A stretch of 64,000 bases of DNA from Liolophura sinensis. Lineage: Eukaryota; Mollusca; Polyplacophora; Chitonida; Chitonidae. The position numbers and the translations under genes are program-made. The stretch spans positions 64,587,249 to 64,651,248 of the forward strand of contig NC_088295.1 of the NCBI RefSeq assembly GCF_032854445.1, in the 5' to 3' direction. The notes under the pieces are model-generated. The model had not been told where the DNA came from, searched no databases, and saw only the letters and a program-made list of their open reading frames with translations. Shown in pieces: positions 1 to 64,000 of this stretch; position 1 is the stretch's first letter, and each line of letters opens with the position of its first letter.

Positions 1-2404
1 ATGATGAACTACTTCCTGTTGCGGAGAGACATGTGACACGTGGACGAAGTACCTCGTCAAATGAAACTCTTTTCTTTAACACTCTCCCACAACGCTGATT
101 GATTTTATAGTTCCAGCTTCTCCGTGCGGTCTTTTATCAAAAGGGACACTTAAAAAAAGATTTTGATAGCGTTTTGAAGACAGCTCTATGGGCTGTGTCG
201 AAGAGATATGTAGGCAACACATGGATACCACAGGAAACGGCGCTTTTGTATTCAGCGCGTTCATCATGTTCATTAACGCCTAGAAATATTCTTAAGGCTT
301 CAACCAGAGGGTTTGCAGATGTCGGTAAATATCAACAATTACAACAAATGTATGAAACGCAAGGAAAACCGCAGTGACTTTACACAATTTAGAGATTTCA
401 GACTGGTTAAGCCGGCTTACATCGTGCGATTTGTCGTACTAAATATGGATGCAGCACTGCCAAGTAATTCAAAACAAACCCAAAGGCGTTAACGGTCATT
501 CGATTTTAGTCAATGTACAAATCGCATAAAAGTAGATTTTTTTCTTATTTTCAGTTAGTCTTTTTGGGCAAATCTACACGACGAATCTCATCTTGTGAAC
601 GCGTCATACAATTGTCCTCAAGCATTATCAAAACCATAAAAAAATTATGTGGTGTGAATTCAGAAACATTCATTCAATCATTCATTCATTCATTCATTCA
701 CTGTATTCAAGATGGAAATGTATATAAAGAAATATATTCAGGGTTTAATCTAACCAATGTCAGACACACGTCAGGTCTGTAGTACATTCGGACTAGCCAA
801 GCAGAGACGATAGCCTGGAACATTCAGGAACGTGTACAAACGACTGACGTCTGGCACGGCGTAACGTGTTCACTATCAGATTTACAGAGGGACAGAGCGA
901 TAGAAGAGGAACATTATTTGAAGTTGATGAAGCACTCACATGAAGCATGAAGTTAGTATTGTGGGAAGAGGAAGTGGGGGGAGGGGGGTGCGGTAACTTG
1001 AGGTGTAACGAAATCGATATGACCCGTCCTATCATCGGGATAGCTCTTCAGGTTGGTGGCTCACTATTCGTGAAGAGTCATACCTCGACGAATCCCATTC
1101 GCTGGTGAGTATAGAAACTCTATGAGTTTCTTCTTGGGAAAAGTGCCGCCAGCAGACCATTCTAAATAGCATTGCCTAAGAGGTATGAGACACATGGTGA
1201 GTTCTAACGAAGTATTATATCTCGACTTCTAGACATTTCAAAGCTCCACACTGTCTGGTGTCTATACAAGACGGCGACTGTCTTAAGGTTATACATGCGC
1301 AATTCGGGCAACTGCGTCCAGGATATGCCTCCGAACTGAAGAGTATAGAAGCACTGATTGGACAATACTGCCACATAGACATTTTAGGTTATTGATGTAC
1401 TACTAATGTAAATTTGTGCCCTGCTAGTTTGCACCTAGTTAAAATATATCCGAATTTGAATAGAACTAAAAACTTTTTTGCCAGTGTTACTTCCCACCCC
1501 CTGTAGGTTACCAAGGTAACAAAGTGTCATGACTTCAATTCCAGCAATCGCAGTTCAAAAAACATGGTCATGCTAGTCTGATTTTTGATACGTTGTAGAG
1601 AAAGGTGCAAGCTGCATGCCGTGGTATAGTGTTGTACCACGCAGTAGTTAGGAGATATATATTTTTGAGGTTGAAGTTGACAACTTGTCTTCAAAAATAG
1701 TAAGGAAAATCAACGCGCTCCTGTAACCTATAGACACCGTCGAAGAAAGAAGGGGTGCCAATTTGTACATCACGTGACATTTTTCGAGAGTGAGGGACAC
1801 GTGTAGGAACAGGTGTATCGACAACAATATGGCTTTAATTGTAACTTTGGAAGTTTACCGTGCTTGGCTTTAAAGGAGAAGAAAACTTAAAATTATGACC
1901 AATACAAAACCAATATAAGTGATGTAAACTGTATACTTAATTGTATATAGTCTGTACATTCTGTGGAAATATACCGTAAATTATCGGCATGGAAGGGAAC
2001 CCTCCGTTTCTAGCAGTAGAATAACCTATTGATTATTCAGACTTCGGATTAAAAGGCATCAATTATAACAGTAAATAAGGTGACAGGCTTGAGTAAAGGT
2101 CGAGTGTTTGTGTGCTTGACGAGATCTAGTATGCGGTCCTTCAGGTTGGCGATGACGACCTATAGGAACTGAATCTCAAATAACAGGCAAGGATGAGGAA
2201 GATCGCCGATAACAATGTGTCGATAGCTGCTGAGGACAATTGGGGAGGAAATAAGTTTTTTATATCATTCTCGATGGGTTCGGGTTCCCCACAGGAGATA
2301 CATTTGCCAGTGTACGATACGAACACATGCCACAATGCGGTTGGCCTTACAAGTAGACCAAGGCGTAGGTGGTACACCCTCTGGAGGTATGGAGAGGTGC
2401 TCCA
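1..2404. other. Left flank, no gene recognised
   Basis: AT-rich, non-coding-looking DNA before the first 6.5-kb unit. Open frames here are under 90 codons and overlap each other on both strands, with no recognisable protein motif. Only a short tetranucleotide microsatellite and a G-rich run near 975-990 stand out. Confidence 0.5.
668..701. repeat. (ATTC)n microsatellite
   Basis: Roughly eight tandem ATTC units with one interruption (an AATC near 675). Simple-sequence repeat; no function inferred. Confidence 0.85.
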
Positions 2405-3295
2405 GGAAATTTAATTTGCTGGCGCAAAGTGATACAGGCAGACTGCGACCGAAGCACCCATTGGAACCCAGGGATTCCGAAAGTTTGGCTATAAATATTG
2501 CAATATTAGCGCTCCTTTTGCTCGACTAGATTTCAAACACATCTTGTACAGATTGATCTTTAGAAATTTTAAAATTTAACCGTACCGATACATACATCAA
2601 AGAATAATTATGAATTCACACATCCTGTGTGTAATCAAAATTATGCTTAGATTTGTGCGGGCAACATCTTTCTTATTCAGCACAAGGCTTAATATTTTGA
2701 TTAATACATGCAAGAAAATCAAAAATGGTCGAAAGACCAGTGCAAAAAGGTCTAATCACTGATGATTTAAACAGGAACAGATACAGAACGTATAACTGTA
2801 AAAGTATACCACTGGTTTACAATCGCCTTTTCACAACAGGAGTCTCACGGACGACAACACAAAAAGATCCAAAACGCTGTAGAACACAGCGCTGTTTTCT
2901 GTGGCGTCTCACTTCTTGTGTACTACATGTATAGGTTGTGTTTTATGAGCACACACACACCAATAACTGTGGTATAATAGAGGAAAGAACGAATTTGTTA
3001 ACAGCCTTGGAGGGTTTCATTTAAGGCGGGGAATAGTTTTACGAGTTTCCCCACTGATTTTAACTTCCTTGAGTTAAAACAGAGCTGTCACAATGAACAA
3101 TTCATAAATCCTGCAGGAAACGTCTCTCTTAAAATATTATGATCACCACTAAAGCAAACGTCACAAAGTTTCCAAGCGTCACAATAACGCACAATGTACA
3201 TCAATCTCTTCACGACGCATGTGCATAGTATTAAATGACATGCAGAGAAACACACCACCGTTGTCACTGAAGCCACGTAACAATACAATTCACGG

Positions 3296-3355
3296 CACGT
3301 GACTTGACGTCGCCAGGGACTATTCACTGCCTACATTGTACAGCACTCACACGTG
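3296..3355 (+). promoter_or_regulatory. Paired CACGTG E-boxes and CRE-like site, copy 1
   Basis: CACGTG at 3296-3301, TGACGTC at 3305-3311 and a second CACGTG at 3350-3355, 64-123 bp upstream of the ATG at 3419. The arrangement and spacing are the same in all three units. E-box and CRE motifs bind bHLH-Zip and CREB/ATF factors in animals; their use here is inferred from position and conservation only. I see no convincing TATA box. Confidence 0.35.
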
Positions 3356-3793
3356 ACAACGTTCACTATAGCAGCTACGTACGGACTTTACAATTACACA
3401 CGTTTATTTTGCGATACCATGTGTAGAAGATTTCGAAGAATTCGAAGACTTGCTCACCAAGTTGTACAGGTGACAAGAAGATTATGGCGGGTGTGCGGAT
3501 GTTGTGGAACGGTTAACGAAGAGTTCCAAAGAGACATTGTGCCTATGACTTCCGTGATCAACGGGGCGGTGACCAAAAGGTCTTCAGCGAACAACCCAGA
3601 GGTCTTTCCGTTAGGACTGTGCTGTTTCATACCACAAGGCAGGTACCTCATGCACGAAAATGAAGGTGTCCACAGCTGCCCATCGGTGCAAGCATCTGTA
3701 AACAAACAATCCTCGAGAACTGACTGGAACCATTCTGAGACTAGGCTCGCCACATGTGATGCATCTAAATCGGGACCTGGCGAAACGGTCCAA

Positions 3794-3917
3794 GATGAAT
3801 AAACAATGGCCAAGTGTACGCTAGTCCAACCAAAGATGGAATAAACAATGGCCAAGTGTACGCTAGTCCAACCAAAGATGAATAAACAATGGCCAAGTGT
3901 ACCCTAGTCCAACCAAA
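3794..3917 (+). repeat. Coding 42-bp tandem repeat, copy 1 (broken)
   Basis: Three copies encoding DGINNGQVYASPTK in the intact genes. Here repeats 1 and 3 are 41 bp because GATGGA has become GATGA, and this produces two of the six frameshifts. Repeat 2 keeps 42 bp. Confidence 0.9.
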
Positions 3918-5352
3918 GGACAACAAACTTTACCAAGGTCGGGAAAGGAATACCAGAATTTCAAGACTGATGTGAATGAGGGTGAGATAAATGGATCAGG
4001 TAAGACATCATCCATGGTATCTAAACGTACCCTCTACGCAAACAGCAGCAACACCGGCCAAACTGATGATTTTGTAGCCATGAGGTTGTACAAGCTCCTC
4101 ACTCCAGTTCATACCAACACTACATCTGAAGACAAGGATGCGACGGAGCAACTCATCCCACGTCAAGAGGACAGTATCCCTAATCAGATAGATGACCAGG
4201 TATCAATAAGAATTTACCCTAAGCCATCATATTTACCTAGATGTTCAACATCACCTGAAAATAGAAATAACAGAGAAACTAACCAAACAGATGATCACGT
4301 GCCCATGATATTTTATGGTCGGGATTCACCTACACCTAATCCAAAATTACATGGTATATTGCATAATAAGGATCAACATCATAGCACCAATCAGTCTCAT
4401 GAGAATTCCGTATCTCGACCAAACGAACCGTTCACTTCAAGCCCACAGTGCGCCGAATATTGTACACCCCTATCCCATGGAGTGGAATATTTACAACAAC
4501 CTGAAGTGCGACCACCCATCAACATGAACTCACAGACTGTTTGTTTGGCCGCCGTCGATCAGGAAATCTCATCTTGGAGTTTGCCAGAGAACAACTCTGG
4601 AATTTTATTTGTCCCTCCAAGTTGCCACTTGAAGAAAGATTATACAGCTCACCAACTAGCTGCGTTGATTTGGTAACGGTAACGGTTGGAGAAAAGAACA
4701 GGGAAATCGCCGTAAAAACCATGACCATGGCCGAGAGCGATCTGGAATCTACTCTTCTCATTGAATGTCAGTGTTCTCGTGTGGTACAGTTGTGTGCGTG
4801 TTACGTCCAGGGTGGTATGAGGTATTTGTGCATGCAGTATTACGAGAGAAGAGATCTGTCTGTTTGGCTAGCTAAGGACAGAAGAAAGTGTTATATCAGA
4901 GAAGAGGCAGCAACGTTGATTTGTGCCTACGTTCTGGCCGTTTGGAGTTTCTTCACTCCAAGAACATTCTCCACTTGAACGTTCAGCCTAGTAACATTCT
5001 CATCGATGGTGGAGGTTTCCCAGTTCTGACCGATTTTGGCAAAGCTCAGAGGAGACTGATGAGACAACCGCTGGAGTGCCCGGGCAGACTGGACGATATG
5101 CGGGGTTTGGCCTGTGTCCTGTACGAGTCTGTCACCCGCATAGTGCCCCCGTCTGAGGACAACATCTCATCGGATCTGAACCTCTCCATGCTGACAGAAG
5201 CCGCCAGCAACTTCGTCGGTTTTCATCTGACGTGTCCTCGACGGGAAAGGAGAAAGATGAAGCACCGCTGTGATCACGTGATGGGTCACAATCTCTTCTC
5301 CATGATCGACTGGAATGAAGTGAAGAACAGCAGCACATGCCGCCTTAACAAG

Positions 5353-5549
5353 GTAGAAAGATTTCTTCTTCTTCATCACCTTTACACACATAGAAAAGTG
5401 AAAATTTGATGTCAAAATATGGTCAAAATTGTTCTGAAAATAGAAGAGGGGGGAAAACACGAACAGATGTGTTTATTTTAAGAGTGTAACTTACTAAATA
5501 GTTTCTTTTATCTTACCATGAATCAATTCATAAATCATCAACTTTTCAG
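5353..5549 (+). other. Intron of pseudokinase gene, copy 1
   Basis: Runs from GTAGAAAG to AACTTTTCAG, 197 bp, the same length as in copies 2 and 3. The tail is pyrimidine-rich (CAACTTTTCAG). Confidence 0.7.
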
Positions 5550-5747
5550 TTGTTCAGCAAAATGGAGCGTGATGAATGGATGGCCAGGAACACGCCCGAC
5601 ATGCTGCCGGGGAACCCATTTCTACCAGCAAATAATGCAAATGTGGCAACACCATCCAGTGAAACACCATCTACGTCGGCGGAAACGCCAACAGAATCGT
5701 CTGATTCACTGACACAGTCCGCTGAAACACCAACACAATCGGCTTAA

Positions 5748-5945
5748 AAACCGATTCCATCCACCAAATCATCAACGCAATCGACTGAAACACCAACACT
5801 GTCGACTGAAGCACCTCCACAGTCGACTGTATCACCGACTCCAACTTGTAAAGCACAAGTACAATGGGCTGAAACAACGACCCTTTCGACTTTATCACCG
5901 ACTCCACTGCTGTTGCACTTACACAAATCTCTAACTAATCGCTAA
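5748..5945 (+). other. In-frame Ser/Thr/Pro extension after TAA, copy 1
   Basis: Beyond the TAA at 5745-5747 the frame is open for 65 more codons to a TAA at 5943-5945. It has the same S/T/P/E-rich texture as the end of exon 2. See the entry for copy 2. Confidence 0.5.
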
Positions 5946-6386
5946 GAGATCACAAAAATGCTGGTGCTGTTGACAGAAAGGGGATTGATTCAGGTTGTGC
6001 GGTTTAGCTAAATTACTCAGTCTTGCTTTAGGGCAAATTGACAGCGGTGAGCATTCATAAGGTACCTCAAAACAGTTATAACTTATCAGTAACTTCGTAT
6101 TTTAAGGAAGTATTTCGCAATTCAAATCCTATAGACATGAAAAATCAGTATAATACAAAGGTTACAAATGGTCGTTGTCAATAACGGTTGATAGCTTATG
6201 TGTAGATCATTTCTAGGAATTTGTTAGGACATGACATACAGTCAACAATATAATGGTATTCTCTAATGAAAGGGAGAAACAGGGTGTGACAGTTGGTCCA
6301 ACTGTCAGCATCTGTCCCACAAACATGCGCTGTTACAAATCATCATGAATGTAAATCCAGTGTTCTGTGGCCAGAAGAGCCTTCCA

Positions 6387-6392
6387 AATAAA
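6387..6392 (+). promoter_or_regulatory. Candidate AATAAA poly(A) signal, copy 1
   Basis: First AATAAA downstream of exon 2, in CCAAATAAACATG; the same context is conserved in all three units. It lies about 640 bp past the TAA, which would give a long 3' UTR. Confidence 0.25.
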
Positions 6393-7234
6393 CATGCTCT
6401 ACAGTATAGGCTTGCACGTCATGACATAATATGAACTGATACTTTAAGAATGCACGGTATATAGGCTTTGGCGTACCGAGATGGAGGCTCTCCCATTGTT
6501 TATTATAAAGCGTAAAAAATGCATGAATGGTGAAAATACAGGTAAGAAAGCTATTAGTTAGTACAAATGAGTGAACTGACTTTATTTATTCTATTCTTCA
6601 TCATATTTGAGATGATTTCATGTAATCTTACTTGGTAAAGTCCTAAAGGATTTACTTTTTTGTACCGTTACTCCTGTTTATGAAATAAAATACTACTAAA
6701 ATCAATGCGACGTGGCTTATAAGAGTTACAAATAATATCATGTTAAGTTCACAAGACAAACCACATTCGACTTCAGATTGGATAATGTCAATAACTTTAT
6801 AATTTTACTTGTTAACAATGAATTTAAGCACCTCAGAATGTCAGTATAATGTGGGAGTATAGCCAACAGATTTCTCGAAAGACTTTAGTACGTTTCGAAA
6901 CATTCAAATTTTTTTTGAATTTATTTAATTCCGTACGTTGGTATTTGTACATAGCACCATCTGAAATGAGTTCTTGACAGACAGTTGGAAATTACTTCGA
7001 TCGGTATGGACTGTCAAAGCATGTCCCGGAAATTTCATTTAACTTTAAATCTTTATAGTGTATTCCAAATGCATTTTTTTTTTCCAACGCATTTTCCAAC
7101 CAGTCTTGATCAAAATAAAGAGCACGTAATGAAGTGTGTGTCACCTGCTTCTAATCAAGTTAACTACTTGAAATAAAGCAGGAAAAATATTGTACACACG
7201 AAATTGTGAACCCCGGAGGCCAGTAACTCTGCTG

Positions 7235-7358
7235 CCACTTTCACAAAGCGGCGTACGACATTTTTGCGCGTTTTTATACAATATTTTGTACGTGACTGTT
7301 AACGTACTAGTGTCTCATATGTACGATATCGTACAAATACGACATCTTTGTGAAGTGT
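7235..7358. mobile_element. MITE-like element, copy 1
   Basis: About 124 bp bounded by the inverted ends CCACTTTCACAAAG and CTTTGTGAAGTG. The interior carries CGTACGAC and GATATCGTAC motifs. The same architecture occurs at 51450-51583 with perfect 16-bp TIRs, and in the other two 6.5-kb units. It has no coding capacity and is presumably a non-autonomous DNA transposon inserted before the triplication. Confidence 0.65.
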
Positions 7359-8404
7359 CCCTGATGAACGCCTCTTCCGTCTACACTGGCTGGAAGCTAC
7401 TGTTGTTCTCGCCTTTACTTTGCAGATCATTGCGTCAGTTCGATGTACCGATATTCAGACGTTAATACAAACAGAGAGCCTGTCTGTCTATATACAAGTC
7501 TCAATGTAAAGGCAGTGAGGTGCGTTCCCTAATTTAGGGGCGTCACGGAACTAGCCGATCAAACAGAAAATGGAGCGCACATGTTGTTCGTGAATATCCC
7601 ACGAGTCGCGTCCCAGAATAGCACATAAGTTTGTTAATATTTAAAGGTGAAGACATGGTAGCACAGCTAGGGGTGTCTGCAGGAGATACCATGACGTACA
7701 CATGTTACCTGTTTATTTACAACTGTATATATAGCAAACCCAGAGCAAGACAACTTGATCAGATATCAGGTATACTATTGACTATTGAACAGTTCAGCCA
7801 AACCACGATCAAGGTGTAGAAGCAGACAGGGATCAGGTATACCGATTAAACGCTTTTAGTTCTGATTTTAAAAAACATTTTAGTTTAGCCAAACCAGCGT
7901 GAGAACGAATTTGGACGAGTGAAAAAGAATCGAGGATATACAAAATGGAAAGAGGGTTAGCGTTGTAATCTAGACAGACGGTTGGAAAATGTTTCCAAAG
8001 AGTATGTCTACGAAACTTGCGGGTACTCATCGAGACTTGGATAGGAAAATTGTTAAAAATTGATATTTGAAGTTATAATAGTAACATAGATGAGAAAAAG
8101 AAACAAAAATAAAGAAAAAACCGAAAAAAGAAGAAAAATATCTCGGGTCCAGAGTTTCACTTATTTTGCCACTTTCCAACTGCTGTATCAATGAAATTAT
8201 CAGTAAAATAACAATTAATGTTTTAAGTAACTTTACAGGTGACTCGGTGATTCATAATTTGTATCAGAAGAGTTGAAGTACAGAATGGCCTGTCGGTTTT
8301 ATCAACTTAAAATTAACATTACTGATGGTTGTTTTTTATAGTGTCGATGAAAGATTTTCATTCCTCCAACCGGCTATCTGTAATAACAGGAAAGAAAACC
8401 CACA

Positions 8405-8821
8405 TTGACAAAACAGCACGGAAACCTATATTGTGTACGGGATTGTGGCTGTGAAAGAACGCTTTCAGAAGAAGACGATAATGTATGGACCAGGGTAATG
8501 ACATCACAGCTCTACCAGCTGTGCCTTAAATGGGTATCTGAATGCTTAATTTTTCACCTTGATAATTTAAGAAACCTCTTCCATAAGCTTTTCTGTCAAA
8601 CCATTACATACCATATCGCGAGGAAAGGTCGAGAACTTCCTCACCATTGTGATACAGCTCAGTTATCAGGGTGTTTCTGGCTACTTTACACAAGATTACT
8701 CCATCAGAATGAAGAGGATGAGTTTACCTTAATGACAGGGTTTTTGGAAAGCAACGTTTATCGACTCAGAAAGAGGGCTGTCTTCCTCATCAAGACGTTA
8801 GGTTATCTTCTGAGAAACTAA
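8405..8821 (+). CDS. Uncertain open stretch, unknown protein (copy 1 only)
   Basis: Open for 138 codons, beginning at a TTG; the first ATG is at 8498, leaving 107 codons. It is rich in Leu, Cys and Arg and ends ...YRLRKRAVFLIKTLGYLLRN. No family is recognised. The same DNA in units 2 and 3 is interrupted by stops and shifts. Diverged relatives of its last ~35 codons occur near 25740 and 27945, also interrupted. It could be a decayed exon or a chance open frame; I favour a relic. It does not join the pseudokinase gene by any splice site I can see. Confidence 0.15.
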   Translation: MTKQHGNLYCVRDCGCERTLSEEDDNVWTRVMTSQLYQLCLKWVSECLIFHLDNLRNLFHKLFCQTITYHIARKGRELPHHCDTAQLSGCFWLLYTRLLHQNEEDEFTLMTGFLESNVYRLRKRAVFLIKTLGYLLRN

Positions 8822-9888
8822 GTATCACGACAAGCACTAAACAATTATTAAAGGTATGTCTATTGTGCCAATTAAAACTGAAAAGCAGGTTAATGGATTT
8901 GTAGGAAATGGCTTTATAATAACACAACACTCGTTTGATTTAATTACTTATACGCCCAGCTGTTAGTACATGATTTTAACCTCCGAGTATATGACAAAAA
9001 GAAATACTGGAAATTTTCTCGAACAAAGTGATACAGATACTCCTTTTGCTCAACTAGATTTCAAACACATCTTGTGATTGATCTTGCAGATTGATCTTTA
9101 GAAATTTTAAAATTTGACCGTACCGATGCATACATCAAAGCATAATTATGAACTCACACATCCCTTTTTATTTCGAGATCCCCGTGTATCAAGCGTGGGC
9201 GTGCCTTCAGTGCGTAATCAAAATTATGCTTAGATTTGTGCGGGCAAGTCGCCCACTATAACATCTTTCTCATTCAGCACAAGGCTTAATATTTTGATAA
9301 ATACATGCAAGAAAATCAAAAATGGTCGAAAGACCAGTGCAAAAAGGTCTAATCACTGATGATTTAAACAGGAACAGATACAGAACGTATAACTGTAAAA
9401 GTATACTACTGGTTTACAATCGCCTTTTCACAACAGGAGTCTCACGGACGACAACACAAAAACATCCAAAACGCTGTACAACACAGCGCTGTTTTCTGTG
9501 GCGTCTCACTTCTTGTGTACTACATGTATAGGTGTGTTATGAGCACACATACACCAATAACTGTGATATAAGAGAGGAAAGACCAGACTTGTTAACAGCT
9601 TTGGAGGGTTTCATTTAAGGCGGGAAATAGTTTTACGAGTTTCCCCACTGATTTTAACTTCCTTGAGTTAAACAGAGCTGTCACAATGAACAATTCATAA
9701 ATCCTGCAGGAAATGTCTCTCTTTCAATATTATGATCAACACTAAAGCAAACGTCACAAAGTTTCCAAGCGTCACAATAACGCACAATGTACATCAATCT
9801 CTTCACGACGCATGTGCACAGCATTAAATGACATGCAGAGAAACACACCACCGTTGTCACTGAAGCCACGTAACAATACAATTCACGG

Positions 9889-9948
9889 CACGTGACTTGA
9901 CGTCGCCAGGGACTATTCACTGCCTACATTGTACAGCACTCACACGTG
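9889..9948 (+). promoter_or_regulatory. Paired CACGTG E-boxes and CRE-like site, copy 2
   Basis: CACGTG at 9889-9894, TGACGTC at 9898-9904 and CACGTG at 9943-9948, upstream of the ATG at 10012. Both spacing and sequence are conserved in all three units. Regulatory use is inferred. Confidence 0.35.
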
Positions 9949-10011
9949 ACAACGTTCACTATAGCAGCAACGTACGGACTTTACAATTACGCACGTTTAT
10001 TTTGCGAAACC

Positions 10012-12338
10012 ATGTGTAGAAGATTTCGAAGAATTCGAAGACTTGCTCACCAAGTTGTACAGGTGACAAGAAGATTATGGCGTGTGTGCGGATGTTGTGG
10101 AACGGTTAACGAAGAGTTCCAAAGAGACATTGTGCCTATGACTTCCGTGATCAACGGGGCGGTGACCAAAAGGTCTTCAGCGAACAACCCAGAGGTCTTT
10201 CCCTTAGGACTGTGCTGTTTCATACCACAAGGCAGGTACCTCATGTACGAAAATGAAGGTGTCCACAGCTGCCCATCGGTGCAAGCATCTGTAAACAAAC
10301 AATCCTCGAGAACTGACTGGAACCATCCTGAGACTAGGCTCGCCACATGTGATGCATCTAAATCGGGACCTGGCGAAACGGTCCAAGATGGAATAAACAA
10401 TGGCCAAGTGTACGCTAGTCCAACCAAAGATGGAATAAACAATGGCCAAGTGTACGCTAGTCCAACCAAAGATGGAATAAACAATGGCCAAGTGTACGCT
10501 AGTCCAACCAAAGGACAACAAATTCTACCGAGGTCGGGAAAGGAATACCAGAATTTCAAGACTGATGTGAATGAGGGTGAGACAAATGGATCAGGTAAGA
10601 CATCATCCATGGTATCTAAACGTACCCTCTACGCAAACAGCAGCAACACCGGCCAAACTGATGATTTTGTAGCCATGAGGTTGTACAAACTCCTCACTCC
10701 AGTTCATACCAACACTACATCTGAAAACAAGGATGCGACGGAGCAACTCATCCCACGTCAAGAGGACAGTATCCCTAATCAGATAGATGATCAGGTATCA
10801 ATAAGAGTTTACCCTAAGCCATCATATTTACCCAGATGTTCAACATCACCTGAAAATAGAAATAACAGAGAAACTAACCAAACAGATGATCACGTGCCCA
10901 TGATATTTTATGGTCGGGATTCACCTACACCTAATCCAAAGTTACATGGTATATTGCATAATAAGGATCAACATCATAGCACCAATCAGTCTCATGAGAA
11001 TTCCGTATCTCGACCGAAACGAACCGTTCACTTCGAGCCCACAGTGCGCCGAATATTGTACACCCCTATCCCATGGAGTGAATATTTACAACAACCTGAA
11101 GTGCGACCACCCATCAACATGAACTCACAGACTGTTTGTTTTGGTCGCCGTCGATCAGGAAATCTCATCTTGGAGTTTGCCAGAGAACAACTCTGGAATT
11201 TTATCTGTCCCTCCAAGTTGCCACTTGAAGAAAGATTATACAGCTCACCAACTAGCTGCGTTGATTTGGTAATGGTTGGAGAAAAGAACAGGGAAATCGC
11301 CATAAAAACCATGACCATGGCCGAGAGCGATCTGGAATCTACTCTTCTCATTGAATGTCAGTGTTCTCGTGTGGTACAGTTGTGTGCGTGTTACGTCCAG
11401 GGTGGTATGAGGTATTTGTGCATGCAGTATTACGAGAGAAGAGATCTGTCTGTTTGGCTAGCTAAGGACAGAAGAAAGTGTTATATCAGAGAAGAGGCAG
11501 CAACGTTGATTTGTGCCTACGTTCTGGCCGGTTTGGAGTTTCTTCACTCCAAGAACATTCTCCACTTGAACGTTCAGCCTAGTAACATTCTCATCGATGG
11601 TGGAGGTTTCCCAGTTCTGACCGATTTTGGCAAAGCTCAGAGGAGACTGATGAGACAACCGCTGGAGTGCCCGGGCAGACTGGACGATATGCGGGGTTTG
11701 GCCTGTGTCCTGTACGAGTCTGTCACCCGCATAGTGCCCCCGTCTGAGGACAACATCTCATCGGATCTGAACCTCTCCATGCTGACAGAAGCCGCCAGCA
11801 ACTTCGTCGGTTTTCATCTGACGTGTCCTCGACGGGAAAGGAGAAAGATGAAGCACCGCTGTGATCACGTGATGGGTCACAATCTCTTCTCCATGATCGA
11901 CTGGAATGAAGTGAAGAACAGCAGCACATGCCGCCTTAACAAGGTAGAAAGATTTCGTCTTTTTCATCACCTTTACACACATAGAAAAGTGAAAATTTGA
12001 TGTCAAAATATGGTCAAAATTGTTCTGAAAATAGAAGAGGGGGGAAAACACGAACAGATGTGTTTATTTTAAGAGTGTAACTTACTAAATAGTTTCTTTT
12101 ATCTTACCATGAATCAATTCATAAATCATCAACTTTTCAGTTGTTCAGCAAAATGGAGCGTGATGAATGGATGGCCAGGAACACGCCCGACATGCTGCCG
12201 GGGAACCCATTTCTACCAGCAAATAATGCAAATGTGGCAACACCATCCAGTGAAACACCATCTACGTCGGCGGAAACGCCAACAGAATCGTCTGATTCAC
12301 TGACACAGTTCACTGAAACACCAACACAATCGGCTTAA
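10012..12338 (+). CDS. Predicted two-exon pseudokinase, intact copy 2
   Basis: Exon 1 is 10012-11943 (644 codons) and exon 2 is 12141-12338 (65 codons plus TAA), giving 709 aa. The ATG is chosen over the upstream in-frame GTG at 9946 because it has a good Kozak context (AACCATGT). Domains in order: Arg-rich basic start (1-25), three 14-residue repeats (126-167), three QxDDxV modules (near 215, 257, 290), a PP1-docking-like KRTVHF (336-341) and a kinase-like domain (about 410-675). AIK lysine is K432, with a possible alpha-C Glu at 438 or 442. The catalytic loop reads HLNVQPSN (518-525), so the HRD Asp is Asn; DFG is intact (538-540). There is no Gly-rich loop and no APE. Exon 2 supplies subdomain XI (ARNTPDMLPGNPFL) and an S/T/P-rich tail. 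It is likely non-catalytic, a scaffold or decoy. The kinase family is not assigned; HL before the Asp position also occurs in MLCK/Trio-type kinases. Without splicing, the frame would end at 12000. Confidence 0.8.
10387..10512 (+). repeat. Coding 42-bp tandem repeat, 3 copies (copy 2)
   Basis: Three virtually perfect 42-bp units encode DGINNGQVYASPTK three times, in frame. The segment is hydrophilic with a repeated VYASPTK, where Tyr and Ser-Pro could be phosphorylation sites (inference). Confidence 0.95.
11944..12140 (+). other. Predicted GT-AG intron, 197 bp (copy 2)
   Basis: Donor AACAAG|GTAGAAAG follows codon 644 in phase 0, and acceptor ACTTTTCAG|TTGTTCAGC opens exon 2 in frame. The intron contains the first in-frame stop (TGA 11998-12000). 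Support is the protein logic: after splicing, LFSKMERDEWMARNTPDMLP continues into GNPFL, which matches the kinase subdomain XI pattern (conserved Arg, then xHPFL). Boundaries are identical in all three units. Confidence 0.75.
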
Positions 12339-12536
12339 AAACCGATTCCATCCACCAAATCATCAACGCAATCGACTGAAACACCAACACTGTCGACTGA
12401 AGCACCTCCACAGTCGACTGTATCACCGACTCCGACTTGTGAAGCACAAGTACAATGGGCTGAAACAACGACCCTTTCGACTTTATCACCGACTCCACTG
12501 CTGTTGCACTTACACAAATCTCTAACTAATCGCTAA
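12339..12536 (+). other. In-frame Ser/Thr/Pro extension after TAA, copy 2
   Basis: After the TAA at 12336-12338 the same frame stays open for 65 codons to a TAA at 12534-12536. It contains STQSTETPTLSTEAPPQS, like the pre-stop TSAETPTESSDSLTQ. The TAA therefore seems to divide one mucin-like low-complexity tail. All three units have the same TAA, so it predates the triplication. It may be an ancestral truncation or, less likely, a readthrough stop. Confidence 0.5.
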
Positions 12537-12967
12537 GAGATCACAAAAATGCTGGTGCTGTTGACAGGAAGGGGATTGATTCAGGTGTGCGGTTTAGCTA
12601 AATTACTCAGTCATGCTTTAGGGCAAATGGACAGCAGTGAGCATTCATAAGGTACTTCAAAACAGTTATAACTTATCAGTAACTTCGTATTTCAAGGAAG
12701 TATTTCGCAATTCAAATCCTATAGACATGAAAAATCAGTATAATACAAAGGTGTACAAATGGTCGTTGTCAATAACGGTTGATAGCTTGTGTGTAGATCA
12801 TTTCTAGGAATTTGTTAGGACATGACAGTCAACAATATAATGGTATTTTCTAATGAAAGGGAGGGTGTGACAGTTGGTCCAACTGTCAGCATTTGTCCCA
12901 CAAACATGCGCTGTTACAAATCATCATGAATGTAAATCCAGTGTTCTGTGGCCAGAAGAGCCTTCCA

Positions 12968-12973
12968 AATAAA
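12968..12973 (+). promoter_or_regulatory. Candidate AATAAA poly(A) signal, copy 2
   Basis: First AATAAA after exon 2, in the conserved context CCAAATAAACATG, about 630 bp past the stop. Confidence 0.25.
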
Positions 12974-13729
12974 CATGCTCTACAGTATAGGTTTGCACGT
13001 CCTGGCATAATATGAACCGATACTTTAAGAATGCACGGTATATAGGCTTTGGCGTACCGAGATGGAGGCTCTCCTATTGTTTATTCTTCATCATATTTGA
13101 GATGATTTCATGTAATCTTACTTGGTAAAGTCCTAAAAGGATTTCCTTTTTTGTATTTTTACTCCTGTTTATGAAATAAAATAGTACTAGAATCAATGCG
13201 ACGTGGTTCATAAGAGTTACAAAAATATTCTGTTAAGTTCACAGGACAAACCACATTCGACTTCAGATTGGATAATGTCAATAACTTTATAATTTTACTT
13301 GTTAACAATGAATTTAAGCACCTCAGAATGTCAGTATAATGTGGGAGTATAGCGAACAGATTTCTCGAAAGACTTTAGTACGTTTCGGAACATTCAAATT
13401 TTTTTTGAATTTATTTTAATTCCGTACGTTGGTATGTGTACATAGCACCATCTGAAATGAGTTCTTGACAGACAGTTTGGAAATTACTTCGATCGACTAC
13501 CAAAGCATGTCCTGGAAAATTTCATTTTACTTTAAATCTTTATAGTGTATTCCAAATGAGTATTTTTCCAACACATTTTCCAACCAATCTTGATCATCTT
13601 GATCAAAACAAAGTGCACGTAATGAAGTGTGTGCCACCTGCTTCTAATCAAGTTAACTACTTGAAATAAAGCAGGGAAAAAATATTGTACACACAAAATT
13701 GTGAACCCTGAAGGCCAGTAACTCTGCTG

Positions 13730-13854
13730 CCACTTTCACAAAGCGGCGTACGACATGTTTGCGCGTTTTTATACAATATTTTGCACATGACTGTTAACGT
13801 ACTAGTGCCTCATATGTACGATATCGTACAAATACGACATCTTTGTAAAAGTGG
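13730..13854. mobile_element. MITE-like element, copy 2
   Basis: Same element as at 7235-7358. The left end is CCACTTTCACAAAGCGG and the right end CTTTGTAAAAGTGG, so the right terminal repeat is slightly degraded. Confidence 0.6.
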
Positions 13855-14897
13855 TCCCTGATGAACGCCTCTTCCGTCTACACCTGGCTGGAAGCTACTG
13901 TTGTTCTCGCCTTTACTTTGCAGATCATTGCGTCAGTTCGTTGTACCGATATCCAGACATTAATACACACAGAGAGCCTGTCTGTCTATATACAAGTCTC
14001 AATGTAAAGGCAGTGAGGTGTGTTCCCTAATTTAGGGGCGTCACGGAACTAGCCGGACATACAGAAAATGGAGCGCACATGTTGTTCGTGAATATCCCAC
14101 GAGTCGCGTCCCAGAATAGCACATAAGTTTGTTAATATTTACAGGTGAAGGCATGGTAGCACAGCTAGGGGTGTCTGCAGCAGATACCATGACGTACACA
14201 TGTTATCTGTTTATTTACAACTGTATATATAGCAAACCCAGAGCAAGACAACTTGATCAGATATCAGGTATACTATTGAACAGTTCAGCCAAACCACGAT
14301 CAAGGTGTAGAAGCGAGACAAGAATCAGGTATACCGATTAAACGCTTTTAGTTCTTATTTTAAAAAAACATTTTAGTTTAGCCGAACCAGCGTGAGAACG
14401 AATTTGGACGAGTGGAAAAGAATCGAGGATATACAAAATGGAAAGAGGGTTAGCGTTGTAATCTAGACAGATGGTTGGAAAATGTTTCCAAGGAGTATGT
14501 CTCCGAAACTTGCGGGTACTCATTGAAACTTGGTTAAGCAAACTGTTAAAAAGTGATATTTGCAGTAAAATTAGTTCCATCGATGAGAAAAAGAAGCAAA
14601 AATAAAGAAAAAACCGAAAAAAGAAGAAAAATATCTCGGGTCCAGAGTGTCACTTATTTTGCCACTTTCCAACTGCTGTATCAATGAAATTATCAGTAAA
14701 ATAACAATTAATGTTTTAAGTAACTTTACAGGTGACTCGGTGATTCATAATTTGTATCAGAAGAGTTGAAGTACAGAATGGCCTGTCGGTTTTATCAACT
14801 TAAAATTAACATTACTGATGGTTGTTTTTTATTGTGTGGATGAAAGATTTTCATTCCTCCAACCGGCTCTCTGTAATAACAGGAAAGAAAACCCACA

Positions 14898-15316
14898 TTG
14901 GCAAAACAACACGGAAACCTATATTGTGTAGAGGATTGTTGCTGGGGAAAAAATCTTTTTAGAAGAAGATGATAATGTATGGACCAGAGTAATGACATCA
15001 CAGCTCTACCAGCTGTGCCTTAAAGAGGTATCTGAATGCTTCATTTTTCACCTTGACAATTTAAGAAACCTTTTCCATAAGCTTTTCTGTTTAAACCATT
15101 ACATACCACATCGAGAGCGTAGGTCGAGAACTTCCTCACCATTGTGATACAGCTCAATTATCAGGGTGTTTTTGGCTACTTTACGCAAGATTACTCCATC
15201 AGAATGAAGAAGATGAGTTTACCTTAATGACAGGGTTTTTGGAAAGCAACGTTTATCGACTCAGAAAGAGGGCTGTCTTCCTCATCCAGACTTTAAGTTA
15301 TCTTCTGAGAAATTAA
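14898..15316 (+). pseudogene. Interrupted counterpart of the 8405-8821 open stretch
   Basis: Aligns closely with 8405-8821 but carries substitutions and indels (GGGGAAAAAATC near 14945) that bring stops into the aligned frame. This argues that the open stretch in unit 1 is not a maintained gene. Confidence 0.3.
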
Positions 15317-16393
15317 GTATCACACACAGAAGACGACAAGCACTAAACAATTATTAAAGGTATGTCTATTGTGCCAATTAAAACTGAAAAGCAGGTTAAT
15401 GGATTTGTAGGAAATGGCTTTATAATAACACAACACTCGTTTGATTTAATTACTTATACGCCCAGGTGTTAGTACATGATTTTAACTTCCGAGTATATGA
15501 CAAAAAGAAATACTGGAAATTTGCTGGAACAAAGTGATACAGATACTCCTTTTGCTCAACTAGATTTCAAACACATCTTGTGACTGATCTTGCAGATTGA
15601 TCTTTAGAAATTTTAAAATTTGACCGTACCGATGCATACGTCAACGAATAATTATGAACTCCCCCTTCTATTTTTATTTTGAGATCCCCGTGTATCAAGC
15701 GTGGGCGTGCCTTCAGTGCGTAATCAAAATTAGGCTTAGATTTGTGCGGGCAACTCGCCCACTATAACATCTTTCTTATTTAGCACAAGGCTTAATATTT
15801 TGATTAATACATGCAAGAAAATCAAAAATGGTCGAAAAACCAGTGCAAAAAGGTCTGATCACTGATGATTTAAACAGGAACAGATACAGAACGTATAACT
15901 GTAAAAGTATACTACTGGTTTACAATCGCCTTTTCACAACAGGACTCTCACGGACGACAACACAAAAAGATCCAAAACGCTGTACAACACAGCGCTGTTT
16001 TCTGTGGCGTCTCACTTCTTGTGTACTACATGTATAGGTGTGTTATGAGCACACATACACCAATAACTGTGATGTAAAGAGGAAAGAACGAATTTGTTAA
16101 CAGCTTTGGAGGGTTTCATTTAAGGCGGGGAATAGTTTTACGAGTTTCCCCACTGATTTTAACTTCCTTGAGTTAAACAGAGCTGTCACAATGAACAATT
16201 CATAAATCTTGCAGGAAATGTCTGTCTTTCAATATTATGATCAACACTAAAGCAAACGTCACAAAGTTTCCAAGCGTCACAATAACGCACAATGTACATC
16301 AGTCTGTTCACCACGCATGTGCACAGCATTAATTGACATGCAGAAAAACACACCACCGTTGTCACTGAAGCCACGCAACAATACAATTCACGG

Positions 16394-16453
16394 CACGTGA
16401 CTTGACGTCGCCAGGGACTACCCACTGCCTACATTGTACAGCACTCACACGTG
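16394..16453 (+). promoter_or_regulatory. Paired CACGTG E-boxes and CRE-like site, copy 3
   Basis: CACGTG at 16394-16399, TGACGTC at 16403-16409 and CACGTG at 16448-16453, with the same layout as the other units. Regulatory use is inferred. Confidence 0.35.
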
Positions 16454-16516
16454 ACAACGTTCACTATAGCAGCTACGTACGGACTTTACAATTACGCACG
16501 TTTATTTTGCGCTACC

Positions 16517-18843
16517 ATGTGTAGAAGATTTCGAAGAATTCGAAGACTTGCTCACCAAGTTGTACAGGTGACAAGAAGATTATGGCGGGTGTGCGGATGT
16601 TGTGGAACGGTTAACGAAGAGTTCCAAAGAGACATTGTGCCTATGACTTCCGTGATCAACGGGGCGGTGACCAAAAGGTCTTCAGCGAACAACCCAGAGG
16701 TCTTTCCCTTAGGACTGTGCTGTTTCATACCACAAGGCAGGTACCTCATGCACGAAAATGAAGGTGTCCACAGCTGCCCATCGGTGCAAGCATCTGTAAA
16801 CAAACAATCCTCGAGAACAGACTGGAACCATTCTGAGACTAGGCTCGCCACATGTGATGCATCTAAATCGGGACCTGGCGAAACGGTCCAAGATGGAATA
16901 AACAATGGACAAGTGTACGCTAGTCCAACCAAAGGTGGAATAAACAATGGCCAAGTGTACGCTAGTCCAACCAAAGATGGAATAAACAATGGCCAAGTGT
17001 ACGCTAGTCCAACCAAAGGACAACAAATTCTACCAAGGTCGGGAAAGGAATACCAGAATTTCAAGACTGATGTGAATGAGGGTGAGATAAATGGATCAGG
17101 TAAGACATCATCCATGGTATCTAAACGTACCCTCTCCGCACACAGCAGCAACACCGGCCAAACTGATGATTTTGTAGCCATGAGGTTGTACAAGCTCCTC
17201 ACTCCAGTTCATACCAACACTACATCTGAAGACAAGGATGCGACGGAGCAACTCATCCCACGTCAAGAGGACAGTATCCCTAATCAGATAGATGATCAGG
17301 TATCAATAAGAGTTTACCCTAAGCCATCATCTTTACCTAGATGTTCAACATCACCTGAAAATAGAAATAACAGAGAAACTAACCAAACAGATGATCACGT
17401 GCCCATGATATTTTATGGTCGGGATTCACCTACACCTAATCCAAAGCTACATGGTATATTGCATAATAAGGATCAACATCATAGCACCAATCAGTCTCAT
17501 GAAAATTCCGTATCTCGACCGAAACGAACCGTTCACTTCAAGCCCACAGTGCGGCGAATATTGTACACCCCTATCCCATGGAGTGAATATTTACAACAAC
17601 CTGAAGAGGGACCACCCATCAACATGAACTCACAGACTGTTTGTTTTGGTCGCCGTCGATCAGGAAATCTCATCTTGGAGTTTGCCAGAGAACAACTCTG
17701 GAATTTTATCTGTCCATCCAAGTTGCCACTTGAAGAAAGATTATACAGCTCACCAACTAGCTGCGTTGATTTGGTAACGGTTGGAGAAAAGAACAGGGAA
17801 ATCGCCATAAAAACCATGACCATGGCCGAGAGCGATCTGGAATCTACTCTTCTCATTGAATGTCAGTGTTCTCGTGTGGTACAGTTGTGTGCGTGTTACG
17901 TCCAGGGTGGTATGAGGTATTTGTGCATGCAGTATTACGAGAGAAGAGATCTGTCTGTTTGGCTGATCAAGGACAGAAGAAAGTGTTATATCAGAGAAGA
18001 GGCAGCAACGTTGATTTGTGCCTACGTTCTCGCCGGTTTGGAGTTTCTTCACTCCAAGAACATTCTCCACTTGAACGTTCAGCCTAGTAACATTCTCATC
18101 GATGGTGGAGGTTTCCCAGTTCTGACCGATTTTGGCAAAGCTCAGAGGAGACTGATGAGACAACCGCTGGAGTCCCCGGGCAGACTGGACGATATGCGGG
18201 GTTTGGCCTGTGTCCTGTACGAGTCTGTCACCCGCATAGTGCCCCCGTCTGAGGACAACATCTCATCGAATCTGAACCTCTCCATGCTGACAGAAGCCGC
18301 CAGCAACTTCGTCGGTTTTCATCTGACGTGTCCTCGACGGGAAAGGAGAAAGATGAAGCACCGCTGTGATCACGTGATGGGTCACAATCTCTTCTCCATG
18401 ATCGACTGGAATGAAGTGAAGAACAGCAGCACATGCCGCCTTAACAAGGTAGAAAGATTTCGTCTTCTTCATCACCTTTACACACATAGAAAAGTGAAAA
18501 TTTGATGTCAAAATATGGTCAAAATTGTTCTGAAAATAGAAGAGGGGGGAAAACACGAACAGATGTGTTTATTTTAAGAGTGTAACTTACTAAATAGTTT
18601 CTTTTATCTTACCATGAATCAATTCATAAATCATCAACTTTTCAGTTGTTCAGCAAAATGGAGCGTGATGAATGGATGGCCAGGAACACGCCCGACATGC
18701 TGCCGGGGAACCCATTTCTACCAGCAAATAATGCAAATGTGGCAACACCATCCAGTGAAACACCATCTACGTCGGCGGAAACGCCAACAGAATCGTCTGA
18801 TTCACTGACACAGTTCACTGAAACACCAACACAATCGGCTTAA
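16517..18843 (+). CDS. Predicted two-exon pseudokinase, intact copy 3
   Basis: Exon 1 is 16517-18448 and exon 2 is 18646-18843, giving 709 aa in the same architecture as copy 2. Against copy 2 I count about 14 amino-acid replacements and about 11 silent changes in exon 1. Examples are E to K just after TVHF, A to I in the D-L-S-V-W-L segment, C to S after DFG, and V-R to E-G before the kinase-like domain. The AIK lysine, HLN and DFG are unchanged. The replacement-to-silent ratio is below the neutral expectation but not strongly so, consistent with weak or relaxed constraint. Both gene copies keep the intron and the TAA that splits the S/T/P tail. The function is unknown; a scaffold or decoy role is inferred from the lost catalytic Asp. 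Confidence 0.8.
16892..17017 (+). repeat. Coding 42-bp tandem repeat, 3 copies (copy 3)
   Basis: Same repeat as in copy 2. The second unit has D to G (KGGINNGQ) and the first has a silent GGC to GGA change, so the units can be told apart. Confidence 0.95.
18449..18645 (+). other. Predicted GT-AG intron, 197 bp (copy 3)
   Basis: Donor AACAAG|GTAGAAAG and acceptor ACTTTTCAG|TTG, the same boundaries and length as copy 2, phase 0. It contains the in-frame TGA at 18503-18505. Confidence 0.75.
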
Positions 18844-19041
18844 AAACCGATTCCATCCACCAAATCATCAACGCAATCGACTGAAACACCAACACTGTCG
18901 ACTGAAGCACCTCCACAGTCGACTGTATCACCGACTCCAACTTGTGAAGCACAAGTACAATGGGCTGAAACAACGACCCTTTCGACTTTATCACCGACTC
19001 CACTGCTGTTGCACTTACACAAATCTCTAACTAATCGCTAA
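18844..19041 (+). other. In-frame Ser/Thr/Pro extension after TAA, copy 3
   Basis: Open for 65 codons after the TAA at 18841-18843, to a TAA at 19039-19041. It is nearly identical to the extensions of copies 1 and 2. Confidence 0.5.
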
Positions 19042-19472
19042 GAGATCACAAAAATGCTGGTGCTGTTGACAGGAAGGGGATTGATTCAGGTGTGCGGTTT
19101 AGCTAAATTACTCAGTCATGCTTTAGGGCAAATGGACAGCAGTGAGCATTCATAAGGTACTTCAAAACAGTTATAACTTATCAGTAACTTCGTATTTCAA
19201 GGAAGTATTTCGCAATTCAAATCCTATATACATGAAAAATCAGTATAATACAAAGGTGTACAAATGGTCGTTGTCAATAACGGTTGATAGCTTATGTGTA
19301 GATCATTTCTAGGAATTTGTTAGGACATGACAGTCAACAATATAATGGTATTTTCTAATGAAAGGGAGGGTGTGACAGTTGGTCCAACTGTCAGCATTTG
19401 TCCGACAAACATGCGCTGTTACAAATCATCATGAATGTAAATCCAGTGTTCTGTGGCCAGAAGAGCCTTCCA

Positions 19473-19478
19473 AATAAA
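19473..19478 (+). promoter_or_regulatory. Candidate AATAAA poly(A) signal, copy 3
   Basis: First AATAAA after exon 2, in the same CCAAATAAACATG context as the other units. Confidence 0.25.
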
Positions 19479-20232
19479 CATGCTCTACAGTATAGGTTTG
19501 CACGTCCTGGCATAATATGAACCGATACTTTAAGAATGCACGGTATATAGGCTTTGGCGTACCGAGATGGAGGCTCTCCTATTGTTTATTCTTCATCATA
19601 TTTGAGATGATTTCATGTAATCTTACTTGGTAAAGTCCTAAAAGGATTTACTTTTTTGTATTTTTACTCCTGTTTATGAAATAAAATAGTACTAGAATCA
19701 ATGCGACGTGGTTCATAAGAGTTACAAAAATATTCTGTTAAGTTCACAGGACAAACCACATTCGACTTCAGATTGGATAATGTCAATAACTTTATAATTT
19801 TCCTTGTTAACAATGAATTTAAGCACCTCAGAATGTCAGTATAATGTGGGAGTATAGCCAACAGATTTCTCGAAAGACAGTTCGTTTCGGAACATTAAAA
19901 TTTTTTTTGAATTTATTTTAATTCCGTACGTTGGTATTTGTGCATAGCACCATCTGAAATGAGCTCTTGATGGACAGTTGGAAATTACTTCGATCGGTAT
20001 CGACTACCAAAGCATGTCCCGGAAATTTCATTTCACTTTAAATCTTTATAGTGTATTCCAAATGCGTTTTTTTTTCTTTCCAACACATTTTCCAACCAAT
20101 CTTGATCAAAACAAAGAGCACACAATGAAGTGTGTGCCACCTGCTTCTAATCAAGTTAACTAGTTGAAATAAAGCAGGGAAAAAATATTGTACACACGAA
20201 ATTGTGAACCCCGGAGGCCAGTAACTCTGCTG

Positions 20233-20358
20233 CCACTTTCACAAAGCGGTGTACGCCATTTTTGTGCGTTTTTGTACGATATTTTGTACGTCACTGTTAG
20301 CCTACCATTGTCCGATATGTGCGATATCGTACAAGTTTGACATCTTTGTGGAAGTGGT
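20233..20358. mobile_element. MITE-like element, copy 3
   Basis: Ends are CCACTTTCACAAAGCGG and CTTTGTGGAAGTGG, giving good inverted termini. The interior differs from copies 1 and 2 at many sites. Confidence 0.62.
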
Positions 20359-20555
20359 CCCTGACGAACGTCTCATTCGTCTACATCTGGCTGGAAGTTA
20401 CTGTTGTTCTCGCCTTCACACTGCGGACCATTGCGTCAGTTCGATGTACCGATATCCTGACATTAATACATACTGACAGCCTGTCTGTCTATATACACCT
20501 CTTAGAGTAAAGGCCATGAGGTGCGTTCCTTAATTTAGGAGCGTTAGGAAACTAG

Positions 20556-20692
20556 CTGCAATATATATGTTATCCAGGCGTCGAAACAGACATTCCTTAT
20601 GGTGGACCATGATGAGTAATCACAAATGAGTGGAGACATTGACGGATTTAGCCACGAGGCGAGAGTTGTCTCTTTGGGGAAAATTCACTAAG
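20556..20692. other. Segment private to unit 3
   Basis: About 137 bp lie between ACTAG and CCGGACAT, which are adjacent in unit 2 (ACTAGCCGGACAT). This is either an insertion in unit 3 or a loss in the others. Short CTAG/CTAAG similarity at the edges fits a deletion between microhomologies. No transposon ends were seen. Confidence 0.55.
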
Positions 20693-21530
20693 CCGGACAT
20701 GAAGCAAGTGGGGAACACATGTTGTTCGTGAATAGGCAACGAGTCGCGTCCCACAATAGCACATAAGTTTGTTAATATTTAAAGGTGAAGGCATGGTAGC
20801 ACAGCTAGGGGTGTCTGCATGGAGGTACCATGACGTACACATGTTACCTGTTTATTTACAACTGTATATATAGCAAACCCAGAGCAAGACGACTTAATCA
20901 GATATCAGGTATACAGACTATTCTGCCAAGCCACGATCAAGGTATAGAAGCGAGACAGGGATCAGGCATACCGACTGAACGCTTTTAGTTCTGATTACAG
21001 AAAAGATTTTAGTTTAGCCGAACCAGCGTGAAAACGAACTTGGACGAGTGGAAAAAAATCGAGGAAAAACAAAATGAGAAGAGGGTTAGCGTTGTAATCT
21101 AGACAGACGGTTGGAAAATGTTTCCAAAGAGTATGTCTCCGAAACTTGCGGGTACTCATCGAGACTTGGTTAAGCAAACTGTTAAAAAGTGATATTTGAA
21201 GTTATAATAGTAACATTGATGAGAAAAAGAAACAAAAATAAAGAAAAAACCGAAAAAAGAAGAAAAATATCTCGGGTCCAGAGTGTCACTTATTTTGCCA
21301 CTTTCCAACTGCTGTATCAATGAAATTATCAGTAAAATAACAATTAATGTTTTAAGTAACTTTACAGGTGACTCGGTGATTCAGAACTTGTATAAGAGTT
21401 GAAGTACAGAATGGCCTGTCGGTTTTATCAACTTAAAATTAACATTACTGATGGTTGTTTTTTATTGTGTGGATGAAAGATTTTCATTCCTCCAACCAGC
21501 TCTCTGTAATAACAGGAAAGAAAACCCACA

Positions 21531-21948
21531 TTGGCAAAACAACACGGAAACCTATATTGTGTAGAGGATTGTTGCTGGGGAAAAAATCTTTTTAGAAGAA
21601 GATGATAATGTATGGGCCAGAGTAATGACATCACAGCTCTACCAGCTGTGCCTTAAATGGGTATCTGAATGCTTCATTTTTCACCTTGACAATTTAAGAA
21701 ACCTTTTCCATAAGCTTTTCTGTTTAAACCATTACATACCACATCGAGAGCGTAGGTCGAGAACTTCCTCACCATTGTGATACAGCTCAGTTATCAGGGT
21801 GTTTTTGGCTACTTTACGCAAGATTACTCCATCAGAATGAAGAAGATGAGTTTACCTTAATGACAGGGGTTTTGGAAAGCAACGTTTATCGACTCAGAAA
21901 GAGGGCTGTCTTCCTCATCCAGACGTTAGGTTATCTTCTGAGAAACTA
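21531..21948 (+). pseudogene. Interrupted counterpart of the 8405-8821 open stretch
   Basis: Close homologue of 8405-8821, with the same disruptions as unit 2 (GGGGAAAAAATC near 21577), so the damage predates the split of copies 2 and 3. Confidence 0.3.
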
Positions 21949-22137
21949 AGTATCACACAAAGAAGACGACAAGCACTAAACAATTATTAAAGATATGTTT
22001 GTACCAATTAAATCTGAAAAGCAGGTTAATGGATTTGTAGGAAATAGCCTTAAAATAACACAACACTCATTTGATTCAATTATTTACATTCCCAGGTAAT
22101 AGTACATAATTTTAATTTCCGACAAAGAGAAATACCA

Positions 22138-23214
22138 GGTAATCCATTTTACATGTGATACTCTGTTGAAATTTTACAACAAACCGTTATGATTAGGTTT
22201 TTGCCCTCAACGTCGGCAATGGAATATCTATGACTGTCATTGTCGGTATAATTCAGCCATTATACTGACAAAGAGAATACATACTGATCAACATTGTCTG
22301 TGTATTATATCGTCATTGCATGAACACTTCCATTGCGTCATGGGCCTTTTTGACAAACAATGACAAACAATACCTTTGAAACTTTTATAAACAAATGCTC
22401 TGTGCCTGAAGAAAGCTTGTAATAAAGCAAAAATAAAATGCAAAATACGCTGCTTAGTTTTGGTGCCTTCTCAATCTTTAGTAAATAAAACTACACGTGA
22501 ATACATGTGAAGCAGGACCTTGATTCTTACTTAAAAGTAATAAAACACCTAAACTGGTAGTTAATGCCAAAAGAGTCATTGACAACTGTCCAAGAGAATA
22601 GTTTTTTTTTTTTTTAGAATACTTCCAAGTGAGTTATAAATCCTTTATAACATTAGATCTTACGGTGGACTATTGTAAGTAAAATATTCCCTGTGAACCC
22701 ATGTGACGTTATGTGACACATTTTTCCAACCGTATACGACCACAAACTGCTAAACTGCTTCATTTCAAGTAATATAAGTCCACTGCATCCGCACAACGTA
22801 TGGTCCGCATAACAACCTATCTGCGAACAAAATCATTTCTCATTAGAGCTCACATGAAAGTTTATGGTCCCAAGAGGTTGCCATTTAGAATCCAACATTT
22901 TGAACTCACTTCTTCAGAAATACAACAAAGTCTTTCCTTTGGTAGGTTTTTCTGACTAATCTTCATTTTTGCGTATAGTATTTTTAAAGAATGCGCAGTT
23001 CAGAATCACCGTGTCAGTCAAACTCCCTAGATAGCCTTAAAGAATTCCACGTGACCTGTTTTCTTCAAGAAAGATAATTTACATCATTATGATCAAATCA
23101 ATGTTGTGATGCACTTAAAGGCTCCAAAGGTTGCTGACCTCATAGCTGATTTCCACGATTCCTGAAGGGGATATGTTTTTACTAAACTTTAAACATTGAT
23201 CTCACGCTTTATAG
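22138..23214. other. Transition from unit 3 to older repeats, no gene seen
   Basis: AT-rich DNA past the triplication. ATTACATGTGATGCTC near 28530 resembles TTTACATGTGATACTC near 22150, so this is the start of the first relic unit. A 12-base T run lies near 22604. No open frame is convincing. Confidence 0.45.
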
Positions 23215-24402
23215 TTATTCTGTTTTTCCTCGTATTTTCTACAATGCACTTTCATCATAATCGCAACTGTTATATTATCTTCTGGCGAAAACAAGAATAA
23301 CTTCACATTTAAGAATCAGATGACATTGCGACTCTCCCTTAAAAAGAGCTAAATGGAAAAAAGACTGCACGGTCAATTTAGTGATACAGGATTGTAGCCC
23401 AATAACAGCGTATCCATGATTCTCCCACAGACGGCAATGATGTCCTGTGCAATTTCTATGTGGTCATCAGGGCGCTAAACGATACCTTATTTTGATATGG
23501 GGAAGCTTTGGAAAGTAGGCCTAATCTGTGAGTAAGTTAGGCCGTTATGAAGTGGACAAATATCCTATCCCATTCGCATATGATTGATCCACGAGAAAAT
23601 ACCCGTCTCACTGTAATCACAGGAGCCTTCTTTCTCATTCAGCTGTATTCTAACAGGTTAATTTGTTCATATCCAAACGGATAGCACCGATAAAGAAAGC
23701 CAAAAAAAAATCAACCGATAAAATGGTACGGTAAGTTCATTTGTAGTATTTGTATAAACCTCTAATTCACCTCTCCCGTCGCCGTCACAACTGATGGCAA
23801 ACTCAGATCGGGCCCCAAAATCAATGATTTCAATTTCTCTCAAGAGATAATTTTGGATTAGTATTTGAATTTCATCAACTGGTAGCCCACGACGGGCAGA
23901 TTTTTGAGTCTTGGCGACTTTTTACTACATGTGTAATTAACAGTGGAGTGATTTATATTATGCCACTTACCAACTCAAAAGTCCCCTAGTCAAAACCCAT
24001 TCATCTTCCAAAAAACAACCTATAGTCATACATAAAATACACAAAATCTCCCCACACTCACGAACAATAACACAAATTGATGGGGGAAAAAACATAAAGT
24101 TTCAGCACCCGTTTTAGTATGTCTTCGCACAGAGTATAACCTTTAAAGAAAGATTTATATATTTTATTTACAGGTTGGGTTTAGAGAGTATCCACTATAA
24201 AGCATTCTACAGCCCTCTTCATCTGCATTTTTGTTCCAAACAAATCAGCTTTGCGCGCATACATTTCTGATATTCCATAGCTGTAAACATGATTCAGAAT
24301 AATACAAAAAGATGAAATATAACCTTAATGGAGCTTCGATTTAATGAGGTCTTATGTTCAACCTCGGGTTGGACAAGCTCCTTTACTCAAAATTGGTAAT
24401 AT
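23215..24402 (+). repeat. Relic tandem repeat, copy A
   Basis: Aligns over about 1.2 kb with 26245-27400. Shared blocks include ACTGATGGCAAACTCAGATC at 23789 and near 26829, AACAGTGGAGTGATTTATAT near 23939 and 26986, and GGTTGGAC/GGTCGGAT near 24365 and 27350. Divergence is far higher than among the 6.5-kb units. It is part of an older ~3-kb tandem array. Confidence 0.8.
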
Positions 24403-25700
24403 TGGAACTTACTTTCTAGTCTTACGAACCCCGTCTTTAAACACTGTATTATATTTTTTATTTTTTTATTTGTCAGTGTCAGACCTACATTTTCTCTCAG
24501 TGTATGTTATAGCCTGCACTGTAATTCAGTCGAGCGTTCTCGAGACTTCGGTGTTTATGAGTTTAGTGTCATTGTACATAGAGTGTACATTCTGGAAATT
24601 GTATCGGTGTTGTAAACATGTTTACCATCAAACAATCCAGAATTTTCTTTTACGTTAGTTTATAAAAATGAGCTATGGAGTTGTGAACCTCTCAGTCATT
24701 TATTCAAGTCCACTTGTGAGCAGTTATTTACCCATGTCCAACTTTAACCAAGCAGTCATATTTACTGTCATTCACTGTGAAGGATTTTGCTGAGTTTGGA
24801 GATATTGGCTTTCACGCCATTCGACATTCGTCATTTCTACTCTATTTTGTGTACACAGTACTTTGTGAGCTTGTGTTTCACAGCTTACTAATTTTTGGAG
24901 ACTTTTATTTGGAGGTTGTATCGCTCATTGTCTCATTTTATCCCAGTTAACCCTGAATGTGACTTTGTGTACATTTCCCAGGAAACACACACCTATAGCT
25001 CGGCATCACGGACGCTACTGTCAACCCGTCAGCCATAGGAAATTACACATTCACAGGCAGTTCGGGGAATAACCACTTATTGGACTACCATCTGTAGATT
25101 GAGGAATTCATCTTAACTGTGGATTCTATATTCACGTGGACTGACTTGCCTTTGGAAGCCGGAATATTCCATCCGGATTTGGACGCTGTAAGATACTACA
25201 TATATACATATATATATTTGTAATTCTTTGTATTTTCTTTTGTATATTACTGTCAGTTGTATTATTTGCCTATTTTATTAAACTATATGTATTGAACTTA
25301 TTCAAGCGTCTTCGTGTTTCTTTGTTTGATCTTGTGTAAGGCCTATCGATGATTTGAGAGTTAAACAAGCCAGTTGTTTCGCATCTTTACTCTCTTATAG
25401 TGGCACCCTTACTCTAAGCACTCGCCACAATCCGAATGATCCGCATATTGTCTTCATATATATACATAATAGTGAACGCTAATAAACTTACTTAATATTA
25501 GCCACATCTTAGATGTAAAGTTAGTCTGGACGACGAATTGAATTTGTAATTTATGAGAAAGTCGTGGTCCTGGACGACTATTGTATATTTTGTATATGTT
25601 AACCCTTTAGATAGGCACAGTGGGGAACAAGTCCATTAATCCTGGGATGTAAATCAGGGCTTAGGACAGTCCCCTGTGTGCTTTAAAGCAAATTGCTCCA
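24403..25700. mobile_element. Unclassified insertion in relic copy A
   Basis: The homology between relic copies A and B breaks after about 24402 and resumes near 25735, whereas B continues with unrelated sequence. The stretch has TATATATA near 25205 and TATTAAACTATATG near 25272 followed by GT-rich DNA, resembling an LTR or retroposon 3' end. No reverse transcriptase, target-site duplication or clean TG...CA ends were found, so the class is unresolved. Confidence 0.25.
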
Positions 25701-25734
25701 AAGGAATAAAGTTGCAACAGAAGAAAACTTTACG

Positions 25735-25930
25735 TTGTATAATGATGAATTTAATTTAATGACAGCCAGGCTTTTCGGAAATTACCCTTTATCGATTCAG
25801 AAGGAGAGAAAGTTTGTTATACTGCTTCTTGAGAGACTAAGTAACAAAAAAATACATTGAATGAAATTGAGCGGAAATAAATCATCATGACAAATGTCTT
25901 TTCTAACAATTAACACTTAAACACAGGTCA
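25735..25930 (+). repeat. Relic of the 6.5-kb unit tail, copy A
   Basis: GATGAATTTAATTTAATGAC, followed by TTTATCGATTCAGAAGGAGA and GAGAGACTAAGTAAC, mirrors the last ~110 bp of the 8405-8821 stretch (GATGAGTTTACCTTAATGAC, TTTATCGACTCAGAAAGAGG, GAGAAACTAAGTATC). It links the old array to the young one. Confidence 0.7.
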
Positions 25931-26244
25931 ACGTGTTTTGTGGAAAATTATCCCTGAAACAACACCGTAATCACTGGGTTCAGTTGGTTATGCGATTTGG
26001 AAGATTGGTCATTGTTACATGGATTCAACTTTTAATACCCAATGATAAAAGATGTAAATTCCAACTCCGCCAACGCGGCATCATGTGTATGTATACGACT
26101 TTGATTCTTGTAATTTTTTTCATACTAAATGGCATCAAACGCGAACATAAGTGTGAGTGGGTGTTAGTGGTACAGTTGATTGTGTAGGTTCCTTGAGAAT
26201 GTCTATTACTTTTTTTTGGTCCCAATCATCGACCTTTGCTTTGA

Positions 26245-27400
26245 AGTCATGTTTTTTTCGTGTGTTTTCTATAATGGCTTTTACCATAATGGCTGCAATG
26301 ACATTATCTCCTGACGAAACAAGAACAACTTCACATTGGAGATTCAGGTAACCATCCGACTCTCCGATGAAAAGATGTAAAAAATATTGGGGTTCAATCC
26401 AATAAAAACAAACATTTCACGCAATAACAGTCCATCGCATGATTTATCCACAGAAGGCGTTAGTAACCTTCTATAACAACTCCATTGTGGTTATCAGAGT
26501 GCTAAAACGAAACGCTATTTTAATGTAGCGAAGATTTGGGAAGTACTTAGTGTGCAATTTAAGCCGGCATGAAGTGGACAAATACCCCATTCCATTCACA
26601 TATGATCGATTCACGAGAAAATCCTCGGTCCGGCGTAATTAAGTGTTTTCGTAATCAGAAGAGCCTTCTTTCTCATTCAGCTGTATTCTAGCAGGTTAAC
26701 TTGTTCACATCCAAACAGATAGCATCAAAAAAGAATAAAAAACTACAATCGATCAAATGGTTCGGTAAGTTTATTTGCTGCATTTCTATACACCTCTAAT
26801 TCACCTGACCCGCCGCCCTCATATACAACTGATGGCAAACTCAGATCGGGCCACAAAATCAATGTTTTCAATTTTTATGATGAGATCCTTTTGGATTAGT
26901 CTTTGAATTCCACCCATCCGTAGAGCCATGATGGGCGGGTTTGTGGGCGTTGGCGACTACTTATTACCGATGTAACTCCACATTAACAGTGGAGTGATTT
27001 ATATTATCGGTTACGCGAACTCAATACATAGAAAATGTTATCATTAATAAGACAAGCTAGTGAGACGGATAGCACACAAAATTTTTCTTATCCAGGACGT
27101 TTACAGATGGGATTAGCAAGCATCTAACATAAATTGTTCTTAAACTGCTTTCTTAAACTGCGTATTTGTTCCAAGTGAGCAAAATCAACTTTGCACTCAT
27201 GAGTTTTTGATACTTTAAAACTGTAAACGTAATTTCAAATGATATAAAATGTTTTAAGTCTGAGCTTTCATGTCACCAATGCATACCTCTCGTAATTACT
27301 TACAATGATAATCCTCGCCTTATACGTCGGGGTTTATGTTTTATCTTGGGTCGGATAGGTTCCTAAGAATTTAAAATTAGTGACAAGGTGAGTTGTTATT
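26245..27400 (+). repeat. Relic tandem repeat, copy B
   Basis: Counterpart of 23215-24402. It also aligns with 28860-29410 through blocks around TTCTATAATGG...CACAATG, CCATTGTGGTTATCAGAGTG and AGATTTGGGAAGTAC. There is no coding continuity in any frame. Confidence 0.8.
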
Positions 27401-27929
27401 TCTTCTGTTTTCTTCATGGAGTTTAAATGAGACAGGAGAGACTTTCACAAAACTGCGTAAGTCATATGTCTCGTGACTTTTTTCGTAAAAGACGTTGTCT
27501 GTGTCATAGTGTCATAAGGCGACATCATTTACGAAAGAGCTTCCAGCACTGTATACATGTGTTGGCATTCCGCTACAACAAGATACCGTCGTGATACGAC
27601 GCTGATAAACAATGAAAGTAATATTAACCTCCGCCCCCTTCTCTCCCTAAATCCAGTCCAATCGTACAATGGCATCTACCACAGATTGTAAGTCATCCTA
27701 ATCAAGAGGCTCATTGCAGCGTGACAACACCAACGTCTTAGTGGCGGAATGCGCTGGGCCGTCGTTGTCAATTTCAGTTCAAAGTGCACAAGCTTCAGAT
27801 GTTCAACCGTCAGATAGCACAGTGATGGCACATATCCAGTAAATCTGCATCACCGTGATGTTACAGAGCTTTTGGACATTTTCCTGATTGCTTTTAAACA
27901 AACGAACCCCAAAGAACGAACACCTTATG
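27401..27929. other. Relic copy B, 3' part, no gene seen
   Basis: Includes ACTTTCACAAAACTGCGTAA near 27450, reminiscent of the MITE terminus seen elsewhere, but I could not place a clean opposite end. Otherwise unassigned. Confidence 0.3.
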
Positions 27930-28155
27930 TTTGTGTGAGGATGGGGTTAACTTAATGATAGGCTTTTTGGGAAGCAGCCTTTATCGATTTAGATGGCGGG
28001 AAGGCTTCTTTACTTAGACGTTAGCATACTTTGTGAACGACGAAACAGAAAAACAGGGTGTTGATACTGAAGGGAACAAAAACTATCCATAAAGAAATGT
28101 CACTTGTGCCAATTATCATTTTGAAAGCGAGTCAGTGTGTTTTGTATAAAATGGC
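27930..28155 (+). repeat. Relic of the 6.5-kb unit tail, copy B
   Basis: TTAACTTAATGATAGGCTTT, then GCAGCCTTTATCGATTTAGA, and further on TTGTGCCAATTATCATTTTG with GTGTTTTGTATAAAATGGCC. These follow the order of the 6.5-kb unit tail (TTACCTTAATGACAGGGTTT; GCAACGTTTATCGACTCAGA; TTGTGCCAATTAAAACTG; GGATTTGTAGGAAATGGC). Confidence 0.7.
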
Positions 28156-28417
28156 CTTCGTCGGTTAGCGCGCTAGCGCAGCGTAATGACCCAGGAGCCT
28201 CTCACCTATGCGGTCGCTGTGAGTTCAAGTCCAGCTCATGCTGGCTTCCTCTCTGGCCGTACGTGGGAAGTTCTGTCAGCAACCTGCGGATGGTCGTGGG
28301 TTTTACCCGGGCTCTGCTCTATTTCCTCCCACCATAATGCTGGCCGCCGTCGTATAAGTGAAACATTCCTGAGTACTGTGTAAAACACCAATCAAATAAA
28401 TAAATAGATAAATAAAT
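28151..28417 (+). mobile_element. tRNA-derived SINE, full length
   Basis: The tRNA-like head has an A-box-like GGTTAGCGCGCTAGCGCAG and a B-box-like GAGTTCAAGTCC. A body follows, then the 3' domain CACCATAATGCTGGCCGCCG...GTAAAACACCAATCAAATAA with an (AAAT)n tail. It is flanked by a near-perfect duplication, TGGCCTT at 28150 and TGGCATT at 28418. Insertion is into the relic unit tail, where uninterrupted copies read straight through. I associate this 3' domain with mollusc genomes; the family name is not assigned. Confidence 0.85.
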
Positions 28418-28859
28418 TGGCATTCAAAACAACGCTTCACTCACTAGCTTCAATTAATGACACGCTTTTGCCTCTTTGGTTTTGTTATATAAATTTAAGT
28501 TTTGGGATTTGAGTACAAGGCAAGGTGATCAATATTACATGTGATGCTCTTATTTAGCAATAAATATGGATCGTTGCGCATCCATTTGCGGGAATGTCAG
28601 GACAACTGATTGCCAACATGGGAAAGCAGAATATTGATACTTGCAACTTGAGAAATCGTGTCAGTGAGGGGTGCTAGAACTCTTGGCCTATGTTCCTCAA
28701 GTTGAACAATTTACATCATTAAAGTTGAGTCAACGAAGTAATAAACTTAAGGACTTCAAACGTTGGTCTAAGTGTAAAAGGGTGTTGGTCGAATGTGTCG
28801 ATCGTTGGGGATGCTCTTTTACCGTTTTTATTTTGAAACACACCATTTTGCTTTGAAGT
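28418..28859. other. Relic unit sequence, no gene seen
   Basis: Continues the relic tail after the SINE (AACAACGCTTCACTCACTAG resembling AACACAACACTCGTTTGATT of the young units). Short open frames on both strands are not convincing. Confidence 0.35.
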
Positions 28860-29410
28860 TATCCCGTTTTTCGTGAACCTTTGACTTTTTTCATCCTCGT
28901 TTTCCTCTTTAGCTTTCAATGTGTGTTTGCTGGGAGGTTGAGGAGGGGGCGTTGAGACGTTCACATTTTTAGCGACTTTCCCCTGAGTTTTCCACAATGC
29001 AATTTTGTTCACAATGATAGTAGATATTTTATCTTCCGACTAAACAAAAATAGTATGAAGAAGTTAATAGTAAAATGAAAAACAAACAGAAAAAATCCTG
29101 GATCGACCCAACGATATAAAATTGTTGCCCAATAATACACCGTCGTCTGATTAACCCACGTGAATGCGGCATCGGAATCTTTATAACACTTCCATTGCGG
29201 TCATCGCGGCGGTAAAATGACAGGTAATTTCCTTGCCGGGAAACTTTGGGCAGTGCTCTGTAAGTAACTTAATACCGTGTTCCAGAGGAAAAAGACCTCT
29301 TTCTCCCCAAATATGATAGATATCTCAGCGTAATCAAGTGTTTCCATAATCACCGGTAACCCCCTCAGCATTCAGTCTTATTCCAGCAGGCTAACTTTTT
29401 GAATCCAAAA
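28860..29410 (+). repeat. Relic tandem repeat, copy C (most diverged)
   Basis: Aligns in patches with copies A and B: TTTTCCACAATGCAATTTTG, CACTTCCATTGCGGTCATCG, AAACTTTGGGCAGTGC and TCCAGCAGGCTAAC. It is shorter than copies A and B. Confidence 0.6.
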
Positions 29411-29504
29411 AAAAAAAAGAAAGAAAAATCGAAAAAGAGAAAATAACCACACAAATTTCGTCCTAATAGTGGAAGTATTCATGCTTTTTGCATTTGCGGA
29501 CCGT

Positions 29505-29845
29505 AGCCAGTTCTCGCTCCATGGTTAAAATGTTTGTCTCACAACAACTCAGTCACCCGAGACGTGGGTTCAATCCTATTAATTTCTCGGACAGCCATTT
29601 CTCAAGATTCCTCTAAGTCCTTTGTTCTTGCTTCGTTCACAAGACGTCCTCTGCGGAGTTCTCTTGTGTGGTCATACAAGGTCACTTAAGACAGCTTTTC
29701 TTCAACAAACTATGACATATATCACACGTAAAAAAGTTCGTCTTTATCTTGCTAAACGAACAGTGGTCTATTCCATGCACTCGACAAAAAGATGGTCACC
29801 ATTACATAAACGAATGTACTCTTGAACATGGCGTTAAACAACAAA

Positions 29846-29876
<31 letters not shown>

Positions 29877-29940
29877 ATACATACATACATACATACATAC
29901 ATACATAAATACATAAATAAATAAACAGGACCTTTCAAAT
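29505..29940 (+). mobile_element. Degraded tRNA-derived SINE with (AAAT)n/(ACAT)n tail
   Basis: An A-box-like TGGTTAAAATGTTTG and a B-box-like GTGGGTTCAATCC lie near 29522 and 29563. The element ends in ACATGGCGTTAAACAACAAA and a long (AAAT)n plus (ACAT)n tail (29844-29925). Its body differs from the SINE at 28151, so it is probably another family. Confidence 0.6.
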
Positions 29941-30069
29941 AAATACGAGTAAGTACGAGCCGAAAACAGAACCATTTTTCTACTAAACTCTGTCGGTTAC
30001 ATGCTATGTTTCATTGCTGCATTCGTACAATGCGAGCATGGCGCTATAATGAGTTCACAGTATGTCCAA

Positions 30070-30420
30070 CTAACTATTGTGGTGCGGTCCGAGCACTGTG
30101 CAACAATCTGATAACTGTGCAACAATCGAGCGTTGATCTATATCACGTCATTATTGGGCAACGACTTGGGTACTGAGCCACAGTATGACTTTGATGCAAC
30201 AATTTCAGTACTGAGATACAATCTGATAGTTTTGCATCAATTTGAGCACTGTGCTGCAACATGATAATTTTGCAACGAGTGTGCCACGTCCTGAGTAATG
30301 AGCACTGTGTCACAATACCAGCACTGAACCCAGCATTGTGTTACTGCCCTTTTCCCCTACAATCTAAGCATTGCACTACAGTTTGTACTAGAATTTCAAC
30401 ATTGTTACAATATTCGTTTC
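30070..30420. repeat. Degenerate ~20-30-bp tandem repeat
   Basis: Recurring GAGCACTGTGCAACAATCTG-like words (GCACTGTG..., CTGATAACTGTGCAACAATC, GAGCACTGTGCTGCAACATG, GAGCACTGTGTCACAATACC), with irregular spacing and strong decay. Confidence 0.55.
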
Positions 30421-31840
30421 GCCAGAATTACCACTAAGGTATATTCCACACACATTCGAATGTTTCACAATTCTACTTGGGGAAGAACTTATGCATATGA
30501 CTCACAAATTACACAGCGTGTATTGTGTGTTTTCGTTCAACCCGCACTAATACCCCCACTAATCGGCATAAAGGTGTGTAGAAAAAGATGTCATGTCTCG
30601 AATGTTATTAAGGTCTTTCGCAGTCAATCAAATCGCTGTGATCATGCTCATTTGTCCGTGTGGCAATATCGCAGGACTGATTTACGTTGTTCACACTCTA
30701 TTAAAAAAGAATGGCTCTCATTTCTTAATGCGTGACTGGACCGAATGGCTTTTCTGCGTAAAACATGGTCATTTTCCACAGCAAACTCATTGTGTTATCT
30801 CGGTGGACATCAAAAATGATGCAATATCTGCTTAGGAAGCAGCGAACAAGCGCGATCATAATGCACATATTTCATCTCAACTCAAGTCATTGTGTCCTAA
30901 TAACTCATTCAGCCATGGAGGCGCTCGTAAAATTGTTCAGCGATTTAATGGGCTTGCACCCTGATTAGTATTCTACACTCAAAAACAAATTCGTTGAACT
31001 TGAACTACGCATGACTTCCAACCACACGCTAGCAAAAACAGCGTAATGACGTGGCATGATAGTGATCTCAATGAAATTTGCAGCACAATTGTCGATAATA
31101 TATAGCCATAATAAAAGATATGGTTTATAGCTTAAAATGTTTTTATCGCCACATTTTGCAAACATTAAATTTTTATGCAAGAACTCCGCCAGTATAATTG
31201 GATTGAAAAGTGTTTGGATTTTTTGTTTTCAAGCATTTAAAAGTGCATGTAGCCAATGGAGGAAAAAAACATGTCAGTAAAACTCTCGAATATTTCACTT
31301 CCCGGAAACACCGCTCGGCGGTCGCATTATTAACAACAAAAGCAAGCCTACTGTAACGTTCATGTCCAAAATATCCCCGTTTAGCTTTGACGTTGAGACG
31401 TTTACCTTGTCCAGTGTGGAACTGCTTCAAGTACAGCTTTTTTTTTGGCTTCCATGAAAGTTGACTTAACTGTTCCCTATCCAAAATGATTCCGAACCAG
31501 CATTTATTGCTTTCAGCACGCTGATACCTTCTACAGTTAAGTTCACATGACGTTGACAAGCGCCCTCTTTGCACCATGAGTCTAGCAGACAACGTTAGAT
31601 GAGGTAAAACAGTAGATTCTTGTCTTGTGGAATTCATATTGAAATGATAAATGTTTCATAATTTAACAAGGCTTTGAATTCATAAAACGCAACCAGCCTT
31701 AATGCCCGCAAATGCATTAATGTTCAACGATAAATACATGGAAGTTGCCTTATTTTGTTATAATAACCTGCAGATTGTTTTTCTTTCTCTTATTAAAGTT
31801 ATGGACAAAGTAATATTTGTTTACTATTATGCCAGTGGTG
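30421..31840. other. No gene recognised
   Basis: Contains the longest open frame outside the tandem units (minus strand 31173-31637, 154 codons), which has no recognisable domain and no clear splice or promoter context. Nothing else can be supported. Confidence 0.3.
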
Positions 31841-31965
31841 TTGATGGTAATTGTGCTGTCTCATTGTCACGACATTGACATTGATGGTAATTGTGCTGTT
31901 TGATTCTCACAACATTGACACTGATGGCAATCGTGCTGTTCCACTATTTACGACATTGACGTTTT
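31841..31965. repeat. Imperfect triplication of a ~45-bp unit
   Basis: TTGATGGTAATTGTGCTGT, TTGATGGTAATTGTGCTGT and CTGATGGCAATCGTGCTGT, each followed by a CA-rich stretch ending ACGACATTGAC or ACAACATTGAC. Confidence 0.8.
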
Positions 31966-32390
31966 GAGTTTTGTGACCTTCACGGCTTTTTGTTGTTCTT
32001 GCAAGCATGGTGATTCTTGTGAACAACAACCAACCTTAGACTAATCGGCTTTCAGACGAAAAGTAGAGTGAATGTAGATCAAGGTCGCAAAGCTGTTTTA
32101 GTGGGCTGGTCATTTGTTTCTCTTTCCCAGTCATTTGCCCGTGTTTAGTCTGGTCTGACAAGTATTAATGGCATGCGGTTACATATTACAGAAGCTGTCG
32201 TAGGCTCAAATGACGGAGAGTTCTCGTCGAAATTCTCCTAAAAATGGAATTAATTCTCTGTGTTTTTTAACATAAAAGACTACGACAGCAGATAGACGCA
32301 CGTAAAACATAACATTGTAAAATATATGCAAATCAACTGAAAGTGTGTGTACATAACTTCGGGGATAAGCCGAAAACTCATGTGTAAAAT

Positions 32391-32490
32391 GTATTTATTT
32401 ATTTGACTGTTGTTTTAAGCCGTACTCAAGATCAATTTCACTTATACGACGGCGGTCAACATTATGGTGGGAGGAAAACAGGTAGAGCCT
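32391..32490 (-). mobile_element. SINE 3' fragment, minus strand
   Basis: TATACGACGGCGGTCAACAT and ATTATGGTGGGAGG are the reverse complement of the 3' domain of the SINE at 28151-28417, preceded by a TATTTATTTATTT tail. The 5' part is missing. Confidence 0.8.
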
Positions 32491-35320
32491 GCGAGATGTG
32501 TAAAATAATTTTGAATACATATTTTTATCTTTACATATCTATGTGCTGTTTTCACGGCAAGATGGAATATAACGAGGTAAAATTTGAAGTGTTCATTTAT
32601 TTTTATACCTTTTCTTCACATTAGAAAACACTTCTTTAACTAAATTAAATTTCAAAGAGGAAATTCATAATTATCGATTTCTGCAGGGTTTCGACTGAAA
32701 CTTTGTGGTTCAGCCTATTTCAGTGAGCTACCTTTCCTGTGCAATGGAAACAAGACAATACAAGACAATGAAATACAAGACTAGTACGTTACCGGTTTGC
32801 CACGACAAAGTTTCTCCGTAACCAAAAATATATTACACAGCTTTGGCCTGAATTACTTTAGGTGGAGAGAAAGGCTCCCCATAGACAGGCGAAGCTTACT
32901 GAGTTACCGGAACCCCAAGAGATGCGCAGACGCAATCGCTAGTTTACTTCTCAAATGGATCATTAACCAACAGACGTGTAATGTATCCCTAGGCCCATCT
33001 GAGACTTAGTGGATCAATCATGGGCAGTTACGTAAGACGCCCCAAAGGACGTTAAACGAAATCGGAAAGTCCATCAAAGAGATTCGAAAAATTTAGGTTA
33101 AGTTTTGTTTTACCGACTAGCACGCAACGGCTGTGTTGAGCACCCTGAAGACATCAGCGTGTACATTAAACGGTGGCGGCCTACCTGACTACTGTACATT
33201 AACCATCGTTTTCTGTCCACGCTCAGCCCTGATGCACACGGCAAACAGAATCGTGTCAGGGGAGTACTTTGACCTCCAATATTGATAGAGTCAGAAAGTA
33301 TCAGAAACCTTCACCTTCTTCTACTGTGGAGCGACATTGATATATGAAGCATAATTTTTAACGTTTAATCTGGGCATTCAAAAGTTATCGTTTTACTGAA
33401 ATGTTAATAGCTGACAATTTGACACATTTGTCTCAAGATAATACATAAAAGACGTACAGCATAGAGAGTAAATCCAGAGCAACGATGACAGTGTGATGAT
33501 TGGCAAATGGTCACACTTAACCGGTGAAATACGACCTCTTGTCAATTTACCTCAGTTAGGTTTTTATTCTCAATGTTCATGTAAGTGCATAAATAGTAGT
33601 AAATTACACGCCCCCTATCATCATGGCTTAAACACAAATAGGTAAAAAAATTCTATGATGTTAATTGCAATTTATTAGACGCCACTGGTCTAGAATTCCT
33701 CAAAATGCTGAGTTGTCATCACATTTAATATACAATAACATTAAAGCATTGCGCAGGTTTTAAAATTCTAGTTTGCAGGATGCCAAAATAACCTATAAAA
33801 TGTTATTATAAATATTAACTTAAATGGTTGTTGGAATCGACCCTGGAATTGTTTGGTATTAAGTGACATTATAAAGTATACATTATCAAGAATAAAACGA
33901 CCATAAATTGGTTATTGGGAGAATACTTTATGAAATTTTCCAGTTGTAAAGCCTGCACAACACAGTCTGAACAGTGAACTTCACTGAAGCTGTGCGGTTG
34001 TTCGCTCGATATTTAAAGTCGCTTGCAACATTATTTCGGTCATAACACGACGATCTTTCGTAATAGGCCGTCACGAGTAACGACATGTTAATAGTGTGAC
34101 TTTACCAGAATACCATACCGAAAACTATGGGCGTAAGGTCTCATCCAAATACTCCGTCTAAATACTTGACGAACATGCTCTATTCTTACGTCAATCAAAA
34201 AATATCATTTTTAATGTATGTTTTTTTTTCTCTTGATAGGTTAATGTAAGCTTTAAGAAACCGATTTTACCATTCACCCTAACGATGGAAAAGGAAACCC
34301 GCGCAATATCGACTCCAGTCCAATGAGGTAAAGATTCGTGTCTTCAGTTTAGGAGTCTTCTCGCGCTTAAATACGAGATGCCTCGATTGGTGTCCAACGA
34401 ACCTGTAACAGCCAATACCAGCTCCAAGCTTTAAACAAATTGCTCTGGAAACATCGGAGGTTTTTATTTTTTGTATTCATGCCGTAGAACAACCCAGCGA
34501 ACAATGCCTCTGGCAAAAAAATGTTCACAGTGGGTCATTTATTATAGGGTTTTTCCATCTGTTATTTCTTCAGCTGGACCGATGTGTTTTGTTTTTCTTT
34601 TTTCTTTTTTGCACGTAATGGCGCTCCTGTGGTGATGTTAATAAATGACCTTGTCTTCTCGCCAAGCCTTTGTTTTCATCCCCGAGGTACATGAATGACG
34701 TGCATTTGTGAGGTATCAGCATAATGTATACTCTCTCAGGGACAAGCTCCTCAATACTCCGACAGCTGGATGTAATACAAATGGGTGTACAAATCGATTT
34801 TCCTGTGCAAAACCCTGACTTGAAGCATTCTGCGGAGACAATTTAAGTACAAGACCCACAAAATACCGAATACCAGCCCTTGGCAAATGTCTAGAACAGC
34901 CTAATTCCGAACTGCAAACAACGGGCATATCTCCGGTATCAAGGAATATATCTTGACCCGATCGTCTGTAACATTGCATTTATGGAGTTAATGACTCAAG
35001 AAGAGATTTCTCCATGTAGCTGATTTTTACCCAAAGTATTAACAAAGGAACAGCTGATGAGGGCCAGCGGGGAGCAGTTGGCATAATCATCTGTCAGCAA
35101 TACCGACGTTGCCTCAGGGAAGAGCTTACGACGTAATGTAGTAATATACGTTACATCCGAATGTGTGCATGGGTGAAGTAAGTCTTAAACAATTACATTA
35201 GTTACCCAAATTTATCTGAGTAGAATAGTTTTTCAGTTTACTCATATTAGTTTGAACTTGAGCTTACTTCCATGATATGTTAACCAATGTACTGTGATGA
35301 CTTCACCGTTTTTTGTATAC
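32491..35320. other. No gene recognised
   Basis: About 2.8 kb of AT-rich DNA. Open frames are under 90 codons and conflicting. No clear repeats or motifs seen. Confidence 0.4.
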
Positions 35321-36410
35321 GGTCAAACCTGTACCTACGGCCACCTGTAATCAGCGCCCATCTGCCGTAAGCGGCCACTCTCTGCCGCGACCAAACAATT
35401 TTCCATGTTAAACGAGCTGTAATATGCGGGCACCTGTCCAACGCGTCCAGCGGCCAATATATTTTGCCACCAAATTCTATATAAGCCTCTCCTGAGACTT
35501 TTAACAGTAATGATGATTGCCGCATCGGACATTCAAAAATTTCAAAATGGCGACTACCCGACTTCAATAGTTTTTGTAGTGATTAAAAGTTACAACACTT
35601 TGTGATGACACTTGAAGTGTGAACATTATTGGTCAATGGCACTGAAGTCTACTGTTCTTTAATCAAGCCTAGCTGGTTATTGTCCAGACACCCCTGCACT
35701 GTGGCAGTGGATTAGTTCCATGCTGCGGTCCCCGCTATGTATGCCATAAACAGCTGGCAAACTCGGATATAATCTGACCTCCCGTGGTTCCTCCCATGAA
35801 TGATTTCTTTGACAAATTATCTGGCTTGCTTGGCCATTATCTTTGCAGGCAATTGGTGTTGTGTTTTCATTTCGCGTGGCCAAAATATTGACTGTACCGG
35901 ACACATAGAGAAATTGATCTTCTTTCACTTATACATGTTGTTGTTGTTTCACCGGTAATGGTAAATATGATTGAACATTTCAGCAGCCTGCCATTTACAG
36001 TCCAAAACTTTGTTAGAATAGTCATTTATACCTACGTAGGCCAAACTAGCACATGGATTTCTAGGGTCTTACAATGATGGGAAGAAAGTTCTCCTGTCGT
36101 GCGTGCCCTCACCTGAAACTCTTTCTGTAATCGCCTGTTAAACGCGTGAAGTCCATAGGTCTACCCCACAAAACTTGAAATTATTGAGTCATTGTTTTAC
36201 CACAATTGTTACATTTCTATGAAATTTATCTAGCAGAATAGATTAGTGCTGTAACAAAGATTATTATGTAGGCCTATATGTGTACATTTCCTGAAACTTA
36301 ATTCAGTTGTGATTTGGCTTGGTCTTCACAACCTGTCTTATGTGGCCAACTGTCATATGCGACCACTTTTTACGTGTCCTTTCACTGAAAGCATACAACA
36401 GGTTTGATTG
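35321..36410. mobile_element. Non-autonomous pogo/Tigger-like DNA transposon, ~1.09 kb
   Basis: The left end is TA|CGGTCAAACCTGT (35319-35333) and the right end ACAGGTTTGATTG|TA (36398-36412). Termini are inverted (11 of 13 match), with a TA dinucleotide on each side as for Tc1/mariner-pogo targets. Sub-terminal GGCCACCTGT and GGCCAACTGT words lie inside both ends. There is no transposase frame with a catalytic signature, so it is non-autonomous or internally deleted. Confidence 0.6.
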
Positions 36411-36439
36411 TATCATAATTAATAAGTTAGCGGTGATGG

Positions 36440-36530
36440 ATTTATTTATTTATTTGACTGGTGATTTACGCCTAACTCGAGAGTATTTCACTTATACAAC
36501 GGCGGTCAGTGTTACGGTGGGAGAAAACTA
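36440..36530 (-). mobile_element. SINE 3' fragment, minus strand
   Basis: TTTATTTATTTATTTGACTG followed by ACTTATACAACGGCGGTCAG and TTACGGTGGGAG; the reverse complement of the SINE 3' domain. It lies 30 bp from the end of the TA-flanked element. Confidence 0.8.
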
Positions 36531-38195
36531 GCAGCGATGGAGTTCACATCAGTCTCCCCTATGATGCAGATCTCCACGGTACATGTAAGTTATAAAAGTG
36601 ATCAACAAATTGGCACCCCCAAAGTGTAATAGATTGCTTTGGGGGCAATACAATGATAAAAGAAATAATGATAAAAATCCCATTTGAGCATCTGGAAACT
36701 GGTTATACAACAAGGCCGCTCGATTCCAGTTAGGACAGAAGTGTCAAAGAGTATATATACATCTAAGCTAGGAGTTGTTTTGACTGACATTTACATTTTA
36801 CACACAGATCTACGACCAGCTTTAGCCCGTATTAACACAGTTCAGACACAAAATGAAGATGGTTTTTAACTGATCAAAAACTTGCATTTAGATTACATAG
36901 TCTTCACTACATTTAGGGCCTTATTACGACAGTATTACCTTATAACTGGAATAACTTATATGTGTAGTATGGGTAATGCAAGTGTCGAGTTCTTAAGTGC
37001 ACCGGAGCACCATTCAAAAGACACCAGATATGATGCCCACAAAGTGTACCAACAAGTACTAGACAAATCGATGCCGGTCGCCTTGCACTGACTGACAAGA
37101 TGACGTAAATGCATTACCAGCCTTAACCACTAGAACCCGGGTTTTCCTCTTACCAGTGAACTGCTCATACACTCTTGGTTGTCTCGACGGGATTTCGGTT
37201 AGGGAGCTGAACATGAGCTTGTAAACTTTATGATTCCATTAAAGAGACCAAAATGGAGATTTTTGTTTGGCAAAAAATCGATTAGCGAAGATCCGATCAA
37301 ATTTTTTGCTATTGCTTTAGAATAGACCAAATATTTACCTTTGACCAAATATCAGCCTGGATGGTGCACGTGTTACGTTTCAAAATGGCTAATTAATTTC
37401 GTGAAATTTACATTGCGGGTCGCTTTATAAATTTTTCAAATTTTAGAATCAATTTAAAACTATAAATAGTACAGCTACGAGTTGACTCCCAACAGCATTA
37501 TTGCAAACAACGAATAGCATAGAACAGAATACAAAAAAGCGAAGTAATCTTGAGTGGACAGACCAATCAAAATCTCCGAAACTACGTGACGTCAATGGCA
37601 CATAAAGCAGACCAAACTGCCCAAAATAGGCTCCCAACATTTGTCTGCATATTAATAAACAATAAAAATCTAGAAAAAAAGTAATGGCAGTTTTTTTTAT
37701 AAAGCTTTCAATGGTCTTTCCACTCACTGTTACTCCAAGTTTGGAGATTATTTCAAGTTAATGTGCTAATACCACCATCGTAAATGTCACTCTTCCACCA
37801 ACTACGTCAATAAAAACTCAACTTAAACAGCTTATCTAAAAGCCAATCTATGATTCTTGCAGGACTAAATGCATGACCGTATGTATAACTTCGCGTGTTT
37901 TGTCGAATAACCATAGTTCAAATGGAACAGAACAGTTTAACAGAAAAAAGCAAAAATGTTCCAGAATGTCATTTGCTTTTGTTAAGCCTTAGTGCATGTA
38001 ATACATGAAAGGTTTATTTATAGTTCATGGTGTGCTTTGGGATTTCGTGGTAAGTTATTAAAAAAAACACCGCAAATCCTTTTGGGACAAAATTCCATTT
38101 GGATGTACACCAATACAACTTGCATAAAACTATCATGGTTACTTTTTTATACACTGTTTACAGTGTGTTTGAAAGAATAACAAAGTGATGGTAGT
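36531..38195. other. No gene recognised
   Basis: AT-rich. Open frames are under 95 codons on both strands, without recognisable motifs. Confidence 0.4.
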
Positions 38196-38284
38196 TACGA
38201 GTAGGCAATGTTACCCACACGTAATTACGATACCAACCTATGCTACAGGTGTTACGTAGGTACGAGTATGCAACGTTACCCACG
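38196..38284. repeat. Imperfect direct duplication, 65-bp offset
   Basis: TACGAGTAGGCAATGTTACC at 38196 and TACGAGTATGCAACGTTACC at 38261. Confidence 0.75.
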
Positions 38285-39742
38285 TTTACCATATTAGACG
38301 GTGCTATAGTTAGTACGTAGTCATGGAAGTTACATCAGCTTAAAACAGCCTGTAATCTTCAAGCAAAGATCAATTACCAAATCCAAACCATTCCTTCATG
38401 GGGAAGCAAATCGAATTCCTTTGCACATCGTGCACCTGTTGTGCGCTCCTGATACTGTCCGTACCACCTTTGGTATTTAGGAATTCTTTTGATGTTCACA
38501 TTTAAACACACACCATCAATAACGGTGGTCAGTACCTTCCAGGAGCACCAATACCGCCATACACGTAAGTAGAAGGCTCCAAACGAAAGGGGGTGGTAAC
38601 CATTAAAAAGCTACCCCCCTCTCATCCTAGTACTGAAAACAAAATGTATAGTGGTATGGCATTTTCTAGCAGATGCCTTAAAAAGCAGTCATCCAACAAG
38701 GCGTTGTCCATTGCATCGATCGGAAGTGTCAATATTGATTGAAATAGACACAGCTGGTGACCTGAGTGTACCTCATCAGTCCCGGATTAGACGACAAGTC
38801 AAGCATGCACTCTCAGGCTGGATGCACTCAGTCATGTAACCATGCCAAAGGCCGCTACAAGAATGCGGGCCAATTCGGGCCAGCAAATCGCATGATCGCC
38901 TCCGAATTCATTAACCCCATCCTCAGTAAACCCACTGGCTCGTAGGCGTCTACCAGAAATATGTGTACTATTTATTTTGATTAGTCTATTTTTTATTTAA
39001 CGAGCGTGTCCACTCGTCAGCTTGTACCCACGCCAAATAACATGGTGTACACGCACCACAAAAGCTTCCACACAAGACCCCGTTATCACTTCTAGGCTTA
39101 TTCCCACACTTGAATACACAAGCAATTGCCACCTCCAGATGATTATTGTGCACGTTGCCGTAAATTAGGTAGTTATCACAGTGAATAAAATCTATCCACG
39201 GCACTCACAATTATGCTCACTTCTGCGTACCCAAATAATTCACTGATAAAATGATTGGTTAGATATTTCCTTAGCTATAAGATAAGAGGTAAAATGTTGA
39301 GCATGACTCATAACATGACTTGGGCCACAGATGATGAGGGTATCCTGGATATTGGCAAAACTACTTAGCTTTGGTCTGAAAATATGGTTCCAAACATTCT
39401 CCCTGAAGGCTTGAAATAAGAGTTACACTTTAAGTGAATTGACCCCCTTCCTAACCAACCCCACATTAAATGGAAATGCCCACTAGGCGGTAACATCTTC
39501 AAATCTAGGGGACCATCTCGTTGTGCGTTCGTCAAAAAGTTATTACCCAAGACAAATCACAGTAACTCAAGGCGACGTTGTAAGTCATTGCCGACTGGCT
39601 TGGCCCCGAATACTCTTTACCAACAGGCCCATCACTACTTTAGATTATTTTTCACTACCTCAGTCTAGGTGTAGCCTTCCCCATAATCATACCAGAGCCA
39701 TTGAGTGCCAGTTGCATCTCATTGAGGACATTTATAGATAAT

Positions 39743-39743
<1 letters not shown>
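38285..39743. other. No gene recognised
   Basis: Short conflicting open frames only. Confidence 0.4.

Positions 39744-39797
<54 letters not shown>
39744..39797. repeat. (AT)n microsatellite
   Basis: About 26 uninterrupted AT dinucleotides. Confidence 0.95.
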
Positions 39798-39801
39798 TGC
39801 T

Positions 39802-39843
39802 ATATAAGTGCTTAAAATATATAAGTGTTTTAAGCATTTATAT
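39802..39843. repeat. Inverted repeat next to (AT)n
   Basis: ATATAAGTGCTTAAAA at 39802-39817 pairs with TTTTAAGCATTTATAT at 39828-39843 (15 of 16), with a 10-nt spacer. A further TATATAAGTGCTTAAAA follows. Confidence 0.8.
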
Positions 39844-39864
39844 ATATAAGTGCTTAAAACATTC

Positions 39865-42800
39865 AGCAGATCGGAGGGTATTCCAATGTCTTCCAGCTGA
39901 CTGAACATGCAACGAGTAACTGATCATGTGACCAGAGTAGGTGAGGGTCAAGAAGGTGACCTTGTCAATGAGAGCCTCTTAACCTTGTCAGGGCCACAAT
40001 CATTGGCGTTAATCGGGACAGTTCCTGTTTCCGGCTGACCAGTCCAAACACTCCACATCCTTCGCTCCACTGAGATTTCATTAAGTCCCGATGGATTACT
40101 TAAAGCTGTCATTTTATATTTACCTAGCCCTTCAAACTGACGAGCGTTTGCTGTAATACAGAATGTATTCCTTATTGAGGAGTATCACTTTCTGTGATGA
40201 GAGCCGACTGTATTGTAACGAAGGGTTCACGAGAGGGAATTCCACACATAGGCTTCAAGGAAAGTAAATACACTGATGCAATAGAAACAAAATTTGAGTC
40301 AAATAATAACTTGGGAACTCTAAATGAGATTTGTAATTTCACCCTAGATATCATATTTGGTTATTACTACCTTCGCAAAATTTCATTACATTACCCAATC
40401 AATTTCATTGTTACATCGGATTGCACCAGCCCGAGCCCTGTTTCTGACCTTCACACACAATATTCACCAAGGGAGATCACTTGTTATTTGAAATTACCGT
40501 GTAATTAAAGTTCGCGTCATTGCAATTTGTAATATCCAAATAAAGTGAAACATAATCAGAGTAGACACTCTAAACTGACGTTTGCTTTGAATTATTTTGT
40601 GATAAAAAGAGATCCTAAAGCTTGCTGCAACTGTGGTATTTCCTTGGGACAAATCTTTGGGGAACCCGTTGAGTGTTTGCCAGCCTCACAGTGACACGGC
40701 TGCTGTGATGGGCGAATAAAACTTCGATAAGTTCTCAAGCAAACGAATCTTTGTTTTTCATTGCACAGGACGTATCCCGGAAGAGACAAAAATAAAACCA
40801 TTAAGACGTGAATTAACTCGAGCTTAACAACAGAGTTCCCTGTTTTCAGCTGTATAAAATACAGCCAACGGAAGGAGTGATCGTTCTGTTTATTTTAGTT
40901 TCCTCGTTTTGCAAAGTAATCGTCCCATTCTATAGCTACCTAATTCCACAGTTGTTCCACAAAAAAGTTCTAGAATAGAGAAAACAATTGCTGGATTGCG
41001 TAACAGTTGATGATGTGTGGTATAGACATCGTCAAAAAGCATTAACAAAGACAAAGATTCGCCACAGTCAACACTTAGAGGCCATAAGCCTTTCACGGAA
41101 TAACACAGCCAGCTTGAGAAAATATTGAAAGACAAGATGCTGTTATTTCTTAGAGCCCTACTTTCACCCCGGGGGTATTTGTAGGACCTCTGCGCCTTTG
41201 GCCCTCCGTCTGATGGTTTTGTCTGATCTTCAGTTAAGCAATAAAGCCAAGGTCTCAGATCGGGGACATGGTAACCTTCTAGTGAGCCTGTGGTGTTGCA
41301 ATCACTTTGGTTGGACACTCCAATGTTTGCCTTGGGGCATATGAGTTTGAAATAAAACTACAATATCTTTATGGCGCGATGCTTTATTGCTCATTTCAAC
41401 GTTTCATCCTAATATACAGAATGACTTGCTTCATTATGTCTCATACTTACACGAGATCTGTACATGATCTATTCCACTTTCCATGGACGTTTACTTGTAC
41501 TATGTTTAACGTCTAATTGTTTTGCAAATTGAATGTGCATAAGCTCGATCTTATGATCTAGCACAATTTGATGATTAAAATTACTCATCTTTTACTTTGT
41601 CACAAATTACGCATAATGCATAAAATACTGAAAAAAAAGTTTGACTTTTAGAGAGTTCAGTTCACAGAATTTCCATAAAACTGCCGTAAGTACTGTCTTA
41701 TTTCCTCTTTAAGCACAGAGAAAATTATTGTAAATAACCTTTATTGCCGTAATAAACCATGACATTTCATTTGAAGTGGCTTCCAAAATAAAACCTTTAC
41801 CGAGAATTGATTATGAATAGAAAATACTTGTGACCTGATTTCCAGCCGTGCCTTGGAATATGTTAGTTAATGAGCAGCCCCAGAAGGATACATGGAGCAA
41901 GACTACAAAAAGAGGGAATATTAGCAAACCCCTTTTGGAGCATATTTGGACAGTCCTGTTTGAACTTCCATGGATACTACGACCAAATCAAATACGTCAG
42001 ATCGATTCACTTCTGACAAGGCCGGTTGAAGATCAGGCGACAAATCCTTCATCTCAACAACCCTCTCTTTACGAAGGGTGACAAACGAGAGCTTGGAGTT
42101 TAAATATTATGCCAGTATTGCATGGAAATCATTAAAATCGTGCGAGTTTCTTCTGTAACCATCAATACACATGTACATCACAGTACTTTCTAACAGATCT
42201 TTAATTTGCATAAGACCTTTATGTTAGAGTACTAGAAGATGGTGTTTAGGATACATAGAAATGCATATAGGATGCAAATGTGATGTCAAAACAAACGCTT
42301 TGACTATGAAACCAAAAAGGAAGTACATTCATTGATTAACTTGTGCAAATGCCATTTTAATATTGTTCTGCATTGGGAGCCTTGTTAAACTCTTTCCCAT
42401 CTTTGACAAATCTGTTTGTCTTTTGTTCTTGCTTGTATTATGTCGTGTTTGTCGATGCTCAGAAAACTACACAAACAATACTGCGTTACAGAAGAAAAGG
42501 ATTTTTTGTAGCACCTTGGCTAGTTTACGTATCCCTTCAAACTTCCACTGTTTTGTATCACTAGTCAACCCTTTCCATCCTTAAAATAACCGATGATAGA
42601 GGTAAGGCGTTGGATGCACAATCTCCCAGCTGAGAAAGGAGGGCAAGTTTTGATTTTCCATTTACGCCTTTCTCAAGAATTTTTCACTTATACTAGGGGT
42701 CATGTTCATAAGTGGGTATAAACCGCCGACCTTTGGCAAGATACTGATGGACTTCCGCATTTGCGACGTACCGATATGCAAACCGTACTGATGGAAGGCA

Positions 42801-43745
42801 ATAGTCTTCAACGAACGTCAGACTGCTTTTTTGCTCATTTCAACTACACACGACTACATGTATATCGTCGACGTTTCGTCGACAAACATTGAGTCAATAG
42901 ATTTTCCTCTGAGGAACTACAGAACCGCCATCATCAGCTCTTATGACGCAGAACCTAAGTTCTTTCATCGAGTAAAATTTACCGTACCCGGTCAGGCTCA
43001 AGTCTGGTCTTTAATCACGCAGTCAACATTCAGTCGACAGCTTTTCTATACGTAAATCACACTTGTACTATGACGTTGATATTATGAGTGTGATTGAAGT
43101 CCCTGATGTTCCACAGAGTTTTAAAAAACTGTTACTTACACACCCTTATCGGTAAAAATATCTCCTATGCTTTCCAGTGCATCTTATTTAAACGTAGTTT
43201 ATTTGACATTTGGCCAACGAAGTCAACACTACCTAAATGTGAAGCCCTGCTGTTTGTGTTTCATATGCATAGAACGGCAATGGATTTATAGATGACAGTT
43301 GCTTCCATTATGGAGACTATAGCTGTCATAGTTGTCGAGAAAATTTACTAATCTAACCCAGGTAATCTCTCTACATGAAAAAATTCCTTTACCACTCCAA
43401 CAACATATCGTTTTAGAAGTGATCATAATCAGTTGGGAAGTCAAAATGCGTTTTCTTAAAAAACAATGGCATCAACAGATGCTAAGAAATATTATTTGAT
43501 TGAATATTTCCTGAAAGCCGCGAAATCAAATACAAAAGCAATCATTGTCAGCTCGGCCCAAAACTGCCTTACAAATTGTTTTTCTTTTTTCGTTTTACAA
43601 TTCGAATAGGAGACAAAATGACTGAAAGACAAACATAAGGAACTAGTGCCGTATCGCCACAATGATCAATGACATATGCAAATATGACGTCACAAGGCTA
43701 CGTTTCGACAGGGGTGGCGTCAATTGTTTCTCCTCATGCAATTAA
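39865..43745. other. No gene recognised
   Basis: About 3.9 kb. The minus-strand frame 40890-41318 (142 codons) has no recognisable domain. A short, decayed SINE 3' fragment in minus orientation (TTTTCACTTATAC) lies near 42660-42692. Confidence 0.35.
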
Positions 43746-44040
43746 ATGACCGCTTCGGTTGCCTAATGGATAGATCGTCCGCCTCCAAGTCGGGTCATAC
43801 CAAAGACTTTAAAATTCTACTTGTTGCAGCCTCGCATAGCGCTTAGCACTGAAAGGTTAGAGCGTGGAAACATGACTGATTGGTGTAGTGTCATTGTAAT
43901 GTAACTGGGTGGGATGTCATGACTGATGTCTTGGGTATGACATTTCGGTGGCCTTCATGGACTCGGCCCGCCACAAAAAGACATAGTATATGTACACTCA
44001 CCTGATGTCTCACATACACGCAAGTAAGGAACAATAATTC
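43746..44040 (+). mobile_element. tRNA-derived SINE of a second family, truncated
   Basis: The head GCTTCGGTTGCCTAATGGAT and GTCCGCCTCCAAGTCGGG is tRNA-like. The conserved-looking core is GACTGATTGGTGTAGTGTCA, then ACTGGGTGGGATGTCATGAC and TGATGTCTTGGGTATGAC. This core resembles the minisatellite unit at 55441-57717. Confidence 0.6.
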
Positions 44041-44772
44041 TACAACGAGCGTTCTCTATCTAGCTTCCTCGTTGTAGAGAGTAATCCCCCTAAAATCAGA
44101 GAAGAAAGTGAACCAAATTGCTGTAATTGACATTGAATTGGAAAAGTAATGGCACACGCTCTGGTGCTAATTTGAGATTTCCTAATCCACAGACAAAGAT
44201 TTCGATTTTGTCTGCAGCAAGAGATGTGGGGTCATTGTAGAACATTATCAATTAGAACGTCCCACGCAAGCCGTTTAGTAACCCACAGCTTATTCGAGTA
44301 CATGGAATCTCTGAAAAATCGATTTGATATGCTGATTAGACACTGGACCAATAGTGGAGTTACAGTTACAGCATGTTACTAACGTGGTGTCACACTTGAT
44401 GAACAGACTAGTTGTAGTCTTATTAAGACACTTGATTGTTTTCAAACGCGTATTCTTTTTTATGTATAAATATGCTAACCTTGATGTTTACTAAGTTTGC
44501 CCTTGGTCTATGATTCATAGTATGGAAGTACCCAAAGAGCACATTTTAGTATTCTAAGAACATATGCACTGCTTTCAGTTTGCCCCCTCCCCCCAAAATT
44601 GTCACCTTGAGGGAAACGTAGGATATCGACATAACCAGTCATTGAAATGAAACATCTTTTATGACGACCATAATTACACTCATAGTGGTTATATACAAAT
44701 ATTTGCACAGAACTGATTTGACTTGACAACAATCATAAATCTAAATATGTCGGCGGTGAGGATGTTTTTTAT
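44041..44772. other. No gene recognised
   Basis: Nothing beyond short conflicting open frames. Confidence 0.35.
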
Positions 44773-45070
44773 CAAATTACCAGTAAAATCTATTCAATCT
44801 CAAAACAAAAGCCTTTAAAACGTTATTTATTTTGCGTGAGGGTAGGCTCGTTTTTTTTATATAATGTGTTACAAAGAAAGCCCTCTTAAGAAGAGTTTTG
44901 TGTTTAATCCACTCTCAACAAAATCTGTTCAAATTCATACTATGTTTTTGCTCAAATTCGATATAAACCCATTACAAATATTATATATTTTGCTTAGGGT
45001 TAGGCATGTATATTTATTTATAATGTGTTACGAAGTGAAAGCAGTTTTAAGCAGAGCTTTGTGTTCAGTG
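44773..45070. repeat. Diverged tandem duplication, ~155-170-bp period
   Basis: ATAATGTGTTACAAAGAAAG near 44861 and ATAATGTGTTACGAAGTGAA near 45019. Each is preceded by TTTGCGTGAGGGTAGG or TTTGCTTAGGGTTAGG and followed by GAGTTTTGTGTTTA or GAGCTTTGTGTTCA. Confidence 0.75.
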
Positions 45071-45948
45071 TGGGCGACCGGGACGAACGGGGTTCCTTAA
45101 TCTCCAAGGCGCCTTGGTATACCGGTGTATGCCTGTGAGAAATCTCCACATCGAAATTCCATCAGAGTATTATCTTGACCACGTGCCAGAACGGGACACT
45201 ATCCATTACAAATGTTGCAGCATCGGTCTGACACGTAACAAGTAGGTTCAGACCATCGAACAAGGCAGAGGTAGACAACAAAAATTATTATACCAGGTTG
45301 AAGAGACACTTCACGCCGCTCGTACCCTTCACGGACAAAACCGTCACTCTCGCCTCGGGGAAATCTACTTCAGATCGTCTGGACAAGGGCGATAAGCTAG
45401 ACAGTCTAACACATGCTCATCTGACAGCCTACTGGAAGCGGCTTTTTATTTTATCAACCAGTGGAAAGCACTGTCAGTATACACCTGATCTCGATAGGCC
45501 TATAGACTTGTAATAAGGACCAATAGCACTGATTAAATCCAGATTACCTGCTCTTAGACTTTGATCTGTAAGTATTTCATTATTTATTTATTTACTGCTA
45601 TCCATGGTCGATACCGGAGGAGACTATGTGTCAAATTCTCGTTTGTTATTTCATCAGTCTGTCAAGAATCAGCTTGTTTTCAGCGCCTTTTTTTTCAAAA
45701 CGGTCCATCAAACTGAAATTAATCTTGGTACAGGGTTATGGAAACAGTTTGAGTTTCGGGCCGTTTTCTCCAATTTCAACAAAAATTCTGACCGTTTTTT
45801 TGGACGGTCACAAAAAGTCACAAAAACGGTAATTGAAAAAGGATGAAAATGTCATCCTGTCAACAAGTTGTTAAATGTAACACTCTATACATATTTAACT
45901 CTAAATATATCTGATTCATTTATTTTATTGCCTGGTATCACTGAAACG
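45071..45948. other. No gene recognised
   Basis: Open frames of 68-80 codons overlap in different frames at 45604-45846. No motif was recognised. Confidence 0.35.
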
Positions 45949-46040
45949 ATGGAGACCAACATTCACGACCATCTACGACAATACGCAGGTTGCTGGCAGA
46001 CCTTCTCGGGCAAAACCGGACAGGAAGCCAGCATGAGCTG
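45949..46040 (-). mobile_element. SINE body fragment, minus strand
   Basis: CAGGTTGCTGGCAGACCTTC and GGAAGCCAGCATGAGCTG are the reverse complement of the middle of the SINE at 28151-28417 (CAGCTCATGCTGGCTTCC...GTCAGCAACCTGCGGATGG). Confidence 0.75.
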
Positions 46041-48009
46041 TCGAAATATAATCGTCTGTTGCAGCAAGCAGAATAGTGTAAAAATATATCATTAAATTTC
46101 TTTGAAAAGTAAAATACAGCATTATGACAGTAGTTTTCGTCCATCATACAAACGGGTAAGGTGTAGTTATAAAAAGAGTAGAGAACAAAGGTCTCGTGAT
46201 CTCATATAGACGATTTGAGACTCGGCCACCGTCTGCACCCAAAAGCTCCCTGAAGATTACAAATGGCGGGATATCTGAGGCAGACAATGGAAGGGTATCG
46301 TATTGAAGAAGGTCAACATGTTACCAGCTGCCGCTTGCTATCTACACATACGTCACTGCCAAGTTACTCCGACACCCCAGTATCTCAAGCGTTTCATGCT
46401 GGTGACAGGTGGACTATAAGGAAACCTTATAGGTTTTCCTAGCTGACAAGTGTCACTGACAATAATGTAATTTACTCAATAAGTGTGATAATCTCATTAA
46501 TGGATAAATTTATTGTCGCGGTTCTTCCTCTTGATGTCTCTCATTCACAGAGATCGAGTCTGACCACCATCATTTTTGTGCTTGTAATTAGTGCCTGAAC
46601 AGAGGTGTTATCGGTCTCGATGAACAGCGTTTTGAGTAGAGGGTGTCGATTTAATCACATGGCTTGCATCGCAAAGATATCTAACATATATAATTTTCTA
46701 TCATTGTCCATTAGCCATTGTTCAAGCAAGGCTGTAGCTCAAAAGAAGACAACTAAGAAAAACAGGCAGTATGATATAATCATGAACAAGCTGTGGACTA
46801 TTTATTGTAGAATATAGAAGGATTGTACAATGTCTTCTTGCTTAAAGCCAAAGTTCAACGTAAACAGTACTTTTACTGGCAAAAAGCACCAAATGGTGTG
46901 CAGGGTCTTTTTCGATTAGAGCAGAAGTCAGAAAATCTCTAGTTAAACCACGAAAAAATAAATCATCTAAGACATATTAACTTGACGAGTGTTTACATAG
47001 AATGTCTGCATGATCATGGATGGAAATTGTTGAGTTATAAAACGGCAGGATTGGCCATCTCTCCTTTAGGTCAAACGTGAGCAAATCTAAGCCTTATACA
47101 ACTATATTCTAGGTCAATACGAATGATGTGTTTTAAAACAAAGGCCCAAATTGTTCTGTTGATATTGCTGAGGAGGAAAAAAATCCAATTCTCTCATTTC
47201 CTCGAAATTAATATGATCAAACCGAATTTCTGTTTGATTAAGCATAAATCGAACAAAGAAGAGAGGCGATTTGAGCCTCGTGACTGAGCCACAGACAAAC
47301 AGACGCCTCGAGTGAGAAAACATTGTCCGGCCTCAAAAACATTTCTCTCACCAATATCCACAAAAGCCGGTTTCTTCTCCCCAGCAGTTATTTACGAAAA
47401 TCTCTTCGCGGAGATTGACGTATTTCTCTCGTTACCGCCGTTCATTAATGATAGGTGCGTGCAGTCATGGCAACAATATGTCACGTGGATGGTAAAGGAT
47501 AAGTTCCTTCAACCCAACGGAGGTGGAGATTTGCTTTCTCCAGAGGTTTGTTTCCAACATAAACAATTGGATTACCGTATTTACTTCTCAGCAAAAGAAC
47601 TGACTGATTGATGGATTATGCGGGCTTATCGGATTACAAATTATACCGACTGAGAGATTGTTGGACATATCATAGCAACTGCAGACCATCGAGGAACTGA
47701 ATTGGCAGCAATGCAGTTTGATGAAGAAATACAGTCAGTATGGTTCTAAGATAATATAGATCAAACGTTGGTAAAGGGATAACACGGCAGGAGCGAATAG
47801 CCTGACATCACACCATATAAAGACGAAATCAATCTTGGGATTTTCTGACTTGACTCTCAGTGTTAATAGATATGCAAAGTACAAACATTGCATACCGAGC
47901 TTGGGTGTGGTCTCATTCTACAAGGTGTTCTAGGAAGGTAGCCCTATGAATATGTGCAAGTCCAGGCAGGTAGTGAATGGTTTTGTAACCGAAAGCAAGC
48001 AAGGAGACA
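46041..48009. other. No gene recognised
   Basis: A 99-codon plus-strand frame at 47312-47611 has no recognisable domain. Confidence 0.35.
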
Positions 48010-48066
48010 AAAAAAACAACAAACAAACAAACAAACAAACAAAAAAAAAAAAAAAAAAAAAAAAAA
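48010..48066. repeat. (CAAA)n and poly(A) tract
   Basis: Several CAAA units followed by about 26 A residues. It could be a retroposon tail or simple sequence; the body upstream was not recognised. Confidence 0.85.
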
Positions 48067-51000
48067 CAGCACGGGAGATTTGAATGCGTTGTTGTGGTTG
48101 CAGTTGAACAATAATGCATATGTATCAATATAAGCAATGTGCCCAGTATATCAGGCGACGGAATCCCGATAGTTACAGTTAGTGTAACTCCTAAATACAC
48201 ACACAGTTTCATGTATGTCCATATCATGCCTACACATATGTGCACAACATTTATATCTGGTGTAAGCTCATACCATATCTCGTATGTGTCAATGTCACAT
48301 ATATACATGTATCTACGTCCTATGTCAACGCCGTATCTGGCATATGCCATTCACATCCAAACCATACTATAGTCATATTGGGATACCATCCGCAAAAACT
48401 AACCAAGACAACGCTCAATGCGACGTACAAGATAATTCTATAGTACAGATTTTGATTGGCTCAGACAAAAGCATTTCCTGAAGACCTAATCAATTTATAC
48501 ACTTTAACATCAGTCAAAATTGTTTATGTGTTGTTTACGTTTTGATTCTCTGCTTTAATTCTGAACGTCTCAAGCCGCTAAACGACTAGATTCCTTCCTC
48601 AGCAATTATAATGGTCTACATCGAGTGAGTGTGGTGTGGACACAAAGCGGTGCACGATACTTGTGTGTCCGTTTGCGCAGTCGACACAGACGTTTACTGG
48701 AGAATAAATCAATATGGCGCGTAACGCTATAGGTCACATGTGGATTAGTTTGTCAGCAACTTGCCAAATGTCAGTTTCATATACCCATAAAAATTGTTGA
48801 GTATCAGTCAACTAAATCAATTAATAATTGTGATTTAGATAATGTAAATATGAACCAGTCCTCCGTTCTGCCCTGACGCTTTAAAGCCTCTGAACTAAAG
48901 GATGTGTGTCAGTGGACAAACATTGAAAAAACGACATATCATAGAGCAAAGCGAAGTGTTTAGGTGCAAACGTGTCAAAAGTTTACGGTGTACTGACTGC
49001 TTCGAAGAGGCCAACGGTGTAAAAGAAAGCATGCCACTTGTGTGATATATCATCTGATTTGCAGAAGGCATGTAAAATGAAATACCAAACCATCGATGTG
49101 TGTTTCACGTTACTCTCAGTTACAGCCAAGACACACGACACTTGAAGCAATGGTAGTTATGATGATACTAAATCTAGCTGGCAGGTAAGTCCACCTGCTT
49201 TTCCTTGCGTCAGTGGGAACCGGATGGCCGGCGGGGGCATGCCGCCACAGCTGTCCTCGTGTCTAGGACTACAGTCATGTTCCAGACACTCCCAGTGGGC
49301 AGAGAATCTTATAACCTGGCCCCATTTGCCCCAAGCAACTTTGAGATGCGGGGTAATGGTAACAATATACGTCACCGCGGTATGTAAGGGTACTCCCCAA
49401 ATAAAATGTTTCTGTGACACACTGGCTCGAGATACACTTGATAGAATGAAACAAGATGGGGACAAGATAATAGCATCGAAATAAAAAAAGGCCTCACATC
49501 ATCGGGAATTGTTTGAACTCGTTTGAGATTCACCTACCGAGAACTTTGAATAGATAAACGTTTCTGTTGTTAAAAATCATAGACAATACGAGACTTCACA
49601 TATATTTCTTGATATACTCTTTCCCTGAGACAAAGAAATAAATAACATCATCAAAAGTCATTTTCTGTGTAGGATGGAAGTAGAAAACGTCCTACAAACG
49701 TTGACTTAATTCTGCTCGGCACAAAATTATTTTACCACAGAATGCATATAGTGTGTATGTTTTTGATCTATTAGCAGATAAAACGTTGACTCAGATTAAT
49801 GCAGGCATTGGTTAGAAGTTTTAGGCAGACATGTTGGTCCTTTTTTTTCAGTTTTTGTAAAACATGCAAAAAATGCCGATTTTCATTTACGCTTCCTGAA
49901 AGTTGGTTTTTTTTACAAAGATCCTTAATTTCCATTTTTTTAGTTCTCTGAAGTGATGAACAGAAACAACATCCGGGCAAAGAATAAAATATCGCGTGGC
50001 AGACAAATCGGTACACAAAGCAAACAAAACCAAAAAAGCAAATAGAAAGCACAAAAACATATTACACAAGGCAACAGGCATGAAATAAACCTCATCATGC
50101 TTTTTGATAGTTGTCTCAAAGGTTTTGTGGTGATAAAATTTCAAGCACGAACGACGACAGTTAAGTAGTGATTTACAGGGATGGAGGTTAAAGCCGACAA
50201 TCTCCGGACGACTTCCACCATATAAACGTAATCGTCATCATGCAATCGAGCGTGGTGCTGTTATGTGTTCAAAAGCAAGATGATCATGGTAGTTAGCTGA
50301 GTACAGCGTTTTACCCTGCACATACAATACACAAACTGTAACCGACTTTTCTCTCGAGACACATTTGGCCGAAATGGATGCATAAAGAAATTTTAAAAAA
50401 CCGATTGTCCTTGAAAGCCCGCTCCACATTTTCAATATGGAACGTTAACTTTTCTAATCGATACGACCCGTTTGATATTTTTGCTCTAGTTGTTTTTTTT
50501 TTGTTTTGTTTTTTTTTTTTGCCTACTCAAGCATTATGGCTTATGTTTCTTTCGCATGCAATATTCGACGGCTTCCTTTAGTGGTAATCTCTCAAGAACG
50601 ATATGATATGATGTGGTGGTGTTGAATGCCATACAGTGAGATGATTTCTGACAGTTTCTCTGGTGATTTTAGCCCCGATGTAGACTGTCACTTTAAGATG
50701 TGAGAGTCGTGACTAGAGCACCATTATACTCCATCAAAGAGAAAAAAAAAGCACCTAATGAAAAGCAATCGCTTAAATGTGCCAAGGCTAAACAGCTTTC
50801 ATTAAATTGTTTCCCGGCACTCTCTGTCTTCACTGAGCTATAGTCTTTGAGAATCGATGGAAAATTCCCTAGAAAACAGACAGTTTCTTGTAACGTTTTA
50901 ATCTGTGGAAGACGGTGTGAAGAAATCATTATAACACGAAGGTGCCCTGCCCCGTCCACGATCCCAGCTATTCAATCGTGTCAAAAACTGACAGATTTAA

Positions 51001-51449
51001 GGAGATTGTTTCAGGAATTATAGCGTTCGAGTGACTTCCCGGGCAAGGATCGTCCGTAATACAGCTTATCCGTAATTACACACCAAGAGCCAGCTACTGC
51101 CCTTCTTCAATCCTTGCCTGGACGTCATTTCTAATTGAACACAAGGTAAGGTGACCGCATTACAAAAAGACTCACGACACCTAACCCTATATGACGATGA
51201 TGTTAAACGATACGTATGCTTCCAATCACAACGGTTCACACTGCGTTCCTGTTTACGGTAACGGTCTTAACAATGCTTTTAATGTTGTGGATTAATTAAT
51301 TCCAGTGTAATGCAAACTTCAGCACGTCAAAACAAGCAGGTCAATAGTTTCCGTTTTTACCGACATGTTACTGTGGACAGATCTTTGGTGAAATAGACGT
51401 TTTTCCAGCTTGAGAGTTCTCTTTATCGGAATTCTCGTGGTACCCTCTA
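48067..51449. other. No gene recognised
   Basis: The segment 49190-49340 is GC-richer than its surroundings and open on both strands (minus 49157-49465, 102 codons), so it could be an exon, but no domain is recognisable. Confidence 0.3.
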
Positions 51450-51583
51450 CCCAGTTTCACAAAGATATCGCACATGTATGATAATCACACATATAGGACA
51501 ATGGCAGGGTAATAGTGACGTACAAAATATCGTACGACAAATTTAAGACAAAAAAATATCGTACGCCTCTTTGTGAAACTGGG
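51450..51583. mobile_element. 134-bp MITE with perfect 16-bp TIRs
   Basis: CCCAGTTTCACAAAGA at 51450-51465 and TCTTTGTGAAACTGGG at 51568-51583 are perfect reverse complements. The interior has ATATCGCAC and ATATCGTACG words next to the ends. Same family as the elements in the 6.5-kb units. No clear target-site duplication was found. Confidence 0.85.
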
Positions 51584-53895
51584 ACATTAAATGATAGTGA
51601 TGTAGTAGAAGTCCAAAGATTGCACAGTATGACGTCAGCGATCTTTGATAGGCGCGCGTTTTTTTCTGCTCTGCTCCATAAGCACGCTCATGTGCGAAAA
51701 CCAGTAAGCTGGTAAAAGGAGACTTCCATTATCGTTTTGAACCGCTGAGTGAAACTTTCACGGGTAACCCTATGAGGCTGTCTACTGGACCCTTTTTGCT
51801 GCGAGACAGACACGGTTGTGTGAGTGTCGGCAATCGTCAGCCGCCAAATTATCACTATACACCTCAAAAGCTTTTAAACTTTTACACGATTATACACGAT
51901 TATAAGGATTCGTGAAATTCCGCTAGATCGTCTCTGTCTAAGAGGCAAAGGTACAAAATAAAGTGCATTTCGTTCATGCACTACATCCAACCATGACCTT
52001 CCAATCTCCCCTCTTCAGGGGAAGGTTATAGATGCGTTTCCCCATTCCAAGGTCTAACTTTAATCTACTACAGCTAAATATAGCCAAAATCTAGCAATCA
52101 ATCTACTCAAATAAACGACAGTGTGAGATAAAGGTGTAAGTGACAACATTTTTCAAGCATTACCTTTGAACTCAGACGACAATGCCATTTTTCTCCCGAA
52201 AGTAAATTAAGCTGCTGTTCCTGCAAAAATGTGCCATATCACCCATACAGCTGAAAGGATGCATTGTCTATTCAGCTCATTAGTTTAGTCATTTTTCAGT
52301 TGGGGCAAAGATTTTAAACTACACGTTAAATAAAATTTTAACCACCTCTAACCCAACAGCGATTTTTCCCGAGTTTTAACGTTAGCGTTACACTTTGCAC
52401 AATTGGTATCTGTCCAGCTTATCAAGTCGTCGCATAACGATTAGAAATGGCAAGACTTGATTCAAATACAAAACTGTAGAATCAATGCTAACTGAGCTAC
52501 TCTCTGCGATTTCTGTCCAGTAACAATTCATCAAACAGTTCCACAGAACGACAGGTCTCATCTAGAATGACATATTAGTCTGAAATACCAAGAGAAAGTA
52601 TCATGCTTCTAGAAAAATAAGAAAATCTGCGTGATTCGCTCATGTCAGTCGATAAAAGGTACAGAAGATTTACGTTCGTTAAAGTATGTAAGAGTCCATA
52701 GCATAGAAATAGTCTCTTGCTCTGGAAGCAAACAACAACAACAGCACATTAACCGCTTTACGCTTAGAGCTGCGATATAGGTTTGCGTGTATGTAACTTA
52801 TTTACATGAAAAAAATGACCGATAGGCGGTCACAGGCTTAAACCTATGCTCACTTTAAAAATGAGCCCCACGGTGAAGAGTAAGAACGCATTCCCAACAT
52901 AAACAAAGCCGTCATCCAATAAAACCATCCGTTAAGTCTTATCTTTTACTTTTTTCTCTGTACTTTATGCCATTATTACATTTACCACAACCTTGGAAAA
53001 ATAAGGAATGGCGCTAAGGCTTGTAGATCTATGTAACACGTTGAAAAGTTCAGCAAATTGCCATAAATCTGTTTATTGTGCGCAGTGCGGCTCTCTTCAC
53101 CATTAAAACGGACACAAAGGTTAGAGTATACAAATGTATGTTTATACATGTATATATGCTTGGTGTTTTACGTCGTATACTTTTTATATTACGACGAGGA
53201 GTTAGATGTGTGCACATATACAGTGTTTTCACAAACGTTTGAGTAAAATGGTATATTAGCACTTATTATTAGCTCAAATAAGAAGCAAATGCATAAAAAG
53301 CACCAATTCACAAAAGCCCCAACATCCCGTAAAAAGTTTGTGTTGCTTTTCACTCACCCTATTCATGACGTGACCGACAGGCTTTCAAAAACTGACCCGA
53401 CTGACCCACAAACGGACCAACCGGCCGACAGATAGACAGACATGACGGCTTATAGAATTGTTTGTCACGGCTAAAAGAAATAAACAGAGAAGTGTCCGAA
53501 GAGAATGCTAAATGTACCATTCTCAAGCTTTACGAGGCTTTACTTTACTTTCGTCACGTTTCTTGTCAAAAGTGTCAATATAATTCCTTGATTCTAATAA
53601 TCTAGTTGGAAATTCCATTAAGCAGATCCTTCACATGCATGCTGCTAATTGTTTATGGTGCTCAAACTACTCATTTTCATTTTGTCTTCAATAAGAAGTA
53701 TTACAAGTTAAAAATTTAACTCTTCAGAATTCCAAACGTTGGCAGCAGTTTTGACGAAAAAACTTTAGCTTTGTGGAATGTTTGCCTCTGAAGTCATAGG
53801 CCAAATGTGGTTCCACTCTAGCTTAATTCCACATGCTGACAAGAACAAAAAAGGTTGATTGGGTTGACCGGTTTCAGAAGAGAGATGGCTACCCT
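51584..53895. other. No gene recognised
   Basis: AT-rich. Short open frames only; a GACA/GACC-rich stretch lies near 53385-53440. Confidence 0.4.
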
Positions 53896-53925
53896 CACGT
53901 ATATTAAGACGTCCTAATATACGTG
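53896..53925. repeat. Perfect 11-bp inverted repeat
   Basis: CACGTATATTA and TAATATACGTG separated by AGACGTCC. The stem is perfect and the loop itself contains GACGTC. It is isolated, with no neighbouring gene. Confidence 0.85.
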
Positions 53926-55105
53926 ATACGCCTTTCCTTTTTTTTTCTTTCGCAAATTAATATACTCGACAAAACATAATCACCTCAAAAAGCCCACATC
54001 AGGAGGGTAGAGTACTTGTAAATTACATAACAGTAGGTGACCCGTAGACACTGCGTACTTTCTAACGTGTTGACTCGGTGGGGAGAACAAGATGCCTTAT
54101 CGGTGACTGTGTGTGCGTATGTCGGCTATGTTATCATGGCACTCATAACTGCACTCTGTGCTCACTTACTAGCCTCTTCGACCAATCTAATTCACTCCAG
54201 TAAATCGAATTCCGAGCCGGCGTAACGCTGTGTAACGGGTTACTCCATATTTGAAGATACCATCGTATAACTAATGGAAGGAACGTATTTGTATTCATCT
54301 GGCGGGGCCTGATTTGATTTATATAAAATACCGCACATAGGCAGACTTGTGAATTAAGCGTGTTGGCGCGAGTCTATATGCGGACATGGCCTGCTGGAGA
54401 TAACATGGTAAAGCCACATACTATCAAGATGTACTCGTTATACAGGCTTGGTCGATAGCCTAACAATAGCCCCATTCACGCTCCCATTCTCACAGTCTTT
54501 CACAGGGCTCAGTCTGGTTACTTCACCGAGCATTGTCATGGCCAGCTAACTTCCACCTTACTACCTGAATCACGTACAAGTTCCCCCACAATTACAAGAA
54601 CCTCACGAGTCCCAGTCTTAGAGCTACTGAGATTAAGATCCGTGCCCTGAGCACACGGGCAAGTCTTTACCGGCCTTCATCCACTTTCGCTTTTTGGCCG
54701 ATTCGTCTGTCATTGCTAGAGCCATTTCAAACCCCCTCTCTAATCCGACTCCCATTGTCGGGTTACTTGCTCTGATAAACCTACCAATATATAACCGGGT
54801 TGTAACACGAGTCGGACAACTATGCCACTTTGAGAACAAAGGCTGCTGTGATGGTGGACATTGTATAGACTTATCCTACTGGGATATAGAAAGATCTGTG
54901 GACTCCAAAGCGTTCGAATTCATTTATTTGGTTCATGTCCAGCACGTTTAGCCTCAGCGTTGCGTTGCATGACCGAGCTTTCCCTTCGCCGCGGATTCAG
55001 TTCCGAGCTGGGGTAAAATTTTACATTTGAGAGTTTTGGAACTTTTTTCACTTCAGTATTAGTAAAAGAAATACTTTCAAAAAAATATATATATGTGAGA
55101 TACGC
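53926..55105. other. No gene recognised
   Basis: The segment 54630-54950 is open on both strands for 68-85 codons but shows no recognisable domain. Confidence 0.3.
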
Positions 55106-55106
55106 C

Positions 55107-55313
55107 TGGCACTGGCTGGGGCATCATTTCAGGTGTTTTTGTCATGGCGCATGCTGGCTTCCTCTCCAGCCGTACGTGGGAAGGTCTGCGAGGAACCTGC
55201 GGATGGGCTCTGCCCGATTTCCTCCCACCATAATGCTGGCCGCCGTCGTATAACTGAAATATTCGTGAGCACGGCGTAAAACAATCAATTAAGTAAATAA
55301 ATTTAACATGGCC
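55107..55313 (+). mobile_element. SINE fragment preceded by one minisatellite-like unit
   Basis: CTGGCACTGGCTGGGGCATC and ATTTCAGGTG (55107-55136) match one unit of the downstream minisatellite. They run directly into a SINE body and 3' domain (GCTGGCTTCCTCTCCAGCCG...CACCATAATGCTGGCCGCCG...GGCGTAAAACAATC) with a short A-rich tail. Confidence 0.75.
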
Positions 55314-55440
55314 TTTCAGTGAGGTTGCATAATGGGAATGTCGCCACTGGAACACATCTTTTACTAGGAGACATACGAGAGAGATAATGTTAAACACCAA
55401 GCACACAAGCTTTTTTTCTTTTCTTTATTTCTTTGAAGAT

Positions 55441-57717
55441 GACGTTTAGTACTAGCTGGGACTCATTTCAGGTGTTTTGGCCATGATGCCTATCAATGTT
55501 TGGGGTGTCATTTAAGGTGTCTTTGGCATGGTCTAGCATTGGCTGGGGCGTCGTTTCAGGTGTCTGGCATGAAGTCTAGCATTGGCCGGGGGGTCGTTTC
55601 AGGTGTCTGGCATCAAGTCTAGCACTGGCTACGGTGTCATTTCAGGTGTCTGGCACGAAGTGTAGCACTGGCTGGGGCGTCATTTCAGGTGTCTGGCATG
55701 GAGTCTGGCACTGTCTGGGGCGTCATTTCATGTGTCTGGCATCAAGTCTAGCACTGGATGGGGCGTCATTTCATGTGTCTGGCATCAAGTCTAGCACTGG
55801 CTGAGGCGTCATTTCAGGTGTCTGGCATCAAGTCTAGCACTGGCTGGGGCGTCAGTTTAGGTTACTGGCATCAAGTCTAGCACTGGCTGAGGCGTCATTT
55901 CAGGTGTCTAGCATGAAGTCTGGTACTGTCTGGGGCGTCATTTCAGGTGTCTGGCATCAAGTCTAGCACTGGCTGGGGCGTCATTTCATGTGTCTGGCAT
56001 CAAGTCTAGCACTGGCTGAGGCGTCATTTCATGTCTGGCATGGAGTCTAGCACTGTCTGGGGCGTCATTTCAGGTGTCTGGCATCAAGTCTAGCACTGGC
56101 TGGGGCGTCATTTCATGTGTTTGGCATCAAGTCTAGCACATGAAATGACGCACCAGCCAGTGCTAGACTGTCTGGCATCAAGTCTAGCACTGGCTGGGGC
56201 GTCATTTCATGTGTCTGGCATCAAGTCTAGCACTGGCTGGGGCGTCATTTCATGTGTCTGGCATCAAGTCTAGCACTGGCTGGGCGTCATTTCATGTGTC
56301 TGGCATGAAGTCTGGCACTGTGTGGGGCGTCATTTCAGGTGTCTGGCATGGAGTCTAGCACTGGCTGGGGCGTCATTTCATGTGTCTGGCATCAAGTCTA
56401 GCACTGGCTGGGGCGTCATTTCAGGTGTCTGGCATCAAGTCTAGCACTGGCTGGGGCGTCAGTTTAGGTTACTGGCATCAAGTCTAGCACTGGCTGGGGC
56501 GTCATTTCAGGTGTCTGGCATCAAGTCTAGCACTGGCTGGGGCGTCATTTCATGTGTCTGGCATCAAGTCTAGCAGTGGCTGAGACGTCATTTCATGTGT
56601 CTGGAATGGAGTCTAGCACTGTCTGGGGCGTCATTTCATGTGTCTGGCATCAAGTCTAGCACTGGCATCAAGTCTAGCACTGGCTGGGGCGTCAGTTTAG
56701 GTTACTGGCATCAAGTCTAGCACTGGCTGAGACGTCATTTCAGGTGTCTGGCATGGAGTCTAGCACTGGCTGGGGCGTCAGTTTAGGTTACTGGCATCAA
56801 GTCTAGCACTGGCTGGGGCGTCATTTCAGGTGTCTGGCATCAAGTCTAGCACTGGCTGGGGCATCATTTCAGGTGTCTGGCATCAAGTCTAGCACTGGCT
56901 GGGGCGTCATTTCATGTGTCTGGCATCAAGTCTAGCACTGGCTGAGGCGTCATTTCAGGTGTCTGGCATCGTCTAGCACTGGCTGGGGCGTCATTTCAGG
57001 TGTCTGGCATCAAGTCTAGCACTGGCTGGGGCGTCATTTCATGTGTCTGGCATCAAGTCTAGCACTGGCTGGGGCGTCATTTCATGTGTCTGGCATCGTC
57101 TAGCACTGGCTGGGGCGTCATTTCATGTGTCTGGCATCAAGTCTAGCACTGGCTGGGGCGTCAGTTTAGGTTACTGGCATCAAGTCTAGCACTGGCTGGG
57201 GCGTCATTTCATGTGTCTGGCATGGAGTCTAGCACTGGCTGAGGCGTCATTTCATGTGTCTGGCATCGTCTAGCACTGGCTGGGGCGTCAGTTTAGGTTA
57301 CTGGCATCAAGTCTAGCACTGGCTGGGGCGTCATTTCATGTGTCAGGCATCAAGTCTAGCACTGGCTGAGGCGTCATTTCATGTGTCTGGCATGGAGTCT
57401 AGCACTGGCTGAGGCGTCATTTCAGGTGTCTGGCATCGTCTAGCACTGGCTGGGGCGTCAGTTTAGGTTACTGGCATCAAGTCTAGCATTGGCTGAGGCG
57501 TCATTTCAGGTGTCTGGCATCAAGTCTAGCACTGGCTGGGGCGTCATTTCATGTGTCTGGGATCAAGTCTAGCACTGGCTGGGGAGTCATTTCAGGTGTC
57601 TGGCATCAAGTCTAGCACTGGCTGGGGCGTCATTTCATGTGTCTGGCATCAAGTCTAGCACTGGCTGGGGCGTCAGTTTAGGTTACTGGCATCAAGTCTA
57701 GCACTGGCTGAGGTGTC
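55441..57717 (+). repeat. 43-bp minisatellite, about 50 copies
   Basis: The unit starts GGCATCAAGTCTAGCACTGG, continues with CTGGGGCGTCATTTCATGTG and ends with TCT. Recurring variants are a GTCAGTTTAGGTTACT half-unit (8 occurrences from about 55851 to 57671), GGCATCGTC 40-bp short units, and GGCATGGAGTC or GGCATGAAGTC starts. The 5' edge (55441-55560) is most diverged, as expected where homogenisation is weakest. No coding potential is kept across units. Confidence 0.95.
56140..56168 (-). repeat. Inverted unit inside the minisatellite
   Basis: ATGAAATGACGCACCAGCCA followed by GTGCTAGAC is the reverse complement of a unit (28 of 29 against GTCTAGCACTGGCTGGGGCG...TTTCAT). It is flanked on both sides by direct units and so forms a potential hairpin. 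Confidence 0.9.
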
Positions 57718-57720
57718 ATT

Positions 57721-58857
57721 GTCAGATTACCAGTCATAATGATAACATGACAACATTAAGGAATCACGGGTGCGAATTTTAATTACCGTACATACTTTAT
57801 CGGTTTAACATTGTTCATTGTTATCTTGTTCTTAATTATCTTTAAACGTTCTCTCTAGAGTAGATTGAACTGGAAAATCATTTAAACCCTTGCTGGCATG
57901 GATTTTAAGAACATTAACCCACGACCACAATGTCGTGTAAAGATTGTAAGATTTTGCTGGGAACAAGGCGCTAATCACAGATTTTAAAAGGGATATAATG
58001 CATTTATAAAGTTCGACTTAAATTAAATAAAGACCACATGAAAAAGAAATCACATGGTGACATCATAAATTCAACATGGAACTATTAACTCCAATTCAAA
58101 TGCAATTTTCAAATGATGGCAACCTGTCTTACAATTATTTTTTTTCTTTTGAAAAAAACGGAAACTATGAAGCAACTTTAAGATAATCTCTCCATATTAA
58201 GGCTGAAGTGTCTTTTCATAGATAACAGAATCGTCAATAATGTGATTTCACAGACTGCCAATGACAACATGATGCACTATAATCATAGCCCTGTTGTTAA
58301 TAACGTTAGTTCAAAGCCCCGGGAAGCCTAGTTAAGATGACCGGGCTAATTGCCAATGGCTGACGTGGCATCCTCCTCCACCTAGCGGAGGATTGTAAAG
58401 CCCGAAAATAATGATGAGGCTAGTTTCCGGTATAGCTCGTACTTTTACCGGTAACGGTTCCCTCTGCTCCCACAGAGCTGTAGCAAAATCTTTCAGCAAT
58501 GACAATATTTCCGGCACTTTCCCCTTAACATTTAGAATAACTTTAAAATTGGTAACAATAATAATAATGTTTCAAATGGGACATGCGCTTAGTTGACCAA
58601 AATGAAGATAAGAAAAAAAAAACAGTGGTGGGAAGGGGTAAAAATTTGATTAATGTGCATTTACATTTAGAAATTATTTAATAACTATCACCTCGTTTTT
58701 TACTAAATGCCTTTTTGTACAGGCAGGATTTTGAACAGCAAGCTCACGTTTGCCAATTATTAAACGATCGAACTGTCGATATCCTGATCTAAAAGTGTTA
58801 GCAGCAGAAGTTTTGCCTCAAGGATCGGGTTAAGTAAACTGTTCATTAAAATTGACA
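57721..58857. other. No gene recognised
   Basis: AT-rich. A 61-codon frame on each strand around 58332-58596 has no recognisable motif. Confidence 0.35.
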
Positions 58858-58903
58858 CTGTTACGCCCAATAGTTCACTACTGTTACGCCCAATAGTTCA
58901 CTA
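58858..58903. repeat. Exact 23-bp tandem duplication
   Basis: CTGTTACGCCCAATAGTTCA plus CTA occurs twice in tandem without change, so it is recent. Confidence 0.95.
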
Positions 58904-60245
58904 CCCGAATCACCCAACAGGCTTTAAAACCGGTTCCTGCAACGAAACCACCAGCGGTGAGCAATGATAACCTAGTCTACAGATGATACCATTCTCAATC
59001 TCATCATGTTTTCCTATTACATATTTGGCACTTTTGTGGTCATATAATCCTCAAATGCTTCAAGCAGATATATAAAGAAAGTACTGTCTGCTACACACAC
59101 ACTAGCACACACAGCCATTTGACACAACACATGCATGGAAATGCGCAACTAATGTTTTTTTTTTGTTTACTTGATTGCTGTTTTCCGCATACTTGAGGAT
59201 ATTTCCTTCATATAAAGATGGTCACCTTTCTGGATGGACGGAGTAAGATAATTGCGATGTCTACAGCAGGATAAAAACCTACACCGAATATTCTGGATGT
59301 CTCTGTCAGTCCTGTCATGTCTGGAAATTAACAGTAGCCTGTACTCGACAGAAATGTTCGTTCAGAATGAATGAATTGCTGTGACTTGTGAAGTATTTTA
59401 AGAATGATTAAATTTGCTTTTTTTCACTGAACCCAGAGTCACCTTCACAACGCATTAAGGAGGTAAATAGCTTTGTTTGACACGCGAATCGATGACCATT
59501 TACTGCGGGACTGTTAATTACAGGGACACGTGACCTACACATACCCGGTCGTTTCGTAGCCGGAGGCAGAAGTTCCCGGGTATTATATTAAGCGGGTAAT
59601 TGTGTACCTTATTGACAAATCAGAGTGATGGTGTGGGTAAACTCAGCAATTAAATCTAAGTATTCATCTCAGGTCTGAACGCTACTGAAAAAAAGAGCGC
59701 GAACAATTGAGAAATCAATCAGAATCACAAAGCGCTGAGGGTGGTAGTTGGGGGAGATTGGACAAGCGCCCCTGAACAAACCTATCAGCAAGTTCCATAG
59801 CTAGTTGACTGTAATTTGCCAGCATCCTGGAGAAACGGACAAGACGATTAATGGTAGCACTCTGATTGCCTCTTAAAGAGATAAACTGGACATTCAGCCT
59901 CGGGACAGTTAGTTCCAGGACGCTAAGTAAGTCTATTGGACAAGAAGATCGTGACCAGCCTTGCCTGTTACACATACCTTACAACTTAAAGTATAAGAGC
60001 TTGCATAGCCTATGTCGTAACAGTTGAGAGGTCAAGTATGCTGAAAAATGTTGGCTCTTGCACAAGTTCTAAAAAGTTCCACGCGCAGAGGAATTCATAA
60101 GGCACAATGGTTCAACTTTGTTTTTTTTTATAATTTCATACCACAGTAGTTGGTAAGATAAACAGACGATCTATACATGTACCCGCTCTGACTGAAAATG
60201 CATATGTACATTGTAAATTACGAAATGTAGAACTTCTTACATATT
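58904..60245. other. No gene recognised; one SINE scrap
   Basis: 59164-59225 looks like a decayed minus-strand SINE 3' end (ACTTGATTGCTGTTTTCCGC, TACTTGAGGATATTTCCTTC). The minus-strand frame 59715-59975 (86 codons) is protein-like in composition but matches nothing I recognise. Confidence 0.3.
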
Positions 60246-60314
60246 GCTACAGCGGAAGGTCGCATCATGCTACAGCGGAAGGTCGCATCATGCTACAGCG
60301 GAAGGTTGCATCAT
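60246..60314. repeat. 3 x 23-bp tandem repeat
   Basis: GCTACAGCGGAAGGTCGCAT plus CAT, three times in tandem; the third has one C to T change. Confidence 0.95.
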
Positions 60315-60845
60315 GCAGATGGGATTCTGAAAATTCTTAGATTAGCTTCCTTTACAATAGCTTAACTCAATATCCGGATGGTTGACAAATTGTACAATTG
60401 CTGCCAATCTCATTCAATGACAGTAGCTTATCAACCTTCACTGTGACACGGGTGACACAAGTGGAATTTGTGTCACACTTGACGATTTACCAAGACTGTC
60501 TTACCTACACCATTCTATGACAAAAGCGATTATCTACATGGCCTGATCTTGTCCTAACCATAGTAGTTTAGAACGTCAAGCAATTTGTCAAAAGAGCCCA
60601 TCTATTGGCTTTGGTGGTTCAAAGTACCCATACCACGACCCCCATCTCCCTAATATGTGGTACTCCGACAAAGGTTATACAGTATATCTAAATACAGAAT
60701 AAATCTTATCTCAAAACGAATCAATCCCATACAGCGACGAAAGCCTGACAGTCAGTACTGGATCAAAACAAAAAAAACCGGTGGAGTACCCACCACTTAG
60801 TTTTTCCTCAAGAGTTGGGTCTTTACTCCTAGTACGGCAATGATT
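60315..60845. other. No gene recognised
   Basis: Nothing supportable seen. Confidence 0.35.
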
Positions 60846-61150
60846 TAATTGTATTTATTTATTTTGGTGTTTAATGTCTTTCTAGCGGAAGAAACAGGAC
60901 ATTCCGCAGTAAATCACCAAGTGAGAAACATCCTGATTTAAAGCCTAAGCTTAAACAACGATAGTGTATTAAATTCTGCGATCGACTGTAAGTTGTAGCT
61001 TAGCATATTTCATCAGACCAGACAAAGAGCGCCCACAGCTAACTGACTATGATGTACTAATCCATGCATACCAGGACTGTCAAGTTTGAAGTAACATGCA
61101 TGGCCTGATTCAGGGATTGAACCCCGTTAGTGGTTAGTGTAATTGCTTCA
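60846..61150 (-). mobile_element. tRNA-derived SINE, minus strand
   Basis: On the minus strand there is a B-box-like GGGGTTCAATCCC (plus 61115-61127), then a body ending in GACATTAAACACCAAAATAA and an AAAT-type tail at 60846. This order is that of a SINE. The A-box is less clear. Confidence 0.5.
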
Positions 61151-64000
61151 ATTTGGCTCCATATTTAATTATTTTATTTTGCCATCATCAGGAGTATCCA
61201 CATTTATCATCCTTCTTGGTGATTGCAAAAAAAAAATGCAGAAACACTGAACCAAAATGAAGATTTAGTTTCTCGCAGTTTAACTAGTGTATCGTACCTT
61301 CAGCTATATGGTCACGGCCATACCGACTGTTACCGTTGTGATACAGGTTTAAATAGATAAAACGACAGTTAAACATACAGACCTCTATAGAAACAAAAAT
61401 ATGTATTCTCATCAAACTTTAGTTACACATTCGTAGTTTAGTTCAAAGGGTCAAAAATTTGACAGATATCGGCATGGATTGATGAGTGATGTTTTATTGA
61501 TGAACATGGCCCTCACTCAGTATAGGGGGCGCCGACGTGCCGATTGTAATTGATTTGGACAGGTGACAGTGCCTTGTGTTCATCAATTATTTACAAGACA
61601 GCACACATTTCGTGGTCACATGTACACACATTTGGTGACTACAATGACCATATATGGTCAAAAGTACTCCGATCCTTGTCAAAGAACAGTACAAGACAGC
61701 AAGCTATTGGCTTAATTTTACAACATGCCCCATTAGAAAGAAAGGAAGGGTAGTGACATGCATCCGAGACTGAAAGCCATTATTAAACAGATGAAAAAAC
61801 CCATTAACAGAATTGGAATGGGAACTTCAATGTCACCATCAGTTTCTTCAAAACAATGTCCAAAGGGTACATCTCTGCAAGTTGAACGCTTTGTGTATAA
61901 GGACTAGCTACAACATGGTTTAACCGAAAACATCAAGACAATTTCATAGATCGGAGATTTGGTATTTGCCCAAGTGCTCGATATATGAAAATATGAGCAA
62001 ATATTTTCATGGTTTTGCACGATATCTAACGAGGATTTAATGTAAGGCAAAGACTGTACAAGAAAAACAAATGATGACCCAAGCGTGACTGCATGTGCCA
62101 TTCTGAAGAAGATATAAAACAATGCTTAAGCAGGTCTTGTCTTAATTAAACTGATGTGAGTGACAAATTTGGTTATGAGTTGTGTGGATTCCAGGTGCAT
62201 CAACCATCTGACTAAATTCGACCATGTCTTAACGTGTATTATTGCAAAGGGACTACATGCAGTGGCAGTATGTAAAGCGTCTGTCCTCGGACGATGCAGT
62301 GTACTGGCTAGTGCAGCTTCTGCTGAGTCCTTGTAAAATTCAGAATATAAAAAGCGACACATATCCATACATCACTTCCGGCGGAAAAAATCACATTGGT
62401 TGGAATGTAGTAATTTATTGGAAATCAATGATCCGAGTCAGCGAGGGTGCTGGTAAGAAGAGACTGTATTCGGAGTGATGTTGGGTCAAGAGCCCGGCTA
62501 AGCTATATAGGGAAAGCTACGCTTTGGCGAGACAACTCCTGCACAAAACAAACAGCTCCCAGAATGGAGGAATTTTCATTGCTGTTATTTGCCAAACTCG
62601 CCAACAGGAAATTGCAAATCCCTGTTCCTCTAACAGCGGCGGCATGGCAACAAAACTATTAGGAACTGGCTAGAGAGAAAGCGGGACTCTAGCATCTAGG
62701 CTTACAAATTGTTGTTTAAAAAGACCGCAACTGTCCAAATGACATCCGATGCGCGGGCCGGCTTCCATCAGCCAATTACTGGCTCCACAAGTCCCAGTGT
62801 TTCGGATCAGCCCCAGAATCCGCTTATGTGGAAGGAAGATTCCGCGGCTTTGGAACCTTGCTATGTGCCTGGATCTTCTCCGAAGTTCACCTTCGCCTCT
62901 GATCACAGAATAGGGTTCGTCGTCACTGGGGCATGTCGAGGGGTTGGGTATAATACCCTGATACTCCCTCCCTTCTGTCCCCAATACAGATGTCGATCCA
63001 TCACTCTTCACCCCATATGGTCTCAGAGATAATACCTAGTCATTATCCTTATCATAATTAGTTATATTCACATTCCACCGCTTCTGATTGTTTACCAGGT
63101 CAATTAATCTTTCCAACAGCGCCACCATCTACTGACCTATATAGCGTGCACGTCCAAAACAATTTCACGGGGCAAGGGCTTTATCTTGAAACTTATGATA
63201 AATGGGGTTTACATAGGCGTACAAGCCTGTTCGGTGTAGTTCTGTAAACCCCCAGCCTCCAAGAGCCCTTCCTAGCCTTAAGACACCCAAAACCTTGCTG
63301 AGGTCGAGTTTATAATTTGGTACCAAAATGAGCAATGTTCTGGACAGAAGGATTTTACTTTACCTATACACACAACATGCTTACGCAACACACTGGCCTT
63401 TTGACTTTCTCCAACAGTGTATACGTTATAGCCTCGGAGAGTAGGATGTTATATATTAGTACTCGCAACATTTGTTGAGCACGATGTCCCATAATTCAGC
63501 CTCACTGCATTAAGCTTGGCGGATCATGTCTTCCTTTATCTCTATCCTATCATCTATATTAGTCAAGCTTGGTGTTATTGGTGAGACACTGTCATTATCT
63601 GGATGCCATTTTGACTAGGATAGTTCCGAAAGTGACAATCCGCCATTAATAATCGCCGTAGCAATCTAAACATTAATAATTTTTAACACTTACAGAAAAT
63701 ACATGACGGATTTTTAGTGACAAACGTCCTATACCAGAGTTACAACTATCGTCATTTTTTTTTGCGAAATACGTTAGAAACAATCTAAATTCAGGCGGCG
63801 GGGAATTTGAATGCTGGACAGGTTTACACCAGCGTACATGGTTCCGCTATTACAGGTCACAAACGGGCTGCACATTTCAATTCAAAAACGGCAGGATCTA
63901 TTTGAAAACACGAAACAGTAGGTATCAATCATCCATATTTATAGCATCGAAGTATGTATGTCCGTGTACGCTGAACTCTGTGTTTGATCGTCAAGCTCAC
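61151..64000. other. Right end of window, no gene recognised
   Basis: The segment 62650-63030 is GC-richer and open on both strands (113 and 107 codons), and could hold an exon or repeat-derived sequence; no domain is recognisable. The rest is AT-rich and unassigned. Confidence 0.3.

Follow-up and report, generated by a model that had tools for sequence, protein, structure and literature searches.

The gene at the centre of this analysis (W2) very probably encodes a kinase-like protein without enzyme activity. Judged from its sequence, it appears to belong, with the other genes of its tandem array, to a dead branch of a mixed kinase and pseudokinase family in which most members still look able to act as kinases. 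We file the genes of the window (the whole stretch of 64,000 nucleotides of Liolophura sinensis DNA analysed here) as the pseudokinase branch of an AGC-like family, as compared within this one genome. Comparisons between copies and with relatives support the view that these putative pseudokinases are maintained by purifying selection. The features are collected in Table 1.

Table 1. Features of the window and loci of the family elsewhere in the genome (positions are those of the window unless a contig is named)
Feature	Position	Strand	Remarks
Tandem array, units of about 6.5 kb	about 2663..22122	+	window self-comparison
W1 (broken copy), exon 1-like part	3419..5352	+	exon 2-like part at 5550-5747
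W2 exon 1	10012..11943	+	644 codons; ORF; donor AAG/GTAGAA, phase 0
W2 intron	11944..12140	+	197 nt, phase 0, GT-AG (GT..CAG)
W2 exon 2	12141..12338	+	65 aa, Ser/Thr/Pro-rich tail, TAA stop; aligns with VFKQIERDE..PIPPN.F of intronless paralogues
W2 N-terminal module, 57 aa	10012..10182	+	basic amphipathic helix MCRRFRRIRR.., then CGCCG
W2 14-aa tandem repeat DGINNGQVYASPTK, about 3 copies	10385..10513	+	42-bp period, 3.1 copies, 100% match
W2 QxDDxV module 1, QTDDFVAMRLY	10654..10686	+	pattern match in protein
W2 QxDDxV module 2, QIDDQVSIRVY	10780..10812	+	pattern match in protein
W2 QxDDxV module 3, QTDDHVPMIFY	10879..10911	+	pattern match in protein
W2 KRTVHF	11017..11034	+	fits strict PP1 RVxF pattern; [KR]TVHF kept in C5 relative
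W2 degenerate AGC-like kinase domain	11107..11943	+	Pfam PF00069; AGC affinity from family-profile PDB search
W2 HLNVQ	11563..11577	+	catalytic Asp to Asn (AAC, 11569-11571), catalytic-loop Lys to Gln
W2 DFG, retained	11623..11631	+	then shortened activation segment, 18 residues fewer than longest paralogues
W3 (second open copy) exon 1	16517..18448	+	ORF, splice reading
W3 exon 2	18646..18843	+	identical to W2 exon 2
Open genes in the window and on C5	W2, W3, one on C5 (13463432-13476779)		C5 gene: L005, L006
Open genes on C12	C12L (C12:22.09M), C12b (C12:5.02M), C12c (C12:4.55M)		
Open genes on C7 and C6	C7a, C7b (C7:30.4M); C6a, C6b (C6:71.65M)		
Open genes on C1 and C3	C1b (C1:48.68M), C1c (C1:31.69M), C3a (C3:14.78M)		
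Open genes on C4	C4a (C4:2.33M), C4b (C4:11.52M)		
Decayed- or fragmentary-looking loci, 6	W1, C6:2.559M, C6:2.509M, C6:5.94M, C1:83.03M, C4:11.50M		last from search matches only

A tandem array and the selection acting on it

The first-pass annotation had described three tandem copies of the gene. Three units about 6.5 kb apart are indeed present (exon 1 starts at 3419, 10012 and 16517; successive starts over the gene lie 6591-6595 and 6505 nt apart), but only W2 and W3 are open and W1 is broken. The two open copies share 98% protein identity, and their first exons differ at 29 of 1932 sites, with no gaps. In W1 a three-way alignment of exon 1 reveals seven length differences (five 1-base losses, one 1-base gain and one 6-base gain), five of which fall in homopolymers; a pairwise alignment extending 58 nt further has eight gap events. 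Private substitutions in exon 1 (synonymous/nonsynonymous) number 6/4 in W1, 4/6 in W2 and 9/10 in W3. The homopolymer-biased length differences of W1, together with its unrelaxed private substitutions, suggest that this copy is either newly broken or the product of an assembly error. The spacer of the tandem unit holds a 144-aa open frame (8387-8821) without Pfam match, which in the following unit is broken into two frames (14932-15316).

The 29 changes between the first exons of W2 and W3 comprise 13 synonymous and 16 nonsynonymous ones, which gives a dN/dS of 0.34 (binomial P 0.005 against neutrality), and the ratio is below one in all three segments of the comparison. The kinase domain taken alone has 4 synonymous and 6 nonsynonymous changes out of 10, a constraint that is not significant (P 0.16). 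At greater distance, the kinase domain of W2 differs from the fifth unit (C5e) of its nearest relative, on contig C5, by a dN of 0.305 and a dS of 1.64, the latter near saturation. C12b and C12c, two members that have both lost the Asp of DFG, show a dN/dS of 0.16 over some 310 residues near the C-terminus (P 2e-13). Values for other pairs in the family range from 0.09 to 0.56, with some intron codons included in the full-length C5 pairs; the exception, C6a-C6b, is uninformative because its kinase part has no synonymous and three nonsynonymous changes. The low ratios in W2-W3, W2-C5e and C12b-C12c thus suggest that dead members of the family are constrained.

One might instead see in this array recent and unimportant duplicates that are decaying into pseudogenes, given that W1 is broken and that five other loci of the family carry in-frame stops or are mere fragments. 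We consider this rather unlikely. W2 and W3 are open with intact splice sites, their dN/dS is low and the constraint extends back to the split from C5; even in W1 the substitutions are not more relaxed than in the open copies, and the length differences lie mostly in homopolymers.

Catalytic state of the focal protein

The W2 product counts 709 aa encoded by two exons. Its intron is supported by homology because three paralogues (C7a, C7b and C12L) read the matching protein (..RLL.VFKQIERDE..PIPPN.F) uninterrupted. The window and C5 genes carry an intron before the tail that these three paralogues lack, which points to a gain or loss inside the family.

W2 matches the eukaryotic protein kinase profile PF00069 (E 4.4e-18, 66.1 bits, cut-off 31.7), as does W3 (E 7.7e-18, above the cut-off). 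Each has one such domain, where tandem kinase-pseudokinases have two or more. The domain keeps the ATP-site Lys (AIK), the Glu of helix C, the catalytic-loop Asn and DFG. It lacks several residues expected of a competent kinase: the Asp of HRD (replaced in HLN), the catalytic-loop Lys (HLNVQ), which we take to be K168 in PKA numbering, the Gly loop and APE. Alone in the family, the branch formed by the window and C5 genes also misses 18 activation-segment residues, among them APE, and a further 9 residues that we place between helices F and G. By sequence, a pseudokinase is a conserved kinase domain that has lost at least one of the ATP-site Lys, the HRD Asp and the DFG Asp; W2 and W3 have lost the HRD Asp in a domain that is constrained relative to C5. 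The kinase-like domain with AIK, DFG and HLN and without Gly loop or APE was therefore described correctly by the first-pass annotation, as was the pseudokinase, although the latter is more degraded than had been stated, its catalytic-loop Lys and the 18 and 9 residues being lost as well. A structure prediction, also proposed there, was run with AlphaFold2 on the aligned kinase domains of the two window genes; its mean pLDDT of 29.9 is too low to establish how the truncated domain folds.

The closest analogues in catalytic state are HER3/ErbB3 and the JH2 domain of JAKs, in which, according to the available passages of one source (PMC4718504), the catalytic Asp is also an Asn while the ATP-site Lys and the DFG Asp are kept, and the activation loop of JH2 is short; the same passages describe very short activation loops in many pseudokinases. 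Yet these proteins belong to other kinase groups and work in a receptor or JAK context, and HER3 has no helix-C Glu, which W2 and W3 keep. In those passages HER3, whose catalytic Asp is replaced by Asn, is a tight binder of ATP that autophosphorylates weakly at high local concentration (PMC4718504). This behaviour, and the retention of Lys, Glu, Asn and DFG, would be consistent with the window genes being atypical, weakly active kinases in which the Asn of HLN allows slow phosphotransfer. But the catalytic-loop Lys and the Gly loop are gone too and the missing 18 residues include APE, and we find such residual activity quite unlikely.

A mixed family within one genome

A protein search of the animal's own genome (609 Mb, 632 contigs) gave 49 matches and was extended with two paralogues and with the N-terminal module. 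Counts from searches of so large a family are lower bounds, and many weaker matches of the paralogue searches, possibly ordinary kinases, were left uncounted. At least 15 open genes combine the N-terminal module with the kinase domain, and nine of these have the main catalytic residues. The domain order does not, then, stand alone as the first-pass annotation had supposed. Its remark that no described family shares this order fared better: in the profile search that it proposed, a Pfam scan of 12 family proteins (2 at E<=1, 10 at E<=0.01), only kinase models matched, and none in the N-terminus or linker. Another six loci appear decayed or fragmentary, and some of them could be intron-split genes. 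One locus (L007:1114-8106) has a single open frame of 2331 aa for a family member whose N-terminal module and kinase domain are separated by a very long, degenerate SNSTDHHEGG-like repeat.

Searching the genome with the N-terminal module gave 18 matches at E<=1 (the weakest two at E 0.014 and 0.043). They correspond to 13 of the 15 open genes and five of the six other loci, C12b and C12c being too diverged for a match. The module looks private to the family because all 18 matches adjoin kinase-like sequence of the family.

The 19 family domains that were aligned have HLD, HMD or HLN, and none has HRD. In nine genes (C12L, C7a, C7b, C1b, C4a, C1c, C4b, C6a and C6b) the ATP-site Lys and the Glu of helix C are intact, as are HxD and its Lys, DFG, and an APE-like motif (SPE or CPE). 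A clear Gly loop is found in C4b only, which makes the activity of the eight others less sure. Elsewhere losses differ: C12b and C12c have lost the DFG Asp and the catalytic-loop Lys, and C3a has lost both of these together with the ATP-site Lys and the HRD Asp. In a tree of the family the window and C5 genes form a clade (100/100) on a long stem (1.17). Losses of the catalytic Asp, read by eye from this tree, fall in four places (the window genes, C5 units b and c, C3a, and C12b/c), with the caveat that several long branches (including those of C3a and C4b) may be wrongly placed. It is also possible that the Asp was lost once in the ancestor of the window and C5 genes and then restored in C5 by reversal or conversion.

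A profile of 17 family domains, with two of the five C5 units omitted, placed RSK, SGK, S6K, PKG, PDK1 and MRCK first in a search of the PDB (best RSK2 at E 2.6e-40, then SGK1 and S6K1). The C4b domain alone also returned RSK first. W2 alone matched a mixture of AGC, STE and other kinases (MAP2K-like, STK3, SGK1, RSK), with AGC not clearly favoured. The family resembles AGC kinases (the N-terminal domain of RSK, SGK, S6K, PKG, PDK1) in kinase-domain sequence and in the end of the C-lobe (RLG..G...H..F..IDW). It differs from them in having HLD, HMD or HLN for HRD, a private N-terminal module and, in the window and C5 branch, a shortened activation segment. The AGC tail domain Pkinase_C had no match in the 12 family proteins, and we therefore regard the family as AGC-like by its domain rather than as canonical AGC kinases. 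A scan of viral contigs with the profile of 17 domains confirmed one locus among 38 candidates, with 31% identity over 66 residues, which is probably an ordinary kinase.

A relative with apparently five kinase-like domains

The C5 locus, nearest relative of the window genes, has one N-terminal module and, after it, five kinase units that are nearly identical, with few changes between them: three have HLD (a, d and e, reading HLDVK) and two HLN (b and c, reading HLNLK). From its sequence it appears to be one gene with one transcript. Its five introns are of 380-381 nt, all in phase 0, and share the donor GTATGTATA and one acceptor; none of them has an AATAAA or ATTAAA. Exons of 993, four times 737 and 161 codons would give a protein of 4,102 aa. 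The QxDDxV modules number 34 by a fixed pattern and 35 in a looser listing.

Live-looking and dead domains in one chain are also described, in the passages available, for plant tandem kinase-pseudokinases and for PK1/PK2 of obscurin (PMC6170490; PMC10129394). Those proteins have two kinase domains, whereas the C5 gene has five near-identical ones and each window gene has one. No single protein with five kinase domains turned up among the literature matches listed; the "five kinase domains" in the relevant passage of PMC10111769 refer to a leech gene cluster, not to one protein.

The N-terminal module and the linker

The Arg-rich N-terminus, the 14-residue repeats, the QxDDxV modules and the KRTVHF motif singled out by the first-pass annotation were all recovered. 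The first 24 residues of W2 carry a net charge of +9 and have a hydrophobic moment of 0.79 (shuffle P 0.003). Across the 11 members scored, the charge of this segment is +6 to +9, a Cys cluster follows, and the hydrophobic moment exceeds that of shuffled sequences in ten (P<=0.029; C12b, P 0.125). Our preferred reading is that the helix and the Cys cluster would act as a peripheral membrane tether; a nuclear or mitochondrial targeting signal is possible. Several paralogues start with MG, but the window gene starts with MC followed by Arg, and N-myristoylation, unlikely by the usual pattern, was set aside.

Both RTVHF and KTVHF fit the strict RVxF pattern for docking of PP1, and [KR]TVHF stands as an island of identity between the window and C5 genes. 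Matches of this type occur in 3.6% of shuffled linkers of W2 and in 2.9% of those of C5b. Apart from a differently placed match in C12b and C12c, a scan of 19 sequences showed the motif in none but the window and C5 genes. The window proteins might perhaps recruit PP1 through it. There is a parallel in Plasmodium, whose pseudokinase PfpTKL binds PP1 through RVxF motifs and has been proposed as a scaffold, as described in the passages available of PMC6544628; yet this protein belongs to the TKL group and carries SAM and MORN domains.

W2 has three QxDDxV modules, whereas 1000 shuffles gave at most 1 and on average 0.002. As a DNA pattern the module has 50 matches genome-wide; 32 are accounted for by the array of the window, with 6, and the C5 gene, with 26. 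Thirteen of the remaining 18 represent a single repeated sequence (..GAAGTTGGAATG) and five are single places, as against five for a reversed-pattern control. These leftovers, either one repeat or near the control level, point to no clear partner gene.

The modules might be read as sites for the dynein light chain LC8, which would make the protein, above all the C5 relative, an LC8-zippered polybivalent scaffold. The residues before DD are SQT in C5, whose modules read TSQTDD and stand in arrays, and in the passages available of PMC5963919 abolishing the binding of LC8 to human ASCIZ also required the mutation of three SQT/VQT motifs. Yet in the window these residues are GQT, NQI and NQT, and conservation runs downstream (DDxVxMRxY), past the 10-residue LC8 motif, whose TQT is given as positions 7-9. 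We find this weaker reading of the modules very unlikely.

Surroundings in the window and the genome

The window has no Rfam match at the gathering threshold. Outside the three gene copies it contains 11 ORFs of at least 110 aa, and none of the ten that were scanned (49157-49498, on the minus strand, being left out) has a Pfam match at E<=0.01. That the window genes are defence decoys, a possibility raised in the first-pass annotation, and bait pathogen effectors or viral kinases, which would explain a rapid birth and death of copies, is highly improbable: the family does show tandem duplication and decayed copies, and plant tandem kinase-pseudokinases function in immunity according to the passages available of PMC6170490, but dN/dS stays below one throughout the W2-W3 comparison, and the ten unmatched ORFs mean that no immune neighbour was seen.

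The window also contains a minisatellite of 43-bp units spanning 2.3 kb (55447-57725) in a more G+C-rich stretch, and a direct repeat of 0.5 kb, 77% identical (23459-23961 and 26486-27007). Elsewhere in the assembly, contig C99 carries COX1 about every 15.5 kb, as if mitochondrial DNA had been assembled into a tandem concatemer. A mitochondrial stretch read with the invertebrate code gives COX1 beside frames that we take to be ND3, ND2, COX2 and ATP6, an arrangement consistent with a mollusc.

Discussion

We consider it probable, from these sequence features, that W2 and W3 are intracellular pseudokinase scaffolds, a dead branch of an AGC-derived family, tethered to membranes and binding partners multivalently without phosphotransfer. 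The cationic amphipathic helix and the N-terminal Cys cluster would tether the protein to the membrane. The linker, which its composition suggests to be disordered, would offer docking sites through the QxDDxV modules and the RVxF-like motif, possibly for PP1. The C-terminal kinase fold, perhaps loaded with nucleotide, would bind a partner without phosphotransfer. The likeliest role for such a protein would be to hold, or to compete for, partners of its catalytically competent paralogues.

A broader reading is more tentative and, taken as a whole, doubtful. It would see here an undescribed AGC-derived family of mollusc kinases, marked by an N-terminal helix of its own that binds membranes and by losses of catalysis in some four separate lineages. 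One of these branches would have turned its dead domain, deprived of its activation loop, into a phosphatase-recruiting multivalent scaffold, while the sister gene would encode a protein of about 4,100 aa with five kinase domains, at least 34 docking motifs and both HLD and HLN in one chain. No published description of the family was found among the literature matches listed; a study of the oyster kinome counts 28 AGC kinases, and the word "pseudokinase" is absent from its passages available (PMC4883820).

Within one genome the family offers a graded series: an apparently complete kinase (C4b) stands at one end, members with partial losses lie in between, and a domain that has neither catalytic Asp nor activation loop stands at the other. 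Since constraint can be measured on its dead members, this series allows a direct test of what a kinase retains once it is dead. The C5 gene, in turn, lends itself to asking whether a dead domain regulates a live neighbour within what looks like a single chain.
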